Assembly (NCBI GenBank): GCA_017561665.1
Contig: JAFZBQ010000026.1
Span: forward strand, 1 to 40,547
Reading direction: 5' to 3'
DNA: 40,547 nucleotides
Origin: Bacteroidales bacterium
Lineage (GTDB): Bacteria > Bacteroidota > Bacteroidia > Bacteroidales > UBA932
Under the pieces are notes generated by a model. The model saw only the letters and a program-made list of their open reading frames with translations, was not told the DNA's origin and did no database searches. The first letter of the stretch is position 1. Every line of letters starts with the position of its first letter. Below, in pieces: positions 1 to 40,547 of this stretch. A program made the position numbers and the translations under genes.

Positions 1-61
1 GAATCGAACTGCCGACACATGGATTTTCAGTCCATTGCTCTACCATCTGAGCTACAGCACC
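1..61 (-). tRNA. tRNA-Phe (anticodon GAA), cut by the window edge
   Basis: Read on the minus strand the sequence starts GGTGCTGTAGCTCAG, followed by a D-arm, an anticodon arm with loop CTGAAAA (anticodon GAA) and a variable/T-arm start ending at the window edge (GTTCGATTC). The acceptor 3' strand and part of the T-arm are outside the window. It decodes UUU/UUC. It lies 50 nt beyond the stop of the transglycosylase gene on the same strand but has its own promoter at 77-107. Confidence 0.93.
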
Positions 62-76
62 ATTTGTTTGGGGATG

Positions 77-107
77 CAAAGGTATAAAAACTTTTTGCAT
101 CTCCAAA
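77..107 (-). promoter_or_regulatory. promoter of tRNA-Phe (TTTG-N19-TAnnTTTG)
   Basis: On the minus strand TTTG (107-104) and TACCTTTG (84-77) are separated by 19 nt, an exact match to the Bacteroidota housekeeping promoter. The predicted start falls roughly ten bases before the tRNA 5' end at 61. The -7 element is part of an inverted repeat, GATGCAAA (73-80) with TTTGCATC (94-101). Confidence 0.75.
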
Positions 108-111
108 TTTA

Positions 112-1758
112 TTACTGCTTCTTTATCTTGAGCTTCTGGCCCGCGTAAATCTTGGAATTACGGTTGAGGCCGTTGAGGCGCATGATATCGTTGAGGGTCA
201 CGCCGCTGAACTTGTTTGCGATGCTGTAGAGCGTTTCGCCGCGGCGTACGGTGTATGTCACATATCCGCCCTTAGTGGTTGTAGCGGGCTTGGATCCGCC
301 GCCAGAAGATGCTGTCGCCGTTGTGGCCACAGGGCCGCGGCCGTGATAGATCCTCAGCTTCTGGCCAGGCACGATGGTATCCCTCTTCAGGTGATTCCAC
401 TGTTTGATCTTGGCGATGGTGGTGTGGTGGCGCGAGGCGATCTTGCCCAGGCTGTCACCCTTCTTCACCGTATAAACGGTGTATGTCGGAGCCGAAGACC
501 CGCCGCCGGAAACGCGGGAACTGCGGGCGGTGCTGATCTCCTTTACCTTTACGGGGTCGAAGAAGATGCTGTCCCTGTATGCATATATCGTGTCCTGAAC
601 GTCGATGAAAGCGCCGGAGAAACTGTACGGGAGCTTGAGTACGCGCATCTTGCCCTTGCCGGGAATCACATCCTTAACATACTCCGGATTGAGGTTGCGG
701 AGCATATTCATATCGATGCCCACGCACTCGGAAATCTGGCCGAAGTGGAGATTCTTGCTGATGTGGAAGGTATCCACCTGGGGCGGAGTATCCACGTGCG
801 AAGGGGTGATGTTATGCTCGCGATAGTACGCCAGGGTGTACATGGCGGCGATGAAGGCCGGCACGTAGCCACGGGTCTCGCGGGGCAGATACTGATACAC
901 ATCCCAGAAATCATGGCCGGCACCGGCGCGGCGGATGGCTTTGTTGACGTTGCCGGGGCCGCAGTTGTAAGAGGCGATGGCCAGCGACCAGTCGCCGAAA
1001 ATAGCATACGCATCCCTGAGATACTTGGCGGCGGCGTGAGTCTCCTTGATATAATCGAAACGCTCGTCCACAAATTCATTGACCTCCAGCCCGTACTGGG
1101 TACCGGTGCTGCGCATGAACTGCCACATGCCGGCGGCGCGTGCACGCGACACGGCCATCGGATTCAAAGCCGATTCGATAACGGACACTTTGGCCAGTTC
1201 CTGCGGCAGGCCGTACTGGTCGAAGATCTCCTCGAAGATAGGCATATAGTAGGATGCCAGCCCCACGATGCGGCTCACCTTGGCCTTGGACATCTTCTGG
1301 GTATAGTAGATGATGTAGCTGCGGACCACATCGTTATATGGTATCTTTACAGAGGTGTTGATGCGGTTCAAACGCTCGATATACACGGCGTCTGGAATGT
1401 CGGAGGTATACTTCATATCGCCCGCCTCGAGCAGCTCCTCCTCGTCCTGGGTGTGGCGGCTGAGATTGTCATACCACGCCACCAGGGCAGAATCGGTATT
1501 GAAGAAGGGGTCGTTCTCGTCCTCGGGGCCAAAATTGTCATCATCGCCGGCGATGGCTATCTCCTCGAAAGGAGCCGACACCATCTCGTCGTAGGCCTTC
1601 TGCATCGAGTCCAGCTTCTGCAGCAGGATCACGATGGAGTCCTTGAGAACCTTCTTGGTCTCTATCTTGTGCTTCTGGGCGGATGCCGATACCGGAATGA
1701 GGAATAATAACGCTAATGCTAAAAACTGTTTTAAATGAGATTTACGGAAAGAGTACAT
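112..1758 (-). CDS. mltD: membrane-bound lytic murein transglycosylase, SLT plus two LysM domains (MltD-like)
   Basis: 548 aa exported enzyme that should cleave the glycan strand of peptidoglycan to 1,6-anhydro-muropeptides in the periplasm. A signal peptide covers about residues 1-28 (hydrophobic LALALLFLIPVSASAQ). The SLT (lysozyme-like) domain spans about 165-290, with the catalytic glutamate in VIESALNP (E195), then GMWQFM and SYNCGPGN motifs. Two LysM domains, about 428-475 and 500-546, both starting YTV(K/R)(K/R)G, should bind peptidoglycan. The order signal-SLT-LysM-LysM and the length fit MltD. It is the last gene of parA - DUF5683 - mltD, 23 nt after the DUF5683 gene. The stretch between 30 and 130 is acidic and low in complexity. 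No key residue is missing. Confidence 0.93.
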   Translation of the reverse strand: MYSFRKSHLKQFLALALLFLIPVSASAQKHKIETKKVLKDSIVILLQKLDSMQKAYDEMVSAPFEEIAIAGDDDNFGPEDENDPFFNTDSALVAWYDNLSRHTQDEEELLEAGDMKYTSDIPDAVYIERLNRINTSVKIPYNDVVRSYIIYYTQKMSKAKVSRIVGLASYYMPIFEEIFDQYGLPQELAKVSVIESALNPMAVSRARAAGMWQFMRSTGTQYGLEVNEFVDERFDYIKETHAAAKYLRDAYAIFGDWSLAIASYNCGPGNVNKAIRRAGAGHDFWDVYQYLPRETRGYVPAFIAAMYTLAYYREHNITPSHVDTPPQVDTFHISKNLHFGQISECVGIDMNMLRNLNPEYVKDVIPGKGKMRVLKLPYSFSGAFIDVQDTIYAYRDSIFFDPVKVKEISTARSSRVSGGGSSAPTYTVYTVKKGDSLGKIASRHHTTIAKIKQWNHLKRDTIVPGQKLRIYHGRGPVATTATASSGGGSKPATTTKGGYVTYTVRRGETLYSIANKFSGVTLNDIMRLNGLNRNSKIYAGQKLKIKKQ

Positions 1759-1781
1759 TGAAAAATAGGATGTGTATGTGA

Positions 1782-2714
1782 TTAAAAATTAAATGTCATA
1801 TTTAGTCCGAACGACGGCATCGCCGGCGTCTGCATATAATAACTGTCCAGGTTGTCTATAAGGGCGGGCTCCACATTGAACGAGAGGTCGTCGCTCACGT
1901 TGAAGTCCTTCATGTATGCGAACACGTTGGCGTCGATGATGTTGAGCGCGTACACCAGAATCGTGGCCACCACCGAATAGTCGCGGTAGCGGTGATACAG
2001 ATCCTTGTAGGTGGTAGCCTGCGTCTCGTTGATTCGGCCGGCATAGCCCGAATCCTTGTCGGTGGCAAGCATATAGATATATTTGTAGCGCTTGTACTGG
2101 ATCTGGTTCAGGTGCAGGGTATATCCGCACACGGCAAGGCCGCCGTACCAGATGGGGATGTGCCACCAGTCGCCCACATACGCCTGTCCAAGGCCTGGAA
2201 GCAGGGCCGAGAAGACCGCCGCCTTGCCGGGGTCGGGAGTGCGCGAATCGGGCAGGCAAGCCACTCCGTCCAGAATCTGGCCCCAATAGACCAATGCGGC
2301 ACCGGCATAGCACAGGGTGCGGTAGGTAGCATACTTCTTATCGCCCGTCTTATGGTACTGGTCGTTGAAATACAGGCCTCCGCCGATACCCGCACCGATG
2401 CCGGCGTAAACCACCGGAAGCTTCCAGTAATCCTTGTTGTAAATCTGGATGCGACCCGGCATAATGGCCGACCCAAGCATCGCGTAGCCCGGCCTTAGAG
2501 GCTCTTTATGATGGAGGCCGCGCGTAAGGTGCTTGAAAGAGAAGCCCTGCAGCGTATCAGCCTCGTTTTCGTTCTCGTCCTCTTTATATTCAGAAGATGA
2601 CGCATTCTCTCCCGGCACACCCGTCATTGTCTGGTTCTGTTTGAAGATACCCTGCGCAGAAGCCGAGAAGGCGGCCAGCAGCAAAACGACGGATATGAGA
2701 ACGAACCTGCGCAT
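1782..2714 (-). CDS. DUF5683 family membrane protein
   Basis: 310 aa. An N-terminal signal peptide (VLISVVLLLAAFSASAQG) is followed by an acidic linker rich in Glu and Asp (about 40-55), then a conserved region with PGYAMLGSAIMPG, a glycine-rich helix (AGIGAGIGGGLYFND), ALLPGLGQAYVGDWW and later hydrophobic segments, typical of DUF5683. The biochemical role is unknown; the family is found in Bacteroidota, usually between parB and a MltD-type transglycosylase. Here its ATG begins one base after the parA stop codon, so translation is probably coupled to parA. The C-terminal FGLNMTFNF ends in Phe, as in outer-membrane barrels, but the repeated hydrophobic stretches leave the location open. Confidence 0.85.
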   Translation of the reverse strand: MRRFVLISVVLLLAAFSASAQGIFKQNQTMTGVPGENASSSEYKEDENENEADTLQGFSFKHLTRGLHHKEPLRPGYAMLGSAIMPGRIQIYNKDYWKLPVVYAGIGAGIGGGLYFNDQYHKTGDKKYATYRTLCYAGAALVYWGQILDGVACLPDSRTPDPGKAAVFSALLPGLGQAYVGDWWHIPIWYGGLAVCGYTLHLNQIQYKRYKYIYMLATDKDSGYAGRINETQATTYKDLYHRYRDYSVVATILVYALNIIDANVFAYMKDFNVSDDLSFNVEPALIDNLDSYYMQTPAMPSFGLNMTFNF

Positions 2715-2715
2715 C

Positions 2716-3492
2716 TTAATTCTGATCCTGATTGTTGTTTACCAGTTCTACTGCCAGATTCATATAGCAACCCGCTGCGTCGGTGTCGGGGGCGTGGAGG
2801 ATGGCCGGCTTGCGGTATGAAGGGGCCTCGGCGAAAAGGGCGTGACGGCTGATGATGGTCTTGAAGACCTTGCCTTCGAACTGCTGTCTGACCTCGTCTA
2901 TCACCTGGTTGTGGGATTTGAGACGGCTGTCGTAGATGGTGAACAGGAACCCCTCTATGCCGAGATTGGCATTGACGGTGTTCTGAACCAGTTTTATGGT
3001 GCCCAGCAGCTTGCCCAGCCCCTCCAGCGCGAAATACTCCGGCTGCACCGGAACTATCACGGTATCGGCTGCGGTGAGGGCATTGATTGTGAGAAGGCCC
3101 AGCGACGGGGCGCAGTCGAGAATGATGAACTCGTATTCCTGCCTGAGAGGCTCTATTACTTTCCGGAGTGCCGACTCGCGACCTTTGCGTTCCAGCAGTT
3201 CCACCTCAAGACCGATGAGGTTGATGTGAGAGGGAACCAGCTTCAGGGTGGGAATATCGGTTGCCAGGACCGTATCGCGCAGGTCTACCTGACCCTCCAG
3301 CGCCTCGTACAGAGTCGGGCCCGTCATCCCGTCGGGATCGAATCCCATATAGGCGGTGGCGTTTGCCTGTGGATCGACGTCAATCAGAAGGGTTTTATGC
3401 TCCGTCATGGCCAGCGACGCCGCCAGATTGACGGCAGTGGTAGTCTTGCCCACTCCTCCTTTCTGATTGGCTATCGCTATAGTTTTTCCCAT
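2716..3492 (-). CDS. parA: ParA/Soj-family chromosome partitioning ATPase
   Basis: 258 aa deviant-Walker-A ATPase. The P-loop KGGVGKTT is at residues 10-17; LLIDVDPQANAT is the Walker A' region and FIILDCAPSLG the Walker B region. The length fits chromosomal ParA/Soj without an N-terminal HTH. ParA normally works with ParB bound at parS to separate origins. In this operon parB is absent: the next gene, the DUF5683 gene, starts one base after the parA stop. The partner must therefore be elsewhere, or this ParA has another task such as cargo positioning. The promoter is probably the TACTTTTG element just upstream. Confidence 0.92.
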   Translation of the reverse strand: MGKTIAIANQKGGVGKTTTAVNLAASLAMTEHKTLLIDVDPQANATAYMGFDPDGMTGPTLYEALEGQVDLRDTVLATDIPTLKLVPSHINLIGLEVELLERKGRESALRKVIEPLRQEYEFIILDCAPSLGLLTINALTAADTVIVPVQPEYFALEGLGKLLGTIKLVQNTVNANLGIEGFLFTIYDSRLKSHNQVIDEVRQQFEGKVFKTIISRHALFAEAPSYRKPAILHAPDTDAAGCYMNLAVELVNNNQDQN

Positions 3493-3514
3493 TAAAACCC
3501 TTTAATTTGGCTAA

Positions 3515-3528
3515 GCTACAAAAGTAGC
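3515..3528 (-). promoter_or_regulatory. parA -7 element inside a small inverted repeat
   Basis: On the minus strand TACTTTTG (3526-3519) matches TAnnTTTG and lies 27 nt before the parA ATG. It is embedded in GCTAC-AAAA-GTAGC, a perfect 5-bp dyad. No good -33 TTTG was found at the usual distance. The dyad could be an operator, but it is short. Confidence 0.45.
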
Positions 3529-3544
3529 AATTTGTTTTGGTTTA

Positions 3545-5356
3545 TTAAAATTTATAATCGGCCTGCAAGCGGCATTCGGGAGTAGCGGAGAGCACCCCCA
3601 TCAACGACAGATGCAGCCTGCGGCCCGATTTGACTTTGACAAGCGTTCTTGCTGCAATTCCCTTGCCGTAATAATACTGAAGCGAAAAGTTTCCGGGCAA
3701 ATCGCTCTCGTAAATGTAAACTCTGGCGTCGTAAGAAGCGGCGTCGAAATATGCAACTCCTGCGGTGACCGACAGCCGGCTGCGGAAGAAGCTGTGCGAG
3801 GCGGAAGCGGAGATTGCCGACCCCGATTCGGTGACACCGCCGGCCGTAAAGATCACCATCCCGGCCCGCAGCGACGCCTTCCAGGACTCCTTCTCAACCT
3901 TGACGCCGCCCTTTAGCGAGTGTTTGCGGCTTCCGTCGGAACTTTGCCACACATAATTGTCCTGCAGGGAGATCGTCCAGGCAGAAAGGGTATATTCTCC
4001 CCTGGCCTTTTCGTAAAAAGCCTGCGAAGGGGCATCGACCCGATACCTGAGCCAGGGATAATGCACCGCCTCCGTAAAAGATGTGAGCAGAAGTCCCCGG
4101 AACGGCCGCCACAACAGAGAAAGCGCCGCCCCCGCCTGGTTTGAAACCGACGAGATGGTGGAATAGGCACCGGCATGGGGGGCGATGTAAGCCTTGTCGT
4201 AGTACCGTGCAAGAGCTGACATTTCAAAATCGTAGGACGGGGTGAACACCGCCCCCGCCACCGCCGCCGGCTTCAGTCCGGAATCCACCGCCCCTTCTGC
4301 AAAGAAGCGCCAGTGACCGGCGGAAAAGAGGATGTCTGCCGAAAGGTTTCCGTGCCAACCGTCATACAATTGATATTGATTGTAGGGCATCACCTTGCGC
4401 CGGTTGTGCTCACTGTATGTGTAGGCCACCGCCGTAACCCCGCCGTGAAACCGGTCGCGGGCAAATGTAAGGTTGGCCCCGGCGGGATATTCCCGCATTG
4501 CGTTTTTGCATTTGCGCTCGTATATCGTCCTGTGATAGCCGGTGACCGGGAGCGAAGAGTATCCACCCTCCTCTACCCTGGCATCGACTCCGGCGGCGGA
4601 GGCGAACAGAGCGGCCGACCATCCGCCTCCCATGTCACAGCCGATCGCCAACCCGCGCAGCGCCCGGGTTTCATCGGCCGATTTGTACGGCACTATCCCC
4701 CGCGGCCTCTTCAGCACCGATGCCGGCGACGACGCTCCGGTAAAGGAGAATGCGTTCCAGACGGCAAGACCCTGACCGAAACAGGCGCTGTAGTCGCCCA
4801 GCAGCGCCTTCCAGCGACCTTTCTGATATTCCAGATATCCGCCGGCATAATCCACGAGCGGAATCTCTCCGGCATCGCTTTCCGCCAGCAGGCCCGCCTT
4901 TACGCGACCCGACTCCATCAAAAACCGGTTGTATTGATGCACCCCTTCCGTGCCTTTCTTAAGTTTGTATCGCGAACGGATTTCGACCTTCCGGCGCGAA
5001 GACACATCTTCCTGCCGTAAAACCACATACGGCGCAATTTCCTCCACAAACTCCTTTGAAAAACCGTCCACGGCCTGCAGCTCCTCTGTCGTGAGCAGCG
5101 CCCCGTATGCCTTCCGGTATTCCAGCAGGCTGGCTATCTGGAACGGGGTAAAGAGCCCGCTCTGCCGCAGGATATCCTCCCCGGCATCGTTCAGATTCAA
5201 AGGCAGAAACTGCTGCAGATAATCTTCTATGTCATCGGCACTGGCCCCCTCCTCTGCCATCTGCTCTACCGCGCTGCCGGAAATCTGCCCCCGCAGCGGC
5301 CAGGAAAAGAAAAAGATTGCTCCAAGGAGGGCAATCTTGAGAAATAAATCTTTCAT
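3545..5356 (-). CDS. helix-hairpin-helix domain protein with predicted outer-membrane barrel
   Basis: 603 aa. A signal peptide (ALLGAIFFFSWPLRGQ) is followed by an N-terminal region of about 100 residues with two helix-hairpin-helix-like segments (LPLNLNDAGEDILRQSG; LLTTEELQAVDGFSKEFVEEI) of the ComEA/T2SK type. The rest alternates polar and aromatic residues in many short strands and ends LQADYKF, as in outer-membrane barrels. Genes with this layout occur in Bacteroidota with unknown function; DNA uptake is not implied by the HhH part alone. The ATG at 5356 is chosen over the GTG one codon upstream because GGAGGT (5367-5362) sits 6 nt ahead of it. It is divergent from lplA and separated by 52 nt from parA downstream. 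Confidence 0.75.
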   Translation of the reverse strand: MKDLFLKIALLGAIFFFSWPLRGQISGSAVEQMAEEGASADDIEDYLQQFLPLNLNDAGEDILRQSGLFTPFQIASLLEYRKAYGALLTTEELQAVDGFSKEFVEEIAPYVVLRQEDVSSRRKVEIRSRYKLKKGTEGVHQYNRFLMESGRVKAGLLAESDAGEIPLVDYAGGYLEYQKGRWKALLGDYSACFGQGLAVWNAFSFTGASSPASVLKRPRGIVPYKSADETRALRGLAIGCDMGGGWSAALFASAAGVDARVEEGGYSSLPVTGYHRTIYERKCKNAMREYPAGANLTFARDRFHGGVTAVAYTYSEHNRRKVMPYNQYQLYDGWHGNLSADILFSAGHWRFFAEGAVDSGLKPAAVAGAVFTPSYDFEMSALARYYDKAYIAPHAGAYSTISSVSNQAGAALSLLWRPFRGLLLTSFTEAVHYPWLRYRVDAPSQAFYEKARGEYTLSAWTISLQDNYVWQSSDGSRKHSLKGGVKVEKESWKASLRAGMVIFTAGGVTESGSAISASASHSFFRSRLSVTAGVAYFDAASYDARVYIYESDLPGNFSLQYYYGKGIAARTLVKVKSGRRLHLSLMGVLSATPECRLQADYKF

Positions 5357-5394
5357 CACAAACCTCCATCACTGTATGTTTGATGCAAATATAA

Positions 5395-5402
5395 TATCTT
5401 TG
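5395..5402 (+). promoter_or_regulatory. -7 element of the lplA promoter (TATCTTTG)
   Basis: TATCTTTG matches TAnnTTTG exactly and lies 24 nt before the lplA ATG. No TTTG was found at the normal -33 distance, so this is a partial match. The same octamer precedes rpsU and pnuC. Confidence 0.55.
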
Positions 5403-5426
5403 CCTGCCGGAGTCAATACTTTGAAG

Positions 5427-6404
5427 ATGATTTTTATTGTCGATACCCAGACCGACCCCTACCGCAACCTTGCGGCGGAGGAATACCTGCTGCGCAACTT
5501 TTCGGAGCCGGTGTTCCGGCTTTGGCGCAACGCCCCCTGCGTGGTCATCGGCAAGAACCAGAACGCCCTGGCGGAGATTGACCTGGACTACGTTAAGACG
5601 GGCGGAATCAAGGTGGTGCGGCGCCTTTCGGGCGGCGGCGCGGTGTTCCACGACCTGGGCAATGTCAATTTCACCTTCATAGAGACCCGGCTGCCGGGTG
5701 AAGATACCGGCGATATGTTCCGCCGCTTCACGGCACCGATACTGGATGCGCTTCAGGCGCTCGGGGTGGATGCCCGGCTGACCGGCCGGAACGACCTGAC
5801 CATAGACGGCCGCAAATTCTCCGGCAATGCCCTCTGCGTAGAGAAGAACCGGGTGCTGATGCACGGCACGCTGCTATTTTCCGCCTCCATGCCGGCCCTG
5901 GCCGGAGCGCTGAAGAACCGCTGGGTAAAGTACAGCGACAAGGCGGTCAAATCGAATGTCAGCCGCGTGACCAACATTTCCAGCCACCTGGCCCAGCCTA
6001 TGGACTGCCTGCAATTCATGGAGTATCTGGGCGAATATATCGGCCGTGACACTCCCCGCCATCAATACTCTAAAACCGATCTGGAGGCCATCGACAACCT
6101 CGCCCGCGAGAAATATTCCACCGACGGCTGGAACTATGCCGCATCTCCCCGCTACACCTTTTCCAGCAGCGCCAAACTCCCCTGCGGCGTGGTCGAGATC
6201 ACCTTTGACGTGACCGCCGGCCTTATCAGCCGCCTGGCAATAGCCGGCGACTTCTTCTTTACCAAGCCGATAGAGGAGTTCTGCGAAAAGATGGCGGGCT
6301 GTCCGCACGATAAAGAAAAAATCGCCGGGCGAATCTGTGAGATTGGCCCCGGCGACTATTTCGGTAAAGTCAGCTGCGAAGAGCTGGCCGATATGTTCTT
6401 CTAA
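5427..6404 (+). CDS. lplA: lipoate-protein ligase A
   Basis: 325 aa cytoplasmic enzyme that activates free lipoate with ATP and attaches it to lipoyl domains of 2-oxoacid dehydrogenases or the glycine cleavage H protein. The N-terminal YRNLAAEEYLL, the lipoate/adenylate-binding RRLSGGGAVFHDLGN (starting about residue 66), GRNDLTIDGRKFSGNA with the conserved lysine, and a C-terminal accessory domain (to about 325) match LplA in order and length. The reading frame is open further upstream to 5229, but that part runs into the divergent HhH gene; the ATG at 5427 begins MIFIVDT, the usual family start, and follows a -7 element. Its stop is 3 nt from the convergent hpf stop. Suggests lipoate scavenging. 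Confidence 0.93.
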   Translation: MIFIVDTQTDPYRNLAAEEYLLRNFSEPVFRLWRNAPCVVIGKNQNALAEIDLDYVKTGGIKVVRRLSGGGAVFHDLGNVNFTFIETRLPGEDTGDMFRRFTAPILDALQALGVDARLTGRNDLTIDGRKFSGNALCVEKNRVLMHGTLLFSASMPALAGALKNRWVKYSDKAVKSNVSRVTNISSHLAQPMDCLQFMEYLGEYIGRDTPRHQYSKTDLEAIDNLAREKYSTDGWNYAASPRYTFSSSAKLPCGVVEITFDVTAGLISRLAIAGDFFFTKPIEEFCEKMAGCPHDKEKIAGRICEIGPGDYFGKVSCEELADMFF

Positions 6405-6407
6405 CGG

Positions 6408-6698
6408 CTATTTGTAGCGTTTCTCCTTTGCAGAAACGAGTTTCTCCTTAAGAATTCCCACGCATTCTGTGATAGCCTCCTCAAAGGTGTCCGCATTGCG
6501 CTCTGCCACAACCTCTGTTCCCGGGATGAGAACCCTTACAAGGGCATTCTTGTTTGCGGGGTCGGGAAGCAGCGAGAGAGCCACTTCGCAGCGCACTGCG
6601 TCCTCATAGAATTTATCCAGCTTGCCCACTTTGCGGTTTACATAGTCGATCAGCTTCTGATCTGCATCGAACTTGATTGATTGAACCTTGATTTCCAT
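6408..6698 (-). CDS. hpf: ribosome hibernation-promoting factor, short form (HPF/RaiA)
   Basis: 96 aa, the length of short HPF/YfiA proteins. The beta-alpha-beta-beta-beta-alpha pattern is visible: EIKVQSIKFDADQKLIDYV, then LDKFYEDAVRCEVAL, and a C-terminal helix rich in Lys. It binds the 30S decoding centre in stationary phase and blocks translation. It starts one base after the xerC stop codon, and its apparent Shine-Dalgarno sequence is made of the last xerC codons (CGG AGG TGA), only 4 nt from the ATG. Translation is probably coupled to xerC. In many Bacteroidales this pair precedes tRNA genes and tuf; here lplA converges on it instead. Confidence 0.92.
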   Translation of the reverse strand: MEIKVQSIKFDADQKLIDYVNRKVGKLDKFYEDAVRCEVALSLLPDPANKNALVRVLIPGTEVVAERNADTFEEAITECVGILKEKLVSAKEKRYK

Positions 6699-6699
6699 T

Positions 6700-7647
6700 T
6701 CACCTCCGTTTTTTTGCTCTTGGATGAGCGGTTAAATATGTACTTTTAAGTTGCTCGAACGAGTTGTGCGTATAGACCTGCGTTGCCGCAAGGCTGGCGT
6801 GCCCGAGCACCTCCTTTATGCTGTTTATATCGGCGCCGTTGTTGAGCAGGTGGGTTGCCAGCGTATGCCGAAGCACGTGCGGCGACTTTTTGCCGGAGAA
6901 ACCCTCCTCGCCCCCCAGGGCCCTTTTTACCACGTTGTTAACGAACTGCGGATATAACTGCTTACCGGAATCCGTTACAAAAAACCAGCCATCCTTGCCA
7001 CCGCCGAATTCCGATTCAAGCCTTTGTAAATATAGCAACAATTCTTGACATATCCTATCGGGAACGGGAATTTCTCTGGTTTTATCGCCCTTGCCGGTAA
7101 CGCGTATAACCTGCCGGTCGCGGTCAAAATCGCCGACCTTCAAACCGCAGAGCTCCGCCCGGCGCATTCCGGTGGCATACAGTGTAAGGATTATCATCCT
7201 CTCGCGCAGTGTTTTGAAAGGTTCCCTGCCATCCTCCGATCCGGCCGCCTCCTCCGCCGCCTCGGTCTCTTCCTTCTCCAGAAGGGCGTCCATGCTGGGC
7301 TGGGTATAGAATTGCGGCAGCGGATGGTCTTCCCTGGGCCGGTAGACCTTGCGGACCGGATTCGACTCCAGGAAGCCGCTGCGAACCAGCCAGTTGCAGA
7401 AACTGGAGAGGGCCGACAGCCGCAGATTCATGGTACGGGAGCTCAGACCGTCTTCCAGCCCTTCCGCGATATAACCGCGGATCAGGGTCGGCGTCAGGGC
7501 CTCCTTGAGTTTTTCGTCCGGCAGCGGCAGATCCTCTTCCGGGAAGGCAAATTCACAGAAACCCTCTATCGCGCTGCGGTAGAGCTCTGCCGTGCGGCTG
7601 GAATAGCGCCGCTGAACGGTGATGTATTCTATGTATTTATCTTCCAC
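6700..7647 (-). CDS. xerC: tyrosine recombinase, XerC/XerD type
   Basis: 315 aa with a GTG start. The N-terminal SAM-like core-binding domain runs over about residues 1-95 (YIEYITVQRRYSSRTAELY) and the catalytic domain over about 115-310. All catalytic residues are present: Arg in YATGMRRAELCGL, Lys in VTGKGDKTREIPVP, HVLRH, Gly-His in LGHASL, and the nucleophile Tyr in TQVYTH. Xer recombinases resolve chromosome dimers at dif. The frame stays open to 7860, but that extension is antisense to rpsU and has no homology; the GTG at 7647 fits the family length. An acidic insert (ETEAAEEAAGSEDGRE) lies between the domains. Whether it is XerC or XerD cannot be told from this alone. Confidence 0.88.
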   Translation of the reverse strand: MEDKYIEYITVQRRYSSRTAELYRSAIEGFCEFAFPEEDLPLPDEKLKEALTPTLIRGYIAEGLEDGLSSRTMNLRLSALSSFCNWLVRSGFLESNPVRKVYRPREDHPLPQFYTQPSMDALLEKEETEAAEEAAGSEDGREPFKTLRERMIILTLYATGMRRAELCGLKVGDFDRDRQVIRVTGKGDKTREIPVPDRICQELLLYLQRLESEFGGGKDGWFFVTDSGKQLYPQFVNNVVKRALGGEEGFSGKKSPHVLRHTLATHLLNNGADINSIKEVLGHASLAATQVYTHNSFEQLKSTYLTAHPRAKKRR

Positions 7648-7653
7648 TACAGG

Positions 7654-7661
7654 CGAATGTA
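7654..7661 (-). promoter_or_regulatory. possible -7 element of xerC (TACATTCG)
   Basis: On the minus strand TACATTCG differs from TAnnTTTG at one position and ends 6 nt before the GTG chosen for xerC, which would give an almost leaderless message. Similar TAnnTTCG octamers precede obg (9718-9711, TATCTTCG) and hpt (33598-33591, TAAATTCG). No -33 element is clear. Confidence 0.3.
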
Positions 7662-7668
7662 ATAAAAA

Positions 7669-7699
7669 TTTGGCGTTCAGAAAAACTTGACTATCTTTG
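7669..7699 (+). promoter_or_regulatory. rpsU promoter (TTTG-N19-TATCTTTG)
   Basis: TTTG at 7669-7672 and TATCTTTG at 7692-7699 are separated by 19 nt, an exact Bacteroidota promoter match. The predicted start near 7705 gives a leader of about 25 nt, consisting almost only of the ribosome binding site and its A-rich flank. Confidence 0.8.
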
Positions 7700-7711
7700 C
7701 AGTCCCTAAAA

Positions 7712-7721
7712 AAAGGAGGTG
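7712..7721 (+). promoter_or_regulatory. full-length Shine-Dalgarno sequence of rpsU
   Basis: AAAGGAGGTG is a 10-base perfect complement to the usual 16S rRNA 3' end and ends 8 nt before the rpsU ATG; the GGAGG core (7715-7719) is 10 nt from the ATG. It fixes the start at 7730 rather than the in-frame upstream ATG at 7697. Most genes in the window have only A-rich leaders. Confidence 0.85.
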
Positions 7722-7729
7722 TAGCAAAT

Positions 7730-7921
7730 ATGATTATCGTACAGATTAAAGAAGGTGAAAACATCGAGAAAGCTCTGAAGAAGTTCAAACGCAAATTCGA
7801 GAAGACCGGTATCGTACGCGAGCTCCGCGGCCGCCGCGAGTTCAGGAAGCCGTCTGTCATCCGTCGCGAGCAGAAGAATAAGGCTATCTACGTTCAGCAT
7901 TTGCGCCTCGAAGAGGAGTAA
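7730..7921 (+). CDS. rpsU: 30S ribosomal protein bS21
   Basis: 63 aa, highly basic: starts MIIVQIKEGENIEKALKKFK and continues with KRKFEKTGIVRELRGRREF, typical bS21. It sits on the 30S platform near the 16S 3' end. In Bacteroidota bS21 with bS6 and bS18 helps hide the anti-Shine-Dalgarno sequence, which explains why most genes lack such sites (known from Flavobacterium johnsoniae). Here the rpsU message carries a complete Shine-Dalgarno sequence, consistent with autoregulation: ribosomes lacking bS21 would translate it best. The gene has its own promoter and an intrinsic terminator, so it is probably monocistronic. Confidence 0.96.
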   Translation: MIIVQIKEGENIEKALKKFKRKFEKTGIVRELRGRREFRKPSVIRREQKNKAIYVQHLRLEEE

Positions 7922-7952
7922 AATCCCGCACAAATACTATATATATTTCGCG

Positions 7953-7984
7953 GGTCGGACAGACGTGTCCGGCCTGTTTTTTTT
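7953..7984 (+). terminator. intrinsic terminator of rpsU
   Basis: GGTCGGACA (7953-7961) pairs with TGTCCGGCC (7966-7974) through nine positions (one G-T) around the loop GACG, followed by TG and eight T residues (7977-7984). The end of the T run overlaps the -7 element proposed for pnuC. Confidence 0.88.
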
Positions 7985-7991
7985 ATCTTTG
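7984..7991 (+). promoter_or_regulatory. possible pnuC -7 element (TATCTTTG) overlapping the terminator
   Basis: TATCTTTG matches TAnnTTTG exactly and ends 8 nt before the pnuC ATG at 8000, which would make the mRNA leaderless or nearly so. No -33 TTTG lies at the right distance, since that region is the terminator stem. Readthrough from rpsU is the alternative. Confidence 0.45.
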
Positions 7992-7999
7992 CCCCCGCA

Positions 8000-8698
8000 A
8001 TGACGCTCAAGGAATATTTCAAACTGGAGACTTCCGGTTGGAAGTGGTACGAGGTGCTGTACCTGGTAGTGTGCACCCTTGCCATCTTGATTCCCTCGCT
8101 TATCAGCGGCGACAGCGCCATGGCGGTAATCAGCGCCACTTGCGGCGCCATCTCGGTGGTGCTCACCGGCAAGGGCAAGCTGGGCACCTACATCTTTGGC
8201 GGAATCCAGTGCGCCCTGTACGCAATCATCTCATATAAAGCCACTTTCTATGGCGAGACACTGCTGAACGTAGCCTTCTTGATACCGATGGAGTTCGTGG
8301 GCTTCAAAGCCTGGATGAAGAATATGAACAAAGAGAACTCCGAGGTGGTGAAGCTCAAAATGACCTGGCGCGAGCGCATCTTCTGGGCATTGATACTGGC
8401 CGCCGGAACCATCACCATGGGCCTGGTGCTCAAGCATTTCAACGACGCGATGCCGTTTATGGACGCCTTCACCACCGTCGGCACGATGATAGCCTTTGTA
8501 CTGACGGTGAAGCGCTACAGCGAAAACTGGTGGATCTGGATCGCCATCAATGTCGCCACGGTGATAATGTGGATCAAAAACGTGGCCGACGGCGGCGAAA
8601 ACGCCAGCGTTGCCACACTGCTGATGTGGAGCGTCTATCTTGTCAATTCGGTGATCATGATGATCCGCTGGATGCGCGAGGCCGGCCGCAACGCCTAA
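8000..8698 (+). CDS. pnuC: PnuC-type nicotinamide riboside/vitamin transporter
   Basis: 232 aa inner-membrane protein with about seven hydrophobic segments (for example [50 protein letters not shown]). PnuC hallmarks are [16 protein letters not shown] near residue 51 and, near the C-terminus, [18 protein letters not shown]. PnuC proteins move nicotinamide riboside by facilitated diffusion driven by intracellular phosphorylation. Bacteroidota also use relatives for thiamine or riboflavin, and no kinase or riboswitch here decides the substrate. Its stop overlaps the stop of the convergent obg gene by two bases. Confidence 0.85.
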
Positions 8699-9693
8699 AT
8701 CTCCCTGTTCAGGGCCTCCCAGATCATATCTTTCAGGTGCATGAGGCCGTCGCCGGTGACGGCGCTGATAAAGGTGTGAGGCACCCCCTTCGGGAGGGTC
8801 TTTTCTATGTCGGCACGCAACTCGTCGTCCAGCAGGTCGTTTTTGGTGACGACCAGGATGCGGTCTTTGTCCAGCAGTTCGGGATTATATAACCTCAACT
8901 CATTGAGCAGGATTTCGTATGTGCCGGCCACATCGTCGCTGTCGGCGGCCACCATAAACAGCAGCATCGAGTTGCGCTCTATATGGCGCAGGAACCTCAG
9001 TCCCAGACCCTTGCCTTCGTGGGCGCCCTCTATGATACCGGGGATGTCGGCAATCACAAACGAGCGGTCGTCGCGGTAGCTGACAATTCCCAGACTGGGC
9101 TCGAGAGTGGTGAAGGCATAGTCGGCAATCTTGGGATGGGCGGCGGAAAGGGCCGACACCAGGGTCGATTTGCCGGCGTTGGGGAAGCCCACCAGGCCGA
9201 CATCGGCCATGATCTTGAGTTCCAGCACAACCCAGCCCTCTTCTCCCGGCTCGCCCGGCTGCGCATAGCGCGGAGTCTGGTTGGTGGCACTCTTGAAATT
9301 GTTGTTGCCAAGGCCGCCGCGGCCGCCGCGCCGCAGGATCACCCGCTGGCCGTTTTCTATCACTTCGCAGAGCATTTCGCCCGTCTCGGCATCGCGGGCC
9401 ACTGTGCCCAGAGGCACTTCCAGCGTGATATCCTTGCCGTCGGCACCGGTGCGCAGGCCTCCGCTGCCGGCTGCGCCATTGTCGGCCTTGATGTGCTTCT
9501 TGTACTTGAGGTGGATCAGCGTCCACATCTGGCTGTTGCCCTTGAGGATGATGTGTCCGCCACGGCCGCCGTCGCCGCCGTCGGGTCCGCCCTTGGGTAC
9601 ATACTTCTCCCGGCGCAGGTGCATACTGCCCGCTCCGCCGGCTCCGGAAGCGCAGAAAATCTTGACGTAGTCTATGAAATTGCTCTCTGCCAT
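8695..9693 (-). CDS. obg: GTPase Obg/CgtA
   Basis: 332 aa. The glycine-rich Obg fold covers about residues 1-158 ([20 protein letters not shown], then [10 protein letters not shown] and [12 protein letters not shown]). The G domain follows with G1 GFPNAGKST, switch [18 protein letters not shown] and G4 TKNDLLD. No extra C-terminal domain is present, as usual in Bacteroidota. Obg takes part in 50S assembly and stress response. A near-consensus -7 octamer (TATCTTCG, 9718-9711) precedes the ATG. In many Bacteroidales obg follows hpt and adk; here those genes are about 22 kb away on the same strand. Confidence 0.96.
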
Positions 9694-9728
9694 AGTGTCA
9701 CTCTTTTGTGCGAAGATACAAAAAGGCT

Positions 9729-9760
9729 TTGGAATATTAAGAAAACGGCATTAACTTTGA
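9729..9760 (+). promoter_or_regulatory. promoter of the tandem outer-membrane protein genes
   Basis: TTTG at 9729-9732 and TAACTTTG at 9753-9760, 20 nt apart, match the Bacteroidota consensus. A leader of about 42 nt follows to the ATG at 9809. The second gene of the pair has no such promoter, so both are probably transcribed from here. Confidence 0.78.
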
Positions 9761-9808
9761 AGTATATAGCGCCAGAATATTTTAAAACCTTAAAATAATT
9801 AAGAAGAA

Positions 9809-10420
9809 ATGAAAAAAGTATTCGCAATTGCCGCTGCTTTGATGCTTATCGGCACTACAGCCTTTGCACAGTCTTTCGGTGCAGGCTATGTTCAATCGAC
9901 TTTCAAACACGGTAACGCTTCTAATGTAGCCAATGGATTCTATGCAGGTTTCGGTTATACTGCAGAAATCACCACCGGCCTCAGTCTTAACCCCGGTATT
10001 TATTATGAGTTCCTCACCGGTGCCGGAAACTTTACCGGCTTTGATGTTTTGCAGGGAGCATACCAGGGCAAAACCACTGAGCATTACGTAAACGTGCCTC
10101 TGCACCTGAGTTACGGTATCAACTTCGCACCCTCATTCAAGTTGTTTGTATATGGTGGCCCCACAGCAACCATAGGTATCGCTTCCAATTCCAAGGGAGC
10201 CACTCTTGACGACAGCAAGAGCAATTACGCAAATGAAGATTACAGCCGCTTCGACATCATGGCCGGCGGTGGCATCGGCGTTGAGCTGATGAACAGGGTC
10301 CGCCTCAATTTCGGCTACGATTTTGGCCTGCTTGACCGCGACAATGGAACAAATATCGCCGGCAAGGAGATTGCTCTCAAACGCAACCGTCTGGTTGCCG
10401 GAGCCGCCTTTGTCTTTTAA
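9809..10420 (+). CDS. small outer-membrane beta-barrel protein (first tandem copy)
   Basis: 203 aa. A signal peptide (residues 1-21, ending TTAFAQ) precedes an eight-strand-like barrel: alternating strands such as NGFYAGFGYTAEI, LSLNPGIYYEFL, HYVNVPLHLSYG, FKLFVYGGPTATIG, RFDIMAGGGIGVEL and the last strand NRLVAGAAFVF with terminal Phe. This resembles the OmpX/PorT-like porin-family proteins of Bacteroidota. The exact function is unknown; roles in adhesion, stability or minor transport are possible. It is over half identical by eye to the downstream copy, the differences lying mostly in predicted surface loops (about residues 32-40 and 68-85). It starts from a strong promoter at 9729-9760. 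Confidence 0.82.
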   Translation: MKKVFAIAAALMLIGTTAFAQSFGAGYVQSTFKHGNASNVANGFYAGFGYTAEITTGLSLNPGIYYEFLTGAGNFTGFDVLQGAYQGKTTEHYVNVPLHLSYGINFAPSFKLFVYGGPTATIGIASNSKGATLDDSKSNYANEDYSRFDIMAGGGIGVELMNRVRLNFGYDFGLLDRDNGTNIAGKEIALKRNRLVAGAAFVF

Positions 10421-10459
10421 TCACAGATCTTTTAAAACCTAAATAACTATCAAGAAGAA

Positions 10460-11065
10460 ATGAAAAAAGTATTCGCAATTGCAGCAGCTTTGATGCTGAT
10501 GGGCACCACCGCCTTCGCACAGTCTTTCGGTGCAGGATACGTTCAGTCAACCCAGACAATGGGCTCCAGCAGCGCAACATCAAACGGTTTCTATGCCGGT
10601 TTCGGTTACTCTGCAGAGATTATGCCCGGCCTCAGCCTGAATCCCGGACTCTACTATGAGTTCCTCACTTCAAGCAGCAGTGCTTCCGCATGGATTTTTG
10701 GAGCAAATACCAAGACTCAGGAGCATTACGTCAACGTTCCTTTGCATCTGAGTTTCGCCTACAGCTTTGCCCCCACATTCAAGATGTTTGTATATGGCGG
10801 TCCTACCGCTAACGTTGGTATCGCTTCCAGCACCAAAAGCACAGTGTCTGCCGGCAGTTATTCAACAGGTGGCACTACCGACAATTACAAAGATTCCAAC
10901 TACAGCCGCTTTGACGTTATGCTCGGCGGCGGTATCGGCGTTGAGGTCATGAACAAGATCCGCCTCACCGTCGGTTACGACATGGGTATGCTCGATCGCA
11001 ACTCCAACGACAACGTTACCCTCAAGCGCAACCGCCTTACCGCAGGTGCAGCTCTCGTATTCTAA
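10460..11065 (+). CDS. small outer-membrane beta-barrel protein (second tandem copy)
   Basis: 201 aa paralog of the preceding gene with the same signal peptide (one substitution, Ile to Met), the same strand segments (NGFYAGFGYSAEI, EHYVNVPLHLSFA, FKMFVYGGPTANVG, GGGIGVEVMNKIRL) and the same end (NRLTAGAALVF). Loops are Ser/Thr-rich (SSSSASA; STKSTVSAGSYSTGGTT), unlike the first copy. It starts 39 nt after the first gene without its own promoter and is followed by a large bidirectional terminator-like structure, so the two form a bicistronic unit. Function unknown. Confidence 0.82.
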   Translation: MKKVFAIAAALMLMGTTAFAQSFGAGYVQSTQTMGSSSATSNGFYAGFGYSAEIMPGLSLNPGLYYEFLTSSSSASAWIFGANTKTQEHYVNVPLHLSFAYSFAPTFKMFVYGGPTANVGIASSTKSTVSAGSYSTGGTTDNYKDSNYSRFDVMLGGGIGVEVMNKIRLTVGYDMGMLDRNSNDNVTLKRNRLTAGAALVF

Positions 11066-11080
11066 AGAGCTTACCTGGCT

Positions 11081-11186
11081 AAAAACCCTTCGCTATCAGC
11101 GAAGAATCAGTTTTGCGTAGGGAACAAGGGTTCTATGTTCTCCTTGGCCCGAAGCGGAACTGATTCGAAGCCAGCGAAGGGTTTTT
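11081..11186. terminator. long bidirectional terminator-like palindrome with inner hairpins
   Basis: AAAAACCCTTCGCT (11081-11094) pairs perfectly with AGCGAAGGGTTTTT (11173-11186), 14 bp. Inside, GAATCAGTTTTGC (11104-11116) pairs with GCGGAACTGATTC (11154-11166) with two G-T pairs, and GGGAACA (11120-11126) with TGTTCTC (11136-11142). A competing local hairpin CTTCGCT-ATC-AGCGAAG (11088-11104) uses the left arm. Both outer ends give T runs in the outgoing direction, so it can end the plus-strand barrel genes and the minus-strand gene ending at 11209. Confidence 0.65.
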
Positions 11187-11208
11187 TGTATCTATACGTG
11201 TAGTATGA

Positions 11209-12270
11209 TTACGGGGTCAGCAGGGGCCTGTCAGCAACCTCGGTATAGCCCGAGAGGGCGTCGGCCATAAGCAGCATGTTGGCTGCGATCTGATTTACCC
11301 GGCCGTCGCGGCCACTCTCCTTGAGGGAATACCAGGTGGCCGAGGAATCCTCTATATGATCTATGAAGCGGATGGTGGGGAACCGCGCCAGCAGGTTGTT
11401 GCGGAAGACATCGGTATAGCGCTCGCAAAGCGTCTCCACCTCGTTTTCCAGCGCCTGCCCCGCCTCCTTACTCCGCATATCGGCATACACGCTGGTGAAA
11501 TCGCGGTATACGTCGGCCTGGTTTATGGTGACCTCCTCGCCATTGTCGTTCAGCAGCCAGCAGTGGTTGACGTCGTCGGGGTCCTTTTCAATTGCCAGGT
11601 CGTTCAGTTTGGTGAACTTGACGCCGAAGAATGTCAGGGCATCGCCGTCGTTAGAGAATTTGATCTTGGTGAAATCGAGACCGATGGAGGCCTTGACATA
11701 GTATTTGCCAATGTACAGCACCTTCTTCTCTCCAGGATGGGTGAGATTGTCCACGAACTTTGACAGTTTGTCGCTAAGGGCCTTCTTGTCGGCGATTTTA
11801 TACTGAGGATCCTCCATAAAACGCGACAGCGGCTCCTCCTTTACCAGATAGCCCGTCTTGTCGTAGGTCATAGTCTCCAGCTTGAAACTGAGGCTTACGT
11901 TGGCCGGGGCGTTGGCCGTCTGCGACCAGGTGTCCAGCCGGCTCTCCAGCTCGTGATTACGGCTTTCCAGGGATACCACTCTATCGCGCAGATCCTGCTC
12001 CGCCTTCTCCTTCTCTGCCAGGGCACGTGCCTTCTTGCCGTATTCGTTCTGAATCAGATTGTTGATTGGCTGGATGGCGAACAGCATCAGCAGTATGGTG
12101 ATGGCGTTGGACATCACTATGGCGATAGGCGACGCGATGCGGGGGAAGAACAAAAACGCCGCTATGTTGAGGGCAACCAGCACGGCGCAGATTGTCGTAA
12201 CCACGTAACTGGTGGTAACTTTACCCTTGTCCAGGGAGCTGCGCACGGCTTTTTTGATGAATAATCCCAT
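11209..12270 (-). CDS. membrane-anchored coiled-coil protein of unknown function
   Basis: 353 aa, not recognised. Near the N-terminus two hydrophobic helices (about residues 21-43, VVTTICAVLVALNIAAFLFF, and 47-65, IAIVMSNAITILLMLFAI) form a hairpin. A charged coiled-coil follows (about 77-115, KKARALAEKEKAEQDLRDR and onward), then a mixed soluble domain of about 230 residues with aromatic strands (KVLYIGKYYVKASIGLDF, ALTFFGVKFTKL). Both termini may face the cytoplasm. The ATG at 12270 is chosen because an in-frame TTG at 12303 would precede the -7 element at 12298-12291. It lies between two bidirectional terminators, so it is probably a single-gene unit. Confidence 0.65.
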   Translation of the reverse strand: MGLFIKKAVRSSLDKGKVTTSYVVTTICAVLVALNIAAFLFFPRIASPIAIVMSNAITILLMLFAIQPINNLIQNEYGKKARALAEKEKAEQDLRDRVVSLESRNHELESRLDTWSQTANAPANVSLSFKLETMTYDKTGYLVKEEPLSRFMEDPQYKIADKKALSDKLSKFVDNLTHPGEKKVLYIGKYYVKASIGLDFTKIKFSNDGDALTFFGVKFTKLNDLAIEKDPDDVNHCWLLNDNGEEVTINQADVYRDFTSVYADMRSKEAGQALENEVETLCERYTDVFRNNLLARFPTIRFIDHIEDSSATWYSLKESGRDGRVNQIAANMLLMADALSGYTEVADRPLLTP

Positions 12271-12290
12271 AACTTGTGCATTGATATTTG

Positions 12291-12298
12291 CAAAGTTA
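12291..12298 (-). promoter_or_regulatory. -7 element for the coiled-coil protein gene (TAACTTTG)
   Basis: On the minus strand TAACTTTG matches TAnnTTTG exactly and ends 20 nt before the ATG at 12270. A matching -33 TTTG was not found. Confidence 0.5.
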
Positions 12299-12313
12299 CC
12301 CAATTAATGCGAA

Positions 12314-12352
12314 TAAAAAAATCGCCGGAGGCGGGATGCTTCCGGCGATTTT
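12314..12352 (-). terminator. intrinsic terminator after the BACON lipoprotein gene
   Basis: AAAATCGCCGGA (12318-12329) pairs perfectly with TCCGGCGATTTT (12341-12352), 12 bp around an 11-nt loop. On the minus strand the hairpin is followed by a T run (12320-12314). It closes the minus-strand series that begins with susC and separates it from the next promoter at 12298. Confidence 0.88.
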
Positions 12353-12371
12353 AAAGTATAATCAGGGTAGA

Positions 12372-14513
12372 TTACTCAGTAGGCACCACAAAGGGCTGAA
12401 TATGGAACACATTCCTGTAAGAACTATGCTGATAATTGAAGTCAAACCTGCTTCCTGACGGCGTATATGAACCGGTGAAGTGTGCAGTTTCACCCTTATC
12501 GGACACAGTATCAAGGTCAAATATCGGTTTACCGCCTGCAAAGGTTATGGACCCACCAACGATATGGAATACCGTACCGGAATAATTATTCTTCACGTGA
12601 GCACGTGAGACAGGACCGTTCTTTCCATCTACAAAAGCAGGGAGGAGTTGAAGAGCATCTTTATCATAAACCTCGGCGTAGCTATAGATACCGTCAGGAA
12701 TACTCTCCGTACAGTATCTGGGCGTTTCACCAAGCTCATCACGATATTTCGTTGATATCGTTCCTGAAGTAGCAGTAAGGGCTTTTGCTCCGAGGTTCAA
12801 AGTGAAATAGACTTCATATGCGCCGGTATTGATAGTCTGGCAACCACCACAGACAATATGGCCTCCGTCGTGGTAAATATCACCATAATACTGTCCGGCT
12901 GTTGTGGAGTTCATTCCGCCGTTCTCAAATACGGCACTACCGTCGGGTATGACTCTAACACCGATATCTCCCAACTCGCCGATATAAACCCTGTTGAAGG
13001 TATTTTTGAAAGGAATATCTACTGAAGATTCACCTTCGGTACGGGTGATAACGACATCGATTATCAGTGTATAGCAACCTTCCTCCTCTTCTTTTACAAT
13101 CTCAAATGAAGGAGCGGAATCGGTCTTGATTGCATAGGAAATACCTTGTTCGTAAACAGGCGTACCCGGAGAAGAGACAGTGAATGTGCCGGGATGCGCA
13201 TCTGTTTTACCATTTAAATAATCAAGTTCTGGATTATCCACAGGCACTTCATAAGTAAATTTTCCTGTAGGCACTCCGGTATAGCCGGGCTCGGAGAATA
13301 CATTGAAGTACATATAGGAGATCCAGACATCATTACCCGGAAGCGCCTTGTTGAACTGGAAGCAGAAAACAGACTCCTCCGCCTTGGTTGTGAAGTAAGT
13401 GTAGTACTGACCCCTGTAATCGGCCTGGTAAGGACGAGCCCCTAATGAGTCATCGGTTGCGACAAGGTCGCCTTTATAACTGTAAAGGTGGGTGACACCA
13501 AAGATGTCGGTCAATTCTGCCACGATAGAATACTTACCGGCATTTTCCGCCACAGTAACTTTACCGTCTACCACCTCCATATCCTTTCCGTTAGCAGTAA
13601 CTGTGGTGTAATACTTTTCGTGCAGTCCAGTGGACTGTAAAGAGAACGTACCGGGAACATACTGCGAAGATTCGTCCAGTGTATATTCACCTACGGGGAG
13701 CTTGGTAACATCTTCTATTGCAGGGTCAACATTGAGGGCAAGGGTAACAAGGCCTTCGGGTGTTTCGAACTGGACACCGAACTGAGCCATTTCCCTGGTA
13801 GGTGCACCGCCTTTTTCACCCATATCCTGCTTGTTGCCAAGGAAGACTGCCGAACCGTTTGAAGCGGAGGTGTATTGGGTTCCCTGTACCACCTTGTAAG
13901 TCTGGAGGCCATTGCCGGCAAATACGGTAAACACACCCACGCGAGCGTCAAGATCTGCATTCTCTGCGGCGTGGAGCACGATTTTTCCGTCCTCGGGAGC
14001 CGCCTTGGTCCTGGTGATGGTGAGCCAGTCCCCATCCACTATGGCAACCTCAGGAGTCAGGTTGGAGTTGAAGTCCACTTCAATGTCCTGCTCGGTAAAG
14101 TCGATACCAAGGGCTACGGTGGTGTTGAACACCTCTACCGGAGACTGTACCACTGTGAACACGGTGTTCTTGGTGGTGCCGTTGTGGGTTGTGCTCAAGG
14201 TCACACGGCCTGTACGGGAATCGAAAGCTTCGTTTTTGGCCACGGTCATATTCACAGTGCTGGATCCGGCGTTGCCGGAAGCCTTGTCAAAAGCAATCCA
14301 GTCAGCATCGCTGGCAATTGTCCAGGCATCTTCTGTGGTGAAGCTCATAGGCTGAACTGCGCCGGCATTTGAAACCTGGATAGAAGTTGCGTTGAGCGTG
14401 AGCAGATCCACGATCTTCTCAACCTCTACCGGAACCTCTACCGGAACCTCTACGGTCTTGGTGCAGGCAGCCAATGCTACGACTGCTGCAATAAGAAGTA
14501 ATACTTTTTTCAT
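12372..14513 (-). CDS. BACON-domain lipoprotein
   Basis: 713 aa. A lipoprotein signal peptide with lipobox LAAC (Cys17) is followed by a VPVE-repeat linker (about residues 21-33) and two BACON-like Ig domains (about 37-125, with DAWTIASDADWIAFDKASG and VFTVVQSP; and about 130-215, ending QTYKVVQGT). The remaining 500 residues are beta-rich and contain related segments such as GQYYTYFTTKAEESVF and TGKFTYEVPVD. BACON domains are thought to bind glycans or mucin, or to act as spacers; no catalytic motif was seen. The gene starts 38 nt after the metalloprotease-like gene and ends at a strong terminator, so it is probably the last gene of the SusCD operon. Likely surface exposed. Confidence 0.8.
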   Translation of the reverse strand: MKKVLLLIAAVVALAACTKTVEVPVEVPVEVEKIVDLLTLNATSIQVSNAGAVQPMSFTTEDAWTIASDADWIAFDKASGNAGSSTVNMTVAKNEAFDSRTGRVTLSTTHNGTTKNTVFTVVQSPVEVFNTTVALGIDFTEQDIEVDFNSNLTPEVAIVDGDWLTITRTKAAPEDGKIVLHAAENADLDARVGVFTVFAGNGLQTYKVVQGTQYTSASNGSAVFLGNKQDMGEKGGAPTREMAQFGVQFETPEGLVTLALNVDPAIEDVTKLPVGEYTLDESSQYVPGTFSLQSTGLHEKYYTTVTANGKDMEVVDGKVTVAENAGKYSIVAELTDIFGVTHLYSYKGDLVATDDSLGARPYQADYRGQYYTYFTTKAEESVFCFQFNKALPGNDVWISYMYFNVFSEPGYTGVPTGKFTYEVPVDNPELDYLNGKTDAHPGTFTVSSPGTPVYEQGISYAIKTDSAPSFEIVKEEEEGCYTLIIDVVITRTEGESSVDIPFKNTFNRVYIGELGDIGVRVIPDGSAVFENGGMNSTTAGQYYGDIYHDGGHIVCGGCQTINTGAYEVYFTLNLGAKALTATSGTISTKYRDELGETPRYCTESIPDGIYSYAEVYDKDALQLLPAFVDGKNGPVSRAHVKNNYSGTVFHIVGGSITFAGGKPIFDLDTVSDKGETAHFTGSYTPSGSRFDFNYQHSSYRNVFHIQPFVVPTE
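14421..14455 (-). repeat. 12-bp tandem repeat coding for the VPVE linker
   Basis: The unit CTCTACCGGAAC (plus-strand reading) is repeated almost three times and encodes Val-Pro-Val-Glu units just after the lipobox. Because the unit is 12 bp, copy changes alter linker length without a frameshift. Confidence 0.7.
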
Positions 14514-14551
14514 AATGGTTTAAAATAGGTTGTTAGTATAAATAATGTTCA

Positions 14552-17071
14552 TCATTTTGTGTCAAGTGCAGTATCTGCAATGCGCAGCAGGAAATCAATC
14601 TTGCCGCGGGTGGCGGCGTCGGCGCGGGCACGAGAGCTGCGAAGCACGTCGCGCACCTTTTCCAGATGCCGCTTGCAGAGAATATCCATATCTTCCAGGT
14701 AGGTTGTAGGCACGCCTGGAAGCGATGTATATATATCGCTGTCGTACGGGTTGTCCGCCAGACCGCTCTGGGCCGCCTCGCGGTTGTAATTGGCCTTGAG
14801 CACATCGGAAGAATTGATAAGCGTCTGCATAATGTAGACCCCTATTCCGTGGTCTTCCATAGGCTCCAGGCGTCCGTTTCGTACATTCTTGAGCAATTCG
14901 TTCTCAACGTCGGTGAGGTATTCGTCCGGGCTGTATCCGCTGCCCGCCTCCTTATAAGCGAAGGCCACATTGGCAAGGCGGTGCCTGGTTCCGGAGAGAT
15001 TGCTCATATTGTTATAATTCATATCGATTGCCGATCTGTAAGGGCCGGCAAGGTGCAACAGGTCGCGGTCTGCCTCCATCCAGGAGAGGTTGCGCCAACC
15101 GTCGAATATAGTCTTGATATATTCTTTCTGTGTCTTTTTGTCAACTGCGGTGAATTTTGGCTGCCCGCTTCCGACGGGATTGGTGGTTACGCCGCCCAGC
15201 CTCGCAGAGAGCAGCTGCGAGGCGTCGTTGAAGCGGAGCCACAGCCACTCGTAAAAGAGGTAGCGGTCGGAACTCTCTGCCAAACGGGGGTCGGTGAGCC
15301 AGTCGGCCGCGTTAGCCGCCACATATTTGAGAGTGGAAACACGGGCCTCGTATTCCGCCATCGGGTCGTTGCCCAGATCCCCTTCGCGGGCCCGGATATC
15401 CCGCGCCGACACCTTGGCGCCCTGCTCAGGCAGATATAGATACTCGGCATCGCCCTCGTGGGAATCGACCAGCGCCTTGAGCGCCTGTCGGACATCAACT
15501 CCCTCGGGGAATATCCTGTAAAGCCATTCTATGGCAAATTTGTCGTAAGTTCCAATCTGATTGGAGATTGTAGGCACCCCGCTGCGGCGGTCGCCCGGCC
15601 GGGCCAGGGTGTTGAACATCGCCCCGCGGTCCATCACGGAGGCGGTTATTCCGTGTTCTGCGGTAAAGGCCGCGTCCCGTAGCTGCTCAGGACTGTAGGC
15701 CGAACTGCCGGCAAGGTTGTTCGACAGCCCCAGCACCTTGCCGAAGCTGTGCATTATTCCGGCAGTAAGTATCTCGCACAGTGCGCTTTCAGTAGGAAAC
15801 AAAGTGCGGAAGCGCGGGTCGGCCTCGCTTATATAGAAGGCATACTGCCGCCATATCGATGTAAGGTAGCCCTGCGGCACGGTGATGGTGGCGCCCAGGA
15901 TACCGCCGGTGAGGCCGCTTCCGATTGCGCTGCTGCTCAAATAATCCACATCGCAGCCGGTGGGTACCACCTTGCAGATGAAGGGATCGTCGGCGCAGAA
16001 ATTCTTGCTTGCAGGATACGGCACCGCCCGCACCACATCGCCCAGTCCAGCAGCACGGAAACCGGCGTTCCAGGCCTCCACACCCTTTTTGATGGCGGCA
16101 CGGCGGGTAACCGGGAAAAGGGTGTCGATATATACGGTGATATGGTCGCCTTCCCTGAGATTCCAGCGCACCGCATCACGTTCCTGCTTGACTCCCTTCT
16201 CGGAAGAGAAAGAGAGATATGTCTGGCTGCGGACGCCGACCCTGGAATCTATGTCACGGACAGCTATCTCACGGTCCGGAACCAGTGAGAGAAGCGATAC
16301 GAATGTGCCGGAAATGCGCGCTTTGCTGCCGTTCCCGGATACTTTATTGTTGCTGTAGGTGCCATCGTCGCCCTCTACAGTAAGTTCGCGGGAAACGCCC
16401 AGATGGCTGCTGCCGTAGCGTACGGGAGACGACTTCATAGAGAGTTCGTTCTTTATGCTGCCGTTCATTATTCCCTTGCTATCGCCGTAGAGCAGCGCCT
16501 TGATGTCCACCACATCCTTGTTTGACGGGTCAAACAGTTTGGTGGCCTTTATCACCAGGGCGGTGGAATCGGCGTTGCGCATCATAATCGGGAAGGTATA
16601 CCCGATTGCCGGGGCGATTCCGGCGCGGATGCCTGCCTGCTCCAGCGAATCTGCCGACTCCGGCAGACGCACTGGCGTGGAGAGTATCACCAGGGAGTCG
16701 GTGCGTGAGAGTTCGAACGTCTTGTTTGGACTCACCCTCTGCCCTACCTCAACCCACGGGTCGGAACTGTCCTTGAGAACAGTGGTCAGAATCACTCTGC
16801 GGCCCATAAGTGAATCGGGAATCTCCAGCCATACCTCCTTGCCGTCGGTATAGAGCATAATGTAGCCCGTCTCCTTCTTGAGCCCTTTCTTCTTGATGAA
16901 CTTCTCGTACGGGGTGGGCTTTTTGGCGGTGTCGGGGGCCGGTGATGCGGCGGCGCTTCGATGCGGCCGCCGGCCGTAAGGTCTCTTGAAGGACTGTGCT
17001 GACAGCACCCCGGGCAGCGCCAGCGCTACCGAGAAGATTATCATTAAGGCAATTATCGCTTTCCGTCTCAT
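14552..17071 (-). CDS. DUF5117/Met-zincin family protein with degenerate zinc site (probable pseudoprotease)
   Basis: 839 aa, signal peptide about residues 1-25, then the same domain order as the upstream neighbour: DUF5118/DUF5117-like N-terminal part (about 50-310, with DGKEVWLEIPDSLMGR) and a zincin-like part (about 310-600). Where the neighbour has HEVGHTLGLMH, this protein has HSFGKVLGLSN (residues 441-451): the catalytic Glu is Ser, the second His is Lys and the third is Asn. The Met-turn region SVMD (478-481) and the segment SPEQLRDAAFT remain. Loss of zinc hydrolysis is inferred; the frame is intact over 839 codons, so the gene is kept. A role in binding protein or peptides, or regulating the active paralog 7 nt upstream, is possible. 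Confidence 0.8.
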   Translation of the reverse strand: MRRKAIIALMIIFSVALALPGVLSAQSFKRPYGRRPHRSAAASPAPDTAKKPTPYEKFIKKKGLKKETGYIMLYTDGKEVWLEIPDSLMGRRVILTTVLKDSSDPWVEVGQRVSPNKTFELSRTDSLVILSTPVRLPESADSLEQAGIRAGIAPAIGYTFPIMMRNADSTALVIKATKLFDPSNKDVVDIKALLYGDSKGIMNGSIKNELSMKSSPVRYGSSHLGVSRELTVEGDDGTYSNNKVSGNGSKARISGTFVSLLSLVPDREIAVRDIDSRVGVRSQTYLSFSSEKGVKQERDAVRWNLREGDHITVYIDTLFPVTRRAAIKKGVEAWNAGFRAAGLGDVVRAVPYPASKNFCADDPFICKVVPTGCDVDYLSSSAIGSGLTGGILGATITVPQGYLTSIWRQYAFYISEADPRFRTLFPTESALCEILTAGIMHSFGKVLGLSNNLAGSSAYSPEQLRDAAFTAEHGITASVMDRGAMFNTLARPGDRRSGVPTISNQIGTYDKFAIEWLYRIFPEGVDVRQALKALVDSHEGDAEYLYLPEQGAKVSARDIRAREGDLGNDPMAEYEARVSTLKYVAANAADWLTDPRLAESSDRYLFYEWLWLRFNDASQLLSARLGGVTTNPVGSGQPKFTAVDKKTQKEYIKTIFDGWRNLSWMEADRDLLHLAGPYRSAIDMNYNNMSNLSGTRHRLANVAFAYKEAGSGYSPDEYLTDVENELLKNVRNGRLEPMEDHGIGVYIMQTLINSSDVLKANYNREAAQSGLADNPYDSDIYTSLPGVPTTYLEDMDILCKRHLEKVRDVLRSSRARADAATRGKIDFLLRIADTALDTK

Positions 17072-17078
17072 AGCTTAT

Positions 17079-19691
17079 CTATTTGAGCGAATAGGCGATT
17101 GTGCCCATCAAAAGTTCGTAATGAGCCTTGTCGTTGGCATTGGCAGAGGATTTGGCCGCTTTCATTGCGTCATAGACCCTTGACAGCTGGCCGTAAATCA
17201 CGCCCTGGCTTATATCTCCCACAGCCATTACATAACGCGGCACCCACTCGAAACCGCTTACGGGGTCGTAGATGAAAGAGCCGGGCAGGTCAGGATCTTC
17301 TCCCGATGCAAAGGCGCAGGGGCAGTCGGCATGGCAATGGAGACCTGCAGCACCCTGCTTCTGGAGAGAAGCCGTCGGCGTCTTGAACATTCCGCTGGCC
17401 ATCAGAAAATCTACATACCGCTTCTGCACCATCCGCTGCTTCTCGGTAAGGGCTCGCTTCTGGACTGTGGGTTTGAACACGAAGTCAAACAGGTCGTCAA
17501 ATGCGTCCTGAGACGAGTATTCATAAGAAGATACGCCGTCGGAGCGGGTGGCCGAGAAGGGTGTGGAGAATATGAACTGCAGCAGCACCTCCTCCAGGTT
17601 GCGGGCCGGGCTGCCAATCATGGGCAGCCGGCCAATTACGGCGGGGTCATCAAGCCAGGCTGTATCGTTGAACATCTCCAGCAGATACTTCATGGCAGCA
17701 ACCTGTTTTTTTCGGGGGATATTCACGTACGGCTTGTTACCGTCACCGGCAATGACCTCGTCACGGTACAGCCCGCCGATGTTGTTGCGCACGTGCAGGC
17801 AGTAGCGGAGATACTGGTTGAGAATCGCGGAATAATAATCCATACGGATGGAATAGTCCGGGTCGGATTCGTCAGAAATCCAGTCCAGATATTTTGGGAG
17901 GATGTATTTCAGGTTGGCAACGCCGTATTTGGTGGAGGCGATTACATCGTCGCCCAGATCCTCAGTCTGGTTGCGGGGATCGAAGAAGATGCCGGCATCT
18001 CCGTATATCTGCTGCTTACCGTAGCGGTAAACGGGGTTGACCTTGAGGGAATCTGTAATCCACTGCGTGGTGACCTTTGTCTCTTCCTCAAAGCTGGTAG
18101 CATCAAACACCGGGGTATAGCCCCAGCGGATAGCCCACAGGTCGTTGGCACCGAACAGCGGCGGAGTCAGCTTCACACCCTTCTCCTTGTCGCCCGGCTG
18201 CGCCACGTAGTTGAAGCGGGCGTAGTCCATAATCGAGGTGGTGGTACCGGTCTTTTTGGTAAAATCGGCATCGCGCAGCTTCTCCGTGGGGATTACATAA
18301 GAAGCGCTCATATTGTGCATCAGGCCCAGGGTATGCCCCACCTCGTGACGGATGACATACTCCAGCGCGTCGCCCAACAGTTCGCGGGGAATGTCGGCGG
18401 TGCGTACTGCATCGTCGGCCTGGGAAGTCTGGGCAAACATCCAGCTCGATATCAGCTTGATAACATCGTGATATACATATACCGATGCGTTGATGATCTC
18501 GCCGCTGCGGGGATCTACCCACGAAGGGCCCATTGCGTTTTTGATTCCTATTGGAGCATAGCGGATGCAGCTGTAGCGGATGTTGTCAGGGTCAAACGAG
18601 GGGTCGTCGTCCGGGAACGGTAGCGCACGCACGGCATTTTTAAAGCCGATGTTCTCGAACGGGATGTTCCATGCTTCCACTGCCCTGAATATATAGGGCT
18701 TCCACCACTCGGGGAAGTCGCTGTCGATATAGAAAGTGATTGGCCTGACTGGCTCAACCTTCTCGCCGCGGCGGTATGCCAAGGTGTCGGAGGGTTCCAG
18801 GCGCCAGCGGTTCACAAAGTACTCCGGGCGGGTCCCTTCGCTGCCGCTGCCCATCCGCTGCCGACCGGTAAAGAAGAAGTTGATTCGCGGGTCGGCGGTG
18901 CGGGGGTGGTATATCTCCTGCGGCAGAAGCAGCACGGAGCGGGTCACCAGGGCGGTGAAGGGCTTGTCCTTTACCACCTGCTTACCACTCTGGCGGTCGG
19001 CCAGCGAATATGTATATGACATACAGCTGGTCACCGACAGGTTGTCTTCGAAAGATTTGACGCCCTCTATATAAGAGAGGTCCTTCTTGTAGTTCTGCGT
19101 GCGGTTGTAGGCCGATTTGTTGTTGGAAAGATCCAGCAGAGGGCGCATCTGCTCGTCGTCTCCCAGGAACCAGTCGGTGACATCTATCACGGAGAAGCCG
19201 TCGGGAGACTTTGCCTCTACCTTGAACTTACGCGTCACGGCGCCGATATTGCTCTTATCCAGCGCAGAAATGATATCTTTCTCTGAACTTGTTATGTCAA
19301 AATTAACATCCCTCACCAATATAGAGCTGTCGGCCATTGCAAAGGTAAACGGGATGAGGTTGTCCTTGCTGCCCACCACTCCGTTGGTGTTGTCACTGGT
19401 GGCCTTCACGGTTGATCCCATCACGAATATGCGTCCCAACAGGCTGTCAGGAACTTCGAAATAGACCTTACCTTTGGTAAAATGGACGTTCAGCAGGCCC
19501 TTCGAAAGGCTGTCGCCCTTGGCGAAGAGTTTGTCGTATTTAGGGTCGTTCTTCTTGGCGGTGGTGTCTGCCTTGGCCTCTGCCGCGGCCTTCTTCTTTC
19601 CGAAGGGCCATATAGTGGCCGACGCCGGCGAAGGGGCACACACGAGCATAATCAGCGCAAAAGCAAGCAGGAATATGTTGGATCTCTTCAT
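17079..19691 (-). CDS. zinc-dependent metalloprotease, DUF5117/Met-zincin family
   Basis: 870 aa exported protease. A signal peptide (about 1-26, ending PASA) precedes a Lys/Ala-rich linker, the DUF5118/DUF5117-type N-terminal part (about 50-300; GKVYFEVPDSLLGRIFVMGS) and a zincin domain with RHEVGHTLGLMHN (HExxHxxGxxH at 449-459) and Met-turn SIMDY (486-490). These are the full metzincin signature residues. The C-terminal part (about 600-870) is helical with a Cys/His stretch (GLHCHADCPCA). It probably degrades proteins at the periplasm or cell surface and feeds peptides to the SusCD pair encoded upstream. It starts 6 nt after the PKD-like lipoprotein gene and ends 7 nt before its degenerate paralog. 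Confidence 0.88.
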   Translation of the reverse strand: MKRSNIFLLAFALIMLVCAPSPASATIWPFGKKKAAAEAKADTTAKKNDPKYDKLFAKGDSLSKGLLNVHFTKGKVYFEVPDSLLGRIFVMGSTVKATSDNTNGVVGSKDNLIPFTFAMADSSILVRDVNFDITSSEKDIISALDKSNIGAVTRKFKVEAKSPDGFSVIDVTDWFLGDDEQMRPLLDLSNNKSAYNRTQNYKKDLSYIEGVKSFEDNLSVTSCMSYTYSLADRQSGKQVVKDKPFTALVTRSVLLLPQEIYHPRTADPRINFFFTGRQRMGSGSEGTRPEYFVNRWRLEPSDTLAYRRGEKVEPVRPITFYIDSDFPEWWKPYIFRAVEAWNIPFENIGFKNAVRALPFPDDDPSFDPDNIRYSCIRYAPIGIKNAMGPSWVDPRSGEIINASVYVYHDVIKLISSWMFAQTSQADDAVRTADIPRELLGDALEYVIRHEVGHTLGLMHNMSASYVIPTEKLRDADFTKKTGTTTSIMDYARFNYVAQPGDKEKGVKLTPPLFGANDLWAIRWGYTPVFDATSFEEETKVTTQWITDSLKVNPVYRYGKQQIYGDAGIFFDPRNQTEDLGDDVIASTKYGVANLKYILPKYLDWISDESDPDYSIRMDYYSAILNQYLRYCLHVRNNIGGLYRDEVIAGDGNKPYVNIPRKKQVAAMKYLLEMFNDTAWLDDPAVIGRLPMIGSPARNLEEVLLQFIFSTPFSATRSDGVSSYEYSSQDAFDDLFDFVFKPTVQKRALTEKQRMVQKRYVDFLMASGMFKTPTASLQKQGAAGLHCHADCPCAFASGEDPDLPGSFIYDPVSGFEWVPRYVMAVGDISQGVIYGQLSRVYDAMKAAKSSANANDKAHYELLMGTIAYSLK

Positions 19692-19697
19692 CTGTTT

Positions 19698-21245
19698 CTA
19701 TCTGAATGTCGGGCAGAGGGCGGTGATTTCGCCGAATCCGCCGTAAGTTCCGTTATTCTTTGATGTGAAAAGACCGGTGGATACGTTGAACGGACGCAGG
19801 TAAATCTTGCCTTCGCCGGTCTTCTCGTTATAAGTGGTAATTATCAACTGCAGGCGGTGGGTATCCAGCGGGAATGCATAATCTCCAGGGAATATCTGGT
19901 GGGTACCGTACCAAGCCTGCACATATTGCCTGATGGAGGTTATCTTCTCGTCGGGCGAATCGGGAGCCCAGTTCACCTTGCGGTTGCTTACGCGGCCGGC
20001 GGCCAGTATGGTGGCATACACAGCGTCGGGTGTGGTGTAGTACATCAGGTCACAATTGTCGCAGAAGCAAACGCTCACAATCTTGTCCATTTCGGCACCG
20101 TCTATCTGGAAGATCTCTGCAGAGGCGGTTTGGTTTTGTGTGTTGAGCATGCAGGCCCTGTAAACCCCGGAGGGGTCTTTGAGCAGGAAGCCCAGAATCT
20201 GGTTGCGGGAACAACCGCTCCCAAGGCATACACACCCTTTGGACTGGAAGCCCAGCTCGCAATTGAGCACGGAGAAGGCCGCCTGTGTGAGGTTCCACCC
20301 CAAGATACTGTAAAAATTGCCGTCCGCCTCGTCAAACACTGCCAGGTTGCCGCCCTGCTGCAAAGGGCCATATGCTACATTATTCGGCCGGAATATGTCA
20401 TCCGGGTTGACTCCGAAACTCAGTTTGGAATACTGGCGGTCTATATGGCACATCATGCCGTAGGCCCTGCCGCCGATAATCGCCGCATTGGAATATGCTG
20501 CAAAGTTAAAGATGGCGGTGGTGGCAAAATTATCCTGATAGCTGGAATAGAACAACGGCGCATCCGATTCGGTCAGCACAAAAGTAAGCTGGTCCAGGGC
20601 GTGGATGTGGGAATCGGTTCCTACAAGGAAACGGGTTTCGCCCCAGACTCCTGCACCGCCGGCATCCGTATCCGACATATCACAAACTACATTGACCCTC
20701 TCTTCAAGAGTATAGCCGTTGGCCAGCGAGAACAGGTTCCTGGTATATACAGGCTCGTCGGATGTAAATCCGTAAGTGACATATTTATTGGCCAGAAGGT
20801 CGAATTCCGATGTGGCGCCACCGTCGCGGGTATGTGCCACCAGCAACCCCTCGCCAAGAGAACTGGCCACATACAGCTTGCACGGGGCTATCTTTTTAAG
20901 ACCGGTGGTAAGATCGGTCACGTCAAAGCGGATGATATACGGTTTGGTGGCCGGCCTGTTGGAAACCTTGTAATCCAGCACGGTGCCCTCGCACAACTCT
21001 ATGCGGGTGTCATTATCGTCGGCTTTAAGGTCTATGGACCACTCGCACTTCAGATCGGACATAGTGCGACCCTCCTGTGAAACCCTCGCTTCTATATGGA
21101 TATCCTGCCCGTAAAGCACATACATAGTGGAGTCGACCCCCTCTATCACGATATCGGGTATCACGTGGTCTGCCTCGGTACTGAGGTCGGCGAAGCACGA
21201 GGCCACCAGCAGCGGGAACAGCAATATGATAATTATTCTTTTCAT
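19698..21245 (-). CDS. PKD-like family surface lipoprotein
   Basis: 515 aa. Lipobox VASC (Cys17) after a short hydrophobic signal, then a PKD/Ig-like region (about 30-130; IVIEGVDSTMYVLYGQDIH, then FDVTDLTTG) and a long beta-rich part that looks like a propeller (repeated aromatic-Gly strands). Lipoproteins of this class follow DUF4843 genes in SusC-SusD-DUF4843-PKD-metalloprotease operons of Bacteroidota; the ligand is unknown. Two cysteine clusters stand out: GCVCLGSGC (CxCx4C) and CFCDNC (CxCx2C), which could bind metal or form disulfides. It starts 4 nt after the DUF4843 gene, so coupling is likely. Confidence 0.75.
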   Translation of the reverse strand: MKRIIIILLFPLLVASCFADLSTEADHVIPDIVIEGVDSTMYVLYGQDIHIEARVSQEGRTMSDLKCEWSIDLKADDNDTRIELCEGTVLDYKVSNRPATKPYIIRFDVTDLTTGLKKIAPCKLYVASSLGEGLLVAHTRDGGATSEFDLLANKYVTYGFTSDEPVYTRNLFSLANGYTLEERVNVVCDMSDTDAGGAGVWGETRFLVGTDSHIHALDQLTFVLTESDAPLFYSSYQDNFATTAIFNFAAYSNAAIIGGRAYGMMCHIDRQYSKLSFGVNPDDIFRPNNVAYGPLQQGGNLAVFDEADGNFYSILGWNLTQAAFSVLNCELGFQSKGCVCLGSGCSRNQILGFLLKDPSGVYRACMLNTQNQTASAEIFQIDGAEMDKIVSVCFCDNCDLMYYTTPDAVYATILAAGRVSNRKVNWAPDSPDEKITSIRQYVQAWYGTHQIFPGDYAFPLDTHRLQLIITTYNEKTGEGKIYLRPFNVSTGLFTSKNNGTYGGFGEITALCPTFR

Positions 21246-21249
21246 TGTG

Positions 21250-22047
21250 TTAAAGCACGTTCAATGTTTCGTAGATGGTGGGGATAATATCAGGTTTTTC
21301 CCCTTCGCCGTGGGCAGTGGTATAAGTACGATACTGTTCATAATCGTCGCTGTGGCGCAGCGGATTGGAAGGATTCTCAGCATCGGTCTTCTTGACCCAT
21401 TCGCGGAACTCGCGGGTAGCGGAGTACCACCAGGTAGGCAATTTGTAAGTCAGGGTAGGATCCTCCTTGGCAGGAGCCTGCTGGACCACATAGGTTTCTA
21501 TCTCCTCGCCGAAATAAGAAACCATCAGGCGGTGCAACTCCTTGCTGTAGCCGTGGCAGAAATAAAGATACCACCCGCGCCAAACGTAGGGCTGGGGACG
21601 GGTATACTCTTCCGACCAAGTGATGTCCGCTATGGAGTTCTTGGGAGGACCCGCCCTGAAATATTCGTTGGGGACTATCTTGAGCTTCATATCCTGGCGC
21701 TCTACACCCTGTGGAAGGTGATTCACCCTCAATTTGACAAAACCTCTCACCGCGCCTGCCTTGATATCAGAGGAGATAATGGTGAAGTCCCGCCCGAGGA
21801 CGGCGGTGGAGTCAATGACTTCTACAGCAAACGTCCGGTCGTAGTCGGCACAATAACCCACAAGATCCACCGCAACGTCGATGTCCCTGAAGTCTTCTGT
21901 CATACCTTTGAAAGAGTAAGTATTGGTGCGGCCATGGAAAACAACCGCACTGTCCTCCGGCCTGTAGGTCTTTATTTCGTCCTTCACGCACGAAACCAGG
22001 CACCAGGCCGTAAAGGCCACAATTGCAATATGTAGGTATTTCTTCAT
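21250..22047 (-). CDS. DUF4843 lipoprotein
   Basis: 265 aa. The ATG at 22047 is chosen because it starts a clean lipoprotein signal (MKKYLHIAIVAFTAWCLVSC, Cys20); the frame extends 18 codons further into the susD 3' end without any signal. The DUF4843 pattern is visible: DSAVVFHGRTNTYSFKG, AVDLVGYCADYDRTFAVEV, and a strand ending VKLRVNH. The family has an Ig-like fold and is nearly always encoded next to SusC/SusD pairs; it is likely a surface accessory protein that helps ligand capture. The ORF sits 16 nt after the susD stop and 4 nt before the PKD-like lipoprotein. Confidence 0.85.
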   Translation of the reverse strand: MKKYLHIAIVAFTAWCLVSCVKDEIKTYRPEDSAVVFHGRTNTYSFKGMTEDFRDIDVAVDLVGYCADYDRTFAVEVIDSTAVLGRDFTIISSDIKAGAVRGFVKLRVNHLPQGVERQDMKLKIVPNEYFRAGPPKNSIADITWSEEYTRPQPYVWRGWYLYFCHGYSKELHRLMVSYFGEEIETYVVQQAPAKEDPTLTYKLPTWWYSATREFREWVKKTDAENPSNPLRHSDDYEQYRTYTTAHGEGEKPDIIPTIYETLNVL

Positions 22048-22063
22048 ATAAGACCCTCCCGTA

Positions 22064-23635
22064 TTATTGTTCCTGAATCCTGCCGTATGTGGTCTCTGCA
22101 ACAGGATAGGGATACATAATACTAATAGCAGATGTACCTATCTTGGCACTGAAGTTTACCACATTAACATTCATTGAGAATAACGGCCTTCCATATTCTC
22201 CGTAATATCGTTTCACCGCATATAAGAGCTGCCCTTCGGCCAAAAGTTCAGTCAGGTACTCACGGAGTATGACAGACGCTATTTGCTGGTCACGGCCAAA
22301 ATATGACTGCTCCGGCACAATAAATTGCATCACCTCTGCAATGGAGGTCGAAACACCCCTGTGATGCCGCACCTGGTCTATCAAAGCCAGGGCGCCGTCG
22401 TAGTCAAAGGCGTGCAGTGCCGCCTCGGCTTGAATCAGATACATTTCAGGCAGTTTTATCATGGGCATCCGCCCGCGGAACGCCTCAAAATAGCCGTTTG
22501 AACTGTAGAACTTGTACATCTGATATCCGCTGGTGGAGTATTTCAGAAGGCCGGCCGGTCCGCGTACATCTTCGTGCAGGAAGTCAGCATCAATACCGTA
22601 GTGTGAGAAATCCCGGAACAACTCCCCTACAGCAGTTTCACTTACCAGCACCGCATCCGAAACCATATTTGGAAAGTGATAGACGGCAAGATTGCTGTAC
22701 AGGTTTGTTATTTCCAGCGAGAACAGGTGCTCACAAGAGAAGGTCCAGTCACGGTAGTCATATTGAACCTCCTGCTGGAAAGCACTCACGTCTATCCATT
22801 TCACCAGGCCTTTGTCAAGAGCGTTGGTGGCCACGTCCGCGGCCATCTGTCCGGCACTTACATAGTCCCTGCGCCAGAGATGCACCCGCGCCAGCAGCGC
22901 CTCCACGGCATAGTAGTTGAGCCTTTTGGCGCGGTCGTTCCAGAAACCGTCGGCATTGATAGTCGACTCAAAGTCGTCGCGGACCGTCCCGCGCACCGGG
23001 TCATCCTTGAGGCATTCCAATGCGCCGTTGATGTCTTTCAGCAGCAGTTCTACGGTCTGGGCATAAGTCCTCTGTGGCGTCGGTTCGCTGCTATACTCTG
23101 TTACGTACGGCACGGTTACCTTGTCGGCATTTTCGCCGACCCAACTGTCCAGGCCGAACATTCGCATAAGGTCAAAATGGACATAAGCACGCGCCGCCAG
23201 CAGTTCGCCTTTTATCAGGTTGTACTCCAGTTCGTCCGGCACGATGTCCCTGCGACGCTCCAGTTCGAACAGGGTCTTGTTGATATTTGCGATTATGGAA
23301 TATCCCCCGGACCACATATCCTCTATGTAAGGCTCTACGGAAACGGCGCTGAAAAGATTCTGTTGAAGACCTTTGATGAACGATTTGTTGTGCGTTGCAT
23401 ACGGGCAGCAAACGATATCATTTACCAGGAAAGTATAGTTTGCGCCGTAGGTGGCCGGCTGTCCCATCTTCAGGTAAACGCCAATCAATGCTTCGTGAAA
23501 GCCGTTGCGGGTAGAGAACAATTTGTCGTCGGCAATCTGTGACGACGATGTCGCCTCCAGCCACTTTTCGCACGAAGCTGCCATCGGCAACAGCATCAAG
23601 GTAAAAAGTATGAATCTTATTATTGACTTTTTCAT
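22064..23635 (-). CDS. susD: SusD/RagB-family surface lipoprotein
   Basis: 523 aa. Signal peptide with lipobox MAASC (Cys22), then CEKWLEATSSSQIADDKLF, the typical SusD start, and TPR-like helices (for example GELLAARAYVHFDLMRMFG). Near the C-terminus the PEMYLIQAEAALHAF segment is a family hallmark. SusD caps the SusC barrel from outside and binds the oligomer to be imported. The lack of glycan-degrading enzymes and the presence of proteases in the operon suggest peptides rather than glycans (RagB-like); this is inference. It starts 12 nt after susC. Confidence 0.93.
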   Translation of the reverse strand: MKKSIIRFILFTLMLLPMAASCEKWLEATSSSQIADDKLFSTRNGFHEALIGVYLKMGQPATYGANYTFLVNDIVCCPYATHNKSFIKGLQQNLFSAVSVEPYIEDMWSGGYSIIANINKTLFELERRRDIVPDELEYNLIKGELLAARAYVHFDLMRMFGLDSWVGENADKVTVPYVTEYSSEPTPQRTYAQTVELLLKDINGALECLKDDPVRGTVRDDFESTINADGFWNDRAKRLNYYAVEALLARVHLWRRDYVSAGQMAADVATNALDKGLVKWIDVSAFQQEVQYDYRDWTFSCEHLFSLEITNLYSNLAVYHFPNMVSDAVLVSETAVGELFRDFSHYGIDADFLHEDVRGPAGLLKYSTSGYQMYKFYSSNGYFEAFRGRMPMIKLPEMYLIQAEAALHAFDYDGALALIDQVRHHRGVSTSIAEVMQFIVPEQSYFGRDQQIASVILREYLTELLAEGQLLYAVKRYYGEYGRPLFSMNVNVVNFSAKIGTSAISIMYPYPVAETTYGRIQEQ

Positions 23636-23647
23636 AGGAATACGCGA

Positions 23648-26600
23648 TTAGAAAGTGGCCGTGAGGGAGAATGAGAACGAACGTGCATAAGGATACGAAG
23701 TTCCGCGCTCGATCCGGATTGAAGAGAATGTATAGAGGTCGTTGGTATAAAGGGTTGCGCGCAGGCGGTCCATCCTGAGTTTGCTGAGAACCGACTTCGG
23801 GAACTCGTAATAAACCGACACAGTAGAAATGTTCAGGACGTTGTTTTTCTGGATGAATCGGGATGTCGCGCGGGTCATGTAATCTTGATAGCCGATCTCC
23901 TCGTTGTTACTGTGGGAATCAAGCCCCCTGAACGGGGCGTTCTGACCGGCCTTGAACCACCGTCCCTCAAAAATCCTCCTGTCGACATTATAGCTCAGAT
24001 CGACGTTTTCTACCTTGTTGAGCAGGGTGGTATTATACCGTTTGCCCCCTCCATAATATGTCATGACTATGTTGACGCCTATGGAGGCCATCTCGCCGTT
24101 TATGCCAAAGTTGCCGTTGTACAAGGGGTCGGAAGAGCCAAAGTTTTTTAGATCTTTAGAATCCCATGTGGTGGTCATATTGCCGTCGCGGTCAATAAAG
24201 ACCTCATAACCTAGTCTGGAATCTATGCCCAGCGACTCCACCGCCCATATAGAGTGCAGCGGCATACCGTTGTAGTACTGCACCACGGGGAGGGGCGAAT
24301 GGAGTGCCTCTGCCGCAGCCGCCTGCTGCTTGTTGTAGGCCTCCAGCGCCTCCGATATCTGCAGGATGCGGTTGTCGTTGAAAGCGACCTTGCCGAATAC
24401 GCTCAGGTAAGAAGAACCTGTCTGGAACAATACGTAACTAAGGCTCGCCTCAATACCGCGGTTACGGACCTTGCCCATATTGTCCACCACGGTAGAAAAA
24501 CCGGTACTGGGCACTATCGACCGGTTGAACACCAGGTTGCGGGTATCGGCGATGTAAGCGTCCAGCACGGCGTTGATCCGATTCGTGCGGAAGTCGATGC
24601 CGACATTGTAGTCCATCTTCTCTTCCCACTGCAGGTCGGGATTCTCCATATTCTTGAGCACCGCCCCGGTAAAGCCGTTGTAATAGTTGCTGTTGTAGTA
24701 GGAATAAACCGGCAGGGAGATGTTGTTGGCATAGTTCTGGTTACCCGAAGAGCCCACGGAGGCACGCAGTTTCAGGGTTTTGAGCCAGTCCTTCGCATCT
24801 TCCATAAAGGCCTCGTTGTGCAGGTTCCACGCGACGCCGGCACTCCAGAATACACCCCAGCGGCGGTTGCTTCCGAACACGCTGGAGGCGCTGGTCTTGA
24901 TGGTGGCATCCACCATATAGCGGTTGTCGTATGAATAGCCGGCCGTGAGCAGGGCGCCAAGGTTGCGGTTGATGCCGTCGCCGCCGGTGGGGGAACTGCC
25001 TGTCTCATACGCCCTTGCAAGGGCGTAGTTCTTCATATAGCTGTTTGGGAAGCCGTACGCCGTGTTGGTCACTTCGTCGTAATGGGTCTCTGAAATGTTG
25101 TATTGAGCGGTAGCAAACACATAGTGCCTGTCGGCAAAGGTACGGTTGAACTGAGCGCTGGCATCGGCAGAGTAGTTGATGTAATTGCCGGTGGTGAGGG
25201 TATAGGAGCCCCTGTTGATATATTCCTCTGCAGAGAGCGCCATACCGTTTTTATTTACAAAATCGGTGTGCTCCGCAGGCAGGAATTTGTCGTACTGGGT
25301 CTTTTTGGTGTCAATGCCCATCCTGGCTACAAGTTTGAGCGATTGGGCAAGGTGGTATTCCACGTAGAAATTGTCTATAAAATCGAGGTACCGCGATGTA
25401 TCGGAGGTGCCTATGAACGCATTCCACATAGGGTTCGTAACCTGCGGTTCGCTATACTCGCCCACAAAGCCCTTGTAAAGGAACTTCTTTACGTTGCCGT
25501 TCTCGTCGTACGGAGTGAAATAGGGATTGCAGGCCGCATATTCACTGAAACTGCCCCAGGGCGATTCGGTACCTTTCATGGAACTGATGCTCATAATGTT
25601 GCGGAACACCCAGTTACCGGCACGGTAAGATATATTGGCATCGCCGGAAATTATGTCGCGTTTGGAGCCTTTCATCGCGCCCTGTACATCGTTGTAAGAG
25701 AAGGTCAGGAATGTCTTGAGATCCTTGTTACCCATCTCCACACCCAGGGAATGCTTGTGGCCGAAGCCCATTCTCACCGGCTTGCTGAGCCAGTAGGTGC
25801 TCTCCCCCTCCATAGCCCGTTTGAGACGCTGGTAATACATATTCTGCTGCACAACAGTACTATAGCTGTCGTGATTCAAACCATCGTAGTACTTTAACCC
25901 TTCCCTGTCCTCTACCATCAGTTTTTCATAAGCGTTGCAGAGGTTGTAACTGGTCAGGTCGGGGGCCTCGACGGTGACGCTGCCGGTGTAGGTAACCAGC
26001 GTGCGGTCGCTGCCCAGCGCCTTGGTCTCTATAACAATAACGCCGTTGGCGCCCTTGGAACCATAAATCGCCTTGGCGGAGGCGTCCTTGAGAATGGTGA
26101 TGCTCTGCACGCGGTTCATATCCATGTCGGTGATCTTCTCTATGTTGGTTTCGAAGCCGTCCAGGATGAACAGCGGCATATTGGCGGCCGTCACAAAGTT
26201 GCTCTTGAGGCTGGTGGTCTCCATACCGAGGGCCGAGGCTCCGCGCAGCTGCATCTGGGCCATCACATTGGGGTTGGAGCCCGCCTCCAGGTTTTCCAGT
26301 ATCAGCAGCGAGGGGTCGATACGCTTAAGGCTCTCCACGATGTTGGCGTTGCTCACGCGGGTCAGCTCTTCTGCCGTGATGGTCTGCACCGCTCCGGTAA
26401 AAGATTCCTTCTTGCGGGTGAAGATACCCGTCACCACAGATTCGTCAATGGATTCGTGGTCCTCCTTGAGCACCACCCGTTTAACTTTTGAGACCGGGAG
26501 TTCGAGCGTCTGGTAACCGATGGCCTGGAAAACCAGAACGGCATCCTTGGCTGAGACTTTTATTTCAAAAGATCCGTCTTCGTTGGTTTGGGTACCGGCT

Positions 26601-26776
26601 CCGGTACGGCTGCGGGGATAGACGAACACTCCGGGTATCGGAACGCCCGCCTCGTCCACCACCTTTCCGGTGACTGTGGTTAGGACTTTTAAGTCCCCCG
26701 CCGTTTGCGCTTTAAGATTTAAAGCGGACAGACAGAGAATTGATATAAATAGTAATATAATGGACTTATCTCTCAT
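23648..26776 (-). CDS. susC: SusC/RagA-family TonB-dependent transporter
   Basis: 1042 aa outer-membrane transporter. Signal peptide to about residue 24; carboxypeptidase-D regulatory-like domain about 35-110 (VTGKVVDEAGVPIPGVFVYP, then FQAIGYQTLELPV); plug domain about 112-250 with the SusC signature (AEELTRVSNANIVESLKRID, MPLFILDGF, VQSITILKDASAKAIYGSKG); then a 22-strand barrel ending FSFSLTATF with terminal Phe. No N-terminal STN signalling domain is present, and no sigma/anti-sigma pair or hybrid sensor is nearby, so regulation is by another route. It is the first gene of a seven-gene minus-strand series and diverges from the lipoprotein pair at 26867, with a 12-bp palindrome between them. 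Confidence 0.95.
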   Translation of the reverse strand: MRDKSIILLFISILCLSALNLKAQTAGDLKVLTTVTGKVVDEAGVPIPGVFVYPRSRTGAGTQTNEDGSFEIKVSAKDAVLVFQAIGYQTLELPVSKVKRVVLKEDHESIDESVVTGIFTRKKESFTGAVQTITAEELTRVSNANIVESLKRIDPSLLILENLEAGSNPNVMAQMQLRGASALGMETTSLKSNFVTAANMPLFILDGFETNIEKITDMDMNRVQSITILKDASAKAIYGSKGANGVIVIETKALGSDRTLVTYTGSVTVEAPDLTSYNLCNAYEKLMVEDREGLKYYDGLNHDSYSTVVQQNMYYQRLKRAMEGESTYWLSKPVRMGFGHKHSLGVEMGNKDLKTFLTFSYNDVQGAMKGSKRDIISGDANISYRAGNWVFRNIMSISSMKGTESPWGSFSEYAACNPYFTPYDENGNVKKFLYKGFVGEYSEPQVTNPMWNAFIGTSDTSRYLDFIDNFYVEYHLAQSLKLVARMGIDTKKTQYDKFLPAEHTDFVNKNGMALSAEEYINRGSYTLTTGNYINYSADASAQFNRTFADRHYVFATAQYNISETHYDEVTNTAYGFPNSYMKNYALARAYETGSSPTGGDGINRNLGALLTAGYSYDNRYMVDATIKTSASSVFGSNRRWGVFWSAGVAWNLHNEAFMEDAKDWLKTLKLRASVGSSGNQNYANNISLPVYSYYNSNYYNGFTGAVLKNMENPDLQWEEKMDYNVGIDFRTNRINAVLDAYIADTRNLVFNRSIVPSTGFSTVVDNMGKVRNRGIEASLSYVLFQTGSSYLSVFGKVAFNDNRILQISEALEAYNKQQAAAAEALHSPLPVVQYYNGMPLHSIWAVESLGIDSRLGYEVFIDRDGNMTTTWDSKDLKNFGSSDPLYNGNFGINGEMASIGVNIVMTYYGGGKRYNTTLLNKVENVDLSYNVDRRIFEGRWFKAGQNAPFRGLDSHSNNEEIGYQDYMTRATSRFIQKNNVLNISTVSVYYEFPKSVLSKLRMDRLRATLYTNDLYTFSSIRIERGTSYPYARSFSFSLTATF

Positions 26777-26797
26777 ATTTTCAAGGACATAAATCGG

Positions 26798-26809
26798 TGT
26801 AAATTTACA
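26798..26809. promoter_or_regulatory. operator-like palindrome between susC and the divergent lipoprotein genes
   Basis: TGTAAATTTACA is a perfect 12-bp palindrome, 21 nt before the susC ATG and just upstream of the -33 element proposed for the plus-strand operon. It is in the only shared control region, so a dimeric regulator could act on both units. AT-rich palindromes also arise by chance. Confidence 0.4.
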
Positions 26810-26815
26810 AAAAGA

Positions 26816-26847
26816 ATTGTGATTTCGGCGTGTTTCGGCTATATTTG
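26816..26847 (+). promoter_or_regulatory. promoter of the two-lipoprotein operon
   Basis: ATTG (26816-26819, one mismatch to TTTG) and TATATTTG (26840-26847, exact) are 20 nt apart. The predicted start lies about 15 nt before the ATG at 26867. Confidence 0.6.
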
Positions 26848-26866
26848 TACATTAATCTAAAAAAGA

Positions 26867-29503
26867 ATGAAAAAATCTCTTGCTCTTTGCTTTGTGCTCA
26901 CTATGATTGTTCTGGCTGCCGGATGCGGCGCCGATAATGTCAACTCCTATCCCAGGGACGATATCTCCTGGAGCGGATATACCAACTGGTGGAACAGCCT
27001 GTACACCCAGCAGTGGCGTGCCGGCAACCTGAGCAAGATTAACGTGCCCGACGCGGCCAAGGTGCTGGAGCAGCGCCGTATGGACCTGGCGCTGGAGCTG
27101 GGACTGCCCTATCTGCAGATGCAGGAAGGTTTCCTGGCCGGACTGTTGGGCGAGCAGTACGAAATACTGGACAACCCTTCCGAAAAGGAGATGAATGAGG
27201 CCCTGCGCAATGCCAAGGCGGCGTTGGTGTTCTCCGAAAGGGAATCGGAACTCGGGGCGAAACTTGCCCGCAAGGCGCCGGAATACTACTACTCAGTTCC
27301 CGCCTACCAAACCCACGGCGAAATAAAGAATCCCCTGGATGCTTTCGTACTGAAAAAGGGCGGCAAGAGAATATACGCCGCAGTTGGCGAGGCAGCCGAT
27401 CTGGCGCTTCTCAAGGATTTGCTGACCCAGACCCAGGCCCTGGCAGATACTTACGATATGAAACGCGGCTGGTTCGGGGTTCACACCGATATCCGCACCG
27501 TATCCTGCAGCCCCATCACCCCCATCGAAACTATGGCGGCCGGCATGAACGAGGGCAACAGCTGGTTTGTTTTCAGCGGCGAATACGAGCGGTTCATCAA
27601 GCCCGAACTGGAGCGCTGGATTTCCGAGTCGGGCTCGGGAGTAGAGGCGGCCGTGGGCACCCACTCGCTGTACGACTGCCGCGACTGGGATGGCTTCCAG
27701 GAGCAGCTTTTGAAGGACAATCAGGTTGAATACGCCAAGGAGCGCGACGCACGCGGCGGCTATTTGTTCCGGCCCATCCAGGACTGGGGTGACTATGCCG
27801 GCACCGGCATCGACATATATGACGGATACTTTGCTTCGGGCGGCAACAGGGAGATTGTGGATACCTGCTCGATACCTTTCGTGATAGTCAACGGCAACAT
27901 CGCCGACGGTGCCTCCAATCCGATGGTGCTCTTCACCCCCAAGGGCGAGCCGTTCAGCCGCGAGGCGATGTGGAAAGCTATTATGGACCGCCGCGAGGTG
28001 GCCATAGAATCGGCCGTGGAAGAGTTCTGCGTGATGGGTGATGCCAAGTTCCGCAAGCCTGTCCAACTGATGATGATAGAGCGCTCTTACATAGAGAATT
28101 ACTTTGGCGACCAGTTCGGCATCAAGGCCACTGTAGAGGGCACAACGCTCCGTGTGGCGCTCACCAATTTCGGCCGCAGCGCCGTCAAGGGCGACTTCTG
28201 CGTACAGCTTCCGCCCACCGTGGCCCTTGCAGGCAGCGTCCCTGCCAAAATCAGCATCAAGCCAGGCGCCACCAAAGAGATTGCCGTGGATCTGGCACTC
28301 ACGCCCGAGGCTATGGGCCGCCGCAGCGCCATAACTGTCGGCCTCGACTGGGGCGCATCTTCAAAGAAAGTGATGGCGGAGATGGATATGCCGCCGGCAG
28401 TATCCACCCACCGGCTGCTTTACGGCACCCCCGGCAATTGCAGCTTCCCCGTATCGGTATACAATTTTACAGACGACAAGAAGGTCGATGTCAAGGTTTC
28501 GGTAGCCTCCGGCGACGCTGTGGCCCTTGAGACGGAGCGTACTCTGACGCTGGCCAAAGCCGCCGCCGACACTCTCTGCTTTGACCTGCAGCTGCCTGAG
28601 GGCAGTTACACCGTCACTACCACAGCGATGGGCGCAACCACCACCACCCAGCTGGGCATCGGCGAGTGCGAAAAGGCCGTTTCGCTGCGCCGCGAGGATG
28701 TCAACGACGACGGCATCGACGAATTCATTATGGAGAACAGCAAGGTGCGGGTGATGCTGCTGGCAATCGGTGCGCGCATTATGGAATACTACGTCAAGGA
28801 CAAGGACGACAACGTCTTTTTCAAGAACTGGCCCAACGAGCCATACGACCCCGACCGGCCCTACCGCAAGCGCAATTTCTGGCCTTTCGGCGGGTTTGAG
28901 GATTTCCTTGGACAGGCCAGCGTGGAGACTCACGAAGTGTATGACGCAGAGGTGGTCTGCGACGGCGGCGAGTATGCTGAGGTGCGCATGAAGGCCGACT
29001 ATTTCGGCAACACCATAGAGAAGATCTTCACCTTGTACGGCGACACTCCCCTGCTGGGAATCCGCTTTGCGCTGGATATGGTCAATCCCGAATTCAACAT
29101 GCTCGGCCCCCAGCCGATCCTGGAGGTGGGCAAGGCGCACGACCCTCAGGACAAGATTATCGTGCCCGAGAAAGAGGGCCTAAGCGACTACCACGTGGAT
29201 ATGGCCGACTACTGGGGCAAGTTCCTCTTCCCCGTCGAGGGATGGAACGTGGATTATGACCCCGTGGAGGATATCTATTTTGCCGGCGCATTCCCCGTGG
29301 ACCAGCCCTATACAGTGCATATGTGGCACAACCACCCGCGCAACCGCGACACCCGCTTCTACTACTGCGAGCTGCAGCCCTGGACCGAGCTGTTCCGTCA
29401 CAACACCACATATTTCTCTTATTATATGTGGGCTGGCGGCGGTTCGTGGGAACAAGGCGTCGAGGCTCTCCGCGAGCGCAATCTCATCACCAAGAAACAA
29501 TAA
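26867..29503 (+). CDS. large lipoprotein of unknown function, possible mutarotase-like C-terminal domain
   Basis: 878 aa, family not recognised. Lipobox LAAGC (Cys20). Residues about 30-400 are helix-rich with many Trp/Tyr (DISWSGYTNWWNSLYTQQW). About 400-600 looks like two Ig/NEW-type beta domains (LRVALTNFGRSAVKGDF; CSFPVSVYNFTDDKKVDVKV). From about 610 to the end comes a beta-sandwich-like region (VRVMLLAIGARIMEYYVKD, FWPFGGFEDFLG, TLYGDTPLLGIRFALDM) resembling the galactose-mutarotase/glycoside-hydrolase super-sandwich. This suggests carbohydrate binding or processing, at low confidence; no catalytic set can be assigned. It is the first gene of a two-gene operon, 12 nt before the next lipoprotein. 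Confidence 0.6.
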   Translation: MKKSLALCFVLTMIVLAAGCGADNVNSYPRDDISWSGYTNWWNSLYTQQWRAGNLSKINVPDAAKVLEQRRMDLALELGLPYLQMQEGFLAGLLGEQYEILDNPSEKEMNEALRNAKAALVFSERESELGAKLARKAPEYYYSVPAYQTHGEIKNPLDAFVLKKGGKRIYAAVGEAADLALLKDLLTQTQALADTYDMKRGWFGVHTDIRTVSCSPITPIETMAAGMNEGNSWFVFSGEYERFIKPELERWISESGSGVEAAVGTHSLYDCRDWDGFQEQLLKDNQVEYAKERDARGGYLFRPIQDWGDYAGTGIDIYDGYFASGGNREIVDTCSIPFVIVNGNIADGASNPMVLFTPKGEPFSREAMWKAIMDRREVAIESAVEEFCVMGDAKFRKPVQLMMIERSYIENYFGDQFGIKATVEGTTLRVALTNFGRSAVKGDFCVQLPPTVALAGSVPAKISIKPGATKEIAVDLALTPEAMGRRSAITVGLDWGASSKKVMAEMDMPPAVSTHRLLYGTPGNCSFPVSVYNFTDDKKVDVKVSVASGDAVALETERTLTLAKAAADTLCFDLQLPEGSYTVTTTAMGATTTTQLGIGECEKAVSLRREDVNDDGIDEFIMENSKVRVMLLAIGARIMEYYVKDKDDNVFFKNWPNEPYDPDRPYRKRNFWPFGGFEDFLGQASVETHEVYDAEVVCDGGEYAEVRMKADYFGNTIEKIFTLYGDTPLLGIRFALDMVNPEFNMLGPQPILEVGKAHDPQDKIIVPEKEGLSDYHVDMADYWGKFLFPVEGWNVDYDPVEDIYFAGAFPVDQPYTVHMWHNHPRNRDTRFYYCELQPWTELFRHNTTYFSYYMWAGGGSWEQGVEALRERNLITKKQ

Positions 29504-29515
29504 ATCATTACAGAT

Positions 29516-30943
29516 ATGAAACTTAAATCCATTTTGACAGCGGCTGCGGCGGTGCTGGTTCTGGGCGCCTGCTGCAACAACGCTCCGAAAGAAGAACCCG
29601 ACACCGAGGCTATGAAACACAAGGTCTATTCCATCTCGATGAACAAGATTTGCAAGGAGTGGGACGGCCAGTGGCAGGGAATGGCGGTGGCCAGCGACGG
29701 CAACTGCTACTTTGGTAGTTCCACACACGCCAAGAGCCACGGCGCCGGCTTCCACAAGTTTGACCCGCGCACCTACAAGCACACTATGATTGTGGAGGAT
29801 ATGACCTATCTGTGCGGCGAGCAGGATTTGCCATTCCAGCAAGGCAAGATCCACAGCCCCATTGTGGAGTGCGACGGCTGGCTCTATTTCTGCACCCACC
29901 TTTCCAACTACTGGAAGGAGGGCATCGAGGCCTATCCCGGCGCTCACGTGTTCGGCTATGAGATGGCTACGGGAGAGTTCCGCGATTTCGGTATCGTTAA
30001 GGAGCGTTACTCCATCTATTCCGCCATCGGAGTGGATCCGGTTTTGAAAAAACTGTACGTGTTCAGCGTGCCTTTCGTGCCCGAGCTCTATCAGAACGAT
30101 GGATGCCACCTTATGAGCATCGACATCGCCACCGGCGAGAAGAAAGACTGCGGCAAGGTGGTCGACGGCCGTCTGGGCGCCTCTTTCTGGTTCTTCGTGG
30201 ACAAGGACAGCAACCTCTGGTTCACCCTCTGGAAGAGAAACTATTCTTACGAGAACGACTTCGGCAACCTGTACTGCTACAACCCCGAGGCCGACAGCAT
30301 TAAGATTTATGACAACGTACTGCCAAAGGGCCAGCTGATAGACGGCACCCCCGTTTCGGAGGCCCGCAACGAGCAGCGCGCCTGGACCTGGCTGAGTCCC
30401 TTCCCCGGCCGCGACAAGTGCTACTTTATCCAGGGTACCCTGGGCGGCGGCGACGAGCGCCTGTGGATTTTCGACCCCTCCAAGGATATCGTTTCCGGCG
30501 AGGCATTCGAGCCCGTGGCTTACATCGGCTCCTCATATTTCGAGACCGCAGTGGGCGGCGACCGCCTCTATTTCTGCCAGTACGAAGATCTTGAGGATGC
30601 CCGCACCATCTTCAGCGAAGATGAGCGCGAGATCGATCCCGATAGCCCGGCGTATGTCGACCGCAAGATCCATCTGCGCAGCATTTCCCTTACCGATGAG
30701 GGCGAGCACCGCGAGATCAAGGACCACGGCGCGCTGATTGACCAGGACGGCCGTCAGGCGCTGATGATTATGTCCATGGCGGCGGACAACGACGGTCACG
30801 TGTTCGTATACGGCAGCTGGAGGCCAAAATCCTTCAAGGAGGCCACCCTGCAGTACCTGCTGTTCGAATACCCCAACGGCGACCTTTACCGCCTGCTCAA
30901 ACGCGGCGAGTTCTTCGCAGTGATCAACACCAACGAGGACTAG
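29516..30943 (+). CDS. propeller-like lipoprotein of unknown function
   Basis: 475 aa. Lipobox LGAC (Cys19) followed by a second Cys. The body has repeated blade-like segments: GMAVASDGNCYFGSSTHAKS, HSPIVECDGWLYFCTHLSNY, YSAIGVDPVLKKLYVFSVPF, FFVDKDSNLWFTLWKRN, MAADNDGHVFVYGSW. This spacing suggests a seven-bladed beta-propeller. A conserved KIHSPIVECDGWLYF-type element is reminiscent of propellers found near polysaccharide-degrading genes, but no enzyme class can be named. Together with the 878-aa partner upstream it probably acts at the cell surface. A strongly structured intergenic region follows its stop. Confidence 0.6.
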   Translation: MKLKSILTAAAAVLVLGACCNNAPKEEPDTEAMKHKVYSISMNKICKEWDGQWQGMAVASDGNCYFGSSTHAKSHGAGFHKFDPRTYKHTMIVEDMTYLCGEQDLPFQQGKIHSPIVECDGWLYFCTHLSNYWKEGIEAYPGAHVFGYEMATGEFRDFGIVKERYSIYSAIGVDPVLKKLYVFSVPFVPELYQNDGCHLMSIDIATGEKKDCGKVVDGRLGASFWFFVDKDSNLWFTLWKRNYSYENDFGNLYCYNPEADSIKIYDNVLPKGQLIDGTPVSEARNEQRAWTWLSPFPGRDKCYFIQGTLGGGDERLWIFDPSKDIVSGEAFEPVAYIGSSYFETAVGGDRLYFCQYEDLEDARTIFSEDEREIDPDSPAYVDRKIHLRSISLTDEGEHREIKDHGALIDQDGRQALMIMSMAADNDGHVFVYGSWRPKSFKEATLQYLLFEYPNGDLYRLLKRGEFFAVINTNED

Positions 30944-30953
30944 TGTATCTGTG

Positions 30954-31012
30954 CCGGGCAGACCTACAGTATGAAAGCCATGCTCTTTCATACTTCATCA
31001 ATTTCTGCCCGG
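30954..31012 (+). other. two nested perfect hairpins downstream of the lipoprotein operon
   Basis: Outer stem CCGGGCAGA (30954-30962) with TCTGCCCGG (31004-31012), 9 bp; inner stem AGTATGAAAG (30968-30977) with CTTTCATACT (30985-30994), 10 bp, loop CCATGCT. There is no T run after it, so it may be a 3'-end stabiliser, a processing site or part of the next leader rather than a standard terminator. Confidence 0.65.
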
Positions 31013-31014
31013 GA

Positions 31015-31086
31015 ATGCGGGTAACGCTGCTGAAATATGTACTGTTACCCTCATTTTGGGCCGTTTTTGAGGGTAACGATGCTTAA
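31015..31086 (+). CDS. possible 23-codon leader ORF
   Basis: ATG at 31015 to TAA at 31084-31086 encodes 23 residues starting MRVTLLKYVLLPSFW and ending EGNDA. It covers the first three of four alternating repeats upstream of the methyltransferase gene and stops before the fourth. No Shine-Dalgarno sequence is present, and an ORF this short can occur by chance. Four Leu and one Trp codon are present but no run of one regulatory codon. Confidence 0.25.
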   Translation: MRVTLLKYVLLPSFWAVFEGNDA

Positions 31087-31105
31087 AGCAGCAGCATTAC
31101 CCTCA
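31019..31105 (+). promoter_or_regulatory. four alternating complementary repeats (attenuator-like leader)
   Basis: Segments 1 GGGTAAC (31019-31025), 2 GTTACCCTCA (31044-31053), 3 TGAGGGTAAC (31068-31077) and 4 ATTACCCTCA (31096-31105) alternate in orientation. Segments 1-2 (7 bp), 2-3 (10 bp) and 3-4 (8 bp, plus ATGCT/AGCAT inside) can pair, so 2-3 excludes both 1-2 and 3-4, the topology of attenuators. Segment 4 is followed by CTTTTAAC and, 16 nt on, by the GTG of the methyltransferase gene. No clear U tract, so the mechanism is open. Confidence 0.45.
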
Positions 31106-31121
31106 CTTTTAACTTAAAAAA

Positions 31122-32312
31122 GTGAACGAAGATAGGTACATACAGTTTGTGCTGGAGCACGAGAAGGATGACCCGGAGCGGCTGCTGCTGTCGGCGGACA
31201 GGTGGCCGGAGATTGACGTGAGGCGGGCGGCGCGCAATATTGCATCGCGGGCAAAGATCCGGACAAAGATTCCATCCTGGTATGCACATCCCGAACTGGA
31301 GTATCCCGGCAGTCTGCCGCTGGAACAAGCCAGCAGCGAGGCCACGGCGCTCTACAAGCAGGCTTTCGTCCCCGAAGGTGCCCGCATTGCCGACCTTACC
31401 GGCGGCCTGGGTGTGGACTGCTGGTTCATGAGCCGCAACTCCTCCGAAGCCCACTATTGCGAGCGTAACGGTGACCTCTGCGCCACCGCCCGGCACAATT
31501 TCGCGGCACTCGGTGACGCTTCCATCGCCGTTCACGAGGGTGACGGGGTTGAATGGCTCTCCCGGCAGACGGAGCATTTCGACCTGATATATCTGGATCC
31601 GGCACGGCGCGATGTCAACTCCCGTCGCGTATACGACATAGCCGACTGCGAGCCGAACCTACTGGAGGTCAAGGATATTCTCCTTGAAAAAGCCGACCGC
31701 GTCATGGCCAAGATTTCGCCGATGGCCGACATCAGCCGCACTCTGAAACAGTTCCCGGAAGCTCGCGAACTGCACGTGCTGGCAGTCGCCGGCGAAGTAA
31801 AGGAACTGCTGTTGCTGCTGGAACCTGGCGCACGGGGCGAGCCGCTGATTGTCGCACACGACGCCCCGCATCACTTCGAATTCCGCCCGTCGGAAGAGCC
31901 CGAAGCCGAAGCCAAATACGCCAATCAAATCGGGAAGTACCTCTTCCAGCCCTCCAGGGCCGTGCTGAAAGCGGGCGCTTTCAGGCTGCTGTCGGAGCGC
32001 TTCAATCTGGCCAAACTCGCCCCGAGTACCCATCTCTACACTGCAGACACCCGGCTGGAAAGTTTCCCCGGCAAATGCTTTGAAGTGGAATCAGTCCTTG
32101 ACTGGAGCAAAGCCTCTCTGCGTCAATTGAAGCAGACCTACGATCGCCTGGAAATGACCGCCCTAAACTTTCCGCTGGCCACCGACGCCCTGCGCGAAAA
32201 GACAGGCATCCCCGGCGGCGGCACACACCACCTCTTCGCCACCATGCTTAGCGACAAAAGCAAACTATTGATTATTGCTGCACCGAACACGTTGGACAGA
32301 AGCCTCGCATAA
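31122..32312 (+). CDS. THUMP-like domain SAM-dependent methyltransferase
   Basis: 396 aa, GTG start. After a helical N-terminal part (about 1-85) comes a class I methyltransferase fold: motif I ARIADLTGGLGVDCWFMS (about 86-103), an acidic motif II near HYCERNGDLCATARHNF, and DLIYLDPARRD, the DPPY-like motif of nucleic-acid methyltransferases. The C-terminus (about 300-396) with ADTRLESFPGKCFEVESV and GIPGGGTHHLFAT matches the THUMP-like domain found in this Bacteroidota family. An RNA (tRNA or rRNA) substrate is likely but unknown. The stop lies inside a long inverted-repeat element shared with the convergent adk end, and its leader holds the alternating repeats. Confidence 0.8.
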   Translation: MNEDRYIQFVLEHEKDDPERLLLSADRWPEIDVRRAARNIASRAKIRTKIPSWYAHPELEYPGSLPLEQASSEATALYKQAFVPEGARIADLTGGLGVDCWFMSRNSSEAHYCERNGDLCATARHNFAALGDASIAVHEGDGVEWLSRQTEHFDLIYLDPARRDVNSRRVYDIADCEPNLLEVKDILLEKADRVMAKISPMADISRTLKQFPEARELHVLAVAGEVKELLLLLEPGARGEPLIVAHDAPHHFEFRPSEEPEAEAKYANQIGKYLFQPSRAVLKAGAFRLLSERFNLAKLAPSTHLYTADTRLESFPGKCFEVESVLDWSKASLRQLKQTYDRLEMTALNFPLATDALREKTGIPGGGTHHLFATMLSDKSKLLIIAAPNTLDRSLA

Positions 32313-32424
32313 AAGCCTTGCTCCCTGTCGCTTCGCCCGCTCCACTCGCGCCCGGAATGCGCTCGTTCCCGCGACCTAGCTAACGCCGGTCGCAAGTTCT
32401 TTTATGCTACGGAATTTTCTGTCC
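32294..32424. repeat. multi-stem palindromic element between convergent genes
   Basis: GGACAGAA (32294-32301) pairs with TTCTGTCC (32417-32424); GCATAAAAG (32307-32315) with CTTTTATGC (32399-32407); inside, GCGACC (32371-32376) with GGTCGC (32388-32393), and TCGCG (32346-32350) with CGCGA (32370-32374) as an alternative. The interior is GC-rich, unlike normal spacer. The left arms overlap the last codons and stop of the methyltransferase gene. It may act as a terminator for both genes or be a dispersed REP-like element. Confidence 0.55.
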
Positions 32425-32438
32425 GTTGCGATTTCCGG

Positions 32439-33005
32439 CTAGTCTACCAGCGCGGCGACCTTCTTGAAGTTCTCTTCGATGGTGCCGTCGGCCTCTACCT
32501 CGACGTACTTGTCCTGGGCCTTGTAGTAGTTGATCACGGGCTCGGTCTTTTCGTGGTAGTTTTTGATGCGGGTGGAGATTATTTCGTCGTCGGCATCGTC
32601 GGCGCGGTTCTCTACCAGGGCGCGGCCCTTGATGCGGCGGCGCACCTCTTCGTCGGTGATATGGATTGATACCACGCGGTCAAGTTCTTTGCCTATTTCG
32701 GCGAGCATCTTATCCAGCGCCTCGGCCTGGGTCACGGTGCGGGGGAAGCCGTCCAGCAGGAATCCGCGCACGCCGGGATTGGCGGCGAACTCGCTGCGGA
32801 TCATTCCGCAGACCACCTCGTCCGGCACCAGGTTGCCCTTCTCTATCAGGCTCTTGGCCTCGAGGCCGAGTGGCGTGCCGGCGGCAATCTCCTTGCGCAG
32901 CATATCGCCTGTGGAGATGTGATAATATCCGCGGGTTTCTACTAAAAGTTTTGCAAAGGTGCCCTTGCCGGCTCCGGGAGGGCCAAAGAGAACGTAGTAT
33001 TTCAT
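32439..33005 (-). CDS. adk: adenylate kinase
   Basis: 188 aa short-form adenylate kinase catalysing ATP + AMP to 2 ADP. P-loop GPPGAGKGT (residues 8-16), AMP-binding STGDMLR, LLDGFPRT, and a short LID (RIKGRALVENRADD) without the four zinc-binding Cys, as expected for the short type. It starts 2 nt after the hpt stop, so hpt-adk form an operon. In many Bacteroidales obg is next; here an inverted-repeat element and a convergent methyltransferase gene follow. Confidence 0.96.
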   Translation of the reverse strand: MKYYVLFGPPGAGKGTFAKLLVETRGYYHISTGDMLRKEIAAGTPLGLEAKSLIEKGNLVPDEVVCGMIRSEFAANPGVRGFLLDGFPRTVTQAEALDKMLAEIGKELDRVVSIHITDEEVRRRIKGRALVENRADDADDEIISTRIKNYHEKTEPVINYYKAQDKYVEVEADGTIEENFKKVAALVD

Positions 33006-33007
33006 AT

Positions 33008-33565
33008 TTATTCGATTTGATCTTTCAGGATGTAGATATCGGCGAGCTGACGGCCCATCTGGTCATAGTCCAGACCCCAGCCCACGATGAACTTGTTGGC
33101 GATTTCCAGCCCCACATAGTCAATTTTGATGTCGCGCTTGTAAACGTCGGTCTTAAGACTGAAGGTGCATACGCGCACGTCGGAAGCGCCTTTTTCCTTA
33201 AGCTGACCCACCAGCTGCGCGATTGTGGCGCCGGTGTCCACGATGTCCTCTACTATAATCACCGTACGGCCCTGGAGGTCTACATTGAGACCTATCACCT
33301 CCTTAACCTCGCCGGTGGATTTAGTCCCTTCATAGGACGATAGGCGGATGGATGCCAGTTCGCAGGAGAACTTGAGCCTGGGGAGCAGATGCCCGCAGAA
33401 AATGATGGAGCCGTTGAGCACGCAAAGTATCACCGGAACCACGCCGCTGCCAAAGAAATCGTTGTTCAATTCAGCCGCAACCTTGTCTACCGCGGCGATG
33501 ATTTTTTCGTTGGTGATGTAGGGGACGAAGTCCTTTCCGTTGATTCTGATGGATTCCATTTTCAC
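33008..33565 (-). CDS. hpt: hypoxanthine phosphoribosyltransferase
   Basis: 185 aa type I phosphoribosyltransferase of purine salvage. The PRPP-binding motif VIIVEDIVDTGATI is clear, as are VLNGSIIFCGHLL and the C-terminal YVGLEIANKFIVGWGLDY that contacts the base. It makes IMP or GMP from hypoxanthine or guanine and PRPP. It is first in the hpt-adk unit; a near-consensus -7 octamer (TAAATTCG, 33598-33591) lies upstream. The divergent neighbour is purE, so purine salvage and synthesis genes share a 67-bp control region. Confidence 0.94.
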   Translation of the reverse strand: MKMESIRINGKDFVPYITNEKIIAAVDKVAAELNNDFFGSGVVPVILCVLNGSIIFCGHLLPRLKFSCELASIRLSSYEGTKSTGEVKEVIGLNVDLQGRTVIIVEDIVDTGATIAQLVGQLKEKGASDVRVCTFSLKTDVYKRDIKIDYVGLEIANKFIVGWGLDYDQMGRQLADIYILKDQIE

Positions 33566-33578
33566 GGGTCAATTTCTG

Positions 33579-33610
33579 TTTGTTATTGTGCGAATTTAAG
33601 ACTAATTTTG
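33579..33610 (+). promoter_or_regulatory. purE promoter (TTTG-N20-TAATTTTG)
   Basis: TTTG at 33579-33582 and TAATTTTG at 33603-33610 are 20 nt apart and fully match the Bacteroidota consensus. The start should be near 33616, giving a leader of about 17 nt. It overlaps the region where the hpt promoter must lie. Confidence 0.75.
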
Positions 33611-33632
33611 CAATCTTAAAAATCAACACATA

Positions 33633-34145
33633 ATGACTCCTCTTGTCAGCATCATAATGGGCAGTGTTTCAGACATGCCCGTACTCAAGCCGGCGGCCGA
33701 TTTCCTGGACGAAATGCAGATTCCGTTCGAGATCAACGCCCTCAGCGCCCACCGCACTCCGGAGCAGGTCGCAGCCTTTGCACAGAGCGCGGCTGACCGG
33801 GGCGTGAAGGTGATTATCGCCGCTGCCGGCGGTGCCGCACATCTGCCGGGCGTAATCGCCGCCTCCACCACCCTTCCGGTCATCGGCGTCCCGGTAAAAT
33901 CTTCCAACTCCATGGACGGCTGGGATTCGGTGCTGTCTATACTGCAGATGCCCAGCGGCATTCCGGTGGCCACTATGGCGCTGGACGGCGCAAAGAACGC
34001 CGCCATCTTCGCCCTGCAGATCCTTGCAACGGGCGATGAGACATTTGCCGCCAGGATGGCCGACTTCAAAGCCTCTCTCAAAGGCAAGGTCGCCAAGGCC
34101 AACGAGGAGCTCAAGAAAATCGATTACAAATTCAAGACTAACTAA
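33633..34145 (+). CDS. purE: N5-carboxyaminoimidazole ribonucleotide mutase (class I PurE)
   Basis: 170 aa. Class I PurE motifs: IIMGSVSDMP near the start, SAHRTPEQ, AAAGGAAHLPGV and the long SSNSMDGWDSVLSILQMP helix-loop. It converts N5-CAIR to CAIR in de novo purine synthesis. The separate PurK is not in the window. It is followed after 19 nt by mutA, and no terminator was seen, so readthrough into mutA-mutB is possible although the pathways differ. Confidence 0.96.
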   Translation: MTPLVSIIMGSVSDMPVLKPAADFLDEMQIPFEINALSAHRTPEQVAAFAQSAADRGVKVIIAAAGGAAHLPGVIAASTTLPVIGVPVKSSNSMDGWDSVLSILQMPSGIPVATMALDGAKNAAIFALQILATGDETFAARMADFKASLKGKVAKANEELKKIDYKFKTN

Positions 34146-34164
34146 TATTAATCACTAACAAATC

Positions 34165-36036
34165 ATGTCCGAAAAACTATTTGCCGAATTCCCCCCGGTG
34201 ACCACCGAACAGTGGGAAGAGGTGATAAACAAAGACCTCAAGGGCGCAGACTATGACAAGAAACTGGTCTGGAAAACCCAGGAGGGCTTTAACGTTCGTC
34301 CGTACTACCGTGCGGAGAACCTTGCTGGTTTAGAGTTTCTGGACAGCGAACCGGGTCAGTTCCCCTTTGTTCGCGGTGTCAAGAACAACAATGAATGGCT
34401 TATCCGCCAGGATTACTGCCTGTGCGAAGGTCCTGCAAAGGCCAACGAACTTGCGCTGGACGGCCTGATGAAGGGCGTTAATTCGCTCGGATTCTGGGTA
34501 GACGGCAAGAAGGGCCTCACCGACGCCGAGATGGAAACCCTGCTCAAGGGCATCGCCATCGCCGCCGTGGAAATCAACTTCTGCGGCTGCTGCCCCGGCA
34601 AGACCTTCCCGCTTATCGAAAGCTTCCTCAAGGTCGCTGCCGCCCAGGGCGTAAAGAAAGAAGACATACGCGCCTCTTTCGACTTCAGCCCGCTGCACGC
34701 ACTTACCGTCAAGGGCCATATGTGCGACGATTCCTTTGACAAGCTCGCAAACTGCGTAAAAGCCGTAAAGGATTATCCCGGTATCCGCGTCATCAACGTA
34801 GAGGCCTACGACTTCAACAACGCCGGCAGCAGCATCAGCCAGGAGCTGGGTTACGGTATGTCGGTTGCCAGCGAGTATATGGCAGAGCTCACCGACCGCG
34901 GCCTGGATGCAGCCGAGGTTGCCCGCCGCATACGCTTCACATTTGCCATCAGCGGCAACTATTTCTTTGAAATCGCCAAGTTCCGCGCAGCCCGCGTTCT
35001 CTGGGCCAACATCGTTAAGGCATACGGCGTAGAAGACGCCTGCGCACAGAAGATCGTAAGCCACGCAGTCACCAGCGAGTGGAACCAGACAGTATACGAC
35101 TCATACGTGAACATGCTCCGCGACACCACCGAGACCATGTCGGCGGCCATCGCAGGCGTTCATTCCATAGAGGTGCTTCCGTTCGACTACGCTTACCGCA
35201 AACCCAACGAGTTCTCCAACCGTATGGCCCGCAACGTGCAGTCCATCCTCAAGGAGGAGGCCCACTTCGACAAGGTGGTTGACCCCGCAGGCGGCAGCTA
35301 CTACATCGAGAACCTCACCGCTTCCATCATGAAGTCGGCGTGGGACATCTTCAAGGGCGTCGAGGCAGAAGGCGGCTACACCGCAGCCTTCAAGGCCGGC
35401 AAGGTTCAGGCAGCCATCAAGGAGGTTTCCGCAAAGCGCGACCTTAACATCGCCCGCCGTCGCGAGACCATCCTCGGCAGCAACCAGTACCCTAATTTCC
35501 TGGAGAAGGCTTCCGACGAGATTACCCCGGAAATCGTTAAACGCGGCGCCGGCAAACCCGAGTGCAGCTGCGAGAAAGAGGCTGAGCCGCTGGAAGCTTA
35601 CCGCGGCAGCCAGGCATTCGAGGCCCTGCGTCTTGCAACCGACCGCAGCGGCAAGCAGCCCATGGCGTTCATGCTCACCTTCGGCAACCTGGCGATGTGC
35701 CGTGCACGCGCCCAGTTCAGCTGCAACTTCTTTGCAGTGGCCGGCTTCAAGGTTGTGGACAACAACCGCTTCAGCACCATCGAAGAGGGCGTCAAGGCCG
35801 CTTTGGATGCCAAGGCCGATATCGTGGTGGCCTGCTCGGCCGACGATGAATATGCCGAGGCCGTGCCTCAGATTGCCGAGGCTATCGGAGATAAGGCCGT
35901 CGTTGTTGTGGCCGGCGATCCCGAGTGCCGTCCGGAACTCGAGGCCAAGGGCATTATGAACTACATCAATATCAGGTGCAACGTCCTTGAGACTCTCAAA
36001 GAGTATCAGGCTAAAATGGGTATCAAGGAGCTCTAA
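34165..36036 (+). CDS. mutA: methylmalonyl-CoA mutase small (beta) subunit
   Basis: 623 aa, the usual length of the non-catalytic subunit. The N-terminal TIM-barrel-like part shows EFPPVTTEQWEEVINKDLKG, VRPYYRAENLAG and MRDTTETMSAAIAGVHSIEV-like sequence (residues LRDTTETMSAAIAGVHSI here). The C-terminal Rossmann part (about 500-623) lacks the cobalamin-ligand DxHxxG motif, as expected for the small subunit. With MutB it interconverts succinyl-CoA and (R)-methylmalonyl-CoA, the key step of the propionate pathway. A Cys-containing insert (KPECSCEKEAEPLEAYRGS) joins the two domains. mutB follows after 12 nt. Confidence 0.94.
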   Translation: MSEKLFAEFPPVTTEQWEEVINKDLKGADYDKKLVWKTQEGFNVRPYYRAENLAGLEFLDSEPGQFPFVRGVKNNNEWLIRQDYCLCEGPAKANELALDGLMKGVNSLGFWVDGKKGLTDAEMETLLKGIAIAAVEINFCGCCPGKTFPLIESFLKVAAAQGVKKEDIRASFDFSPLHALTVKGHMCDDSFDKLANCVKAVKDYPGIRVINVEAYDFNNAGSSISQELGYGMSVASEYMAELTDRGLDAAEVARRIRFTFAISGNYFFEIAKFRAARVLWANIVKAYGVEDACAQKIVSHAVTSEWNQTVYDSYVNMLRDTTETMSAAIAGVHSIEVLPFDYAYRKPNEFSNRMARNVQSILKEEAHFDKVVDPAGGSYYIENLTASIMKSAWDIFKGVEAEGGYTAAFKAGKVQAAIKEVSAKRDLNIARRRETILGSNQYPNFLEKASDEITPEIVKRGAGKPECSCEKEAEPLEAYRGSQAFEALRLATDRSGKQPMAFMLTFGNLAMCRARAQFSCNFFAVAGFKVVDNNRFSTIEEGVKAALDAKADIVVACSADDEYAEAVPQIAEAIGDKAVVVVAGDPECRPELEAKGIMNYINIRCNVLETLKEYQAKMGIKEL

Positions 36037-36048
36037 ATCACTATCACT

Positions 36049-38184
36049 ATGAGACCGAAATTCAATGATATAGAATTCAAGGGCGGCAAGGCTGCCGCAT
36101 GCGGTTGCAAGAAGGGCCAGGAAGAACTCTGGCACACGCCCGAAAAGATAGACGTCAAAGGACTCTATACTGCAAAGGATCTCGAAGATATGGAGCACCT
36201 GAACTATGCTGCAGGTATCGCCCCCAACCTTCGCGGACCTTACTCCACAATGTACGTGATGCGTCCCTGGACCATCCGTCAGTACGCCGGTTTCTCCACT
36301 GCGGAGGAATCCAACGCATTCTACCGCCGCAACCTGGCCTCGGGCCAGAAGGGCCTCTCGGTCGCATTCGACCTGGCAACCCACCGCGGTTATGACGCCG
36401 ACCACCCGCGCGTAGTCGGTGACGTCGGCAAGGCCGGTGTATCCATCTGCTCGGTAGAGGATATGAAAGTTCTGTTCGACCAGATCCCTCTGGGCAAGAT
36501 GTCCGTCTCCATGACAATGAACGGCGCCGTGCTCCCCATCATGGCCTTCTACATCGTGGCCGGTATGGAACAGGGCGTGGCCCTGGAAGAGATGGCAGGT
36601 ACTATCCAGAACGACATCCTCAAGGAGTTCATGGTGCGCAACACCTACATCTACCCGCCGGCATTCTCGATGCGTATCATCGGCGACATCTTCGCCTTCA
36701 CCTCGCAGTTCATGCCCAAGTTCAACTCGATTTCCATTTCGGGTTACCATATGCAGGAGGCCGGTGCCACCAACGACATAGAAATCGCCTACACCCTGGC
36801 CGACGGTCTGGAGTATCTCCGCACCGGTATCAAGGCGGGCATCGAGGTCGATGCGTTCGCACCGCGTCTGTCATTCTTCTGGGCAATCGGTATGAACCAC
36901 TTTATGGAAATCGCCAAGATGCGCGCCGCACGTATGCTCTGGGCCAAGATCGTAAAGCAGTTCGACCCCAAGAATCCGAAGAGCCTTGCGCTGCGTACAC
37001 ACAGCCAGACTTCCGGCTGGAGCCTCACCGCACAGGACCCGTTCAACAACGTGGCACGTACCTGCATCGAAGCTATGGGCGCCGCACTGGGTCACACCCA
37101 GTCTCTGCACACCAATGCGCTTGACGAGGCCATCGCGCTGCCTACCGACTTCAGCGCGCGTATCGCACGTAACACCCAGATCTACATTCAGGAAGAGACT
37201 TCCGTCTGCAAGAGCGTAGACCCTTGGGCTGGTTCTTACTATGTAGAGTCGCTTACCAACGAGATTGCACACTCCGCATGGAAGCACATCCAGGAGGTAG
37301 AGGAGCTCGGCGGTATGGCCAAGGCCATCGAGACCGGTATTCCCAAACTCCGCATCGAGGAGGCCGCCGCACGCAAGCAGGCCCGCATCGACTCCGGTAT
37401 AGAGAAGATTATCGGTATCAACGAGTATGTGCTTGACCACGAAGATCCCATCGAGATTCTGGACGTGGACAACACCAAGGTTCGCGAGAGCCAGGTAGCT
37501 CGTCTGAAAGAGCTCCGCGCTAAGCGCGACAACGCCGCTGTGGAGGCTGCACTTGCCGCCATCACCAAGAGCGTAGAGACTGGCGAGGGCAACCTGCTGG
37601 CACTCGCAGTGGAGGCAGCCAAGCTGCGCGCCACCCTGGGTGAGATCAGCGACGCCTGCGAAAAAGTTGTTGGACGTTATAAAGCCGTAATCCGTATGAA
37701 TACAGGTGTTTATTCTTCTGAAATCAAGAAGGACGCAGAATTTGAGAAGGCAAAGGAGATGGTGGCATCTTTCGCAAAGAAAGAGGGCCGTCAGCCCCGC
37801 GTTATGGTTGCCAAGCTTGGCCAGGACGGTCACGACCGCGGCGCCAAGGTGGTAGCTACCGGCTATGCCGACTGCGGATTCGACGTCGATATGGGTCCCC
37901 TGTTCCAGACTCCCGAGGAGGCTGTGAAGGAGGCCGTGGAGAACGACGTTCACGTACTGGGCGTATCCTCGCTGGCAGCCGGTCACAAGACCCTCGTGCC
38001 GCAGGTGATTGCCGAACTCAAGAAGTATGGCCGCGAGGACATCATCGTGGTTGTCGGCGGCGTAATCCCGCCTCAGGACTACGACTTCCTCTACAAGGCA
38101 GGCGCCGCAGCCATCTTCGGCCCCGGTACCCGCATCGCCAAGTGCGTCATCGAGATCATGAAGCTTCTGGGCGAGAAAGAATAA
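36049..38184 (+). CDS. mutB: methylmalonyl-CoA mutase large (alpha) subunit
   Basis: 711 aa catalytic subunit. The substrate barrel (about 45-560) has [35 protein letters not shown] and [16 protein letters not shown]; the C-terminal B12 domain (about 580-711) has [13 protein letters not shown] with His595 as the cobalt ligand, and [14 protein letters not shown]. It needs adenosylcobalamin. No B12 riboswitch was seen upstream of the operon. Its TAA is directly followed, with no gap, by the stop codon of the convergent M23 peptidase gene. Confidence 0.97.
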
Positions 38185-39498
38185 TTATTCCCCCAGAGGG
38201 TCGAGGACAGCCTGCCGGTAGTAAGAGACTACCTGCAGGCTGTCTCTTATTTCAAAGGCGTGTGCCTTGGCCTTTTCAAAGGCGGGCATATTCTGTTTGG
38301 AGATGGGATCGGCGGGCGGGGTGATCATCTTCAGGGGGTTGATGGGACGGTCGTTTTCCCAGATACGGAAGTCGAGGTGCGGGCCGGTGCTGCGGCCGGT
38401 GGAACCCACGTAGCCGATAACCTGGCCCTGGCTGACGCGCACGCCGGGGCGGATTCCCTTGCCGTAGCGCGACAGGTGCAGATATGCGGTGCGATAGTTC
38501 TTGGTGTGCTGGATATGGACCGTGTTACCACCCGCCCCGGCATAGCCGACCTTGGTCACGACACCGTCGCCGATGCTGACCACCGGAGTCCCTTTTGGCG
38601 CTGCGTAATCGACGCCTGTATGCGGCTGCACGCGGCGGGTCACGGGATGGCGGCGGGCATAGGAAAAACCGGAACTGATGCGGGAGAATTTCAACGGCGC
38701 CTTGAGGAAGGCCTTGCGCGACCCCTCTCCCTTTTCGTTCCAGTATTTGTTGCCACCCGCCTTGCCTTCGTCAAAATAGTAGGCCTGATATTCCTTGCCG
38801 GCGTGTATGAATGACGCGTAGAGCACCTTGCTGACCTCGGTCACCTGCCCGCCGCACTCTTCTGTCTCATACACGGCTTTGTATGAATCGCCTTTCTGAA
38901 GGCCGAAGAAGTCGATGGTCCAGGCGTAGATATCCGACAGTTTTATAGCCAGCAGCGGGGAGCAGCCCGCCTTCTGGGTGTCGTACCAGAGCGAACTGTT
39001 GATGGTGACCTCGTCGTAGTGCAGGCGCGAGATGGTCTCCTGCTCGTCTATATAAACCTTTGGGCCGTCTTCCAGCGCAAACACCACCACACTGCGGCGG
39101 TCACGGTCGTACACGAAGTAGGCCAGGTTGTCGTCGCCAGTGGTGTCGGGGGCGTAGTATGCGTGGTAGTGATGTCCTACGCGGATATCCTTCACGTTAA
39201 AGACCTTGCGCGAGGCCTCTATAAGCTCGTTGGCGGCGGTCTGACCCACTCCCAGCTTCTCCATCAGCACGGAGAAATAGTCGCCATCTTCCACCACGCC
39301 GTCGTCCACGGAATACAGATCCACGGGGATGCCGTGCTCGTAGGTCAGTGCCGTGGTGTCAATTTCCGCCTTGGCGCGGGAGCGCTTCTTCACCGGCTTA
39401 GCAGTGGGGTCTTCCTGTGCCGGAGTTTCTTGAGCGGGGGTGCAGGAAAACGCCGCCAGAAGCGCCGCAAACGCCCAAACGATATATCTTGATTTCAT
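38185..39498 (-). CDS. M23-family metallopeptidase lipoprotein
   Basis: 437 aa. The ATG at 39498 starts a lipoprotein signal with Cys19 (FSC); an in-frame GTG six codons upstream would sit at or before the predicted transcription start. A Lys/Arg-rich linker and an N-terminal domain resembling OapA/NlpD-type periplasmic domains (about 60-270) precede the M23 domain (about 280-400): HTGVDYAAPKGTPV with zinc ligands His and Asp, then TAYLHLSRYG and GPHLDFRIW (HxH-type ligand His). It likely cuts peptidoglycan cross-bridges. All zinc ligands are present. Relatives lie near hpt-adk-obg in other Bacteroidales. Confidence 0.9.
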   Translation of the reverse strand: MKSRYIVWAFAALLAAFSCTPAQETPAQEDPTAKPVKKRSRAKAEIDTTALTYEHGIPVDLYSVDDGVVEDGDYFSVLMEKLGVGQTAANELIEASRKVFNVKDIRVGHHYHAYYAPDTTGDDNLAYFVYDRDRRSVVVFALEDGPKVYIDEQETISRLHYDEVTINSSLWYDTQKAGCSPLLAIKLSDIYAWTIDFFGLQKGDSYKAVYETEECGGQVTEVSKVLYASFIHAGKEYQAYYFDEGKAGGNKYWNEKGEGSRKAFLKAPLKFSRISSGFSYARRHPVTRRVQPHTGVDYAAPKGTPVVSIGDGVVTKVGYAGAGGNTVHIQHTKNYRTAYLHLSRYGKGIRPGVRVSQGQVIGYVGSTGRSTGPHLDFRIWENDRPINPLKMITPPADPISKQNMPAFEKAKAHAFEIRDSLQVVSYYRQAVLDPLGE

Positions 39499-39519
39499 TT
39501 CCGAAGTCTTTGTCACTCA

Positions 39520-39527
39520 CAAATTTA
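39520..39527 (-). promoter_or_regulatory. -7 element of the M23 peptidase gene (TAAATTTG)
   Basis: On the minus strand TAAATTTG matches TAnnTTTG exactly and ends 21 nt before the ATG at 39498. It lies so close to the upstream GTG (39516) that it supports the ATG as start. No clear -33 element. Confidence 0.55.
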
Positions 39528-39567
39528 GAGAAAATACTAATAATAAAACACCCGGTAAAATTGATGT

Positions 39568-39598
39568 TTTGGCATATTATGCCTAAAATTGTACTTTG
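39568..39598 (+). promoter_or_regulatory. promoter with operator-like palindrome for the FISUMP-like gene
   Basis: TTTG (39568-39571) and GTACTTTG (39591-39598, TTTG part intact, TA part not) are 19 nt apart. The spacer contains GGCATATTATGCC (39571-39583), a 6-bp perfect dyad around one T, flanked by TTTT and TAAAA. The position between the two promoter elements suggests a repressor site. Confidence 0.5.
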
Positions 39599-39629
39599 AA
39601 ACGGAATTTTACCAAACCAATCACATAAT

Positions 39630-40547
39630 ATGAAAAAGTTTCAATTCGCATTTTTAGCAGCAGCGCTGCTTATGGTCCTTTCGCTTTCTTCATGTAGTAA
39701 GGACTACGGACAGATTTGTTTTCCGGTGAATACGCCTGACGCCTATGAAATGACAGCCGGCCAGACACTGGACATCGATATGTCCGTTGAGAACCTGATG
39801 GATGGACAGATAGCAGTTTCTGCAAACGCCGATAATCCGGATTACTCTGTCACTGTTTCTGAACCGGAAGCAGACAAGTTCAAAGTGTCCGTAACCGCAC
39901 CTGATTTTATTAAAGAACAGACTGTTGTAAATCTTCTGGTGGAAGCCACCGATGTAGCTCACGAGTTCAGAGAGAAAATCTCCCGCCCCATAACCATTAC
40001 CGTAAAGCCCGCCGCCAATCTTTCCCGCGTTGCACAGAAGGCCAACTGCCTCATCAGCGCACCCGGCAAGATTCTCTGCTTCAAGGCATTCGTTGGTAAC
40101 AGCGCATCCGTTACAGATTTTGACGCTGCAAATCTTATCTGGCAGGACAAACAGGGACTCGTTACCAAAGTGGCTAAAAGCGACGACGAAATCGTGGTAT
40201 GGCTTGCCGACGGTGTATGCGGCAACGCACTCGTAGGTGCCTATAAGAACAACACACTGGCCTGGACATATCACGTATGGGTAATCAACGACAACCCCGC
40301 TGTGGCTTACGAGTACACCAACGGCGACGGCGTCAAATTCTCTTTCATAGACCGCAACCTGGGCGCAATCGACGCAAGCGCGGAGGGTGATGCCAACGGT
40401 CTTTATTATTATTGGGGCAACAGGCATCCTTACGCCGGCGGCACAACTACTGTATATGACATTGCCGGCAACGCTCTTGAATACACCACAGAAGAGACCG
40501 CTACCATTTGCAGCGAGAACAGCCTTGACGACATCTATGAGTACTCA
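39630..40547 (+). CDS. FISUMP-like domain lipoprotein, cut by the window edge
   Basis: At least 306 aa, no stop before the window end. A signal peptide with lipobox LSSC (Cys22) precedes a beta-rich N-terminal part (about 30-130, BACON/Ig-like: AGQTLDIDMSVENLMDGQIA) and a middle region (about 130-230). From about 235 the sequence FSFIDRNLGA, followed by GLYYYWGNRHPY, matches the pattern RNLGA...YYxWG(R/N)xxP of the FISUMP (Fibrobacter major paralogous) domain found in many Bacteroidota lipoproteins. Function unknown; likely surface exposed. Not complete, so the C-terminal domain cannot be judged. Confidence 0.7.
   Translation, partial: MKKFQFAFLAAALLMVLSLSSCSKDYGQICFPVNTPDAYEMTAGQTLDIDMSVENLMDGQIAVSANADNPDYSVTVSEPEADKFKVSVTAPDFIKEQTVVNLLVEATDVAHEFREKISRPITITVKPAANLSRVAQKANCLISAPGKILCFKAFVGNSASVTDFDAANLIWQDKQGLVTKVAKSDDEIVVWLADGVCGNALVGAYKNNTLAWTYHVWVINDNPAVAYEYTNGDGVKFSFIDRNLGAIDASAEGDANGLYYYWGNRHPYAGGTTTVYDIAGNALEYTTEETATICSENSLDDIYEYS

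Follow-up and report, generated by a model that had tools for sequence, protein, structure and literature searches.

A metzincin-type protease and a paralogue lacking the zinc motif, encoded as a pair in SusCD loci of Bacteroidota

Two neighbouring genes of one protein family, here called alpha and beta, encode a metalloprotease with a complete zinc site and a paralogue in which that site has been lost. They lie in a 40,547-nt stretch of DNA from a Bacteroidales bacterium (contig JAFZBQ010000026.1), which was analysed as a whole and is referred to as the window. Related pairs occur across the phylum, mostly behind a SusCD transporter, and in one locus the two roles appear to be exchanged. On balance, the evidence slightly favours alpha and beta as subunits of one exported protease that needs a single working zinc site, probably a heterodimer analogous to TldD/TldE. 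As far as our searches show, what is new is the family, its association with a transporter locus across the phylum and, most of all, the loss of the active site in either partner.

The gene pair and its transporter locus

Alpha and beta are encoded on the minus strand with a gap of 7 nt.

17079..19691, minus strand: alpha copy, active-type DUF5118-DUF5117-DUF4953 metalloprotease, 870 aa (ORF, Pfam, tree, model)
14552..17071, minus strand: beta copy, dead DUF5118-DUF5117-DUF4953 protein, 839 aa, signal peptide-like N-terminus (ORF, Pfam, tree, model)
18315..18347, minus strand: zinc site HEVGHTLGLMH, alpha residues 449-459 (sequence)
15719..15751, minus strand: degenerate zinc site HSFGKVLGLSN, beta residues 441-451 (sequence and alignment)
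18222..18236, minus strand: Met-turn SIMDY, alpha residues 486-490 (alignment)
15626..15640, minus strand: Met-turn region SVMDR, beta residues 478-482 (alignment)

Both proteins match DUF5118 (PF17162), DUF5117 (PF17148) and DUF4953 'Met-zincin' (PF16313) above the curated Pfam cut-offs and are thus full members of these families, with 28% identity to each other over residues 6-682. The HExxHxxGxxH motif of metzincin zinc peptidases is present in the 870-aa protein and absent from the 839-aa protein. Compared with alpha, the site of beta retains the first His, and Ser, Lys and Asn replace the Glu, the second His and the third His, respectively; SVMDR of beta aligns with SIMDY of alpha. A first-pass annotation had described these motifs and their positions, the replaced Glu and two His, the intact frame and the Met-turn region, all of which were confirmed in the sequence and the alignment. 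Because HExxHxxGxxH is absent from beta and from its entire clade (0/68), beta is a metzincin homologue and not a metzincin peptidase. As judged from the Pfam matches, an annotation based on domains only would label both copies metalloproteases. No NCBIfam model matched either protein at E up to 0.01, and no third family member was found in the source genome (2.2 Mb, 89.9% complete).

Structures of alpha and beta were predicted as single chains. A metzincin fold is predicted for the catalytic domain of each protein, placed between DUF5118/DUF5117 and a long helical C-terminal part; the model of beta is confident, with the fold predicted to be intact. Foldseek searches with the whole models returned weak matches only (TM-scores about 0.1), headed by M1 aminopeptidases for the dead protein. 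By eye, both N-termini resemble signal peptides, and a simple lipobox pattern matches 7/63 dead and 7/63 active copies.

The gene order of the window, as assigned by Pfam, is SusC-SusD-DUF4843-PKD_2-active-dead-BACON. The adjacent SusC and SusD genes identify a SusCD nutrient-uptake locus, in agreement with the SusCD operon setting that had been proposed at first reading.

23648..26776, minus strand: SusC/RagA TonB-linked outer membrane transporter, 1042 aa (Pfam, NCBIfam)
22064..23635, minus strand: SusD-family lipoprotein, 523 aa (Pfam)
21250..22101, minus strand: DUF4843 protein (Pfam; the listed ORF has a TTG start and overlaps SusD, true start uncertain)
19698..21245, minus strand: PKD_2-type lipoprotein, 515 aa (Pfam 35.7 bits, just under the cut-off of 39.2; counterparts in other loci exceed it)
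12372..14513, minus strand: BACON-domain lipoprotein, 713 aa, last gene of the run (Pfam)

Pedobacter insulae (L163), Sanguibacteroides (L164), uncultured relatives and two cultured commensals, Bacteroides faecis MAJ27 (L162) and Butyricimonas synergistica DSM 23225 (L158), share this order through the dead copy; the latter strain has the pair at L171 and L172 as well. Only in nearer relatives of the window was the pair observed to be followed by a BACON gene resembling the one described here. DUF4843 and PKD_2 lie upstream in six of the seven loci scanned with Pfam (L139, L141, L158, L162, L163 and L164), and the seventh, Alistipes montrealensis (L150), carries an endonuclease/phosphatase-like and a PKD_4 protein at these places. 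Upstream of 63 pairs, SusD-family genes were detected in 49, PKD-type genes in 46 and DUF4843-type genes in 46, with contig ends among the misses. The genes of the pair occupy a conserved transporter locus. Three pairs (L171, L188 and L224) have no SusCD directly upstream. That of L171 is flanked by S9/DPPIV peptidase genes according to Pfam, and L188 is similar by gene sizes, hinting at peptide breakdown.

Other genes surround the locus in the window. Two plus-strand genes (878 and 475 aa; 26867-30943) diverge from SusC and match no Pfam (E up to 1) or NCBIfam model. A tyrosine recombinase of the phage integrase family (6700-7860) is located a few kb downstream. A 364-aa ORF with a TTG start (11209-12303) has only a weak, sub-threshold NCBIfam match; L076 and L081 carry its counterpart close to the locus.

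Decay and retention of the dead copy

The dead protein was used as the query against 26 genus, 299 family and 393 order genomes, with a motif-verified dead copy in at least 28 of the 299 family genomes; a profile of 21 aligned dead proteins was also run against genome contigs, and the best 80 of 131 relatives were taken. In a reverse search, the active protein gave at least 31 matches of 43% identity or more in the 299 family genomes. A verified dead neighbour accompanies 28 of these 31, two are at a contig end (G024 and G195, where the same genome carries a dead copy on another contig), and one is a single gene. In the phylum sample, the dead-clade profile matched 197 of 395 genomes, with at most two candidates scored per genome, and 29 new loci with 1.5-kb flanks comprised 28 single active-type copies and one pair (G969). 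A single active gene is thus the usual arrangement, and the distribution of the pair is patchy although it spans the phylum; since most family members in this sample are single genes, the enzyme needs no paralogue.

The single gene of L313 (5800-8445) lies downstream of SusC, SusD and DUF4843- and PKD_2-sized genes and falls outside the alpha clade; the locus looks like the state before duplication. Three loci of Alistipes/Rikenellaceae (L169, L170 and L186) each carry three adjacent family members, with HExxHxxGxxH intact throughout. The alpha copies of L163 (Pedobacter insulae) and L181 (Flavobacteriaceae PS02338) fall inside the Bacteroidales alphas, a placement that points to movement of the pair from one lineage to another; their beta copies are placed with less certainty.

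A FastTree phylogeny was built from 203 proteins after removal of duplicates, of pieces shorter than 580 aa and of those in which the motif is missing. It unites 68 of the 71 non-canonical copies in one clade (support 0.998). The other three belong to L112, L114 and L191. The last is a single gene (891-3578) with the motif HEVGHCLGLML, in which replacement of the third zinc His by Leu is the sole deviation; it is either a single copy that was inactivated early or the product of a sequencing error. An active copy is located directly upstream of 63 of the 68 dead copies, with gaps of -4 to 74 nt. Elsewhere, the dead copies of L081 and L097 are at contig ends, and those of L116 and L132 follow a family fragment at a contig end. 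In two uncultured genomes, a frame is split: that of the active copy preceding the dead one in L154, and that of the dead copy itself in L179. Overlaps of 1 or 4 nt account for 14 of the 63 gaps, and the two genes are probably co-transcribed. The expectation that dead copies always stand beside HExxH members held in all readable cases.

Of the four catalytic residues, 45 dead copies keep none, 22 keep one and one keeps two. The motif Gly is retained in 68/68, the first His in only 2/68; the closest orthologues, which are from the same genus and 70-73% identical, have Arg there. These close orthologues are likewise dead, which rules out a single-strain mutation or a misread motif. HSFGK as a motif type of its own was also ruled out, as the site varies freely across the 68 copies. 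The three zinc His are present in 63/63 active partners. Comparison of the 63 pairs gave 70 alignment positions that hardly vary among the active copies and do vary among the dead ones. Of these 70, 43 fall at alpha residues 361-510, which span the zinc motif and the Met-turn and are the region where active copies are most conserved anyway. Outside the zinc motif of the window alpha, C375 (63/63), H408 (62/63) and H857 (63/63) are conserved in active partners and lost in the dead clade. Another 35 positions are conserved in both copies, and nine are conserved mainly in the dead copy.

The intact predicted fold and the purifying selection described below could also reflect a new enzymatic or metal site elsewhere in beta. 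We consider this improbable: no His or Cys column exceeds 43 of 63 in the dead-copy alignment, the window beta has neither residue at any of the three columns that reach 40%, and the nine dead-conserved positions look non-catalytic, as judged by residue type only. A second zinc site in beta, which the first-pass annotation had named as a counter-sign, is not hinted at by any conserved His or Cys.

Dead copies share 0.287 identity with other active copies and 0.299 with their own partner. This near-equality indicates an old duplication and rules out recent, separate duplications of each dead copy from its own partner. NG86 dN/dS is 0.10-0.23 among six related dead orthologues (15 comparisons) and 0.10-0.15 among five active partners (10 comparisons), at dS values of about 0.7-1.8 that are near saturation; NG86 was used because YN00 failed in 23/25 comparisons. 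Beta is under purifying selection that is only moderately relaxed. Its rate is about 1.9 times that of alpha, as given by the median of the distance ratios, all of which exceed 1. The faster rate and the split beta frame of L179 would suit a decaying relic of the duplication. However, 68 long frames across the phylum (a count that under-represents broken beta copies, since frames were picked for length), the low dN/dS, the 35 positions common to both copies and the confident model make such a relic highly improbable.

Alpha and beta distances are strongly correlated (r 0.90; maximum of 1000 permutations 0.17). With SusD as a control at 49 loci, the correlations are 0.92 for active-dead, 0.67 for active-SusD and 0.72 for dead-SusD. 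The corresponding partial correlations are 0.86 for active-dead given SusD, 0.02 for active-SusD given dead and 0.35 for dead-SusD given active, and part of this difference may be noise because a single tree and a single long alignment underlie both alpha and beta, and the alignments of the control genes are shorter. At 46 loci each, the active-dead partial is 0.82 with PKD_2 and 0.81 with DUF4843, and the other partials are 0.16-0.34.

These data bear unevenly on the remaining suggestions of the first-pass annotation. Its maintained pseudoprotease, tied to its partner, finds support in the adjacency of the two genes, conservation throughout the clade, purifying selection and divergence in step; HSFGK does not stand as a type, and relaxed selection, which had been named as a counter-sign, is only moderate. 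Its proposal that beta could hold substrate or pass peptides to SusD finds no support: 43 of the 70 positions that vary among the dead copies surround the zinc motif, and the divergence of the dead copy tracks the active partner more closely than SusD. The pair also occurs without SusCD directly upstream. Homologues with HExxH, the other counter-sign, are not found among close orthologues and do occur as two deeper members of the beta clade (L224 and L185).

Role swap and other states of the pair

The L224 pair (G969), from a class different from that of the window, has the motif RQVGFRLGFKP in gene 1 and HEVGHTLGLMH in gene 2. In the tree, the closest active alpha to gene 1 is that of L284 (UFBoot 99), followed by the alphas of L163 and L181 (100); gene 2 falls with the dead betas of L284, L163 and L181 (100). 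L284 (G1075) is from the same genus as L224 and shows the usual order SusC-SusD-DUF4843-PKD-active-dead. By sequence, L224 thus appears to have swapped roles, with a dead alpha and an active beta. The pair has left the SusCD locus, and a UvrB gene is nearby. Among the matches listed for 92 genomes of the G969 family, an adjacent pair occurs only in G969 and G1075.

The identity of L224 gene 1 is 0.49 with gene 1 of L284 and 0.34 with its gene 2; for L224 gene 2 the values are 0.53 with gene 2 of L284 and 0.41 with gene 1. Along the alignment, gene 1 is nearer to its counterpart in 10 of 11 sequence windows (one tie) and gene 2 in 11 of 11, a pattern that rules out a large gene conversion behind the swap. 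The margin of gene 2 is narrow in three windows around the catalytic site, and in the motif window it is about equally similar to gene 2 and gene 1 of L284 (0.60 and 0.59). This fits either a gene 2 that stayed active or a short conversion tract; short conversion at the active site, or reactivation, is an alternative account of L224.

An IQ-TREE analysis of 70 taxa under LG+F+R4 recovered both clades, alpha with UFBoot 96 and beta with 97. The sister relationship of alpha and beta received uneven support (0.928 and 0.98 in FastTree, UFBoot 91 with 74 taxa), with only 41 in the 70-taxon run that included more non-canonical pairs. L185 carries two active copies, of which gene 2, truncated where the contig stops, belongs to the beta clade. 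A single inactivation of beta was at first supported (68 in one clade at 0.998; 23/23 at UFBoot 98) and was overturned when L224 and L284 were added: with active copies inside the beta clade, the beta site must have been lost two or more times, barring a return of activity. The placement of the L224 beta differs between analyses: it joins L284 at 0.137 in FastTree and falls outside the three dead copies at UFBoot 80 in IQ-TREE.

Other pairs arose separately. In L112 a dead first gene precedes an active second gene, and both are active in L111; across the two loci, the first copies cluster together, as do the second copies (UFBoot 100 and 100; all four 98). L114 is a tandem pair with a dead, very long-branched second copy beside its own partner in the midpoint-rooted tree. 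Among 73 readable adjacencies of the main locus set, 64 are active-dead (including L114), eight are active-active (five loci) and one is dead-active. One dead-active (L224) and two active-dead adjacencies (L284 and L285) were added, and none of the resulting 76 with both motifs readable is dead-dead; another six, in which a piece lacks the motif, stand outside this total. The pairs were collected mostly through dead-copy searches, so these counts are not population frequencies.

The swap bears on two further readings. Beta could be a separate binding or regulatory protein (an inhibitor, a substrate adaptor or a surface receptor) that acts in the same pathway and forms no stable complex with alpha. 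A shared pathway would also yield co-inheritance and coupled rates, a scrambled cleft suits changing ligands, and the same locus carries other lipoproteins. A specialised job for beta is hard to reconcile with the exchanged roles in L224 or with the separately duplicated pairs of L112 and L114, and the dead-specific conserved positions are few, so we regard this as an unlikely reading that nevertheless deserves some weight. Alternatively, beta could be a decoy or chaperone that aids export or shields the cell from alpha before export, in the manner of an unlinked pro-domain. Adjacency, probable co-transcription (14/63 overlapping gaps) and the signal peptide-like N-termini agree with such a role; it does not predict the L224 swap, and we give it a low probability.

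Proposed mechanism and known active/inactive enzyme pairs

The data support an old tandem duplication whose two copies were inherited together, with the site lost usually in beta and once in alpha. In the heterodimer reading, the single-gene ancestor may have been a homodimer, which is a guess on our part; its duplicates would have become an obligate heterodimer in which the second active site was dispensable or undesirable. Such an origin predicts that both copies are retained for long and diverge in step, that conservation is lost in the cleft and kept at folding residues, that some pairs have exchanged roles or two active members, and that none has two dead ones; each of these was observed within the sample. 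In the window pair, peptide cleavage would fall to alpha; the part of beta would be to finish the assembly, to stabilise the active conformation of alpha or to restrict access. Their place of action would be the periplasm or the outer membrane, and their target would be material imported by the SusCD-DUF4843-PKD_2 transporter.

Several observations count against the heterodimer. Coupled divergence can stem from a shared pathway, beta evolves faster (about 1.9 times) and has few conserved positions of its own (nine), the sister relationship of the two clades has uneven support, L224 is a single swapped case off the SusCD locus, and most family members in the phylum sample are single genes. The complex of alpha with beta is one that we infer. 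We put forward only tentatively, at slightly less than even confidence, a fuller proposal: Bacteroidota would have a metzincin that is an obligate heterodimer with one working half, and that half may be either subunit. A doubly active ancestor (L185-like) would have given alpha-active/beta-dead pairs in most sampled lineages and the reverse in at least one, with selection keeping one site per pair and not a particular enzyme. This natural series of doubly active, one-dead and role-swapped versions of one pair is a direct test bed for why dead subunits evolve, with an origin from homodimers that need only one site as one possible route.

No mention of DUF5117 or DUF4953 was found in the open-access literature searched, nor, among the matches listed for pseudoprotease, SusCD metalloprotease, DUF4843 and Met-zincin topics, any description of the active/dead pair; the family was likewise not found in the available part of PMC10434189.

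Active/inactive enzyme pairs are an already known kind of system. TldD and TldE are cytoplasmic proteins. According to the part of PMC5810440 available, only TldD binds metal, no ligand is conserved in TldE, and activity needs both. Like alpha and beta, they are homologous proteins with the metal ligands in one and the fold kept in the other, and inter-subunit identity is low in both cases (18% for TldD/TldE, PMC5810440; about 30% on average for alpha/beta). In contrast to alpha/beta, TldD/TldE have a different fold and an HExxxH motif (PMC5810440) and no SusCD linkage, and a role swap as in L224 is not described for them in the available part of that source. No TldD/E model is among the Pfam matches of the window genes (E up to 1), and beta has no PDB sequence match; the comparison made here concerns the way of working only.

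The mitochondrial processing peptidase alpha/beta and the bacterial M16B enzymes, as described in the part of PMC11266112 available, also combine an active with an inactive paralogue, the bacterial one from a two-gene operon. These M16 proteins differ in having a clamshell shape and an HxxEH motif, and their inactive subunit keeps a substrate-binding glycine-rich loop (PMC11266112), whereas the cleft of beta is scrambled. Within PF16313, the family name denotes a zinc peptidase, and the beta branch stands apart as one without the zinc ligands. The predicted fold of the catalytic domain is common to alpha, beta and karilysin/MMP-type metzincins; unlike in the latter, this domain is predicted to sit between DUF5118/DUF5117 and the helical C-terminal part.
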